Positions 1-40,974 of a stretch of DNA of 40,974 bases are shown in pieces. The stretch comes from Rubrivivax sp. (GTDB taxonomy: Bacteria; Pseudomonadota; Gammaproteobacteria; Burkholderiales; Burkholderiaceae_C). Numbering within the stretch: the first letter of the stretch is position 1; each line of letters starts with the position of its first letter. The stretch covers positions 1-40,974 of the forward strand of contig JAEUPC010000134.1 in NCBI GenBank assembly GCA_016789865.1, given 5' to 3'. The translations under genes were made by a program, and so were the position numbers. A model generated the notes under the pieces. It did no database searches. It was not told where the DNA came from and saw only the letters and a list, made by a program, of their open reading frames with translations.

Positions 1-888
1 CCCATCGTCGGCAGCATCGTGGCGCTGGTCACGCCGATGCACGAAGACGGCCGCATCGACTACGACGCGCTGCGCCGCCTGATCGACTGGCACATCGCCG
101 AAGGCACCGACTGCATCGGCGTCGTCGGCACCACGGGCGAATCGCCCACGGTGTCGATGGAAGAGAACTGCGAGGTCATCCGCGTCGCCGTGGACCAGGC
201 GAAGAAGGCTTCGCGCAAGGTGCCCATCATGGCCGGCACCGGCGCCAACAACACCACCGAGGCGATCGAGCTCACGCGCTACGCCAAGCAGGTGGGCGCC
301 GATTGCCACCTCTCGGTGGTGCCCTACTACAACCGGCCCTCGCAAGAAGGCATCTACCGGCACTTCAAGGCCATTGCCGAGGCGGTGGACCTGCCGATGG
401 TCTTGTACAACGTGCCCGGGCGCACGGTGGCCGACATGCAGCCCGAGACGGTGCTGCGGCTGGCGCAGGTGCCCGGCGTCATCGGCATCAAGGAAGCCAG
501 CGGCAACATCGAGCGCGCGGCCTGGCTGATCAAGCAGGCGCCCAAGGGATTCTCCATCTACAGCGGCGACGACAACACCGCCATCGCGCTGATGCTGCTG
601 GGCGGCCACGGCAACGTCAGCGTCACCGCCAACGTGGCGCCCAAGCGGATGCACGAGATGTGCATCGCGGCGGTGGAAGGCGACGTGCGCCGCGCCACCG
701 CCATTCACCTGAAGCTGCTGCCGGTGCACAAGCAGTTGTTCTGCGAACCGAGCCCGGCGCCGACGAAGTGGGCGCTGTCCCAGCTGGGGCGTTGCGGCCC
801 GCACGTGCGGCTGCCGATCGTGCCTTTGACCGAAGGCGGCCAGGCGGCCGTGCGCGAGGCGCTGCGCGAAGGCGGCCTGCTGGGCTGA
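1..888 (+). CDS. dapA: 4-hydroxy-tetrahydrodipicolinate synthase, 5' end cut by window edge
   Basis: Condenses pyruvate with L-aspartate-4-semialdehyde in the first committed step of the diaminopimelate/lysine pathway, in the cytoplasm. The frame is open from base 1 and gives 295 residues, the usual family length of 290-295, so only the start codon and perhaps one or two residues are missing. Visible motifs are the TTGES phosphate-binding-like loop near residue 46, the VPYYNRPS segment, the catalytic Tyr in LYNVPGRT (residue 136 here) and the Schiff-base Lys in GIKEASGN (residue 164). bamC follows on the same strand 196 bp downstream, the same order as dapA-bamC in E. coli. A GTG at 19 is an internal codon, not the start. 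Identity is secure. Confidence 0.96.
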
Positions 889-1084
889 CGGGCAACGACG
901 GTCGGTCCTTCCGGCCGTCGTCGCCCGCGCCAGGCGGTTGTGGCTTGGCCACCGGTTCGTCCGCCTTCACCTTGCACTTCTATCCATTCAACTTGCGCGG
1001 CTCGATGGCGGGCCTGCTGAGGGTCTGATCTTGAGCTGTACTCCCTTCATCGGCGGTCACCGGCCGCACACCATCTCGGCAGCG

Positions 1085-2263
1085 ATGGCACGCCGCGGCA
1101 CGGGCCCCGCCGCGGCCGCGATCGCCTTGCTCGTGGCGCTTGGCCTGGCAGGCTGCTCGTCGGTGGGCACACTCTTCGGCGGCGACAAGATCGACTACCG
1201 CACCGAGGCGGTGAAGACCAAGCCGCTGGACGTGCCGCCCGATCTCAGCCAGCTGGCGCGTGAGTCTCGCTACCAGCCCGTGGGCGGTGCCGTTACGGCC
1301 TCAGGCGCCACGGCCCCCGGCTCCGCGCCAGCGGCGGCTGGCACGGCGGCGGCATCCACACCCACCGTGGCCGTGGACAAGCTGCAGAACCTGCGCGTCG
1401 AGCGCGCGGGCCAGCAGCGCTGGCTCGTGGTGACGCAGCAGACTCCCGAGCAGCTGTGGCCCAAGGTCAAGGAGTTCTGGGAGAAGACCGGCTTCACGCT
1501 CGCGGTGGAAAACGCGCAGGCCGGCTTCATGGAGACCCACTGGTCCGAGAACCGCGCCAAGCTGCCCAACGACGCGGTGCGCAACCTGCTGGGCGGGCTG
1601 TTGCGCAACCTGTTCGACAGTGGCGAGCGCGACCAGTACCGCACCCGCCTGGACCGCCTGCCCGATGGCGCGGTGGAGATCCACGTCAGCCACCGCGGCG
1701 TCGAGGAGGTGGTCAGCGGCCCGTTCAGTGACCAGTCGCGCTGGCGCACCCGCCCGAACGACCCGGACCTCGAGGCCGAGATGCTCGCCCGCCTGATGCT
1801 TGCTTTGGCGCCGGCCGCCGAACCCGCCGGGCGCCCTGCGCCGCAGGCCTTGGTGGCCGCCAACGCCGCCGTGGCCGCCGCGGCGCAGCCCCCGGCCCGC
1901 GCGCGTGCGCTGGCCGGCGAAGGGCGCGCCCGCATGGAACTGGACGACACGTTCGACCGCGCCTGGCGGCGTGTTGGCCTCGTGCTCGACCGCGGTGGCT
2001 TCACCGTCGAGGACCGCGACCGTGCGCAAGGCGTCTACTACGTGCGCTACTCCGACCCCAAGGCCGCCGGCCAGGAGGAACCGAACTTCTTCGCCCGCGT
2101 CTTCAGCGGCGCCAAGGACCCGCAGATTCCGGTTCGCTACCGGCTGGCGCTCAAGAGCAGCGGCGGCAAGACGACGATCGACGTGCTCACCTCCGACGGC
2201 AACGCGGCGGTGGGCGAGAACGGCCAGCGCATCATCGAGCGGCTGGTGAACGACCTGCGCTGA
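1085..2263 (+). CDS. bamC: outer membrane protein assembly factor BamC (NlpB/DapX lipoprotein)
   Basis: Lipoprotein subunit of the BAM complex, which folds beta-barrel proteins into the outer membrane. The start at 1085 gives a short Arg-containing N-terminus, a hydrophobic stretch and a lipobox (LAGC, Cys near residue 25), then the conserved unstructured segment with KIDYRTEAVKTKPLDVPPDL that binds BamD in the family. Two helix-grip-type domains follow (about residues 95-235 and 280-390), joined by an Ala/Pro-rich linker. At 392 residues it is longer than E. coli BamC (344), mostly through Ala-rich linkers. The frame is open upstream to 938, but only the 1085 start places a signal peptide at the N-terminus. 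The position after dapA supports the call. Confidence 0.9.
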   Translation: MARRGTGPAAAAIALLVALGLAGCSSVGTLFGGDKIDYRTEAVKTKPLDVPPDLSQLARESRYQPVGGAVTASGATAPGSAPAAAGTAAASTPTVAVDKLQNLRVERAGQQRWLVVTQQTPEQLWPKVKEFWEKTGFTLAVENAQAGFMETHWSENRAKLPNDAVRNLLGGLLRNLFDSGERDQYRTRLDRLPDGAVEIHVSHRGVEEVVSGPFSDQSRWRTRPNDPDLEAEMLARLMLALAPAAEPAGRPAPQALVAANAAVAAAAQPPARARALAGEGRARMELDDTFDRAWRRVGLVLDRGGFTVEDRDRAQGVYYVRYSDPKAAGQEEPNFFARVFSGAKDPQIPVRYRLALKSSGGKTTIDVLTSDGNAAVGENGQRIIERLVNDLR

Positions 2264-2399
2264 GGTCGCAGGGCTTCAGTCGACACTGAAGGGGGACTGA
2301 AGACAGGCCGCGAGCGCGCCTCTGCGCGCCACGCGAGCCATCCCTCCGATCCCTCGAATGCTGCGGACCGCCGGGCCCATGCGCGGTGTTCGCGCGGCC

Positions 2400-2499
2400 T
2401 TCACCAATGAACAAGGCCGCCCGCAGGCGGCCTTCACCAATGAACAAGGCCGCCCGCGGGCGGCCTCACGAATGAACAAGGCCGCCCGCGGGCGGCCTT
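2400..2499. repeat. three tandem 32-33 bp palindromic units, terminator-like
   Basis: Units lie at 2400-2432, 2433-2465 and 2466-2497. Each has a short TTCACCAATGAACA-type lead followed by a GC-rich inverted repeat of the AAGGCCGCC...GGCGGCCTT type. In the third unit the palindrome is perfect over 22 bp (2478-2499). The units are adjacent and nearly identical, differing in the centre of the palindrome and in one or two bases of the lead. They sit between the convergent ends of bamC and the small lipoprotein gene. On the minus strand the third hairpin is followed by TTGTTCATT, so it can act as an intrinsic terminator for the lipoprotein transcript. Confidence 0.85.
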
Positions 2500-2503
2500 G
2501 GTG
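2478..2503 (-). terminator. rho-independent-type terminator of the small lipoprotein gene
   Basis: A perfect 22-bp palindrome at 2478-2499 begins 49 bp after the stop codon of the minus-strand lipoprotein gene. Read on the minus strand it ends in CCTTGTTCATT, a weak T-rich tail. Two similar hairpins follow immediately (2402-2465). The palindrome is symmetric, so it may also stop bamC transcription from the other side. Confidence 0.55.
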
Positions 2504-2548
2504 CCTTTCACAGCGCGCTTGGGGCACCCCGGTGGGGCGCCCTTGGGT

Positions 2549-2815
2549 TCACTTGGAGGCAGCAGCGGCGGCAGCCGAAGCGGCGGCCTGCACGGCACCT
2601 GCAGCGGCCGAAGCGGCACCGGCCACCGCGCCAGCGGCGGTGGAAGCGGCGCCGGCAACCGCCGAGGCGGCGTCGGTCACGGCAGCGGCGGCGGGCGCCG
2701 GGGCAGGCGCGGCAGCGGGCGCCGGGGCCGGCGCGGGCGCAGCGGCCTCCTTCTTGCCGCAGGCGGCCAGCGCCACGACAGCAACCAGGGAAGCCAGAAC
2801 GAGCGACTTGTTCAT
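2549..2815 (-). CDS. small alanine-rich lipoprotein
   Basis: Encodes 88 residues with a clear lipoprotein signal: MNKSLVLASL, a hydrophobic core, then lipobox LAAC followed by GKKEAA. The mature part is almost entirely Ala, Pro and Val: an (AP)n run, then repeats of the AASAVAGAAS type ending in SAAAAAASK. Such sequence suggests a rod-like helical or disordered tether in the periplasm, but no enzymatic motif is present. A GAGGAC ribosome-binding site lies 8 bp before the ATG at 2815. A TATAAT box lies 188 bp upstream, which would give a long leader. The frame continues upstream to 2986, but that extension destroys the signal peptide. The function is not known to me. Confidence 0.8.
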   Translation of the reverse strand: MNKSLVLASLVAVVALAACGKKEAAAPAPAPAPAAAPAPAPAAAAVTDAASAVAGAASTAAGAVAGAASAAAGAVQAAASAAAAAASK

Positions 2816-3002
2816 TGCGTAGGTCCTCAGAGTTTTGTAAGGGAGTGCTGAATCAATCGATTGCGGCTGTCGCTTGCGTGCTTTCGGCTGCGAGGAGCCC
2901 TGCCCGCGGACAGACCGGGAGCGATAGGACAGAACGCCAGCCCCGGCTGAAGAACCGCTTGGGCCCCACAGTAGAAGGCCTGTCATTTCTGCCTAACAAA
3001 GC

Positions 3003-3008
3003 ATTATA
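3003..3008 (-). promoter_or_regulatory. consensus -10 box (TATAAT) upstream of the small lipoprotein gene
   Basis: On the minus strand the sequence reads GGCTATAATGCTTTG. No good -35 hexamer is seen 16-18 bp upstream. If used, transcription would start near 2996 and leave a leader of about 180 nt before the ATG at 2815. That leader contains a 10-bp palindrome CAATCGATTG at 2854-2863. Confidence 0.45.
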
Positions 3009-3027
3009 GCCAGCCCACGGGTTTGCC

Positions 3028-3525
3028 CTATAGACCCAGCGTCTGGGCGGGGAACGCCGGCTCGGAGCGTTGTACCAACGCATCGATCTGCTCGCGCCAG
3101 GGCCGCGCCTCACGCTCGTCGGCATGCACGCGCCCCCGCCAGTGCACGGCATCGATCAGGCGCACGCAAGTGCCATCGTCGTCGAGCAGCAGCGTGGGCA
3201 AGGTGGCCGCCACGTCCTCCGGCGCCGCGTAGGGAAGCACCGCATGCGTGAAGCTGCGCCGCCAGGCCACGAAACGCGCGTGACGGCGCGGCACCTCGTC
3301 GTAAGCGGCGGCCAACAGCACGAGTTGGCGCTGCCCGGCCCGCAGCCAGGCCGTCAGTGGGTCGAGCAGGGCCGGATCGTCCAGCGGCCACTCGGTGAAG
3401 TCGCGGTCCACGCACAGGATGCGGCGCGATCGGCCGCCCTCGCGCATGGCCCGCGCGAAGCCCCACAGCACGGCCTCGCCAAAGCGCCGGCGCGAGTCGA
3501 TCACGGGCAATGCTTCGTCGTTCAT
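3028..3525 (-). CDS. conserved hypothetical protein
   Basis: Encodes 165 residues with no signal peptide and no membrane segment. The order is: a short N-terminal helix (VLWGFARAMREGG), a beta strand with ILCVDRDFTEWPLDDP, a helix, a second strand QLVLLAAAYDEVP, an Arg/His-rich stretch, and a strand LPTLLLDDDGTCVRLIDAVHWRG. This alternating pattern suggests a small alpha/beta fold. Its ATG overlaps the stop of the upstream roxA-like gene by 4 bases (ATGA), so the two are almost certainly co-translated. I recognise the general type as a betaproteobacterial protein of unknown function but cannot name a family with confidence. Confidence 0.7.
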   Translation of the reverse strand: MNDEALPVIDSRRRFGEAVLWGFARAMREGGRSRRILCVDRDFTEWPLDDPALLDPLTAWLRAGQRQLVLLAAAYDEVPRRHARFVAWRRSFTHAVLPYAAPEDVAATLPTLLLDDDGTCVRLIDAVHWRGRVHADEREARPWREQIDALVQRSEPAFPAQTLGL

Positions 3526-4847
3526 TCAACGCTCCTGCGCATTCTCGGAGTGGCGCCTGCAAAGGCTGATGATTCGCCGGCGCCCTCTGCCGCGCGCGGC
3601 TGGGCGTGCAGCCAGCCCGCTTCGACCCATTGCGCAAGCACGGCCCGCGCCTCTTCACTGAGCGCAGCCACGTCGCTCGCGCCCAGGCATCGCTGGTCGG
3701 CAAGGCGCCGCATCAGCCCGGCGTCGCGGCCACCCATGCGCAGGGACTCGCCGTTGATGTAGGCATGGCGCGTGTCGTACAGCATGCGTGTGCGCGCATC
3801 CAGCGCCACCGCGACGGCGGTCGTCGGCAGCCCCTGCCCGGCCTCGAACCACACCTGCGGCTTGGGCTCGCTGAGCAGTTCACCCAGCGCGCGTTCAGCG
3901 GCTCCGGGCGTGGCCAGCGCGCGTGCCAGCGCGCGCTGCGCAAAGCGTTGCAGCGGCACAGGCACTGCGCCGGTGGCCGCCGTGGCCGGCTGGCCCGCAT
4001 CCGCATAGAGACGCCCGCTTCCCGGCCGATCCTCGGCGGCCTCGCTCAACCGCACCAGCAACTCTCGCTCCAGCTCGGCCATCGAAGGCGCCCGGAAGCC
4101 CACCGAGCAGGTCATGCAGTCGCCGCCCACCGCCACGCCGTCGTGGCCCCAGCCGGGCGGCAGGTACAGCATGTCGCCGGGCTCGAGCACCCAGTCGTGA
4201 ACCGGCTCGAAGTGGCCGAGGATCTTCAGCGGCAGCCCGGCGATGAACGACACGTCGCCCGGTGGCCCGATGCGCCAGCGCCGCCGGCCCTGCACCTGCA
4301 GCAGGAAGACATCGTACGAATCGACATGCGGCCCGACGCCACCGCCCGGGCTGGCCCACGACACCATCAGGTCATCGAGCCGGGCGGCGGGCACGAAACG
4401 AAACGGCGCCAGCATCGCGTGCGCCGCGGCGACATGCAGGTCGAGCCCCTGCACGAGCAGCGTCCAGCCCGGCCGCGCCAGCGCCGGCCAGCGGCCCGAG
4501 GGGAACGGCCCGTGCCGCACATGCCATGTGCCGCCCCCGTGGCCCGCTGGCCACGGCTGCGTGCCTGCTTGGCCCGCCGGCCACGGCTGCGTGCCTGCTT
4601 GGTCCGCGGGTCGGGGCTGCGTGCCCCCGCGGCCCGGGCGCCGCGCCGCGGGATCGCCACGCCGAACGAGCCGCGACTCGACACCCTCGCGCCCCGCCAG
4701 CGCAAACAACTCGGCGCGCGTCAGCGGCGGCTGCACCCCGGGCCAGGCCTGCCGCACCAGCAGCGGCTCGCGCTGCCAATGCCGGCGCATGAACTGGCGC
4801 GGGCTCAGCCCGCCCAGCAACGCGGATGGCGCTTGCAGGTCGATCAT
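3522..4847 (-). CDS. roxA: RoxA/YcfD-type ribosomal protein L16 arginine hydroxylase (JmjC-like cupin)
   Basis: Fe(II)/2-oxoglutarate-dependent oxygenase; E. coli YcfD hydroxylates an arginine of ribosomal protein L16. Recognisable segments are the N-terminal FMRRHWQREPLLV, DDLMVSWASPGGGVGPHVDSYDVF with metal ligands His174 and Asp176, GRRRWRIG, and LEPGDMLYLPPGWGHDGVA with the third ligand at His235, then CSVGFRAPS and a C-terminal winged-helix-like region. Length is 441 residues against about 373 for E. coli YcfD. Much of the excess is an insertion around residues 66-106, between ESRLVRRGD and WHVRHGPF, that contains three 10-residue GTQPxPA repeats. The gene overlaps the downstream hypothetical gene by 4 bases. 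Confidence 0.88.
   Translation of the reverse strand: MIDLQAPSALLGGLSPRQFMRRHWQREPLLVRQAWPGVQPPLTRAELFALAGREGVESRLVRRGDPAARRPGRGGTQPRPADQAGTQPWPAGQAGTQPWPAGHGGGTWHVRHGPFPSGRWPALARPGWTLLVQGLDLHVAAAHAMLAPFRFVPAARLDDLMVSWASPGGGVGPHVDSYDVFLLQVQGRRRWRIGPPGDVSFIAGLPLKILGHFEPVHDWVLEPGDMLYLPPGWGHDGVAVGGDCMTCSVGFRAPSMAELERELLVRLSEAAEDRPGSGRLYADAGQPATAATGAVPVPLQRFAQRALARALATPGAAERALGELLSEPKPQVWFEAGQGLPTTAVAVALDARTRMLYDTRHAYINGESLRMGGRDAGLMRRLADQRCLGASDVAALSEEARAVLAQWVEAGWLHAQPRAAEGAGESSAFAGATPRMRRSVE
4541..4630. repeat. three in-frame 30-bp tandem repeats inside the roxA-like gene
   Basis: Units lie at 4541-4570, 4571-4600 and 4601-4630. The first two differ at one base and the third is diverged. Each encodes ten residues of the form GTQPxPAxxx on the minus strand. 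The length is a multiple of three, so gain or loss of a unit keeps the frame. Confidence 0.9.
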
Positions 4848-5006
4848 CGGGTCAGGATTGTCCTCGCAGGCCTGCGGCGGCCGCCTCGACGCACATCAAG
4901 TGGCGCCCCGCCAAGCCCGGCGCACGGCGCGGGCGCAACGCAGATCGGCGGCATTCGCCGGGGCGCGCGTCGCGGGGGCCGGCCACCGCTGTGCCATCAT
5001 TCCCGC

Positions 5007-5537
5007 ATGGAAATCCGCAGTCCCTGCGTCGTGAGCCTGACCTGGAAACTCGCCGACGCGCAGAACCGCGCGCTCGACGACCTGGCCGAGCCGGTGGAGT
5101 TCTTCTTCGGGGGCAATGACCTGCTGGCCAAGGTCGAAGAGGCGCTTGCCGGCCACGCCAGCGGCGACGAACTGCACCTGCAGCTGGAGCCTGCCGACGC
5201 GTTCGGCGACTATCGCCCCGAGCTCGTGTGCTTCGAGGACCGCAAGCTTTTCACCGAGCCGGTGGAAACCGGCATGGCCTACGAGGGTCTGCCCAAGGGG
5301 CACGCCACGCCCGGCATGCCCGCCGACGTGATCTACATCGTGACCGAGATCTACCCTTCGCACGTGGTACTCGACGGCAACCACCCGCTGGCCGGCATGG
5401 CACTGCGCCTGCACATCAAGGTGCGCGCGGTGCGTGATGCGACCGAGGCCGAGATCGAGGCGCGCAGCGTGGGCGACGGGCCGGTGACGGTGCTGGCCAG
5501 CGCGCCCGGCCGCTCCGGCGGCACCACGCTGCACTGA
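5007..5537 (+). CDS. SlyD-like FKBP-type peptidyl-prolyl cis-trans isomerase
   Basis: Predicted cytoplasmic folding helper of the FKBP/SlyD group, 176 residues. It opens VVSLTWKLADAQNR, equivalent to the first strand of SlyD, continues with EFFFGGNDLLAKVEEALAGH and a LEPADAFGDYRPELV segment matching the SlyD AYG-Y motif, then the insert-in-flap domain and the hallmark VVLDGNHPLAGMALRLHIKV before VRDATEAEIE. The His-rich metal-binding tail of E. coli SlyD is absent; the C-terminus ends GRSGGTTLH. The ATG at 5007 has no clear ribosome-binding site and a CATCAT hexamer sits just before it, so a very short or absent leader is possible. Transcribed divergently from the roxA-like gene. Confidence 0.87.
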   Translation: MEIRSPCVVSLTWKLADAQNRALDDLAEPVEFFFGGNDLLAKVEEALAGHASGDELHLQLEPADAFGDYRPELVCFEDRKLFTEPVETGMAYEGLPKGHATPGMPADVIYIVTEIYPSHVVLDGNHPLAGMALRLHIKVRAVRDATEAEIEARSVGDGPVTVLASAPGRSGGTTLH

Positions 5538-5587
5538 TCTGATACGGCTTCGCGATCGATCGAACAGGTCAGGGCAAGAGACCGAGG

Positions 5588-5707
5588 CGGGATCGGGCCG
5601 ACGGGGTGCCCTGCTCCGCGAATGTCCTCTTGCGGCGGCCCGGCTTCGCTGGTCCCCCGCATGCCCCCTTGATTTCGCTGCGCAAGGCACCCCATCGTCC
5701 CGATCCG
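5588..5707 (-). repeat. palindromic dispersed element, copy 1A (core on minus strand)
   Basis: Outer arms 5588-5614 and 5682-5707 are complementary at 22 of 26 positions (arm type GATCGGGCCGACGGGGTG). On the minus strand the core between them reads GCGAAATCAAGG...CCAGCGAAGCCGGGCC...AAGAGGACATTCGCGG. The GCGAAGC loop closes an inner stem that is weaker than in the other copies. The same core occurs three more times in the window (5775-5841, 19839-19901 and 19999-20065). Confidence 0.8.
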
Positions 5708-5746
5708 ACACCCGCGTAGGAACTTGGCCGACGAAGCCCAACCCAG

Positions 5747-5868
5747 GTGCCACCGAGGACGGCGGGTGGTCGGCGCAGCGAAATAAAGGATGCATTCAGG
5801 GGTCCAGCGACGCTGGGCCGCTGAAAAAGGACATTCGCGGAGCCGACCACGCGCCATCCTCGGCGCCA
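5747..5868 (+). repeat. palindromic dispersed element, copy 1B (core on plus strand)
   Basis: Outer arms 5747-5774 and 5842-5868 (extending to 5869) pair at about 24 of 28 positions and are of a second arm type (GGCGGGTGGTCGGC). The core at 5775-5841 reads GCGAAATAAAGGATGCAT, then an inner stem TTCAG...CTGAA closed by GCGACGC, then AAAAAGGACATTCGCGG. It faces copy 1A across a 39-bp spacer. Confidence 0.8.
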
Positions 5869-6008
5869 CCACCTCGTCGAAGGCCCTTCCATGTTTTCGA
5901 CCGCAAATGCGTATGAAATGAATCGAGTGCCCGAATCGAGTGCGTGAAGCGGGCCGGCGCCCGTTTCATCTCGTGCTTGGGGGCGGGGGTCACCGGGCCG
6001 GCGCCGCG

Positions 6009-7976
6009 TCACTCCAGCCGCAACGGCGCGGCCAGCGCGTGGTCGACGACGATGAACTCGCCGCCGCCCACGTAGCGCAGCTTCAGCGCGTCGTAGCGCC
6101 CGCCGCTCGCGGCCCCTGCCGTGCCGGTGCTGCTGCGCCCGAGCAGCGAGGTGCGCACGGCGCCGCCGTTGAACGGTGCGGCGACCAGGCGCGTGCCGTC
6201 GGCCGAGCAGGCGACCGCCGCCCAGGTGTCGCTCGTGCCCTGCGCGGTCCAGCTGGCGCCGGCGTCGAGCGACACGTGCAGCCGGCCCGGGTGGTCGGCG
6301 GCCAGCAGCCGCCGGCCGTCGGCCGACGAGGCCACGGCGAGCCAGCGGCCTGAAGGGCCGACCGGCGACCAGTTCACCCCGCCGTCGGTGGAGCGGTACA
6401 GGCGCCCGCCATCTGCCGCAGCCACCAGCTTCAGGCCATCGGCCGACGAGGCCACGCCGCGCCACTCGCGCGCGCTTTCGCGCTGCGTCCAGTTCGCACC
6501 GGAGTCGCTGGAGGTGTAGATGTAGTCCCCGCCGCGCACCACGGCCACCAGGCGCGTCCCGTCGGCCGAGGAGGCCACGGAGTCCCATACCCTTGTGCTG
6601 TCGCGCGACGTCCAGTTGCTGCCGCCGTCGGTGGAGGTGTAGATCTGGCCGAACTGCGCCACGGCCACGAGCTTCAGGCCGTCGCTGGACGAGGCCAGGC
6701 CGGTCCAGCCGCGCGCGCTCTCCTGCGCCGCCCAGTTGGCGCCGCCGTCGGTGGAGATGTAGATCTGGCTGTTGTCGGCCGCCGCGGCCAGACGCAGGCC
6801 GTCGTCGGAGGAGGCCACCGCGGTCCATTGGCGCACCGACTCGCGGGCCGTCCAGCTGGCGCCGCCGTCGGTGGAGACCTGCAGGTTGCCGCCCATCTGT
6901 GCCGCCACCAGGCGCTGGCCGTCGGCCGACGACGCCACCGCTGCGAAGGCGCCGCCTGTCAGCGGCGTGGCCGCCCACACCCCCACGTGCGGCACCGCGC
7001 GCGCGCTGACGAACTGGCCGGCGTTCTGCGCGATCTTCCAGCCGCCAAAGCCGGCGCCGGAGACCGCCACCGTGTCACCCAGCGCCGGGCTGGCCGGCAG
7101 CGTCAGCGTGACCAGCGTATCGCCGGTGGCCAGATAACCGGTGTTCGCGGCCATCGCCTGCGTGGAGTCGGCGGCGGCCACCCAGTTCAGGTCGGCACTG
7201 GGGGCGCCGTTGCACACGTAGTCGGTGCGGCTCACCTCGCCCATGTCGAGCGCGGCGTTGCCGTTGGCGTCCAGGCCCGAGCTCACGCGCTTGCCGCCGT
7301 AGGTGCAGTTTGCGCCGGCGGTTTCGTCGGCGATGGCCATCAGGCTGGCAACGCCGTTGCTGCCGTTCGTGCCGTTGCTGCCGTTGGACCCGTTCGTGCC
7401 ATTCGTGCCATTCGTGCCGTTCGTGCCGTTCGACCCGTTGGCGCCCGCGCACACGTAGCTCGTGCTGGTGGCCTCGCCGGCGAGTGCCAGCACGCCGTTG
7501 CCGTCGAGGTCGAGCCCGGCGCTGATGCGCGAGCCGCCGGCAGCGCACTGGGCCCCGGGCGCTTCGGCATCGATGCGCACCAGCGCCAGCGCGGCGGCGC
7601 TGCCGCTGGCGCCGTTGCTGCCGTTGGCGCCATTGGCACCCGCGGTGCCCGGTGCCCCGTGGCAGGCGAACTGCACGCCGCTCACCTCGGCGCTGTCGAG
7701 CGCGCCGTTGTTGTTGGCATCGATGCCCGATTCGATGCGGCTGCCGCCGTGCGAACAGTTGGCGCCGACCGGTTCGACGCTCACCTTGGTGGCGGCGAAG
7801 CGGGCCGCGGCCGTACCGCCACCGCCGCCGGCGCTACCGCTGTCGCCGCTGCCGGCACCCCCACCCCCACCTCCGTCTCCGCCGCAGGCTGCGAGCGCGA
7901 CAACAACGGCAGCGGTACACAGCGCCCGCGGCCCGCTGCGCGCGGCAGCGCGGCCCCACAGCCTTTCATTCCACAT
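6009..7976 (-). CDS. large lipoprotein: EF-hand-like modules, collagen-like repeats, Asp-box propeller (paralogue 3)
   Basis: Encodes 655 residues. The lipobox LAAC follows a hydrophobic N-terminal stretch, then a Gly/Ser-rich linker. Next come three modules of about 40 residues with the pattern PxGANCxxGGxRIxSGxDxNxNGxLDxxEV ending in a Cys. The DxNxNxxLDxxE loop looks like a calcium-binding EF-hand/dockerin loop; I associate these modules with the family named DUF7151. Between modules are collagen-like G-X-Y runs, mostly GTNG and GSNG. After a TLPASPALGDTVAVSG strand-rich linker, seven repeats of about 42 residues carry six Asp boxes (S-T-D-G-G-x-x-W), predicting a seven-bladed propeller. 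The ATG at 7976 lies inside the last codons of the upstream paralogue (11-base overlap). It ends APLRLE instead of the GVFHVE of its sisters. Function unknown. Confidence 0.8.
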   Translation of the reverse strand: MWNERLWGRAAARSGPRALCTAAVVVALAACGGDGGGGGGAGSGDSGSAGGGGGTAAARFAATKVSVEPVGANCSHGGSRIESGIDANNNGALDSAEVSGVQFACHGAPGTAGANGANGSNGASGSAAALALVRIDAEAPGAQCAAGGSRISAGLDLDGNGVLALAGEATSTSYVCAGANGSNGTNGTNGTNGTNGSNGSNGTNGSNGVASLMAIADETAGANCTYGGKRVSSGLDANGNAALDMGEVSRTDYVCNGAPSADLNWVAAADSTQAMAANTGYLATGDTLVTLTLPASPALGDTVAVSGAGFGGWKIAQNAGQFVSARAVPHVGVWAATPLTGGAFAAVASSADGQRLVAAQMGGNLQVSTDGGASWTARESVRQWTAVASSDDGLRLAAAADNSQIYISTDGGANWAAQESARGWTGLASSSDGLKLVAVAQFGQIYTSTDGGSNWTSRDSTRVWDSVASSADGTRLVAVVRGGDYIYTSSDSGANWTQRESAREWRGVASSADGLKLVAAADGGRLYRSTDGGVNWSPVGPSGRWLAVASSADGRRLLAADHPGRLHVSLDAGASWTAQGTSDTWAAVACSADGTRLVAAPFNGGAVRTSLLGRSSTGTAGAASGGRYDALKLRYVGGGEFIVVDHALAAPLRLE

Positions 7977-9942
7977 GGAACACCCCCGCGGCGCTGTGAT
8001 CGATGGCGACGAACTCGCCGTTGCCCACGTACTGCAGCGTGAGCGTGTCGTGGGCGCCGCCGCTGATCGAGCCGCCGGTGCCGGCCGTGCTGCGGCCGCT
8101 GAAGGACGTGTGGATGCCTCCACCGAAGTCTGCGATGGCCACGATGCGGCTGCCATCGGCCGAGATGACCGAACCGCGCCAGTAAAGCGCAGGGCCTTGC
8201 GGCGCCCACGTGAGCCCGCCGTCCTTCGAGATGTACAGCGGGCTGTTCCAGTCCGCGACGACAAGCGTGTTGCCGTCGGGCGACGAGTTGATCGACCACC
8301 AGTCCGTGGTCACCGCGCCCGCGCTCCAGTTCGCACCGGCGTCGACCGACGTGTAGATGGCGCCGGCGTAGGCCACGGCGGCGAGCTTGTTGCCGTCGGC
8401 CGATGAGGTCACCGAATTCCACAGGCGGTTGCTGTCGCGCGCCGTCCAGGTGGAGCCGGTGTCCGTGGATGTGTAGAGCTGGCCGTTGTTGACGGCGGCC
8501 ACCAGCTTGGTGCCGTCGCTCGACGAGGCGAGGGCAGTCCACTCACGGGCGCTGTCGCGGGCGGTCCAGGTGTCGCCGCCATCGCTGGAGGTGTAAATCT
8601 GCCCGCTGTCGGCGGCGGCGACCAGCTTGCTGCCGTCGGCCGACGAGGCAACCGCGCGCCACGCACGGGCCGACTCGCGCGTCGACCAGCTCGCACCGGC
8701 ATCGGTCGACAAATGAATCTGCGCGTTGTGGGCAACGGCCACCAGCCTGGTGCCGTCGGCCGACGAGGCGACCGCGCGCCACGAGTTCGTGATCGGGCGT
8801 TCGGTCCAGGTCGTGCCCGCGTCCGTGGAGGTGTAGATCGACCCCGACCAGGTCACGACCACCAGCTTGCGGCCATCGGCCGACGCTGCCACGGCATGCG
8901 GGTCGAACGCCGGCGTCGAGGCGTGCCACACGCTGCCCGCTGCCAAGTCGTTGGGCACCCCTCGGGCACTGATGGACTGCCCGGCGTTCTGCGCGACTTT
9001 CCAGCCCCCCGCGCCCACGCCGTTGACGGCCACCACGTCGCCGACGTTCGGGCTGGCCGGCAGCGTCAGCGTCACCTGCGCCGAGGCATGGCTGGCCAGG
9101 TAGCCGGTGTTGGCGGCCATCGTGGCGCTGGTGCCGGCGACGTTCACCCACGCCATGCCCGGGGCCGGGGCACCGTGGCACAGGTAGTCGGTGCTCGCCA
9201 CCTCGCCGGCGTCGAGCACGCCGCTGCGGTTTGCATCGGCACCGGCGGTGACTTTCTTGCCGCCGTGCGTGCAGTGGGCGCCCGCGGCTTCGTCGGCAAT
9301 GGCGATCAGGCGGTTCAGGCCGTTGGCGCCGTTCGCGCCATTCGTGCCGTTGGTGCCGTTCGTGCCATTCGTGCCGCTCGTGCCATTCGCGCCATTGGCC
9401 CCGCTGGCGCCCGAGCACACGTAGCTGGTGCTGGTCACCTCGCCCGCATCGAGCTGGCCGCTGGCATTGGTGTCGCGGCCGGCTTCGATCTTCGTGCCGC
9501 CCGGCGCGCAGTTCGCTCCGGGTGCCTCGGTGACCAGCCGCACGAGGCTGGCCGTGCCGGGGGCGCCGGCCGCGCCGTTGTTGCCGCTGGCGCCGGGGAT
9601 GCCCGCACCGCCCGGCCCACCGTGGCAGGCGAACTGCACGCCGCTGACTTCGCTGCTGTCGAGCTGGCCGTTGCCGTTGGCGTCGAGGCCCGATTCGATG
9701 CGGGCGCCGCCGAGTGCGCAGTTGGCACCGGCCGGTTCCAGCGAGACCTTGGCCGCGGCGATGGTCGCCGTGTCGTGGCCGGCCTCGGTGGTGCCGTGGC
9801 CGGCGCCGTCGCCGCCGCACGAGGCCAGCAGCGCCGCGACGAGGGCCGCCGCCAACGTGCCCGCGCCCGGTCGCGGGTGCTGCGCGATGGGGCCGGCTCG
9901 ATCTGCGCCGCCGGCGCGGCCGCCGTGTGTGTCACTCCACAT
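7966..9942 (-). CDS. large lipoprotein: EF-hand-like modules, collagen-like repeats, Asp-box propeller (paralogue 2)
   Basis: Encodes 658 residues with the same domain order as its neighbours. The N-terminus (MWSDTHGGRAGG) leads to a hydrophobic run and lipobox LASC. Three Cys-containing DxNxNxxLDxxE modules follow, separated by G-X-Y runs (GTNG repeated, also GAPG/GIPG types), then a VTLPASPNVGDVVAVNG linker and seven propeller repeats with six Asp boxes such as STDAGTTW and SSDGGDTW. It ends GVFHVE. Its ATG at 9942 overlaps the end of paralogue 1 by 11 bases: the CATGTGGA of the ending HVE codons supplies the start MW. No separate ribosome-binding site is visible, so translation is probably coupled. 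Likely anchored in the outer membrane; partner or ligand unknown. Confidence 0.82.
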   Translation of the reverse strand: MWSDTHGGRAGGADRAGPIAQHPRPGAGTLAAALVAALLASCGGDGAGHGTTEAGHDTATIAAAKVSLEPAGANCALGGARIESGLDANGNGQLDSSEVSGVQFACHGGPGGAGIPGASGNNGAAGAPGTASLVRLVTEAPGANCAPGGTKIEAGRDTNASGQLDAGEVTSTSYVCSGASGANGANGTSGTNGTNGTNGTNGANGANGLNRLIAIADEAAGAHCTHGGKKVTAGADANRSGVLDAGEVASTDYLCHGAPAPGMAWVNVAGTSATMAANTGYLASHASAQVTLTLPASPNVGDVVAVNGVGAGGWKVAQNAGQSISARGVPNDLAAGSVWHASTPAFDPHAVAASADGRKLVVVTWSGSIYTSTDAGTTWTERPITNSWRAVASSADGTRLVAVAHNAQIHLSTDAGASWSTRESARAWRAVASSADGSKLVAAADSGQIYTSSDGGDTWTARDSAREWTALASSSDGTKLVAAVNNGQLYTSTDTGSTWTARDSNRLWNSVTSSADGNKLAAVAYAGAIYTSVDAGANWSAGAVTTDWWSINSSPDGNTLVVADWNSPLYISKDGGLTWAPQGPALYWRGSVISADGSRIVAIADFGGGIHTSFSGRSTAGTGGSISGGAHDTLTLQYVGNGEFVAIDHSAAGVFHVE

Positions 9943-11902
9943 GGAACACCCCCGTGGCCGTGTAGTCGATGGGCATGAACTCGCCGCCGCCGATGTACTG
10001 CAGCTTCAACATGTCGTACTGGCTGCCGCTGAGTGCGCCGCCGGTGCCGGTGGTGGTGCGGCCGGCCGCCGAGCGGTAGATGGCGCCGCTTTGCGATACC
10101 GCGGCAAGCCGCTTGCCGTCGGCCGAGGCGGCCGCGGCGCGCCAGTTGCGGCTGCTTTCGCGCGGCTGCCAGGTGGTGCCGCCGTCGTGCGACGTGTACA
10201 TCAGGTCGCCTTCGGGCATCGCGACCAGTTGCGAGGCGTCGGCCGAGGAGGCCAGGCCCGCCCATTGGCGCACACCGGCGCGGGCGGTCCAGTTCTGGCC
10301 GCCGTCGGTGGAGATGTGGAGCTGGCCGTTGTAGGCCGCGGCGGCCAGTTCGAAGCCGCTGGCCGACGAGGACAGCGCGGTCCAGTTGGCCGCCGAGCCC
10401 TGCGGATTCCACGTGACGCCGCTGTCGGTGGAGATGTAGATCTGCTCGGCCAGCCCGGCGGCCACCAGGCGGCGCCCGTCGGCCGACGAGGCCACGCTGG
10501 TCCAGTTGCGGTTGCTGTCGCGAGCGGTCCAGTTGGCACCGCCGTCGGTGGAGGTGTGGATCTGGCCGCCGTAGGCCACGGCGACGAGCTTCATGCCCTC
10601 GGCCGACGAGGCCACTGCGCGCCAGGGCACGTCGCTGCCCGTGCGCTCGCTCCAGTTCGTGCCACCGTCGGTGGAGGTGTAGACACGGCCGCCATTGACG
10701 ACGGCGACCATCTTCAAGCCGTCGGCGGAGGAGGCCACGCCGGCCCAGTTGCGTGCGCTCGCGCGCGGGAACCATGTGCCGCCGGCATCGGTGGAGACGT
10801 ACAGCGCGCTGCCGTCGGCGGCGGCGACCAGGCGCTCGCCGCTGGCGGAAGAGGCGATGGCCTTCCAGTCCAGTGCCGGGCCGGCGGTCAGCCACAGCGC
10901 ACCGGCCGGCCGGTCGGTGGGCGCTGCGATGGCCGAGATGAACTGGCCGGCGTTCTGCGCCACCTTCCAGCCGCCGCTGCCCACGCCATTGACGACGACG
11001 ATGTCGCCCAGCGCCGGGCTGGCCGGCAGCGTGAGCGTGGTCAGCGAGGTGCTCGTCGCCACGTAGCCGGTGTCAGGCGCCATGGCCTGGCTGGTGCCGG
11101 CCACCTGCACCCACGCCAGCGCGGCGCCGGGCGAGGGCTGGCACAACGTGGTGGTGCTGGCGACCTCGCCGCCATCGAGCACGCTGTTGCGGTTGGTGTC
11201 GAGCCCGCTGGTCACGATCTTGCCGCCATGCGCGCAGGTGACGCCGACGGGCTCGTTGGCGATGGCGATCAGCGCGTCCAGGCCGTCGGTGCCGTTGGCC
11301 CCGTTGCTGCCGTTCGTGCCGTTGCTGCCGTTCGATCCGTTCGTGCCGTGGCTGCCGTTGGCGCCGTCGGTGCCGGTGCAGGCGTAGCGCGTGCTGGTCA
11401 CCTCGCCGTCGTCGAGCACGGCGCTGGTGTTGGCGTCCAGGCCGGCGCGCACGCGCGCGCCGCCGAGCGGGCAGTTGGCTCCGGCGGGTTCGGCGTCGAT
11501 GCGCACGAGGCTGTTCACGCCGGCGGCCCCGGCCGCGCCGTTGGCGCCCTGGGCGCCGGCGCCGCCGGCCGCGCCCGGCGTGCCGTTGCAGGCGTACTGC
11601 ACGCCCGTCACCTCGGCCGTGTCGAGCGCACCGTTGCCATTGGCGTCGATGCCCGACTCGATGCGCGTGCCGCCCCAGATGCAATGGGCGCCCGCTGGTT
11701 CGAGGCTGACCTTGGCCTTGGCCGAGGCGACTGCGGCGGCCGGCGTGGCGGCCACCGTGTCTGCGCTGCCGTCGGTGGCGTGACCGCCGCAGCCCGCCAG
11801 CCCGGCCAGCACCGAGGCCGCGGCGGCGGCGAGGCGAAGCGGCCCGGTGTGTGGATGCGGGCGCGCGCCGGGCCAGCGGCGCGATGAGATGGCCAAAGAC
11901 AT
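9932..11902 (-). CDS. large lipoprotein: EF-hand-like modules, collagen-like repeats, Asp-box propeller (paralogue 1, first of array)
   Basis: Encodes 656 residues. The start at 11902 is supported by a GGAGGAA ribosome-binding site and an N-terminus MSLAISSRRW leading to a hydrophobic segment and lipobox LAGC; the open frame up to 12076 lacks these. Domain order is three EPAGAxC...SGxDxNxNxxLDxxEV modules with G-X-Y runs (GSNG/GTNG, GAAG), a TLPASPALGDIVVVNG linker, then seven repeats with six Asp boxes (STDGGTNW, STDGGANW, SHDGGTTW and others). Asp-box propellers occur in sialidases, sortilins and YCF48-like proteins, but no sialidase Arg triad or catalytic motif is evident, so a binding or scaffold role is more likely. 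It ends GVFHVE, and its last codons contain the start of the next gene. Confidence 0.84.
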   Translation of the reverse strand: MSLAISSRRWPGARPHPHTGPLRLAAAAASVLAGLAGCGGHATDGSADTVAATPAAAVASAKAKVSLEPAGAHCIWGGTRIESGIDANGNGALDTAEVTGVQYACNGTPGAAGGAGAQGANGAAGAAGVNSLVRIDAEPAGANCPLGGARVRAGLDANTSAVLDDGEVTSTRYACTGTDGANGSHGTNGSNGSNGTNGSNGANGTDGLDALIAIANEPVGVTCAHGGKIVTSGLDTNRNSVLDGGEVASTTTLCQPSPGAALAWVQVAGTSQAMAPDTGYVATSTSLTTLTLPASPALGDIVVVNGVGSGGWKVAQNAGQFISAIAAPTDRPAGALWLTAGPALDWKAIASSASGERLVAAADGSALYVSTDAGGTWFPRASARNWAGVASSADGLKMVAVVNGGRVYTSTDGGTNWSERTGSDVPWRAVASSAEGMKLVAVAYGGQIHTSTDGGANWTARDSNRNWTSVASSADGRRLVAAGLAEQIYISTDSGVTWNPQGSAANWTALSSSASGFELAAAAYNGQLHISTDGGQNWTARAGVRQWAGLASSADASQLVAMPEGDLMYTSHDGGTTWQPRESSRNWRAAAASADGKRLAAVSQSGAIYRSAAGRTTTGTGGALSGSQYDMLKLQYIGGGEFMPIDYTATGVFHVE

Positions 11903-12226
11903 GCGTTCCTCCAGCGCGGGTTCGCGAGGCTCACAGCCTTTTCGGCCGCTGCGGGCGCGACTGAAACCTCGCGGCGTTCGGCCCGCGGCTCGCGGCGCAC
12001 GGCGCGGCAAAGTGCCGCGCCTCACGCAACCGGGCCAAGGTCGGCGCGCGCGGCGGCAGTCCCAATTCCTGGGCACGACGCCGGCGTGGTCTCTTGGAGC
12101 GCTCGGCCGCGCTTCCTAGACTGCCGCCGCCCCGGTGCGCTGCGGGGCGGGGCGCCCGGCCCCGGGGCCTGACACGAACGGCCCTTCGACGCGCCAGCAC
12201 TTCAACTGAGAACGCCAGAGGAGACC
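11903..12226. other. 324-bp divergent promoter region, no gene seen
   Basis: Separates the first lipoprotein gene (minus) from the PQQ sugar dehydrogenase gene (plus). It holds a candidate plus-strand promoter (12094-12122), GC-rich inverted repeats around 12123-12170, and the ribosome-binding sites of both flanking genes. The long frames through it look like high-GC shadows, with many Arg and Pro and no domain. Confidence 0.6.
12094..12122 (+). promoter_or_regulatory. candidate sigma-70 promoter of the PQQ sugar dehydrogenase gene
   Basis: TTGGAG at 12094-12099 and TAGACT at 12117-12122 are separated by exactly 17 bp. Both keep the most conserved positions of the -35 and -10 consensus. The start codon is about 105 bp downstream. 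It was found by eye, so the chance of coincidence is real. Confidence 0.4.
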
Positions 12227-13504
12227 ATGAAAAAACGCCTGATCGCCACTGCAATGCTTGCCGGCCTGGTGAGCGCTGCCTCAGCCCAGCCGAACCTGGA
12301 AAAGCTCAAGCAGTTCCGGGTGGCCACGACGGACCTGAACATCCCCGTGGTGCCGCAAGCCGGCCCCAACGCCGCGGCCATCCGCGAGAACCTCAAGCGG
12401 GTGAAGCTGCCGCCGGGGTTCAAGATCGACCTCTACGCCATCGTGCCCGACGCGCGGCACATGGCGGTGGCGCCGTCGACCAACATGCTGTTCGTCGGCA
12501 CGCGCAAGACCGCCGTGTGGGCGGTGACCGACCGCAACAGCGACGGTGTCGCCGACGAGGTGAAGAGCTTCGCGCCGAGCCTGAAGTTCACCAACCCCAA
12601 CGGCGTGTGCTGGACGAAGGACGGCTTCCTCATCGTCGTGGAGCACAACCGCGTGCTCAACTTCCCGGCCGCCGAGTTCTTCTACGAAGGCCCCGACGTC
12701 GCGGTGATCGAGGTGCTGCCGCAGGGCAAGCTGATCCCGCCCGAAGAGGAAAGCTTCAACCACGGTGCGCGTACCTGCCGCGTCAGCGACGACGGCAAGC
12801 TGTACATCACGCTGGGCCAGCCGTTCAACGTGCAGCCCAAGGAGAAGATCGCGCTGTACGAGCAGCTGGGCATCGGCGGCATGATCAGCATCAACCCGTT
12901 CGACGGCACCGGCCGCACGGTGGTGGCCCGGGGCGTGCGCAACTCGGTGGGCATGGACATCAGCCCGAAGGACAAGACGGTGTGGTTCACCGACAACCAG
13001 ACCGACGGCATGGGTGACGACACCCCGCCCGGCGAACTCAACCGCATCACCCGCCCGGGCGGCGGCGGCGAGCACTTCGGCTACCCGTACATCCACGGCA
13101 ACAACGTGGTGATCGCCGGCACCGGCGCCGCGCCCGACCTCAAGGGCATGAACCCGCCGTCGCAGTGGACCCGGCCGCAGGTGGAGTTCCCGGCGCACCA
13201 GGCGCAGCTGGGCATGACCTTCTACAACGGCAAGATGTTCCCGGCCAAGTACCAAGGCGGCATCTTCGTGGCCGCACACGGCTCGTGGAACCGCGTCAAG
13301 CCGAGCGGCGCCTTGATCGACTTCGTTTCGGTGAAGGCCGACCGCACGGCCGACAAGCACGAGGTGTTCGCGCAGGGCTGGCTCGACGAGAACGGCATCT
13401 ACCGCGGCCGCCCGGTCGACGTGGCCGTGATGAAGGACGGCTCGCTGCTCATCAGCGACGACTTCGCCGGCGCCATCTACCGCGTCACCTACTCCGCTCC
13501 GTAG
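12227..13504 (+). CDS. PQQ-dependent sugar dehydrogenase (GSDH/sorbosone dehydrogenase family)
   Basis: Predicted periplasmic quinoprotein that oxidises aldoses or similar sugars and passes electrons to a cytochrome. Encodes 425 residues with a classic signal peptide (MKKRLIATAMLAGLVSAASA, cleavage after ASA). The mature part is a beta-propeller of the soluble aldose-dehydrogenase type: PGFKIDLYA, MLFVGTR, FTNPNGVCWTKDGFL, NHGARTCRVSDDGKLYITLG, GVRNSVGMD, WFTDNQTDGMGDDTPPGELN, FGYPYIHG, FVAAHGSWNR and GRPVDVAVMKDGSLLISDD. An AGAGGAGA ribosome-binding site precedes the ATG. The cytochrome c gene begins 7 bp after the stop, consistent with an enzyme/electron-acceptor pair. The exact substrate cannot be told from sequence. 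Confidence 0.9.
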   Translation: MKKRLIATAMLAGLVSAASAQPNLEKLKQFRVATTDLNIPVVPQAGPNAAAIRENLKRVKLPPGFKIDLYAIVPDARHMAVAPSTNMLFVGTRKTAVWAVTDRNSDGVADEVKSFAPSLKFTNPNGVCWTKDGFLIVVEHNRVLNFPAAEFFYEGPDVAVIEVLPQGKLIPPEEESFNHGARTCRVSDDGKLYITLGQPFNVQPKEKIALYEQLGIGGMISINPFDGTGRTVVARGVRNSVGMDISPKDKTVWFTDNQTDGMGDDTPPGELNRITRPGGGGEHFGYPYIHGNNVVIAGTGAAPDLKGMNPPSQWTRPQVEFPAHQAQLGMTFYNGKMFPAKYQGGIFVAAHGSWNRVKPSGALIDFVSVKADRTADKHEVFAQGWLDENGIYRGRPVDVAVMKDGSLLISDDFAGAIYRVTYSAP

Positions 13505-13511
13505 GCGCGTT

Positions 13512-13883
13512 GTGCGCGCTTTGCGTGGGGGGGCCGGCGCCGCCCACCGGCCCGGCCTTGGCCGGCTGTGGCTGCTGCCTGCGCTGCTGGCCGGTTCCAT
13601 GGGCGTCTTTGGGCCTGCCCATGCCCAGGACGCGGCCAGCGGCCGTGCGCGCGCGCAGCCTTGCGTCGTGTGTCATGGCCCGCTCGGCTTGTCGACGATG
13701 CCGGACACGCCGCACCTTGCCGGCCAGCCGGCCATCTATCTGGCCGCGCAGCTGCGCGCTTACCGCAGCGGCGCGCGCAAGCACGAGGTCATGGCGGTGA
13801 TGGCCCGGCCGCTGACTGACGCGGACATCGAGCAACTCGCGGCGTGGTTCGCGTCGATCCGCGTCGAGGCCAAGGAGCCTTGA
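13512..13883 (+). CDS. small periplasmic class I cytochrome c
   Basis: Encodes 123 residues from a GTG start. An Arg-containing N-terminus and a hydrophobic segment end in AHAQ, a likely signal cleavage site near residue 38. A single haem site CVVCH lies at residues 51-55, with candidate axial Met94 or Met97 in HEVMAVMAR, and the C-terminal LTDADIEQLAAWFASI helix is typical of class I cytochromes. It lies 7 bp after the PQQ sugar dehydrogenase, so it is the probable electron acceptor. The GTG at 13512 has no strong ribosome-binding site. The first ATG (13599) would remove the signal peptide, so GTG is preferred. Confidence 0.85.
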   Translation: MRALRGGAGAAHRPGLGRLWLLPALLAGSMGVFGPAHAQDAASGRARAQPCVVCHGPLGLSTMPDTPHLAGQPAIYLAAQLRAYRSGARKHEVMAVMARPLTDADIEQLAAWFASIRVEAKEP

Positions 13884-13944
13884 GCCAGGGCGCGGGGCCC
13901 ACCCGGGCCCCACGCAGGCCTGCCGTGGATGGCGGCGCGTACGC

Positions 13945-13967
13945 CGCGCCGTCGGCGCGCGCTTTTC
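13945..13967 (+). terminator. candidate intrinsic terminator after the cytochrome c gene
   Basis: A 6-bp stem CGCGCC/GGCGCG with a 3-base loop is followed by CGCTTTT, about 60 bp after the cytochrome stop and immediately before the convergent DUF1810 gene. The stem is short but pure GC. Confidence 0.4.
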
Positions 13968-14477
13968 TCAGCCTGCGCGCACGTTGTCCAGCAGCGCCAG
14001 CGTGGCCGCGTCGCGCTGGCCGCGGAAGTACTTTTCGATCAGGTGCGTGAACACCGGCTCGTCGGGCGCGGCGCGTTCGAACAGCGTCAGGCACGAGCGC
14101 AGCTTGAACTCGTCGACGCTGCCGAAGATGGCCAGCGCCGTGCGGCCCTGCAGCCGCTGCAGGATCTCGCAGCATTGCAGCAGCCGCGGGCCGAGCAGTG
14201 GGTGGGCGACGTAGGCCTCGGCCTCGGCGAGCGAGGCGACACCGAAGCGCCGCGCCAGGTCGCTGCGGCCCAGGCCGCGCAGCTGCGGGAACACGAACCA
14301 CATCCAGTGGGTTCGCTTGGCGCCTTCCTCGAGCTCCTCGATCACGCTGTCCCAGGCAGGGTCCTGGGCGTGGATGAAGCGCTCCAGCTCGTTCGAGCCC
14401 GGCGCGGGGCCGCTGGGCTGCAGCTCGCCCGGCAGCGTGGTGTGGGCCCACGGATCGGGCCGCTTGCTGCTGGTCAT
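13968..14477 (-). CDS. DUF1810 family protein
   Basis: Encodes 169 residues from the ATG at 14477; a second ATG two codons upstream at 14483 is equally possible. Almost the full length matches the DUF1810 pattern: LERFIHAQDPAWDSVIEEL, KRTHWMWFVFPQLRGLG, ARRFGVASLAEAEAYVAHPL, LGPRLLQCCEIL, GRTALAIFGSVDEFKLRSCL, TLFERAAPDEPVF and LIEKYFRGQRDAATLALL. No signal peptide, so cytoplasmic. The biochemical role of this family is not known to me. It faces the cytochrome gene and shares no obvious operon with its neighbours. Confidence 0.88.
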   Translation of the reverse strand: MTSSKRPDPWAHTTLPGELQPSGPAPGSNELERFIHAQDPAWDSVIEELEEGAKRTHWMWFVFPQLRGLGRSDLARRFGVASLAEAEAYVAHPLLGPRLLQCCEILQRLQGRTALAIFGSVDEFKLRSCLTLFERAAPDEPVFTHLIEKYFRGQRDAATLALLDNVRAG

Positions 14478-14637
14478 GACCATGGGTCCAGTCTACGGTC
14501 GCGCGCGCACGGGTAACCACCATTCAAACCCGCCTGTCACGAGTGCCACGAACGCAGGCCGCGACGCGGGGTTGGCCAGCGCGGATTGTGCGCCCATGGC
14601 GCTTCGGGTGGGCCGGGGCGTGCCGCGGCGCAGCCGC

Positions 14638-15492
14638 TCAGCGCCGCGGAACGGCCTTCTTGGCGGCGCCTGCGCGAGCCGCTCGCGAACCCGCGGCGCG
14701 CCGGCTGGCGCGGCGGGTGCGCGCCTCGCTCTCGGGCGCTGCCGAAGGGGCCGGTTCGCCGGCCTCGCGATAGCCGGCGAACAGGTCGCGCAGGGTCGCT
14801 GGCGGCCGCGGTGCGGGGCGGGTCAGCGCGGTCTGCAGTTCGGCCAAGTGCTGCTTCATCTCGGCCGCCGCGGCCGCCGCACCCAGGCGCAGCGCAGAGA
14901 TCAGCTCCACATGGCGGTGCGCCACGCACACGGGCTGCCCGCTTGCCGCGAACCGCGACATCAGCAGCGAGGTGGTGGGCAGCAGCGAGTCCAGCAGCCG
15001 CGCCAGCACCGGGTTGCCGTGCATGCGCGCGAGCGCCTGGTGGAATTCGCCCGACAAGCGCACGGCCCGCGCCGCGTCGCCGGCTTCGCTGGCGTGCCGC
15101 TCCTGCTCGGCCAGGGCCGTCAGCTCTTCCAGCTGCGCGGTGCCCAGCCGCCCGCCCAGGCGGCGTGCGATCTCGCACTCGGCCACGCGGCGCGCTTCGA
15201 ACACATGCTCGGCATCGGCCAGCTCCGGCGAGGGCACGCGCGCCCCACGGTTGTGGATCAACTCCACCACCTGGTGTTGCGCCAGGCGGTGCAGCGCCTG
15301 GCGTACCACGGTGCGCGAGACGCCGAAGGACCCGGCCAGCTCCTCCTCGCGCAGCCAGGCGCCGGCCGCCAGCCGGCGCTCCAGCACGGCCAGGTAGATG
15401 CCTTCGTAGACGCGCCCGGTGGCCGTGCCCGCGGCGCCGCCGCGATGGGCCGGACCTGGCGGTGGGGCCGGCGGCGGGTCACGCGGGGGCAT
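14638..15492 (-). CDS. GntR-family transcriptional regulator with FCD domain
   Basis: Encodes 284 residues. A winged helix-turn-helix spans about residues 28-90 (VYEGIYLAVLERRLAAG, LREEELAGSFGVSRTVVRQA, LHRLAQHQVVELIHNRGARV), followed by an all-helical FCD ligand domain (FEARRVAECEIARRL, ALAEQERHA, FHQALARMHGNPVLARLL, HRHVELISAL, AEMKQHL). The His residues of FHxxL, of HRHVEL and of MKQHL fit the usual FCD metal/ligand site. The last 50 residues are an unusual Ala/Arg-rich tail. It is the last gene of the dipeptide-type ABC operon, which points to local control. Candidate operators lie at 21970-21984 and 22080-22094. Confidence 0.9.
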   Translation of the reverse strand: MPPRDPPPAPPPGPAHRGGAAGTATGRVYEGIYLAVLERRLAAGAWLREEELAGSFGVSRTVVRQALHRLAQHQVVELIHNRGARVPSPELADAEHVFEARRVAECEIARRLGGRLGTAQLEELTALAEQERHASEAGDAARAVRLSGEFHQALARMHGNPVLARLLDSLLPTTSLLMSRFAASGQPVCVAHRHVELISALRLGAAAAAAEMKQHLAELQTALTRPAPRPPATLRDLFAGYREAGEPAPSAAPESEARTRRASRRAAGSRAARAGAAKKAVPRR

Positions 15493-15583
15493 GGCGGTGC
15501 GGGTCCCGGGGGGCGTGGTGGGCCGCGTGTGTCGCAGGGCGGTGGCGGCGCTGGGGTGGTGCAGGTGCCGCGGCGCCGCAGGA

Positions 15584-16582
15584 TCAGCGACCGGCGGCGC
15601 CCAGCGTCGCCCCGGTGTGGATGCAGCGGGCCTGGTGGCCGGGTTGCAGCGTCACCACCTGCGGCGCAGCGGCCGAACAAGCCTCGGTGACGAAGCGGCA
15701 GCGCTCGGCGAATGCGCAGCCCGCGGGCAGGTTGGCCAGGTCGGGCGGCGCGCCGCCGATCGTCTCCAGCCGCTCCCCCTTGGCCAGGGCGCCGTGCGCG
15801 CGGCTGCCCAGCAGGGCCAGCGTGTAGGGGTGCCGCGGCTCGCGGATCAGCGTGCGCGCCGGGCCTTCCTCGACGATGCGGCCGGCATACATCACCGCGA
15901 TGCGGTCGGCCACCTCGATGGCCGCGCCGATGTCGTGGGTGACGAAGATGACCGCCAGCCCCATCTCGCGCTGCAGTTCGCGCAGCAGCAACAGGATCTG
16001 GATTTGCACCGTGGCATCGAGCGCGGTGGTCGGCTCGTCGGCCAGCAGCAACTGCGGCTTGCAGGCCAGCGCCAGCGCGATCATCGCGCGCTGGCGCATG
16101 CCGCCGCTCATCTCGTGCGGGAAGGCCGCCAGCCGCCGTTCGGGGCTGGGGATGTGCACCCGCTCGAAGAGTCCGAGGGCGCGCTTGTGCGCTGCATCGG
16201 CCGAGGTGGCCGGCTCGTGGCGGCGGATGGCCTCGGCGATCTGCGCGCCCACGCTGTACACCGGGTCCAGCGCGAGCAGCGGCTCCTGGAAGATCATCGA
16301 AGCGACCTTGCCGCGGTAGTCGGCCAGTGCCGCGGGCGCCAGCTTCAGCACCTCATGCCCGCCGACCACGATGCGCCCGCCGATCGTCGTCTTGCGCGGC
16401 GGGTGCAGCTTGAGCAGCGAACGCAGCGTGACGCTCTTGCCCGAGCCCGATTCGCCGATCAGCGCCACCACTTCGCCGCGCCGCACCTGCAGGTCGACGC
16501 CGCCCACCGCCTTCACCGGCTGGCGCCCGCCGGTGAAGGTGACGGTGAGGCCCTGGATGTCGACGAAGGGCGCGTCGTTCAC
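15584..16582 (-). CDS. oligopeptide/dipeptide-type ABC transporter ATP-binding protein (DppD-like)
   Basis: Encodes 332 residues from a GTG start at 16582 (VNDAPFVDIQGL). Motifs are Walker A GESGSGKS, signature MSGGMRQRAMIALALA, Walker B LLLADEPTTALD and the H-loop FVTHDIG. The C-terminal oligopeptide/dipeptide extension has ANLPAGCAFAERCRF and a Cys-rich tail, which in this family can hold an Fe-S cluster. An upstream ATG at 16666 is in frame but would overlap the preceding ATPase gene by 29 bases and adds an Arg-rich tail, so GTG is preferred. It drives import of the ligand bound by the product of 20211-21869. Confidence 0.9.
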   Translation of the reverse strand: MNDAPFVDIQGLTVTFTGGRQPVKAVGGVDLQVRRGEVVALIGESGSGKSVTLRSLLKLHPPRKTTIGGRIVVGGHEVLKLAPAALADYRGKVASMIFQEPLLALDPVYSVGAQIAEAIRRHEPATSADAAHKRALGLFERVHIPSPERRLAAFPHEMSGGMRQRAMIALALACKPQLLLADEPTTALDATVQIQILLLLRELQREMGLAVIFVTHDIGAAIEVADRIAVMYAGRIVEEGPARTLIREPRHPYTLALLGSRAHGALAKGERLETIGGAPPDLANLPAGCAFAERCRFVTEACSAAAPQVVTLQPGHQARCIHTGATLGAAGR

Positions 16583-16637
16583 CGCGGGCCCTTCGCGCCG
16601 TGGGCATCGGCCTTCGCCGCCGGGCGGCCAAGCGGGT

Positions 16638-17675
16638 TCATGCCGCCACCTTCGGCGCCGCGCCATGCCCGCTGCCGGCCTCGTACATCAGGCAAGCCAC
16701 CGGGTGGGCCGCGGCGGGCCCCGTGCCGAGCGTGGGCACCTTGCTGCTGCACGCCGCTTGCGCCATCGCGCAGCGGGTGTGGAAGCGGCAGCCCGAAGGC
16801 GGATTGATGGGATTGGGCGGGTCGCCGGCCAGCGGCGGCCGCTCGGTGCGCCGGTCGGGGTCCATCGTCGGGATGCTGGACAGCAGCGCCCGCGTGTAGG
16901 GGTGCAGCGGCGCCTCGAACAGCGCCTCGCCGCGGCCGAGCTCGACCACCTGGCCGAGGTACATCACCATCACGCGGTCGCTGACGTAGCGCACCACGTT
17001 GAGGTCGTGGCTGATGAAGAGGTAGGTCAGGCCGAACTCGTCTTTCAGGTCGAGCAGCAGGTTCAGCACCTGCGCTTCCACCGACTTGTCCAGCGCCGAG
17101 ACGGCTTCGTCGAGGATGATGACGCGCGGCTGCAGCGCCAGCGCACGCGCGATGTTCACGCGCTGGCGCTGGCCGCCCGAAAGCTCGTGCGGGTAGCGTT
17201 CGGCAAAGCGCTGCGGCTCCAGGCCCACGCGCGAGAGCAGGTCGCGCGCGCGCTCCACGGCCTCGCGCGCCGGCGTGCCATGCACCTGCGGCGCAAACGC
17301 GATGCTGTCTTCGATGGTCAGGCGCGGGTTCAGCGACGCGTAGCTGTCCTGGAACACCATCTGCACCTGGCGGCGGTAGGTCTTCAGCGGCAGCGCGGCG
17401 CTGCCGACCACGGCGCCATCGAAGACGATCTCGCCGGCGCCCGGCTCGATGAGGTGCATCAACAGGCGCGCGGTGGTGCTCTTGCCGCAGCCCGATTCGC
17501 CCACCACGCCCAGCGTTTCGCCGCGCGCCACGTCGAAGCTCACGCCGTCGACCGCGCGCACCACGCCGCCGCCGCGGCCGAAGACGTCTTTCTTCAGCGG
17601 GAAGTGCTTGACCAGGCTGCGCACCTGCAACAGCGGCGCCGCGGCCTTCGCACCCGGTGCGCCGGCTGCACTCAT
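16638..17675 (-). CDS. oligopeptide/dipeptide-type ABC transporter ATP-binding protein (DppF-like)
   Basis: Encodes 345 residues, the second ATPase of the importer. Motifs are LVKHFPLKK at the N-terminus typical of DppF/OppF, Walker A GESGCGKST, Q-loop MVFQDSYASLNPR, signature LSGGQRQRV, Walker B VIILDEAVSALD and H-loop FISHDLNVVRYV. The C-terminal extension has NPINPPSGCRFHTRCAMA. The ATP-binding site looks intact. It lies 58 bp after the second permease gene in the same operon. Confidence 0.92.
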   Translation of the reverse strand: MSAAGAPGAKAAAPLLQVRSLVKHFPLKKDVFGRGGGVVRAVDGVSFDVARGETLGVVGESGCGKSTTARLLMHLIEPGAGEIVFDGAVVGSAALPLKTYRRQVQMVFQDSYASLNPRLTIEDSIAFAPQVHGTPAREAVERARDLLSRVGLEPQRFAERYPHELSGGQRQRVNIARALALQPRVIILDEAVSALDKSVEAQVLNLLLDLKDEFGLTYLFISHDLNVVRYVSDRVMVMYLGQVVELGRGEALFEAPLHPYTRALLSSIPTMDPDRRTERPPLAGDPPNPINPPSGCRFHTRCAMAQAACSSKVPTLGTGPAAAHPVACLMYEAGSGHGAAPKVAA

Positions 17676-17733
17676 TGGACACCCCTGCGCTCTACGCGCT
17701 GCGGGACGAGCGCCTGGGAACGGCCGGCCGCGT

Positions 17734-18621
17734 TCATGCCTTGATCTCCATCGCGCTGCGCAGCCCGTCAGACAGCAGATTGAACGCCACCGAGGTGACG
17801 AAGATCATCACGCCGGGCAGCGCGGCCAGCCACGGCTGCACGTAGATGGCGGTGCGCAGCGTGTTGAGCATCAGCCCCCACTCGGGCTCGGGCGGCTTGA
17901 CGCCCAGGCCGAGGAAGGAAAGGCCCGACGCCAGGATCATGCTCACGGCGATCAGGCTCGTGGCGTAGACGAAGATCGGCCCGAGCACGTTGCCCAGCAC
18001 GTGCACGCGCACGATGGTCATGGCGCCGGCACCGCTGGCGCGCGCGGCCTCGACGAAGTCGCGCGCGCGAATCTGCGTGGTCACGCTCTCGGCCACGCGG
18101 GCGATCGGCGGAATGAACACCACCGTCAGCGAGATCAGAGAATTGGTGATGCCCGCACCCAGCGCACCCGAAAGTGCAATCGCCAACAGCACCGACGGGA
18201 AGGCGTAGAACACATCGATGGTGCGCATGATCACCGTGTTCAGCGCGCCGCCGGCATAACCGGCCACGATGCCGATGAACGAGCCCAGCACGAACGCGCA
18301 CAGCACCGGCGTGATGCCCATGAACAGCGACAGTCGGGCGCCCACGATCAGGCGGCTGAGCATGTCCCGGCCCAGTTCGTCGGTGCCCAGTGGGTGGTCT
18401 TCGGTGCCGATTTCCTTCAGGCGCTTGAGCACCGAAGCGGCGAAGGGATCGGCCGGCGCCAACGCGGGGCCGAACACGGCCATCACCAGCAGCGCCAGCA
18501 CCACCAGCCCGGCGGCCATGGCGACCTTGTCGCGCACGAGGCGCCGGCCCACCGTCTGCCAGTAGCCGGGCGAGCGCTCGAAGACCGCTTCGGGCAGGGG
18601 TTCGAGGATGGTGCTGTGCAT
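17734..18621 (-). CDS. oligopeptide/dipeptide-type ABC transporter permease (DppC-like)
   Basis: Encodes 295 residues. A hydrophilic N-terminus is followed by a first membrane helix (VAMAAGLVVLALLVMAVFGPAL), a periplasmic loop with HPLGTDELGRDMLSRLIVGARLSL that is diagnostic of DppC/OppC, and further helices. The EAA-type loop reads DFVEAARASGAGAMTIVRVHVLGN and contacts the ATPases, and GLSFLGLGVKPPEPEWG is near the end. The inner-membrane topology is as expected for the family. Separated from the DppB-like gene by 136 bp containing a GC-rich repeat. Confidence 0.92.
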   Translation of the reverse strand: MHSTILEPLPEAVFERSPGYWQTVGRRLVRDKVAMAAGLVVLALLVMAVFGPALAPADPFAASVLKRLKEIGTEDHPLGTDELGRDMLSRLIVGARLSLFMGITPVLCAFVLGSFIGIVAGYAGGALNTVIMRTIDVFYAFPSVLLAIALSGALGAGITNSLISLTVVFIPPIARVAESVTTQIRARDFVEAARASGAGAMTIVRVHVLGNVLGPIFVYATSLIAVSMILASGLSFLGLGVKPPEPEWGLMLNTLRTAIYVQPWLAALPGVMIFVTSVAFNLLSDGLRSAMEIKA

Positions 18622-18690
18622 GTGTCAGTGCCCCGAACTCATTCGCAGCGGTTCGGCGATCTGCCGGCAAGCCAGCCGAGCGATCGCCGC

Positions 18691-18757
18691 GGAACCGGCT
18701 TTGCCGGGCCGCTGGCGGTGCCCCCTGGAGGGAGGCGCCGAAGGCGCTTCGGGGGGG
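18691..18757. repeat. GC-rich intergenic palindromic repeat between two permease genes
   Basis: A CCCCCTGGAGG...TTCGGGGGGG inverted repeat spans 18721-18757 with an inner GCGCC-GAA-GGCGC stem, preceded by a second GCC-rich stretch. It starts directly after the DppB-like stop codon on the minus strand. From memory, very similar stretches recur between genes in Burkholderiales genomes; I could not check this here. In an operon it may lower downstream expression or protect the upstream mRNA. Confidence 0.55.
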
Positions 18758-19711
18758 TCATGATCTGGCGATGCGCGGGTCGAGCAGCGTCTGGACCACA
18801 TCGACCACCATGTTGAGCAGCACGAAGAACAGCGCCAGCACGAGGATCGTGCCTTGCAGCAGCGGCAGGTCGCGCTGGAAGATGGCGCTGTTGAGCAGGA
18901 AGCCGGTGCCCGGCCACGCGAACACCGTTTCGATGAGGATCGAGCCGCCCAGCAGGTAACCGAGCTGCAGGCCCATCACCGCCAGCGCGGTGGGCGCGGC
19001 GTTCTTGACCACATGCTTGAACACGCCCCAGTCGGTGAGGCCCTTGGCGCGCAGGCCGACCACGAACTCCTGCGCCAGGATCTCGGCGACGAGTGCGCGC
19101 ACGGTGCGCGCGATGATGCCCATCGGGATGACGCTCATCGTCACCGCCGGCAGCACCATGTGGCGCAGGTGTTCCCAGTTCCATTGCCAGTCGGCGCTGC
19201 TGCCAGGGCCGGCGCCCGAAGCCGGCAGCCAGGGCAGCAGCACGGCGAAGACGATGACCAGCACCATGCCCAGCCAGTAGTGCGGCACGCTCACGCCCAG
19301 CACCGAGGTGAAGCTGGCGGCCTTGTCGACCCAGCTGCCCTGGAAGTAGCCGGCGACGAAGCCGAACAGGCACCCGAGGATGAAGCCGATGAGCGTGGCC
19401 AGCACCGCCAGGCGCAGCGTGTTGCCCACGGCCTTGAAGACTTCAGCCGCCACCGGGCGGCTGGTGGCGATGCTGGTGCCGAGGTCGCCTTGCAGCGCGC
19501 GCCACACCCAGCTGACAAACTGCTCGGGCAAGGTGCGGTCGAAGCCGTAGAGCGTGCGCAGCTGCTGTTGCAGCTCGACGCTGGCATCGGGGGGCAGGAT
19601 GCTGACCAGCGGGTCGCCGGGGGCCAGGTGCACGAGCGCGAAGCACACCAGCGCCACGCCGACCATGATGGGCAAGGTGTAGAGCAGGCGGCGCAGCAGG
19701 AAGGCGATCAC
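18758..19711 (-). CDS. oligopeptide/dipeptide-type ABC transporter permease (DppB-like)
   Basis: Encodes 317 residues beginning MIAFLLRRLLYTLPIMVGVA, the standard DppB/OppB N-terminal helix. LAPGDPLVSI, YGFDRTLPEQFVSWVW and ALQGDLGTSI follow, then helices and the EAA-type cytoplasmic loop EFVVGLRAKGLTDWGVFKHV. FAWPGTGFLLNSAIFQRDLPL and a final helix close the protein. First permease gene of the importer; a 499-bp non-coding stretch separates it from the binding-protein gene upstream. Confidence 0.93.
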   Translation of the reverse strand: MIAFLLRRLLYTLPIMVGVALVCFALVHLAPGDPLVSILPPDASVELQQQLRTLYGFDRTLPEQFVSWVWRALQGDLGTSIATSRPVAAEVFKAVGNTLRLAVLATLIGFILGCLFGFVAGYFQGSWVDKAASFTSVLGVSVPHYWLGMVLVIVFAVLLPWLPASGAGPGSSADWQWNWEHLRHMVLPAVTMSVIPMGIIARTVRALVAEILAQEFVVGLRAKGLTDWGVFKHVVKNAAPTALAVMGLQLGYLLGGSILIETVFAWPGTGFLLNSAIFQRDLPLLQGTILVLALFFVLLNMVVDVVQTLLDPRIARS

Positions 19712-19814
19712 GACTGGCGTGGGTGGCGCGAATGCTGCCGTTGCGCAGGCGGTTGGGACGCTCGAGTTTGAGGTGTTTGAGGTTGAGGCGTTCGCGGTTG
19801 ACGGTTGCGGCGCG

Positions 19815-19925
19815 CCAAGGCCGCCGGGTGGCCGGCTCTGCTCGTTTCCTCTTTCGAGTGCCCTGCTTCGCGGGGCACTCGAATGCCCCCTTTACCTCGC
19901 TGAGCCGGCCACCCAGCGGCCTTGG
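19815..19925 (-). repeat. palindromic dispersed element, copy 2B (core on minus strand)
   Basis: Outer arms 19815-19838 and 19902-19925 pair at 23 of 24 positions (CCAAGGCCGCCGGGTGGCC type). On the minus strand the core reads GCGAGGTAAAGGGGGCATTCGAGTGCCCCGC-GAA-GCAGGGCACTCGAAAGAGG. The inner stem pairs at 13 of 14 positions and is closed by the GCGAAGC loop. The AAAGGACAT block seen in the other copies is altered here to AAGAGGAAAC. Confidence 0.78.
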
Positions 19926-19973
19926 TGGGCACCCGCGCCGCAGTGTGCGCGCTCGTACGCCGCAGCGCGTGGT

Positions 19974-20090
19974 GGATCGGGCCGGCGGGGTGCCCTGCAA
20001 AGCGAAGTAAAGGGTGCATTTGAGGGACCAGCGAAGCTGGGCCCTCAAAAAAGGACATGAGCGGCGCAGGGCACCCCGCCGGCCCGATCC
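19974..20090 (+). repeat. palindromic dispersed element, copy 2A (core on plus strand)
   Basis: Outer arms 19974-19998 and 20066-20090 are perfectly complementary over 25 bp and share sequence with the arms of copy 1A. The core at 19999-20065 reads GCGAAGTAAAGGGTGCAT, then an inner stem TTTGAGGGACCAGC/GCTGGGCCCTCAAA closed by GCGAAGC, then AAAAGGACATGAGCGG. It faces copy 2B across a 48-bp spacer. Confidence 0.83.
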
Positions 20091-20210
20091 CGCCACCACC
20101 TTCGCAGTGCAACGCGATCCCGCCACTGCCGGCAGAGTGCGAACCGAGCCAGCGGTGCATCCCGTTCCTCTCCAGTCGAGCTGGCGACCTCAGGAGCCCG
20201 CCAGCCAACC

Positions 20211-21869
20211 TCACTCGATCGACATCGGCGCGATGTCGATGAACCAGCTCTTGGGCTGCACCACGCCCTTGACCTTGGCGCTCATCGCGCGCGGGCCCAC
20301 GTCGTGCGCGATCCAGACGAACGGCGCCTCTTCCACGATGCGGGCGTGCAGCTTGGCCAGCGCGGCATCGCGTGCCTTGTCGTCGAAGCTGTTGCGCGCA
20401 TCGGCGATCAGCTTGTCGAACTCGGCATTGCCGAAGTAGCCCCAGTTGTTGGAGACCGGCGGGAACGTCTTGGTGCTGGTGAAGCGCACCATGGCGAAGA
20501 ACGGGTCCATCGCCGCGTAAGAGACGTTGATGGCATGCGAGCCGTTGGCCGACGCGTCCTTGACGCCCTTGCGCCAGTTGGTGAACAGGGTGTTCCACTC
20601 GATCACGTCGAACTGCACATCGAAGAAACAGGCCTTCAGCGACTGCTGCACGAACTCGTTCATCGGCAGCGGCTGCATCTGGCCCGAGCCGCTGGCGCTG
20701 ATCTGGATCTTCACCTTCAGCGGCTTGCTGGCGCTGTGGCCGGCCTCGGCCATCAACTTCTTGGCCGCATCGGGGTCGTAGCGGATGTCGAACTTCGGGT
20801 TGCCCCACCACGGGTGGCCCGGCGGCACGGTGCCCTTGGGCACGCCCATCATGCCGCCCAGCAGCTTGACCAGGCCCAGGCGGTCGACGCACAGGTTGGC
20901 GGCGTGGCGCACGCGCTTGTCCAGCCACGGCGAACCTTCGGCGAACGACAGCTGCCACGGCCACACGTGCGGCTGCGGATTGAAGTACAGCGAGTAGCCG
21001 CGGCTGCGGATGGTGCTCATCGCGTCGGGCGCAGGGGCCTCGATCCAGTCGACCTGGTTGCTCAGCAGCGCGGCGGTGCGCGCGTTGGCCTCCGGCATCG
21101 GCAGCATCACCACGCGGTCGATCTTCGGCGTGCGCTTGGGGTCCCAGTAGGCCTTGTTGGCCACCACCTCCAGGCGCTCGCGCGGCACGAAGCGCGCCAT
21201 CTTGAACGGGCCACTGCCCGAGGCATCGGCGGCGAAGGCCGTCCACGCGGCCTTGGCCTTGTCGGCGGGCGCGGCACCGGCGGCGGCATCGAACTTCTTC
21301 TGCCAATGCGCGGGGCTGGCCATGAACAGGTTGGTCAGGTTCAGCGGCAGGAAGGCATCGGGCTCGCTGGTGGTGAGTTCCACCGTCAGGTCGTCGATCT
21401 TGCGCGCGCTGCGCAGCGTGGGCATGCGCGAGGCGGTCACGCCCACCTGGCTGGCGTCGAAGTGCACGGCGTCCTTGTCCAGCACCTTGCGCACGTTCCA
21501 CACCACGGCGTCGGCGTTGAAGTCGCTGCCGTCGTGGAACTTCACGCCACGGCGCAGCTTGAAGACCCACTTCGTCTTGTCCTTGGCGTCGGTGGTCCAG
21601 CTCAGCGCCAGGCCCGGGATCAGCACGCTGGCTTCTTCGGCCTTGCTCAGGTCCCAATGGGTGAGCGCGTCGTACATCGGGATGCCGGTGAAGCGGTTGC
21701 CCTCGAAACCCTGGTCGGGCTGGCCCAGCGTGCGCGGGATGTCTGCCGCGGTCATTGCGATGCGCAGCACCTTCTCCTGCGCCAGCGCGCCGCCGGTGGC
21801 GAGCGCCAAGGCCATGGCGGCGCAGCTCAGGCGCGCAGTGCGGGCGTGGAGATTGATCATGCGGTTCAT
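20211..21869 (-). CDS. ABC transporter periplasmic substrate-binding protein, oligopeptide/dipeptide (SBP_bac_5) type
   Basis: Encodes 552 residues. The start at 21869 has an AGGAGGA ribosome-binding site and a signal peptide (hydrophobic AALSCAAMALALATGG-like core, cleavage after GALAQ). The mature domain shows the family signatures: TGIPMYDALTHWD, LIPGLALSWTTDAKDKTKWVFKL, RRGVKFHDGSDFNADAVVWN, a GSGPFKM segment, AHDVGPRAM, and a C-terminal domain with PPGHPWWGN. It captures the ligand for the four downstream transporter genes. Such proteins bind peptides but also opines, glutathione, sugars and other small molecules. The divergent racemase suggests an amino-acid-related or hydantoin-like ligand, as inference only. 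The frame open to 22190 is not part of the gene. Confidence 0.92.
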   Translation of the reverse strand: MNRMINLHARTARLSCAAMALALATGGALAQEKVLRIAMTAADIPRTLGQPDQGFEGNRFTGIPMYDALTHWDLSKAEEASVLIPGLALSWTTDAKDKTKWVFKLRRGVKFHDGSDFNADAVVWNVRKVLDKDAVHFDASQVGVTASRMPTLRSARKIDDLTVELTTSEPDAFLPLNLTNLFMASPAHWQKKFDAAAGAAPADKAKAAWTAFAADASGSGPFKMARFVPRERLEVVANKAYWDPKRTPKIDRVVMLPMPEANARTAALLSNQVDWIEAPAPDAMSTIRSRGYSLYFNPQPHVWPWQLSFAEGSPWLDKRVRHAANLCVDRLGLVKLLGGMMGVPKGTVPPGHPWWGNPKFDIRYDPDAAKKLMAEAGHSASKPLKVKIQISASGSGQMQPLPMNEFVQQSLKACFFDVQFDVIEWNTLFTNWRKGVKDASANGSHAINVSYAAMDPFFAMVRFTSTKTFPPVSNNWGYFGNAEFDKLIADARNSFDDKARDAALAKLHARIVEEAPFVWIAHDVGPRAMSAKVKGVVQPKSWFIDIAPMSIE

Positions 21870-21890
21870 CGGAATCCTCCTGCGACGTTG

Positions 21891-21909
21891 GGCCGAAGGC
21901 GCTTCGGCC
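21891..21909 (-). promoter_or_regulatory. hairpin in the leader just upstream of the binding-protein ribosome-binding site
   Basis: GGCCGAAG and CTTCGGCC form an 8-bp stem with a 3-base loop, ending about 21 bp before the ATG at 21869 and just before the AGGAGGA site. It could stabilise the mRNA end or tune translation. Its inner sequence (CCGAAGGCGCTTCGG) is shared with the repeat at 18691-18757. Confidence 0.4.
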
Positions 21910-21969
21910 AGGTGGGGTTGCGGGCAATGGCCGCCGCGGCGGGCGGCCGGCTGGGGAGCGTTTTGACTC

Positions 21970-21984
21970 CGCTTTGTATGCAAT
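21970..21984. promoter_or_regulatory. candidate GntR-type operator, copy 1
   Basis: CGCTTTGTATGCAAT contains TTGTATGCAA, a near-palindrome with one mismatched pair (TTG..CAA half-sites). An identical 15-bp sequence lies 110 bp away at 22080. It sits about 100 bp upstream of the binding-protein start. FCD-type GntR regulators commonly bind TTG/CAA-flanked palindromes of this size. Confidence 0.45.
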
Positions 21985-22079
21985 GCGCGTGCCACCGGCC
22001 AAGCCGGCCCGGTCCGCACCAGAAAGCAGCACCGTGGCGCCATGGCGGTGCCGCCGCCCTGGCCGGGCTCGCTGAGAAG

Positions 22080-22094
22080 CGCTTTGTATGCAAT
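22080..22094. promoter_or_regulatory. candidate GntR-type operator, copy 2
   Basis: An exact second copy of CGCTTTGTATGCAAT, 29 bp before the racemase start codon. Its TATGCA could overlap a -10 box, so a bound regulator would block the promoter. A perfect 12-bp palindrome ATCATGCATGAT follows at 22105-22116. Confidence 0.45.
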
Positions 22095-22123
22095 CTCGCA
22101 GCCCATCATGCATGATCGCGGGC

Positions 22124-22855
22124 ATGAAGATGCTTCTGGTGAACCCCAATACTTCGGCCGCGATGACGGCCCAGATCCGCATCGCGGCACGCGAGGTGGC
22201 CGCTGCCGGCACCATGCTGACTGCGGTCAACCCGGGCTTCGGCCCCGAGTCGATCGAAGGCCACTACGACGAGGCCGTGGCCGCGGCCGGCGTGGCCCAG
22301 GTGCTGCGCGAACAGCCGCCGCATGACGCGGTGGTGCTGGCCTGCTTCGGCGACCCCGGCCTCGACGCGGCGCGCGAGGCCTGCGCCGCACCGGTGCTGG
22401 GCATCGCCGAAGCGGCCTTCCATGCCGCCAGCTTCGTGGCCACCGGCTTCTCGGTGGTGACGACGATGACGCGCACCTGCATCATCGCCGAGCGCCTGGT
22501 GCAGCGCTACGGGTTCGAGCGCGCCTGCCGGGGCATCCACGGGACCGACATCGCGGTGCTCGAACTGGACGACCCGGCCAGCGACGCGTTCGACCGCATC
22601 GAGGCTGCATCGCGCCAGGCGCTGGAGCGCGACCGCAGCGGCGCCATCGTGCTCGGCTGCGCCGGCATGACCACGCTGGCGCGGCGGCTGCAGCAGCGGC
22701 TGCAGGTGCCGGTGATCGACGGCGTGGGCGTGGCGGTGAAGTTCGCCGAGGCGCTGGTGGCGCTGTCGCTTGGCACCAGCAAGCGCGGCGACTACGCCAC
22801 GCCGCTGCCCAAGCGCTACAGCGGCTGGGCGGCGCCACTGGGCTGGCCGGGCTGA
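22124..22855 (+). CDS. aspartate/glutamate/hydantoin racemase family protein (HyuE-like)
   Basis: Encodes 243 residues, close to the 240-250 of hydantoin racemases. The start gives MKMLLVNPNTSAAMT, matching the VNPNT opening of the family. The two catalytic cysteines are in VVLACFGDPGL (Cys74) and IVLGCAGMT (Cys179), the second followed by LARRLQQRL and PVIDGVGVAVKFAEAL. It racemises a chiral centre by cofactor-independent two-base chemistry; the substrate could be a 5-substituted hydantoin, allantoin or an amino acid. It is transcribed away from the ABC operon with a shared 254-bp control region. No hydantoinase or carbamoylase gene is in the window next to it. Confidence 0.88.
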   Translation: MKMLLVNPNTSAAMTAQIRIAAREVAAAGTMLTAVNPGFGPESIEGHYDEAVAAAGVAQVLREQPPHDAVVLACFGDPGLDAAREACAAPVLGIAEAAFHAASFVATGFSVVTTMTRTCIIAERLVQRYGFERACRGIHGTDIAVLELDDPASDAFDRIEAASRQALERDRSGAIVLGCAGMTTLARRLQQRLQVPVIDGVGVAVKFAEALVALSLGTSKRGDYATPLPKRYSGWAAPLGWPG

Positions 22856-22963
22856 AGCCCGACGGGCCGCGACGTTCGAATCCTCCTGCGCCGGCGCACA
22901 ATGCCGTGCGCCTCGCCCCAGGCCGGTGATGCGGCCCGCGCGGCTTCGAGAAGGAGAGATCCC

Positions 22964-23410
22964 ATGCCCCACACCATCCGCCTGCACCGCGTGCTGCGCG
23001 CACCGCCCGCGCGGGTCTACAAGGCCTTCATCGACGCCGAGGCGATGGTGAAGTGGTTGCCGCCCAACGGCTTCACCGCCAAGGTGCACCACATGGACGC
23101 CCGGGTGGGCGGCCGGTTTCGCATGTCGTTCACCAACTTCGGCAACGGCCAGAGCCACTCGTTCGGCGGCGAATACCTCGAGATGCAGGAAGGCGAGCGC
23201 CTGCGCTACACCGACCAGTTCGACGACCCCAATCTGCCCGGCACCATGTCGGTCACCGTCACGTTCAAGGCGGTGTCGTGCGGCACCGAGCTGAACGTGG
23301 TGCAAGAAGGCGTCCCGGAAGTCATTCCGGCCGAAGCCTGCTACCTGGGGTGGCAGGAATCGCTGGTGCTGCTGGGCAAGCTGGTCGAGGCCGAGATTCC
23401 CGGCGAGTAG
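22964..23410 (+). CDS. SRPBCC/AHSA1-domain protein
   Basis: Encodes 148 residues with an AAGGAGAG ribosome-binding site. The whole protein is one START-like helix-grip domain of the activator-of-Hsp90-ATPase homologue type: RVLRAPPARVYKAFIDAEAMVKWLPPNGF, VGGRFRMSFTNFG, GGEYLEMQEGERLRYTDQF, SVTVTFKAVSCGTEL and a long C-terminal helix GWQESLVLLGKLVEAE. Such proteins bind hydrophobic ligands or act in stress responses; the ligand is not predictable. 201 bp separate it from the VOC gene on the same strand, so co-transcription is possible. Confidence 0.88.
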   Translation: MPHTIRLHRVLRAPPARVYKAFIDAEAMVKWLPPNGFTAKVHHMDARVGGRFRMSFTNFGNGQSHSFGGEYLEMQEGERLRYTDQFDDPNLPGTMSVTVTFKAVSCGTELNVVQEGVPEVIPAEACYLGWQESLVLLGKLVEAEIPGE

Positions 23411-23611
23411 GGCGACGTGCGGGGCACGCGGGCCCGTGGGTGCCCGGGTGCGCCGCAGGCGCAGGCCAGGCCAGCGCGCGCGGCCGTGCGTGGTGCGCGA
23501 ATTGCGAGAACCACGGTCCCGCCGTTGCACCTCGCGCGAGCACCTTGCGCACCGCTTTCGCGGCCACTACAACCGCTGCCTCACGAACCTGTTCGCCAAG
23601 AGGAGTTCCCC

Positions 23612-24049
23612 ATGGCCCGCACCAGCACCTACCTCAACTTCCCGCGCGAGACCGAGGCCGCGTTCCTGTTCTACCGGCAGGTCTTCGGCGGCGAGTTCAA
23701 CGGCCCGATGCATCGCTTCAAGGACATGCCTCCCGCGCCCGGCCAGCCGCCGCTGGCCGAGGCCGACCGCGAGCTGGTAATGCACGTCGAGCTGGCCATC
23801 ACCGGCGGCCATGTGCTCATGGGCACCGATGCACCCGAGTCGATGGGCTTCAAGTGCGCGCCGGGCAACAATGTCTACATCAACCTGGAGCCCGACACGC
23901 GCGCCGAGGCCGACCGCCTGTTCACCGCGTTGAGCGCCGGCGGCAAGGTGGGCATGCCGATGCAGGACATGTTCTGGGGCGCCTACTTCGGCAGCTGCAC
24001 CGACCGCTTCGGCGTGCAGTGGATGGTGAACTGCACGCAAAAGGCCTGA
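23612..24049 (+). CDS. VOC-family (PhnB-like) protein
   Basis: Encodes 145 residues with an AGAGGAG ribosome-binding site. It shows the PhnB/glyoxalase-like paired beta-alpha-beta-beta-beta layout: YLNFPRETEAAFLFYRQVFGG, ELVMHVELAITGGHVLMGTD, a middle helix TRAEADRLFTALSAGG, and the final MFWGAYFGSCTDRFGVQWMVNC. The AYFG..DRFGVQWM ending is characteristic of the PhnB branch. Metal ligands are not obvious and activity is unknown. It often accompanies AHSA1-type proteins in Proteobacteria, as here. Confidence 0.88.
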   Translation: MARTSTYLNFPRETEAAFLFYRQVFGGEFNGPMHRFKDMPPAPGQPPLAEADRELVMHVELAITGGHVLMGTDAPESMGFKCAPGNNVYINLEPDTRAEADRLFTALSAGGKVGMPMQDMFWGAYFGSCTDRFGVQWMVNCTQKA

Positions 24050-24164
24050 GCACGTTCGGCCGACCACGCCATCGCCATCAAGCGGTGGCCGATTCGCCTC
24101 GGTGACCTTTCCGAGTGACGGTTGCGGGCGGGGCACCTCGGCAGCGCCAGACCACGTCGAACCC

Positions 24165-25004
24165 TCAGTCGATCAGCTTGCCGCCGTCGTGGAACGGAAA
24201 CGGCCCGGGGTGCTCGCCGATCGACGCCACGTGCGTCACCAGCCGCCCCGGCCCGCTCCACGCGTGCACGTGGAAGCCCGGCGGCTCCAGCGTCCAGGCC
24301 GAGGCGGCGTCGGGCGCGAGGTCGAGGCACACCTGGTGCGCCGGGCTCGGCGCCGTGCTGGCCAGCCGGCCGCCCACGTGCGTGTAGATGGTGCGGTGCA
24401 GGTGGCCGCAGATCACGCGCTCGATGTTCGGGTGAGCGGCGACGATGCGCGAGAACTCTTCGACGCCCTCGACGATGCCCAGGCGGTCCATGTGCCCGAT
24501 GAGGGTGGCGAACGGCGGGTGGTGCATGGCCACGATCACCGGCTGGCCGGCCAGCCGCGCCAGTTCGTCGTCGAGCCAGCGCAGCCGCGCCGCGCACAGT
24601 GTGCCGTGCCCCTTGCCGGCCTGCACCGTGTCCAGGCACACCAGCTGCAGGCCCTCGCGCCCCACGGCCGCGGTGTACTGGCAGAACTCGGTATCGGGAA
24701 AGTGGCCGTGGTGCGCGAAGCTGCGCCGCAACTGGTGCCGTTCGTCGTGGTTGCCGGGCAGCATGAACAGCGGCAGGCCGGCCGCCTCCAGCGGCGCCAG
24801 CAGCTCGGCCAGGTGGGCGTACTCGTCGGCGCGGCCGAAGTCGGTAAGGTCCCCGGTCAACACCACTGCATCGGGGCGCTGCCTGAGGCCTTGCAGCGCG
24901 CCAACGGCCGCGCGCAGGTAAGGCGCGGTGTCCAGGCGGCCGTAGGCCAGCCGGCCGGGCTCGCGGATGTGCAGGTCGGTGATCTGCGCCAGCAAGGTGG
25001 TCAT
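24165..25004 (-). CDS. metallophosphodiesterase, GpdQ/CpdA-like
   Basis: Encodes 279 residues of the calcineurin-like phosphoesterase fold with a complete binuclear metal site: Asp10 and His12 (ITDLH), Asp52 (TGDLTDFG), Asn85 and His86 (PGNHDE), His162 (MHHPPF), His201 and His203 (CGHLHR). The YGRLDTAPYL stretch and spacing resemble the glycerophosphodiesterase GpdQ more than plain CpdA. It hydrolyses phosphodiesters; glycerophosphodiesters or cAMP are likely. It is the last gene of the operon after an ABC importer, 21 bp from the ATPase gene, so it may act on the imported compound. No signal peptide, so cytoplasmic. Confidence 0.88.
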   Translation of the reverse strand: MTTLLAQITDLHIREPGRLAYGRLDTAPYLRAAVGALQGLRQRPDAVVLTGDLTDFGRADEYAHLAELLAPLEAAGLPLFMLPGNHDERHQLRRSFAHHGHFPDTEFCQYTAAVGREGLQLVCLDTVQAGKGHGTLCAARLRWLDDELARLAGQPVIVAMHHPPFATLIGHMDRLGIVEGVEEFSRIVAAHPNIERVICGHLHRTIYTHVGGRLASTAPSPAHQVCLDLAPDAASAWTLEPPGFHVHAWSGPGRLVTHVASIGEHPGPFPFHDGGKLID

Positions 25005-25025
25005 GGCGTGGGCCTCGCGTCGTGG

Positions 25026-26186
25026 CTACGGTGCAGTGGCGGCCCCGGCGGGCATCAGCCGCGCGGGGTCGATCGTGATGACCACTTCATCATCGGCCAT
25101 CGCCGGGCAGTCGCGTGGCTGGTCGGCCAGCAGCGGGGCGGGTTGACCCGCCACCGCCAGCCGCAAGTGCACCCGATCGCCGAGGAAGGTGCGGTGCGTG
25201 ACGCGGGCGCGGCCCCACGGCCCCCCATGTGGCGTTCCCGCGCCCTCTGGCTCGGATGCATGGCCGTCTTGCACGCGCACGTCCTCCGGGCGCACCAGCA
25301 GCACCGCGTGGCCGCGCAGGGACGCCGGGCAGGGCAACGCACAGCCGCCCAGCACCAGGCGGTTGTCTTCGGCGTCGGCGGCGGTGCGCACGAGCCGGTT
25401 CACGCGGCCGAGGAACTCGGCGACGAACGGGTGTTCGGGCGCGCGGTACAGCGCCTCGCCGCTGCCCACCTGCACGATGCGTCCGGCGTGCATCACCGCC
25501 AGCCGGTCGGCAATGGCCAGCGCCTCCTGCTGGTCGTGCGTGACGTGGATGGCGGTGATGTGCAGCGCGCGCAGCAGCTGCGCCAGTTCGTCGCGCAGCG
25601 CTTCCTTGAGCTTGGCGTCCAGCGCGGTCAGCGGCTCGTCCAGCAGCAGCACGCGCGGCTGCACCGCCACCGCGCGGGCCAGCGCCACGCGCTGGCGCTG
25701 GCCGCCGGAGAGCTCTGCCGGGCGGCGGCGCTCCAGCCCGTTCAGGCGCACGAGGTCGATGACCTCGCCCACGCGGCGGCGGACCTGCTCGGGTGCCACG
25801 TGCCGAACGCGCAGCCCGTAGCCGATGTTGGCCTCGACCGTCATCTGCGGAAAGAGCGCGTAGTGCTGGAACACCATGCCGACGGCGCGCCGCTCGATCG
25901 GCCTTGCGGTGACGTCTTCGCCGTTGAAGAGCACGCGGCCGCCGGCGTCGGGCTCGACGAGGCCGGCCACCACACGCAGCAGCGTGGTCTTGCCGCAGCC
26001 GGAAGGACCCAGCAGCGCCAGCACCTCGCCGGGCTCGACGGTGAGCGTGGTTGGCTGCAGCGCCCGCGAGTCGCCGGCGTAGGTCTTGGCGCAGCCGACG
26101 ATGTCGACGCGCGTGTGCTCACCGGCGGCCGCCGGTGCGAGGCGCGGCGGCCGGGCTTCAGCGGGTGTGGACAGGGAGGGCGCCAT
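25026..26186 (-). CDS. ABC transporter ATP-binding protein (PotA/FbpC/UgpC type)
   Basis: Encodes 386 residues. Motifs are Walker A GPSGCGKTT, Q-loop MVFQHYALFPQMTV, signature LSGGQRQRVALARA, Walker B VLLLDEPLTALD and H-loop HVTHDQQEALAIAD. A C-terminal TOBE-type regulatory domain contains LVRPEDVRV. The ATG at 26186 overlaps the second permease gene by 29 bases; the open frame beyond it (to 26297) is not coding. It powers the importer encoded by the three genes upstream in the same operon. Confidence 0.92.
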   Translation of the reverse strand: MAPSLSTPAEARPPRLAPAAAGEHTRVDIVGCAKTYAGDSRALQPTTLTVEPGEVLALLGPSGCGKTTLLRVVAGLVEPDAGGRVLFNGEDVTARPIERRAVGMVFQHYALFPQMTVEANIGYGLRVRHVAPEQVRRRVGEVIDLVRLNGLERRRPAELSGGQRQRVALARAVAVQPRVLLLDEPLTALDAKLKEALRDELAQLLRALHITAIHVTHDQQEALAIADRLAVMHAGRIVQVGSGEALYRAPEHPFVAEFLGRVNRLVRTAADAEDNRLVLGGCALPCPASLRGHAVLLVRPEDVRVQDGHASEPEGAGTPHGGPWGRARVTHRTFLGDRVHLRLAVAGQPAPLLADQPRDCPAMADDEVVITIDPARLMPAGAATAP

Positions 26187-27051
26187 GGCGTTGTTCGATC
26201 CAGCGTGCCGCCGCCTGCATGCCCCACAGCACGGGCAGGATGACGACGAAGAAGACCAGCGTGTAGGCCGAGCCGATCTCGATGCGCATCGAGGCATAAC
26301 TGTCAGCCAGCCCGACCGGCAGCGTGCGCGTGAGCGGCGTGTGTAGCATCCAGGTGAGGTTGAATTCGCCCACCGACAGCGTGAACACCATCAGGCTGCC
26401 GGCGACGATCGAAGGCGCGACGGCCGGCACGAGCACGCCAAGAAAACGCTGCGGGAAGCTCGCACCCAGTGAGCGCGCCGCCTCGTCCAGCGCCGCGAGG
26501 TCGTTGCGCGCGAAGGCCGCGGCCACCGTGCGCACCATGAACGGCAGCGTGAAGACGACGTGGCCCACGAGGATGAAGGCGAAGCTCTGGCGGAAGCCGC
26601 GCACCTCGCCGTAGGCGAGGATCAGCGCCAGCGCGGTGGCCAGCCCCGGCACCGCCACCGGCAGCGTCAGCAGTTCCTCGAAGGCGCGCGCCCAGCGCGA
26701 GGGGCTGCGCGCCAGTACCCACGCGCAGGGCACGCCGATGAGCAGCGCCACCACCACGCAGGCCAGCGCCAGCGCCAGCGAGCGCCACGCCGTGGCGCCG
26801 TACAGCGACCACACCTCCACCAGCCAGCGCGTGGTGAGCCCGCTGGCCAGCCCGCGCGAGAAGTTGTTCGTGAGCCCGGCGGTCACCGAAATCAGCATCG
26901 GCAGCACGGTGAACAGCGTGACGAGCACGGTGATGGCCAGCAGCACCGGCGCGTCGACGCGGCCGCGGCGCGCCGCCGCTTTGCGTCGGGCACGAAGGTG
27001 CGAGGCCGCGCGAAGCGCAGCGCGTTCGCGCTGGTCACGCCGCGCCCTCAT
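26158..27051 (-). CDS. ABC transporter inner-membrane permease (second)
   Basis: Encodes 297 residues. A basic N-terminus (MRARRDQRERAALRAAS) leads to about six membrane helices, starting with VLLAITVLVTLFTVLPMLISV. The EAA-type loop reads ALDEAARSLGASFPQRFLGVLVPAVAPS. Typical of permeases for iron(III), polyamine or phosphonate-type importers. The start at 27051 overlaps the first permease stop by 4 bases (ATGA), so translation is coupled. Confidence 0.9.
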   Translation of the reverse strand: MRARRDQRERAALRAASHLRARRKAAARRGRVDAPVLLAITVLVTLFTVLPMLISVTAGLTNNFSRGLASGLTTRWLVEVWSLYGATAWRSLALALACVVVALLIGVPCAWVLARSPSRWARAFEELLTLPVAVPGLATALALILAYGEVRGFRQSFAFILVGHVVFTLPFMVRTVAAAFARNDLAALDEAARSLGASFPQRFLGVLVPAVAPSIVAGSLMVFTLSVGEFNLTWMLHTPLTRTLPVGLADSYASMRIEIGSAYTLVFFVVILPVLWGMQAAARWIEQRHGALPVHTR

Positions 27052-27848
27052 GCCGCGGCCCCCGCTGTCGCCGCGCTGCCGAAGCGCCGCGCCACGTAGA
27101 GCACCGCCCAGGTCATCACGCCCAGCGCGATCGACAGCGACGCGGCGAGTGCGAAGTTGGCGTAGTTGGTGAACTCGTTGTAGATGGTGATCGGCAGCAC
27201 CTCGTAGCGGCTGGCCAGCGTGAACGCGGTGCCGAAGGCGCCCATCGCGGTGGCGAAGAGGATGGCGCCCACCGCCACCGCGGTGGGCTGCAGCGCCGGC
27301 CACCACACGTCGCGCACGATCGGCCAGCGGCCGGCGCCCAGCGACCGCGCCGCTTCCTCCAGTTCATGGTCCATGCGTTCGACCACCGCCGTGAAGCTGG
27401 CGATGGCGCGCGGCAGCGAGAAGTAGACATAGGCGAGGAACAGACCCACCAGGCCGTAGGCGAACGTGATGCGCTGGCCGACGAGGGCATCGGTGAGGCT
27501 GGCGAAGGGCCCCTGCCGCCCGCCGACGAGGATGACGAAGAAGCCGACGATGACGCCCGGGAACGACAGCGGCAGCGTGAGCAGCGAGAGCAGGAAGCGG
27601 CGGCCGACGAATTCCCGGCGGCCGAGGTACAGCCCCACTGCCGCTGCCACCGCCAGCGACACCAAGGTCACGGCGGCGGCGAGCACGGTGGTCTGCAGCA
27701 GGCTGCGCAGGTAGCGCGGCTCGGTCAGCACCGCGAAGTAGGTGGCCGCGCCCTTGGTCGAGGGCAGCCACAACAGCTCGGCCATCGGCAGCAGCCAGAA
27801 GGCCGCGAACACCACCGCGGCGGGGGCGAGGCACAGCGCGGCGATCAC
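27048..27848 (-). CDS. ABC transporter inner-membrane permease (first)
   Basis: Encodes 266 residues from a GTG start at 27848. The first helix starts at once (AALCLAPAAVVFAAFWLLPMAELL) and at least five more follow. The EAA-type loop reads HELEEAARSLGAGRWPIVRDVWWPAL, and YEVLPITIYNEFTNYANFALA is typical of this permease family. The frame stays open upstream without an ATG, so the exact start is uncertain by some residues. Overlaps the second permease gene by 4 bases. Confidence 0.88.
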   Translation of the reverse strand: MIAALCLAPAAVVFAAFWLLPMAELLWLPSTKGAATYFAVLTEPRYLRSLLQTTVLAAAVTLVSLAVAAAVGLYLGRREFVGRRFLLSLLTLPLSFPGVIVGFFVILVGGRQGPFASLTDALVGQRITFAYGLVGLFLAYVYFSLPRAIASFTAVVERMDHELEEAARSLGAGRWPIVRDVWWPALQPTAVAVGAILFATAMGAFGTAFTLASRYEVLPITIYNEFTNYANFALAASLSIALGVMTWAVLYVARRFGSAATAGAAA

Positions 27849-27897
27849 TGCCGCGCGGTCAGGGTGGGTTGATCGCGCATGTCGCGCCTTGAAGTCC

Positions 27898-27947
27898 GGC
27901 GCGCCACGCGCCCTGCCACGCCTTGGGCGGCAGGCCGTGGGCGCGCC
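27898..27947 (-). terminator. strong GC-rich stem-loop between binding-protein and permease genes
   Basis: Nested inverted repeats: outer GGCGCGCC/GGCGCGCC arms with flanking ACG/CGT, and an inner CCTGCC..GGCAGG stem. There is no T-run, so it is more likely an mRNA-stabilising hairpin or partial terminator, which would keep the upstream binding-protein message in excess over the permease message. Confidence 0.5.
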
Positions 27948-27960
27948 ACGACTGCGGCGG

Positions 27961-28986
27961 CTACTGCACCTCGCGCAGGTAACGCTCGGAGAAACCCTTC
28001 TGCACCGCGGCCATGCGGCCGTAGTCGATGGTGCGGGCGCGGGCGTACTCGCTGGCCGGCAGGAAGCGGGCCTGCGCCTCCTTCGAGATCGCCGAGGCGC
28101 GCACCGGCCGCAGGAAGGCGTTGGCCCAGATCGCCTGCCCCTCGTTGGACAGCACGAAGTCCAGCGCCTTGCGGCCGTTGCCGGCGTTGGGACCCTTGTT
28201 GGCCAGGCTCATCACGTAGGGCACCACCACCGTGCCTTCGGCCGGAATGACGAACTCGACGTTCGCCTTGTCCTTGTACTTGGCGCGGTAGGCGTTGAAG
28301 TCGTAGTCGAGCAGGATCGCGATCTCACCGGAAAGCACGCGCGCATAGGAGGTCTGCTTGGGCACGATCGGCTCGTTCTTCTTCAGCGCCTTGAAGTACT
28401 CGACGGCCGGGCCGAAGTTGTCCATCGTGCCGCCGCGCACCTGGTTGATCGCCACGGCGCCGACATAACCGACGAAGGCGCTGGCCGGGTCGAGGTAGCC
28501 CACGAGTCCCTTGTATTCGGGCTTGAGCAGGTCGGCCCAGCTCCTGGGCACCGGCTTGCCCTTGAGCGCATCGACATTCACCATGAAGCCGAGCGTGCCC
28601 GAGTGGATGGTGAACCAGTGACCGTCGGGGTCCTTCAGGCCGTCGGGAATCTCGGCCCAGGCGGCGGGCTTGAACGCCGCGGTGACGCCTTCCTTCTTCG
28701 CCTGGATGCCGAAGGTCACGCCGTAGTAGGCGATGTCGGCCACCGGGCTGGCCTTCTCGGCCACCAGCTGCGCCAGGGTCTGGCCAGAGTTCTTGTTGTC
28801 CGGCGGCACGGTGATGCCGGTCTTTTCCTTGATGGCGCGCAACTGGCTCGCCCAATCGGCCCACTCGGGCGGGCAGTTGTAGCAGATGGCCGTCTGTGCC
28901 GAGACGGCCACGGGCGTGGCCGCGGCGGCCAGCAGCCCCAGGGTGAGCAGTGCGCGCTTCAAGCGGGTCGTCGTCAGGGTCATCAT
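27961..28986 (-). CDS. ABC transporter periplasmic substrate-binding protein (iron/polyamine/phosphonate-like class)
   Basis: Encodes 341 residues with a GGAGGTG ribosome-binding site, a signal peptide (LKRALLTLGLLAAAATPVAVSAQ) and a two-lobe binding-protein fold: AICYNCPPEWADW, VADIAYYGVTFGIQAKKEGV, WFTIHSGTLGFMVNVDALKG, PRSWADLLKPEYKGLVGYLDP, ARVLSGEIAILLDYDFN and VVPYVMSLANKGPN. The WADLLKPEYKG segment is the hallmark of the Fe(III)/putrescine/2-aminoethylphosphonate class. Two cysteines (CYNC) near the mature N-terminus are unusual and may form a disulfide. The phosphodiesterase gene at the end of the operon suggests a phosphodiester ligand, by inference. Confidence 0.88.
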   Translation of the reverse strand: MMTLTTTRLKRALLTLGLLAAAATPVAVSAQTAICYNCPPEWADWASQLRAIKEKTGITVPPDNKNSGQTLAQLVAEKASPVADIAYYGVTFGIQAKKEGVTAAFKPAAWAEIPDGLKDPDGHWFTIHSGTLGFMVNVDALKGKPVPRSWADLLKPEYKGLVGYLDPASAFVGYVGAVAINQVRGGTMDNFGPAVEYFKALKKNEPIVPKQTSYARVLSGEIAILLDYDFNAYRAKYKDKANVEFVIPAEGTVVVPYVMSLANKGPNAGNGRKALDFVLSNEGQAIWANAFLRPVRASAISKEAQARFLPASEYARARTIDYGRMAAVQKGFSERYLREVQ

Positions 28987-29060
28987 CACCTCCAGCGTAG
29001 TGGCGCAGTGTGGCGGCCTGGTGACGCGGCGGTGAAGCGGGGATTCCCTGGACCTCGCGT

Positions 29061-29840
29061 TCATGCCGCCCGCGCCATCCGTGCAGCCCGCGGCCAGCAC
29101 GCGGCCGCAGCGAGCAGGAGCAGCGCGTACAACGCCGTCGCGCGGATCAAGGCGCTGACCAGGATGATCGAGAACCGGTAGGGGCCATCCGCCGCCTCGG
29201 TGCCGAACCACGACCACGGCAGCGCCACCGCGAAGGCCAGCGCGAGGGCTCCCAGCCACAGCCGCCGGCGCAGTGGCTCGAGCCCGTCGTCGGGCACCGC
29301 GGCGGGCTGGCGGCTTCGCAGCCAGCGCCGGTAGGCCCAGGCCAGGCACAGCAGGCCGATCACCGTGCTGGCGTGCTGCAGCGTGTTGTAGACGAACAGC
29401 CTCCGCCCGCCGAACTCCATGACCGGCTGCTGCAGCAGCGACCAGGCGCGCACGGCGAATCCGTGGCTGTGCGTGCAGGCGTCCCACAGCATGTGTGTGG
29501 CCGCCCCGACGACGATGGCCGCGGCCATGCCGAGCCAGCCGCGCATGCCCAGTGCCGCGGGTGGCTGCAACGTGGCCAGCGCGGCGCGGTGCGGCTGCGG
29601 CACCAGCGCGATGAAGCGCGCATGCCAGGCGCGCAGCAGCCAGACGATCAGCAGGCCCGGCGGCAGGCACAGCCACAGCAGCCCGAACGGCCGGTGCGCC
29701 TCGTGCGCGAGCGCGAAGGCGCCGACGTAGTAGCCGAAGTCCGGCGCCATGCTGCCCACGACGAGACCGACGAAGGGCAGGTGCCGCGAGCAGCGCGCCA
29801 GCGGCAGCACGGCGGCGGGGTGGGAAAAGGTCCAGGGCAT
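29061..29840 (-). CDS. DUF4184 family membrane protein
   Basis: Encodes 259 residues. The start at 29840 gives MPWTFSHPAAVLPL, the usual opening of this family. VGSMAPDFGYYVG and a GAATHMLWDACTH motif with His and Asp residues lie inside membrane helices, reminiscent of YdjM-like membrane hydrolases, followed by several hydrophobic segments to the C-terminus. About seven membrane helices are expected. An upstream ATG at 29915 would add 25 residues and is less likely. It is divergent from the dehydrogenase at 30064. Role unknown. Confidence 0.85.
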   Translation of the reverse strand: MPWTFSHPAAVLPLARCSRHLPFVGLVVGSMAPDFGYYVGAFALAHEAHRPFGLLWLCLPPGLLIVWLLRAWHARFIALVPQPHRAALATLQPPAALGMRGWLGMAAAIVVGAATHMLWDACTHSHGFAVRAWSLLQQPVMEFGGRRLFVYNTLQHASTVIGLLCLAWAYRRWLRSRQPAAVPDDGLEPLRRRLWLGALALAFAVALPWSWFGTEAADGPYRFSIILVSALIRATALYALLLLAAAACWPRAARMARAA

Positions 29841-30063
29841 GGCGAAGCGATGGAGGGGCAGCGCGAATGGCGCCAAGGCACGGGCCATCGCGTGGCCGAT
29901 TGTGTCGGCCCTCACGCGGCGGCGCGCCCGCGCAAGGGGAGCTTCGCCGCGCCCACCGTACGGGCGGCAGGGGGCAATCGCGAGCGCGGGCGTCGCGGCG
30001 ATTGTCAGCCGGCCTCGGCGGGCGCGTTATCGTGCGGCCGACCACTTCGCAGGAGACAGGACC

Positions 30064-30942
30064 ATGAAGATCGCCTTCCTCGGCACCGGGCTGATGGGTG
30101 CGGGGTTCGTGCGCCGCCTGATCGGCCAGGGCCACACGGTGCAGGTGTGGAACCGCAGCGCCGACAAGGCGCGTGCGCTCGAAGCCCACGGCGCGCGCGC
30201 CTTCGCCGACGCCGCCGCGGCGGTGGCCGGCGCCGAGCGCATCCACCTGTCGCTGTCCGACGACGCGGCGGTGGATGCCGTGCTCGAGCCGCTGGCGGCG
30301 GCGATCCCCACCACGACGTGGATCGTCGACCACACCACCACCGGCGTGCGCGGCACCGCCGAGCGGGCCGCGCGCTGGCGCGCGCGCGGCCGCCACTTCA
30401 TCCATGCCCCGGTGTTCATGGGCCCGGCCAATGCCGCCGACGGCACCGGCGTGATGCTGCTGGCCGGCGACCCCGCCGAGTGCGAGGCGCTGCTGCCGCA
30501 CCTAAAGTCGATGACCGGCAACGTGGTCAACCTGGGCGCCGCGCCCGAGCGCGCTGCGGCCTTCAAGCTGCTGGGCAACCTGACCATCCTCGGCCTGATG
30601 GGCGTGCTTGGCGACGTGGCACGGCTGGCCGAGGCGATGGGCATCGGCGCCGAAGACGCCTTCTCGCTGTTCCAGCACTTCAACCCCGGCGCCACGCTGG
30701 CCGCACGTTCGGCGCGGCTGGCCCAGGGGCCGTACCTGCCGGCCAGCTTCGAGACGACGATGGCGCGCAAGGACGCGCGGCTGATGCTCGAAGAGGCACA
30801 GCGCGGCGGGGTCGATCTGCTGCTGATGCCCGCCGTGGCGGCGATGCTGGACGCCGGCATCGCGCGCGGCGAGGGGGCGCTGGACTGCTGGGCGGCGGCA
30901 CGGCCGCCGGGCATGCTGCGCACCGCGGCAGGCCGGGGCTGA
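30064..30942 (+). CDS. 3-hydroxyisobutyrate dehydrogenase-like NAD(P)-dependent oxidoreductase
   Basis: Encodes 292 residues. The Rossmann domain opens MKIAFLGTGLMGAGFVRRL (GxGxMG), with VWNRSADKARAL after the second strand; the Arg there suggests NADP preference. The substrate-binding stretch VDHTTTGVRGT replaces the usual D-x-S-T. The catalytic Lys is in AAFKLLGNL (Lys168), and a helical C-terminal domain contains KDARLMLEEA. This superfamily oxidises 3-hydroxyisobutyrate, tartronate semialdehyde, gamma-hydroxybutyrate and similar acids; the substrate is undetermined. Ribosome-binding site AGGAGACAGG. A MATE gene follows 11 bp downstream. Confidence 0.9.
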   Translation: MKIAFLGTGLMGAGFVRRLIGQGHTVQVWNRSADKARALEAHGARAFADAAAAVAGAERIHLSLSDDAAVDAVLEPLAAAIPTTTWIVDHTTTGVRGTAERAARWRARGRHFIHAPVFMGPANAADGTGVMLLAGDPAECEALLPHLKSMTGNVVNLGAAPERAAAFKLLGNLTILGLMGVLGDVARLAEAMGIGAEDAFSLFQHFNPGATLAARSARLAQGPYLPASFETTMARKDARLMLEEAQRGGVDLLLMPAVAAMLDAGIARGEGALDCWAAARPPGMLRTAAGRG

Positions 30943-30953
30943 GCGCGCCCGGC

Positions 30954-32297
30954 ATGCCCCCGCAGCTGCTGGCCGGGCCGATCCTGGCCACGCTGCTGCG
31001 GCTGGCCGCGCCCAACGTGCTGGCGCTGTTCCTCACCGCTGCGGTGGCGGTGGCCGAGACGTACTACATCGGGCGTTTGGGAACGCCGCCGCTGGCCGCC
31101 ATGGCGCTGGTGTTCCCGTTCGCGATGCTCACGCAGATGCTGTCGGCCGGCGCGATGGGCGGCGGTGTGTCGTCGGCCGTGAGCCGCGCGCTGGGTGCCG
31201 GCGACCGGCCGCGAGCGCAGGCGCTGGCCGTGCATGCGCTGGTCATCGGCGCCGGGCTGGGGGCGGTGTACACGGCGCTCTTCGTGGCCTGCGGCCCGGT
31301 GCTCTACCGTGCGCTGGGCGGCGCGGGCGAAGTCCTCGCCGAGGCAAGCCGCTACGGCGCCGTGCTGTTTGCCGGCGCCTGGCTGGTGTGGCTGGCCAAC
31401 ACGCTGGCTTCCATCATCCGCGGCACGGGCAACATGCGGGTGCCGTCGGCGGGCATCGCCGCGATGGCGCTGGTGCAGATCGCGCTGGGCGGCGCGCTGG
31501 GCCTGGGGGCCGGGCCGCTGCCGCGGCTGGGCATGGTGGGCGTGGCGCTCGGGCATGTGGTGGCCACGGCGCTGGGGGTGGCGTTGTTCTTCGGCTACCT
31601 GCGGCGTGCGCGCGGCCCGCTGCGGCTGGGCCTGGCCGGCTTCGTGCCGCGGCGCGAGATGTTCGACGACATCCTGCGGGTGGGGGCCATCGCCTGCCTG
31701 TCGCCGCTGCAGGCGGTGTTGACGGCGCTGATCTTCACGGCGCTGGTGGCGCGGGTCGGTGTGGGTGCGCTGGCCGGCTACGGCATCGGGCAGCGGCTGG
31801 AGTTCCTGCTCATTCCCATCGCCTTCGGCGTGGGCGTGGCGGCGGTGCCGATGGTCGGGATGGCCATCGGTGCCGGCCAGGTGCAGCGCGCGCGGCGCGT
31901 GGCGTGGACGGCTGGTGCGGTGTCGGCGTTCAACCTGGCCTGCGTCGGGGCGCTGGTGGCGCTGTGGCCGGACCTGTGGGCGCGCCTGTTCTCCGCCGAC
32001 GCCGCCGTGCTGCAACACGCGCGCGAGTACCTGCGCGTGGCCGGGCCGGCCTATCCGTTCTTCGGCTTCGGGCTGACGCTGTACTTCGCTTCACAGGGTG
32101 CCGGGCGCGTGCTCGGCCCGGTGCTGGCGGCCACGGCGCGGTTGCTGCTAGTGGCCGCGGTGGGGGCGTGGCTCGTCGCCGAAGGGGCCGAAGGCGCCGG
32201 CGCCGGCAGCGTGTTCGCGCTGGCCGCCGCGGCAATGGTCGTCTATGGCCTGCTCACGGCGGCGGCGGTGAAGCTCACGCGCTGGGGCCACGTCTGA
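30954..32297 (+). CDS. MATE family efflux transporter
   Basis: Encodes 447 residues with about twelve hydrophobic segments in two homologous halves. MATE marks are LLRLAAPNVLALFLTAAVAVAE, YYIGRLGTPPLAAMAL, GGGVSSAVSRALGAGD in half one, and AGYGIGQRLEFLLIPIAFGVG, VGMAIGAGQVQRARRV in half two. It exports cationic drugs or metabolites by Na+ or H+ antiport. Start at 30954, 11 bp after the dehydrogenase stop, so probably co-transcribed. Confidence 0.92.
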   Translation: MPPQLLAGPILATLLRLAAPNVLALFLTAAVAVAETYYIGRLGTPPLAAMALVFPFAMLTQMLSAGAMGGGVSSAVSRALGAGDRPRAQALAVHALVIGAGLGAVYTALFVACGPVLYRALGGAGEVLAEASRYGAVLFAGAWLVWLANTLASIIRGTGNMRVPSAGIAAMALVQIALGGALGLGAGPLPRLGMVGVALGHVVATALGVALFFGYLRRARGPLRLGLAGFVPRREMFDDILRVGAIACLSPLQAVLTALIFTALVARVGVGALAGYGIGQRLEFLLIPIAFGVGVAAVPMVGMAIGAGQVQRARRVAWTAGAVSAFNLACVGALVALWPDLWARLFSADAAVLQHAREYLRVAGPAYPFFGFGLTLYFASQGAGRVLGPVLAATARLLLVAAVGAWLVAEGAEGAGAGSVFALAAAAMVVYGLLTAAAVKLTRWGHV

Positions 32298-32385
32298 GCC
32301 GCGGCTGACCGCAAGGGGGCGGGAGGCGGGCCGGTGGGCGCAGACGACCACCGCGGGCCCGCGAGGCGAGCTTCGCGCGCGGCGG

Positions 32386-33345
32386 TCAACCTCCGGTTGC
32401 CGGCCTGGCGCGCCACTCCTTCACCCGCTCACGCACGAACTCATCCAGCCGCATGAGCCGCACACCGAGGCGCTGCTCCAGCGCCGCGGCGCCGTCGAAA
32501 CGCTCGCTGAACGCGTCGTCGGGCAGGCTCATGAGTTTCATGATGCGCGCCAGGCCCGGGTGCAGCGGTGCGGCGAGTGTGCCGATGACGCGCGCCACGC
32601 CGGCCGGCAGGTGCGAGGCGCGCAGTGCGATGCCGGCTTCGCGCGCGTAGAGCGCCGCCACCTCGGCGTTGCTGGCGTGGTCGTGGCCGCCGATGTCCAG
32701 CGTGCGAAACGGCGGCGGGTCTTCGAGCAGCGCACGCACGGCCAACGGCGCGATATCGGCGGCGCGGATGAAGTTGCGCGGCTTGCTGCCCGGGCCGATC
32801 AGGCGGGCCTTGCCGTTGGCCAGCACCGCGGCGCCGTTGAACAGGTGGACGTGCTGCTCCATGAATGAAGTGGGACGCAGGATGACCGCGTCGAGGCCGC
32901 TCGCCCGCACCGCCACTTCGATGCCGTGCTTGGTGCGGAAGAAGTCGATCGGGTGTTCGGGCCCGGCACCGAACGCCGACGTGTAGACGAAGCGGCGCAC
33001 TCCCGCCGCCTTGGCGGCGGCAATCAGGGCGCGTTGTCCTGCGTCGTCCACCGCTTCGCTGCGCCAGCGGCCGCGGCCGAGGATGGAGTGCGCCGAGACG
33101 AGCACCCGCGCGGCCCCGGCGCAGGCGCGCTGCAGCGAGGCGGCATCGGTGAGGTCGCCGGCCACCACCTCGGCGCCACGCGCAGCCAGATCGGCGCCCT
33201 GCCCGGGGTGGCGGCTGAGCGCGCGCACCGGCACACCGCGTTCGCGCAGCAGCTTCACCACCGGCCGGCCGAGTGCGCCGGTTGCGCCGACGACCAGCAC
33301 GAGACCCGCGGCGTGCGACGTGCCGGAGGGAATGGGGTGGGGCAT
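32386..33345 (-). CDS. NmrA/SDR-like NAD(P)-binding protein
   Basis: Encodes 319 residues from the ATG at 33345; in-frame ATGs at 33369, 33378 and 33405 could add up to 20 residues and none has a clear ribosome-binding site. An atypical-SDR Rossmann fold: VLVVGATGALGRPVVKLL (GxxGxxG), RALSRHPGQ, EVVAGDLTDAASL, VRRFVYTSAFGAGPEHP, FFRTKHGIEVAVRASGL, VILRPTSFMEQH. The classical YxxxK is replaced by a TKHGIE segment typical of NmrA-like/NADH-ubiquinone-related members. It may be a redox-sensing regulator or a reductase. It converges with the MATE gene; 88 bp between them show no terminator. Confidence 0.84.
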   Translation of the reverse strand: MPHPIPSGTSHAAGLVLVVGATGALGRPVVKLLRERGVPVRALSRHPGQGADLAARGAEVVAGDLTDAASLQRACAGAARVLVSAHSILGRGRWRSEAVDDAGQRALIAAAKAAGVRRFVYTSAFGAGPEHPIDFFRTKHGIEVAVRASGLDAVILRPTSFMEQHVHLFNGAAVLANGKARLIGPGSKPRNFIRAADIAPLAVRALLEDPPPFRTLDIGGHDHASNAEVAALYAREAGIALRASHLPAGVARVIGTLAAPLHPGLARIMKLMSLPDDAFSERFDGAAALEQRLGVRLMRLDEFVRERVKEWRARPATGG

Positions 33346-33560
33346 GGCGGAGGGTGCGGCGCTTGGCATGGCAGCCATTCTGGTGGGCAGAGGCCGGGGG
33401 GCCAAGGTGGCGCCAACCCGTCGGCGGCGCGATTCAGAAACTTTCAGGGCCGCTCAAGGACGCCTCAGTGGGTACCCGCGCACAGTGCAGCCATCGACAC
33501 CGCCCGCCACCGCACACCGGCGCCCACCCGCTGATCCCCAAGGACCCCAAGGAGACCGAC

Positions 33561-33974
33561 ATGGCACCGATCACCCTGACCTCGAGTCACCTGCCCACCT
33601 TCTCGCAGACCGCCGCAACCGCCGTACAGGCCGCGATGCAGCACATCCTGCCCGTGTGGCGCCGCAGCCTCGGGCGCCTGGCCGATGCGGTGACCGCAGC
33701 CAGCGCCGAGGACGCCGTGGCCTACCAGGTGCCGGTGGCGCATGGTGCCATCCGCCGATTCGAGCGGCCCAACGGGTTGCGCTTCACCTGCATGCGCGGC
33801 GCGCTCTGGCTGACGCTGGACGACGAGGTTGTCGACCACGTGCTGCACGCCGGCCAGAGCTTCGAGGCTCGTTCGGGCCGGCGGGTCATCGTCTACGGCC
33901 TGGAAGACGCCGTGCTGCGGGTGGGACCTTCGGCCGGGTCGCAAGCGCTGCGGCTGGTGATGCAGGCCGACTGA
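33561..33974 (+). CDS. DUF2917 domain protein
   Basis: Encodes 137 residues with an AAGGAGA ribosome-binding site 6 bp before the ATG. The N-terminal half is helical (AATAVQAAMQHILPVWRRSL). The C-terminal half is a small cupin-like domain of DUF2917 type: LRFTCMRGALWLTLDDEVVDHVLHAGQSFEARSGRRVIVYGLEDAVLRV. The RGxLWxTxxxxxxDxxLxAGxxF pattern is the family signature. Function unknown. It lies upstream of argG on the same strand but 171 bp away, so it is probably a separate unit. Confidence 0.82.
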   Translation: MAPITLTSSHLPTFSQTAATAVQAAMQHILPVWRRSLGRLADAVTAASAEDAVAYQVPVAHGAIRRFERPNGLRFTCMRGALWLTLDDEVVDHVLHAGQSFEARSGRRVIVYGLEDAVLRVGPSAGSQALRLVMQAD

Positions 33975-35486
<1,512 letters not shown>

Positions 35487-35497
35487 ACCGCGGCGCA

Positions 35498-35521
35498 GCG
35501 CCCGCCGGTGCCGGCGGGCGC
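35498..35521 (+). terminator. perfect 11-bp inverted repeat after argG
   Basis: GCGCCCGCCGG and CCGGCGGGCGC are separated by two bases, starting 12 bp after the argG stop. There is no T-run, so it is not a textbook terminator. It could still pause polymerase or protect the argG mRNA end before the downstream hydrolase gene. Confidence 0.4.
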
Positions 35522-35558
35522 ACGGGGCCGCAACCGCCTCACACGAAAGGTGCCACGC

Positions 35559-36869
35559 ATGGATACCGCCACGCTGAACCCGCTGACCGAAGCCGACATC
35601 GTCGGCGCCGTGCAGGCGCAGGCCGCCGAATCGGTGGCGCTGCTGAAGCGGCTGGTGGCCGAGCCGTCGCTGCTCGGGCAGGAGACTTCGGCCCAGGTGC
35701 TGATGGCCGGCGAGTTCGCCGCGCTCGGCCTGGAAGTGCGCGAGTTCGAGATCGACGAGAACAAGCTGCACGGCCACCCCGGCTACTCGCCTTCGATCGT
35801 CAGCTACCAAGGCCGGCGCAACGTGGTGGGGCTGCACCGGCCGGCGGGCCCGGTGCGCGGGCGCTCGCTGATCCTCAACGGCCACATCGACGTGGTGCCG
35901 GTGGGCGCCGAGCGGTTGTGGTCGCACCCGCCGTTCGAGCCGCACATCGAGCGCCGCGCCGACGGCGACCGTCTCTACGGCCGCGGTGCCGCCGACATGA
36001 AGGCCGGCATCGTCGCCTACACGATGGCCCTGCGCGCCCTGCAGCGCCTGGGCTGCGAGCCGGCGGCGCCGGTGACGCTGCAGTCGGTGATCGAGGAGGA
36101 ATGCACCGGCAACGGTGCGCTGGCCTGCCTGCTGGAGGGCTACACGGCCGACGCGGCGGTGATCCCCGAGCCGGGGCAGGACGTGCTCTCGGCGCAGCTG
36201 GGCGTGATGTGGGTGACGCTCGACGTATACGGCGTGCCGGTGCACGCCGCGGTGGCGCACACCGGCATCGGTGCCATCGAGTTCGCACAGCACCTTGTGG
36301 CCGAGTTGCGCCGGCTCGAAGCGAAGTGGAACGAGCCGGCCCGTCGGCACTCGATGTATTGCGGGCACGAGCACCCGATCAACTTCAACCTCGGGCGCAT
36401 CGAGGGCGGCGAGTGGAGTTCGTCGGTCTCGACGCATTGCCGCGTCGACCTGCGGCTGGGCTTCTACCCGGGCCGCACCCCGGCCGAGGTGCGCGCCGAG
36501 GTCGAGGCGCTGATCCGCGCGGCGCACGCGGCGCATCCGCAGCGCGACAGCGTGACGGTGGAGGTGAGCTACCACGGCTTCCAGGCCGAGGGGCTGGTGG
36601 TCGACCTGCAGCAGCCGGCGATGTTGGCCCTGATGCAGGCCCACGCGGACATCACCGGCCGGCCCTGCGCCACGCGCGCCTCCACCGCCACCACCGACGT
36701 GCGCTTCTTCCACCTGTATGGCCACATCCCGTGCACCTGCTACGGGCCGGCCGGCGAGCGCATCCACGGCATCGACGAATGGGTGTCGCTGCCCAGCCTG
36801 CACGAGGTGACGGCGGTGCTGGCGCTGTTCATCGCGCGCTGGTGCGGGGTGAACCGGCGGGCCGCGTGA
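35559..36869 (+). CDS. M20-family metallohydrolase, ArgE/DapE-like deacylase
   Basis: Encodes 436 residues. The zinc site is recognisable: His109 and Asp111 in LNGHIDVVPVG, Asp146 in GRGAADMKAG, and the catalytic Glu pair in SVIEEECTGNG (Glu179/Glu180). The lid/dimerisation domain contains YGVPVHAAVAHTG and CRVDLRLGFYPG. The family removes acyl groups from N-acyl amino acids (acetylornithine, succinyl-DAP, others). The position 72 bp after argG would fit acetylornithine deacetylase. It is longer than E. coli ArgE (383) and closer to the 'acetylornithine deacetylase or succinyl-diaminopimelate desuccinylase' generalists, so the substrate is left open. Confidence 0.88.
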   Translation: MDTATLNPLTEADIVGAVQAQAAESVALLKRLVAEPSLLGQETSAQVLMAGEFAALGLEVREFEIDENKLHGHPGYSPSIVSYQGRRNVVGLHRPAGPVRGRSLILNGHIDVVPVGAERLWSHPPFEPHIERRADGDRLYGRGAADMKAGIVAYTMALRALQRLGCEPAAPVTLQSVIEEECTGNGALACLLEGYTADAAVIPEPGQDVLSAQLGVMWVTLDVYGVPVHAAVAHTGIGAIEFAQHLVAELRRLEAKWNEPARRHSMYCGHEHPINFNLGRIEGGEWSSSVSTHCRVDLRLGFYPGRTPAEVRAEVEALIRAAHAAHPQRDSVTVEVSYHGFQAEGLVVDLQQPAMLALMQAHADITGRPCATRASTATTDVRFFHLYGHIPCTCYGPAGERIHGIDEWVSLPSLHEVTAVLALFIARWCGVNRRAA

Positions 36870-36973
36870 TCGACCGGCACGGCGCCGTGGCGCCCTTGGG
36901 CGACGGCGGCCCTGCGGTGCACACCTAGAATCGCGCCGGTTTTTCGAAGTCGGCAGCGCGAGAAGGAGGGCCC

Positions 36974-37567
36974 ATGCTCGACGAACTGGACGATGGCGCA
37001 CGCATCGGCGTGTGGACCGCACTGGGTGTGGTTGCCCTGCTGCTGTTCGGGCTGCTGGGCGGGTTGGCCATCAAGCAGTTGCACGACCGCAAGCCCGCGG
37101 CCCCGGCCGCTGCCAGGACGGTGGTGCCCGCGGTGGTGGTGGTGGCGGCCGCGGCACCGGCCAGCGCTGCCGAAGCCGCCCCAATGGCTGCCCCGGCCAC
37201 CGCCGGCAGCGCCGACACCGAGCGGCTGCTCGACGTGCCGCTGGGCGGCGAGCTGGCCGGTACGCTGTACTTCGCCACCGGTGCCGCGGCGATCGGTGCG
37301 GACATGGCCGATGCGCTGAAGGGCCTGGTCGCCAACGTGAAGGCGGCCGACCCGCGCAAGGTGCTGATCTCCGGCTTCCACGATGCCAGCGGCGACGCCG
37401 CAAAGAACGCCGAACTGGCCAAGGAGCGCGCCAAGGCCGTGCGCGAGGCGCTGAAGGCCGCCGGCGTGGCCGCCGACCGCATCGCGCTGCGCAAGCCCGA
37501 GTCGACCACCGGCGACGGCACCAACCGCGAGGCGCGCCGGGTCGAGGTGCGGCTGATGCCGATCTGA
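36974..37567 (+). CDS. OmpA-family C-terminal domain protein with single membrane anchor
   Basis: Encodes 197 residues with an AGAAGGAGG ribosome-binding site. A short acidic cytoplasmic N-terminus (MLDELDDGARIG) precedes one membrane helix (VWTALGVVALLLFGLLGGLAI), an Ala/Pro/Val-rich linker of about 50 residues, and a periplasmic OmpA-like peptidoglycan-binding domain: GTLYFATGAAAIGADMADALKGLV, VLISGFHDASGD, NAELAKERAKAVREAL, VAADRIALRKPE and TNREARRVEVRL. It resembles MotB-like or TolR/Pal-adjacent anchors with an inner-membrane helix, but has no proton-channel Asp. It may link the inner membrane to peptidoglycan. Confidence 0.85.
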   Translation: MLDELDDGARIGVWTALGVVALLLFGLLGGLAIKQLHDRKPAAPAAARTVVPAVVVVAAAAPASAAEAAPMAAPATAGSADTERLLDVPLGGELAGTLYFATGAAAIGADMADALKGLVANVKAADPRKVLISGFHDASGDAAKNAELAKERAKAVREALKAAGVAADRIALRKPESTTGDGTNREARRVEVRLMPI

Positions 37568-37686
37568 CCCCGCTGCGCATGGGCGGTCACGCCCGCAAGG
37601 TTCGGGCCTGACTCAGGGCGCAAGTCCGCCTGGCCGTCTCGGGCGGGCGTCCGCGGGCCGATGGCCGGGCCGCGGCAAAACGCGCC

Positions 37687-38724
37687 TCAGGCCGCGCGCA
37701 GGATCGACTGGGCGCGCAGCCGGCCCACCTCGATGCCGTTCCAGTTGCGCAGCGCGGCGTCGCTGCGCCCGCGCAGGAAGGTGGCCTCGTCATCGTCGCG
37801 CAGCGGCAGCAGCCGCTCCAGCAGGGCCGCCATCACCACCTCGGCGGCGCGGGCAGTGGCGCCGTCGTCGACCTTGATCGCCACGCCCAGGCCTTCGCCG
37901 GGCAGCGCGGCGCAGTAGACGGCCTCGGCGCCGGTCTTGCAGAACACGCGATCGCCGAAGCGCGCCATCACCGCGGTGTCGAAGCGGCCCTCGCCGGCCA
38001 CCATGCCGGGTTCGCGCGCCACGGCCTCGCGCAGACGGCGTGCCGCGCGCGCGTCGTCGGGCGCCAGGCCCTGCCCGGTGGCGACCTTGGCGAAGGCCTG
38101 CGCCAGGTGGCGCAGCGGAATGGCGAAGGTCGGGATCGAGCAGCCGTCGATGCCCTGCGCGGCGCCGCCGAGATCGAAGCCGGTGGTGCGCTGCAACGCC
38201 GCGGTCACTTCGCGCATCACCGGATGCCCGGCGCGCACGTAGCCGCGCACGAAGTCGGCCGCGCCCGTGTTGCCGGCCAGCGCGCAACCCAGGCACACGA
38301 AGCCGGCGTGTTTGCCCGAGCAGTTGTTGTGCCGCGCGCGCGGCGTGCCGCCGGCGGCGGCCAGGGCGCGGGCGCTGGCGTCGTGCAGCGGCCAATGTGC
38401 GCCGCACTCCAGCGCGGCCTCTTCGAGCCCGGTCTTGCGCAGCATGGCCAGCGCCGTCTCGGCGTGGCGCGGCTCGCCGCCGTGCGAGGCGCAGGCCAGC
38501 GCCAGCTCGGCATCGGTGAGGCCGAAGCGATCGGCCGCGCCGCTGGCCACCAGCGGCAGCGCCTGCAGCACCTTGACGGCCGAGCGCGGGAAGACGGGCC
38601 GGTCGATGTCGCCCAGCGCCGTGTGCATGCGCCCGCCGGCATCGACCACCGCCACGGCGCCGCGATGCTGCGACTCGACGATGCCGCCGCGCAGGGCTTC
38701 GGCCAGAACGGGGTTGGAGCTCAT
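37687..38724 (-). CDS. L-asparaginase of the Rhizobium etli ReAV type
   Basis: Hydrolyses L-asparagine to aspartate and ammonia. Encodes 345 residues. The two Ser-Lys pairs and metal site described for ReAV fall at matching positions: Ser48 and Lys51 (RSAVK), Ser80 (CASHGGE), Lys263 (FCKTGAEA), and zinc ligands Cys135 and Lys138 (NNCSGKHAG) with Cys195 (DGCSIPTFA). This family is unrelated in fold to E. coli AnsA/AnsB and belongs with beta-lactamase-like Ser/Lys enzymes. The ATG at 38724 gives MSSNPVLAEALRGG, the family start; the upstream extension encodes an SGA repeat and is rejected. Convergent with the OmpA-domain gene. Confidence 0.92.
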   Translation of the reverse strand: MSSNPVLAEALRGGIVESQHRGAVAVVDAGGRMHTALGDIDRPVFPRSAVKVLQALPLVASGAADRFGLTDAELALACASHGGEPRHAETALAMLRKTGLEEAALECGAHWPLHDASARALAAAGGTPRARHNNCSGKHAGFVCLGCALAGNTGAADFVRGYVRAGHPVMREVTAALQRTTGFDLGGAAQGIDGCSIPTFAIPLRHLAQAFAKVATGQGLAPDDARAARRLREAVAREPGMVAGEGRFDTAVMARFGDRVFCKTGAEAVYCAALPGEGLGVAIKVDDGATARAAEVVMAALLERLLPLRDDDEATFLRGRSDAALRNWNGIEVGRLRAQSILRAA

Positions 38725-38761
38725 GGCCGGCGAATGTAGCGCGCTGCACGCGCCGCTGGCC

Positions 38762-38806
38762 CCGCTTGCGCCGCTTGCGCCGCTTACGCTCGTTGCGCCG
38801 GTTGCG
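38762..38806. repeat. five 9-bp tandem repeats between divergent genes
   Basis: CCGCTTGCG occurs twice exactly (38762-38770, 38771-38779), then as CCGCTTACG, CTCGTTGCG and CCGGTTGCG up to 38806, with a degenerate unit before. It lies between the asparaginase and DUF429 start codons, about 38 bp upstream of the asparaginase ATG. Confidence 0.75.
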
Positions 38807-38873
38807 CAGGGCGTGCCACAAGCCGCGATGCCGAGGCGACCGGCGCAAGGGCGCACGCGACCACAATGCCGCC

Positions 38874-39713
38874 ATGCCCGGCCTGCATGCCGACCGCCTG
38901 CTGCTCGGCGTCGACTTCACCTGCGCGCCCACGCGGCGCAAGCCCATCGTGGTGGCCCGGGGCCGGCGCGAGGGCACGGCGCTGCACCTGCAGGGCCTGC
39001 AGCCGCTGCACTCGCTGGCCGGGTTCGAGGGCCTGCTGGCCGAGGCCGGCCCGTGGCTGGGCGGCTTCGACCTGCCGTTCGGCCTGCCGCGCGCCTTCGT
39101 CGAGGCCCACGCGCTGGGCGCCGATGCCGCGGCCGTGGTGCGCGAGCTGCACCGCCGATGCGAGGGCCGGCGCATGGCCTTGCGCGCACTTGTCGATGCC
39201 TGGGGCAACGGCCGCGCGGCCGGCCAGCGGCTGGTGCACCGCGTGGCCGACCGGGCCGGCACGCCCATGTCCTCCAGCCCGCTGCAGACGCGCTACGTGC
39301 CGGTGGGGTTCATGTACTTCGAGGGTTTCTCGCGCATCGTTGCAAGCGGCGCGAAGGTGCCGGGCCTGTTGCGCGGCGACCCGCGCCGCGTGGCGCTGGA
39401 GGCCTACCCGGCGCGGGCCGCGCACGCGCTGCTGGGCGCGCGCTCGTACAAGAACAGCGAAGCGGCCGACCGCCGGCAGGCCCGCGCGGCCATCGTGCGC
39501 GGGCTGGAGCGCGGCGAAGGCGGTTTCGGGCTGCGGCTGGTGGCGCCGCGCGCATGGCGCGACGTGCTGCTGGCCGACGCCAGCGGCGATGCGCTGGATG
39601 CCGTGCTGTGCCTGGTGCAGGCGGCCTGGGCGGCGGGCCGGCCGCGTTGTGGCCTGCCGGCGCGCATCGACGCGGTGGAAGGCTGGATCGTCGGGCCCCA
39701 TGCGCAGCGGTGA
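38874..39713 (+). CDS. DUF429 family protein
   Basis: Encodes 279 residues. It opens [20 protein letters not shown], an RNase-H-like first strand with a conserved Asp; [11 protein letters not shown] supplies the second acidic strand, and [35 protein letters not shown] and [17 protein letters not shown] follow. These acidic positions are typical of DUF429, which is thought to have a ribonuclease-H/actin-like fold of unproven activity. The ATG is 6 bp after a CACAAT hexamer and lacks a ribosome-binding site. Its stop overlaps the start of the helicase gene by 14 bases, so the two are co-transcribed. Confidence 0.85.
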
Positions 39714-40974
39714 CCGTGGCGGCGCACCCGTCCGAGGCGACGCCGGCCTCGCCCCGGGGCTCGATGCTGCCGTCGAGCGCTGGTTCGCCGCGCGCGGCCA
39801 GCGGCCGCACGACTTCCAGCGCGAGGTGTGGGCGGCCATGCGCGCCGGCCAGAGCGGCCTGCTGCACGCCACCACCGGCAGCGGCAAGACCTTGGCGGTG
39901 TGGCTGGGCGCGCTGGCGCGCTGCGCTGTGCCCTGCCTGCCGCCGGGTCCTGAGGCGGCGGGCGGGGCCGCGGCCACGCTGCCGGTGCCTGGCCCGCGCG
40001 CGGGCCTGCAGGTGTTGTGGCTGACGCCGATGCGTGCGCTGGCCGCCGACACCACGCGTGCGCTGCTGGAACCGCTGGCCGCGCTGCGGCCGGCGCTGGC
40101 CGCGTCGTTCACGGTCGCGCAGCGCACCGGCGACACACCCACAGCCGAGCGCGCGCGGCAGGACCGCCGCCCTCCGGCGGCGCTGGTGACCACGCCCGAG
40201 TCGCTGACGCTGATGCTCACGCGCGAAAGCGCCCACGCCGACCTGCAGGGGGTGCACACCGTCATCGTCGACGAGTGGCACGAGCTCATCGGCAACAAGC
40301 GCGGCGTGCAGGTGCAGCTGGCCATCGCGCGGCTGAGGCGCTGGCATCCGCGGCTGGTGGTGTGGGGGCTGTCGGCGACGCTGGGCAACCTCGAGGAGGC
40401 GATGGCCACGCTGGTGGGCACCGGCAGCGCGCGGCGAGGTGAAGAGGGTACCGCGGGGCCCCGGCGCGCGCCGGCGGCCACGCAGCCGCCCGCCACACCG
40501 GCGCCGCGCCTGGTGCGCGGCCGCCTGGACAAGACGCTGGTCGTCGACACCTTGCTTCCGCACGAGCCCGGCCGCTTCAGCTGGGGCGGGCACCTGGGCG
40601 CGCAGATGCAGCCGGCAGTGGTGCAGGCGCTGGCCGAGAGCGAAGGCACCGCGCTCGTCTTCACCAACGTGCGCTCGCAGGCGGAGATCTGGTACCAGCT
40701 GATCCTGGCCGCGCGGCCCGACTGGGCCGGGCTCGTGGCGCTGCACCACGGCTCGCTGGACAAGAGCGTGCGCGAGTGGGTCGAGGCGGGCCTGAAGGCC
40801 GGCACATTGAAGGCCGTGGTGGCCACCTCGTCGCTGGACCTCGGTGTGGACTTCCTGCCGGTGGAGCGCGTGCTGCAGATCGGCAGTGCCAAGGGGGTGG
40901 CGCGGCTGCTTCAGCGCGCGGGCCGCAGCGGCCACGCGCCGGGCCGGCCCAGCCGCGTGACGCTGGTACCCACC
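39700..40974 (+). CDS. ligase-associated DNA damage response DEXH-box helicase (Lhr-like), 3' end cut by window edge
   Basis: The 425 codons in the window cover the two RecA-like domains of an Lhr-type superfamily 2 helicase: [14 protein letters not shown] (Q motif region), Walker A ATTGSGKT at residues 57-64, [24 protein letters not shown], the DEWH box in [59 protein letters not shown] and the arginine-finger motif [14 protein letters not shown] with ELIGNKRG is characteristic of the ligase-associated subgroup, which usually sits beside an ATP-dependent DNA ligase and a metallo-beta-lactamase exonuclease. The start at 39700 overlaps the DUF429 gene. No stop occurs before the window end. Confidence 0.93.

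Follow-up and report, generated by a model that had tools for sequence, protein, structure and literature searches.

Divergent doublets of large covarying hairpins in Rubrivivax and its relatives: candidates for a dispersed mobile element

Introduction

The window analysed here, a stretch of 40,974 nt from Rubrivivax sp. (contig JAEUPC010000134.1), carries four hairpins of about 121 nt, two at each of two loci, whose stem sequences change between copies while each stem remains paired with its own partner. It raises the question of what keeps such pairing, in which nucleic acid the fold acts, and how the hairpins came to occupy their sites. The best explanation, to which we give about an even chance, is that they form dispersed, non-autonomous mobile doublets acting as folded single-stranded DNA for a candidate enzyme supplied in trans.

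Results

Covariance model R2 matches all four hairpins where a sequence-only reading had placed them, with E-values from 3e-15 to 3e-19, and each locus indeed holds one hairpin of each arm type. At the first locus, hairpin 1A (5588..5708, sense strand minus, arm type GGATCGGG...; 85.6 bits, E = 2.7e-17), which is included in the family alignment, is separated from hairpin 1B (5748..5868, sense strand plus, arm type GCCACCGAGGAC...; 76.2 bits, E = 3.3e-15) by a 39-nt spacer (5709..5747) whose length is typical of the hairpin family. At the second locus, model R2 delimits hairpin 2B (19810..19930, sense strand minus; 77.6 bits, E = 1.6e-15), a 41-nt spacer (19931..19971) and hairpin 2A (19972..20092, sense strand plus; 94.5 bits, E = 2.7e-19). 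Fold z-scores range from -8.0 to -10.0 for four family members, including -9.9 for hairpin 2A. Inner stems had been read as paired in three of the four hairpins; the fourth, at 5588-5708, pairs too, with two mismatches. Hairpin 1A also has one weak R2 match on the opposite strand.

The first locus is flanked by a gene that resembles those for FKBP-type peptidyl-prolyl isomerases (scoring below family cut-offs) and, on the opposite strand, by a DUF7151/BNR-repeat gene. Its hairpins belong to subfamily I, a recent subfamily in the window's genome, whose alignment defines a whole unit of about 380 bp; here, the unit spans 5539..5917, contains both 1A and 1B, and directly follows a stop codon ending at 5537. 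The unit's ends are partly complementary (CTGATACGG... and ...CGTATSAG; CGTATGAA at the first window locus) and often abut stop codons; across the 20 aligned rows, including the first window locus, the left end was recovered in 17 and the right end is recognisable in 19. At the second locus, the neighbours are a gene for a family-5 solute-binding protein and a permease gene; the same junction holds only about 45 nt in genome G063.

In a 121-nt frame, the paired positions are 5-27/95-117, 31-35/87-91, 48-55/71-78 and 57-61/65-69. A nucleotide search of the window's genome recovered dozens of related sequences. The family alignment (A1) contains 64 hairpin sequences, 40 of which were used in alignment A2. 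The outer stem, about 25 bp long, is variable and carries a conserved GGGTG/YACCC block; going inward, it is followed by a mini-loop (GCA/GA), a helix that contains a tandem G.A step, an internal loop rich in purines, an inner stem and the apex. The loop region is GCGAAGTAAAGGRGG opposite GRGGACATGAGCG in relatives that this pattern retrieved, and those retrieved by covariance model R1 have a closely similar sequence there; in hairpin 2A, conserved columns and couplings place its left side at 20002..20019 on the plus strand, opposite 20048-20063. The inner stem is free to change in sequence and can comprise only a few pairs or many; most full matches measure about 92-134 nt, a few being longer. 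Sequence conservation is low in the flanks and spacer.

The analysis strongly supports selection on the structure. For 40 sequences from the window's genome, the covariation score is 0.418, compared with at most 0.124 in slid controls; for 118 diverged matches from relatives, it is 0.635, compared with at most 0.100, and in 38 of 41 pairs both partners vary. Moreover, two or more Watson-Crick types occur at each of the 23 outer pairs. In an emulation of R-scape that used a tree-based null, an APC-corrected G statistic and 12 simulations, 23 column pairs were significant and all 23 lie in the structure, which has 38 testable pairs. Because alignment A4 was fitted to the structure, 144 exact sequence-pattern matches, chosen without a pairing criterion, were added (4 others were omitted for lack of flank). 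On average, 19.0 of their 20 outer positions are paired, as compared with 11.8 when partners are shuffled, and 139 of the 144 reach 13 outer pairs while 5 fall below. Further, at two sites held in common with G063 (L005/L296 and L031/L304), the inner stems differ and, judged by eye, remain paired. The proposal that stems vary between copies yet pair within each copy, for which an alignment of copies and an R-scape-type test had been suggested, is strongly supported by the covariation scores and the tree-based test.

Mismatches in the outer stems indicate that the fold acts on one strand. In a set of 177 non-redundant elements (282 with sufficient flank and 13 or more of 20 outer positions paired, then filtered at 85% identity; an earlier selection had dropped 7 of 288 elements by pairing), 3106 of 3540 cells are Watson-Crick, and G.T/T.G outnumbers A.C/C.A by 312 to 21. 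In the sequence-pattern matches, chosen without a pairing filter, the ratio is 245 to 21. Selection on a duplex or cruciform, or repair alone, would give about equal numbers of the two. Near-perfect palindromes are substrates for template switching, and templated repair of quasi-palindromes could in principle keep the pairing with no selection on the fold. However, such repair predicts no strand bias, and it leaves unexplained both the conserved, coupled unpaired loops and the fixed polarity of the doublets described below; it is refuted as the sole cause, and we find it barely credible. The sense strand folds better in 174 of the 177 elements with DNA parameters and in 172 with RNA parameters; neither calculation has a sequence-specific triloop term, and the energies do not separate DNA from RNA triloops.

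Covariation in the conserved internal loop is non-canonical, with A.G swapping with G.A. The pair is A.G in 125 of the 177 elements, G.A in 43, A.A in 9 and G.G in none, under a scan pattern that allowed all four; none of 2000 shuffles had so few G.G. The state of this pair changes 20 times on the tree, and the coupling is absent from the 23 significant pairs of the tree-based test. Alignment A4 contains 6 rows with G.G at the internal loop, all of them loop-length variants with a shifted register. The tandem G.A step is GA/GA in 161 of the 177 elements, GA/TC in 12, GG/CC in 2 and otherwise in 2; Watson-Crick pairs take the place of the whole step in 14.

The apex is a triloop in 141 of the 177 elements; it is GNA in 112 and C-GNA-G in 109, whereas GNA makes up 21 of 378 triloops in a comparison set of other hairpins from the same loci. 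GNA loops form very stable DNA minihairpins, as stated in an excerpt of PMC6479982, and the frequency of the C-GNA-G apex is counted in favour of DNA. On the other side, loop identity is an indirect argument, and the tolerance of G.T also fits RNA. The main rival explanation, which we consider a substantial but less than even prospect, assigns the hairpins to RNA at gene 3′ ends, where, given the divergent arrangement of the doublets, a transcript arriving from either side would have a sense hairpin at its end; the hairpin would then protect the transcript, be cleaved by an RNase or be bound by a protein. The G.T tolerance counts for this RNA role, and the rarity of RNA-type tetraloops at the apex (25 of 177, with UUCG once) counts against it. 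For the STAXI motif, the excerpt of PMC2864571 uses UUCG loops to favour RNA, an argument of the same kind as the one made here from the GNA apex, in the opposite direction.

The usual unit, on either strand, is an antisense hairpin, an unconserved spacer of about 40 nt and a sense hairpin. Within 131 R2 matches, drawn from 80 of at least 120 loci, there are 48 adjacent hairpin pairs, and 46 of them have the order '-+', as compared with one '+-' and one '++'; gaps in the '-+' pairs range from 8 to 109 nt, with 38 of 46 at 34-53 nt. A looser tally of hairpins within 300 nt, across the at least 120 loci, yields 67 '-+' and 3 '+-' pairs. The suspicion that the pairing of A and B arm types itself matters is borne out by this polarity. 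At one site in common (L002/L303), the arm types occur in opposite order. Solo hairpins exist as well: 35 of the 131 matches are without a partner within 300 nt, 16 of these lying at most 400 nt from the end of their locus.

The elements avoid divergent gene pairs, as 3′-UTR elements would. As judged with a home-made gene caller, and omitting 25 clusters at edges and 6 inside a called gene, 67 of 97 placed clusters lie between tandem genes, 26 between convergent genes and 4 between divergent genes, as compared with 95, 14 and 55 of 164 background gaps. A 3′-end role of this kind in RNA has been proposed for REPs and BIMEs, and the avoidance of divergent regions favours it here. The RNA role is also favoured by the position of the second window locus, between the solute-binding protein and permease genes, and by a fixed locus in Variovorax, where changes amount to 4/204 in the hairpins, 9/200 in the flanks and 11/43 in the spacer. 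Such hairpins, changing little while the spacer drifts, may have a function at the site; in 200 kb from each of two Variovorax strains, there is one doublet, common to both.

Other counts do not fit a need for transcription. There are 19 intact solo hairpins at least 400 nt from the end of a locus; 5 are sense and 4 antisense between genes of the same direction, 5 are in convergent and 2 in divergent regions, and 3 could not be placed. This near-equality with and against transcription runs counter to the RNA role and is counted for the DNA reading; a cruder solo set contains 20 sense and 11 antisense hairpins. Of 176 elements, one has TTTT in the 12 nt after the 3′ foot, and the elements, having no U-tract, were rejected as intrinsic terminators; terminator-like hairpins, sought as an RNA control, numbered 8, too few for a comparison. 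Further, Rfam gave no match at gathering thresholds in the window and six relatives' loci, which also speaks against an RNA role, and three sub-threshold matches in a permissive search of 8 loci. The hairpins do resemble the structured RNAs of Rfam in that they combine an internal loop with strong covariation.

The distribution of the elements is patchy. Of 37 genus members, 18 have matches to model R1 and the remaining 19 have none. Overall, 19 of 61 genomes have such matches, with at least 59 in the window's genome, at least 59 in G009, at least 56 in G012, 47 in G018 and 48 in G027. Searches with R2 gave matches in 14 genomes of the 399 examined from the order and in 14 of the 397 examined from the phylum, with the window's genome counted in each; outside the order and within the same class, such matches occur in four genomes of one family, plus one weak match in another. 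Counts per genome are floors, as at most 59 candidates per genome were scored with R1 and at most 9 with R2, and R1, being trained on the window's genome, may miss diverged copies. A sequence-pattern scan of public genomes yielded at least 120 stretches; among the matches listed are Rubrivivax, Hydrogenophaga, Variovorax, Aquabacterium, Paucibacter, Rhodoferax, Methylibium and Caldimonas, and also a Rhodocyclales MAG, Sulfurisoma and one Lysobacterales MAG. Viral contigs contained no exact match to the sequence pattern.

The sites that the elements occupy are lineage-specific. Queries with the flanks of 27 sites recovered 18 usable sites in G063, of which 6 have hairpins and 12 do not; both flanks were recovered at seven of the hairpin-free sites (L001, L004, L006, L024, L029, L038 and L055) and one flank at the other five (L009, L011, L013, L019 and L020). 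Clean ends or target duplications were not visible at these element-free sites, where the intergenic DNA is too diverged.

The presence of the Y1_Tnp transposase domain (PF01797), common as it is, is not linked to the element. The window's genome, 77% complete, lacks the domain. Within the genus, 9 of the 18 genomes that yield R1 matches encode it, as do 11 of the 19 that yield none; G012, with at least 56 copies of the element at 99% completeness, and G018, with 47 copies at 94%, are among the bearing genomes without it. Beyond the genus, 10 of 12 genomes that bear the element carry the domain, G219 and G233 being the exceptions, as do 6 of 7 that do not bear the element. The surroundings of Y1_Tnp were searched at 35 loci, which amount to 34 distinct places since one is present twice; at least 22 of the places are in bearing genomes. 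The search yielded no confident hairpin and one weak match (E = 0.013). The link to a REP-associated tyrosine transposase (RAYT) that the sequence-only reading had put forward finds no support in these results, and RAYT was rejected as the mobiliser.

Two other candidates were rejected. A reverse transcriptase is not a required partner, as RVT_1 is absent from 10 of 16 bearing genomes. An autonomous copy, with a gene between its hairpins, was sought at three loci of G024 (L238, L241 and L245), where '-' and '+' hairpins lie 1.8-2.5 kb apart; what their inner parts have in common is limited to stretches no longer than about 310 nt, and six of their open reading frames gave no transposase match in Pfam, one of them having a weak helix-turn-helix match. 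Across Y1_Tnp, RVT_1 and the G024 reading frames, no transposase or recombinase was found as a mobilising gene.

Discussion

According to the excerpted text of PMC3733652, REPs are dispersed extragenic palindromes that form opposite-orientation dimers of unlike units downstream of genes. The elements share all of this, including the avoidance of divergent gene pairs, are likewise patchy and are probably moved in trans. Together with the frequency of Y1_Tnp in the bacterial family, this resemblance would favour ordinary REP/REPIN elements moved by RAYT. That explanation is largely refuted, and we rate it highly improbable. REP/REPIN units measure 20-40 bp, and the hairpins are about three times longer or more. 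The elements also differ in their covarying internal loop, their spacer of near-constant length and free sequence, their single dimer polarity and the absence of RAYT genes flanked by the repeats. Nor do they carry the foot tags of REP/REPIN elements: in 16-nt stretches at the feet, GTAG occurs in 4 of 177 elements on the 5′ side and 1 on the 3′ side, and CGTC in 7 and 13, respectively, and the flank columns carry little information.

Integron attC sites are strand-specific hairpins that are recognised more by shape than by sequence. In this respect they work as the hairpins described here may do, which differ in forming inverted doublets. Identity with attC was rejected: both boxes (consensus RYYYAAC and GTTRRRY) occur in 2 of 176 elements, and GTTRRRY alone in 6. 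By analogy, the elements appear to work like REPIN dimers and partly like attC sites, without the defining features of either.

Another explanation is that the elements are already in print, either as the Beta-proteobacterial repeat element (BRE) or as the Burkholderiales-1 motif. The BRE, as an excerpt of PMC3110155 describes it, is a GC-rich, mostly intergenic Betaproteobacteria repeat of about 90 bp that varies between strains, and Burkholderiales-1 appears in the excerpt of PMC2864571 as a motif listed without an Rfam entry. Both points favour such an identity. In the same account of the BRE, however, copies at one locus are arranged in tandem arrays (75-91 bp), separated by few nucleotides or none, whereas adjacent hairpins in the present family are inverted in 46 of 48 pairs, mostly 34-53 nt apart, and run in the same direction in one; this comparison is by description only. 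We hold either identity to be unlikely. An open-access literature search found no description of the hairpin family; three short motif strings matched papers, and those listed look unrelated.

The preferred reading of mobile doublets suggests a mechanism. Each hairpin would fold as single-stranded DNA when that strand is exposed during replication or transfer, a putative trans-acting enzyme would recognise the fold by its shape, and the element would be copied or moved as a doublet. Copying as a doublet would provide one competent hairpin toward the 3′ side of each strand. More tentatively, the elements may represent a new class of mobile element, namely inverted doublets of large hairpins with structured, purine-rich loops, read as single-stranded DNA by a candidate enzyme family that is new to repeats; equally tentatively, such elements would be present in the Burkholderiales and, beyond that order, in one or more families of the same taxonomic class.

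Strand bias, the compensatory changes and the coupling within the loop all point to a single fold in this dispersed bacterial repeat. The defined fold can serve as bait for finding the protein that reads the hairpin, and it opens to testing whether such structured repeats endure as DNA parasites or as components, of RNA or DNA, that are useful to their host. Further, covariance models find copies with quite different stem sequences. In plasmid records, one Variovorax doublet matches three large Variovorax replicons, at places without usable annotation, and one window hairpin that was searched had no match.

Variation in the arrangement of the hairpins

The doublets each consist of an antisense hairpin and a sense hairpin joined by a short spacer. 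Between two Variovorax paradoxus strains (loci L352 and L356), there are 11 differences within the 43-nt spacer, compared to 4 in 204 nt of hairpin and 9 in 200 nt of flanking sequence. At one site shared by two species (L002 and L303), the doublets carry their arm types in reversed order, which suggests either an in-place inversion or a separate insertion. Further, across ten loci in genome G024, 2 have close doublets and 5 have a single hairpin, while at three loci (L238, L241 and L245) the '-' and '+' hairpins are separated by 1.8 to 2.5 kb and enclose genes that differ from locus to locus, an arrangement resembling doublets that have been broken apart or that carry cargo. Several G024 loci also contain the TATTAGGAGGAG loop variant.

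Element boundaries and neighboring sequences

Subfamily-I units, including the one at 5539-5917 in the window and listed loci within L008-L055, have CTSATACG and CGTATSAG as their termini. Many of these units lie directly against the TGA stop codon of the adjacent gene or provide it themselves. The stop position at L029 is identical in an element-free relative, and at L013 the gene ends earlier in the element-free relative.

At L023 and L030 (genome G000, contig C195, about 2.2-4.5 kb), a broken hairpin adjoins a sequence that by eye resembles an IS3-type transposase, as if a putative insertion sequence had entered the palindrome. Separately, the element-free site in the relative G063 (L281, L288) that matches the window's second locus, with hairpins at 19810-19930 (-) and 19972-20092 (+), holds a short inverted repeat of a different kind, in which CTCTCC/GGAGAG is abundant and which perhaps belongs to another repeat family.
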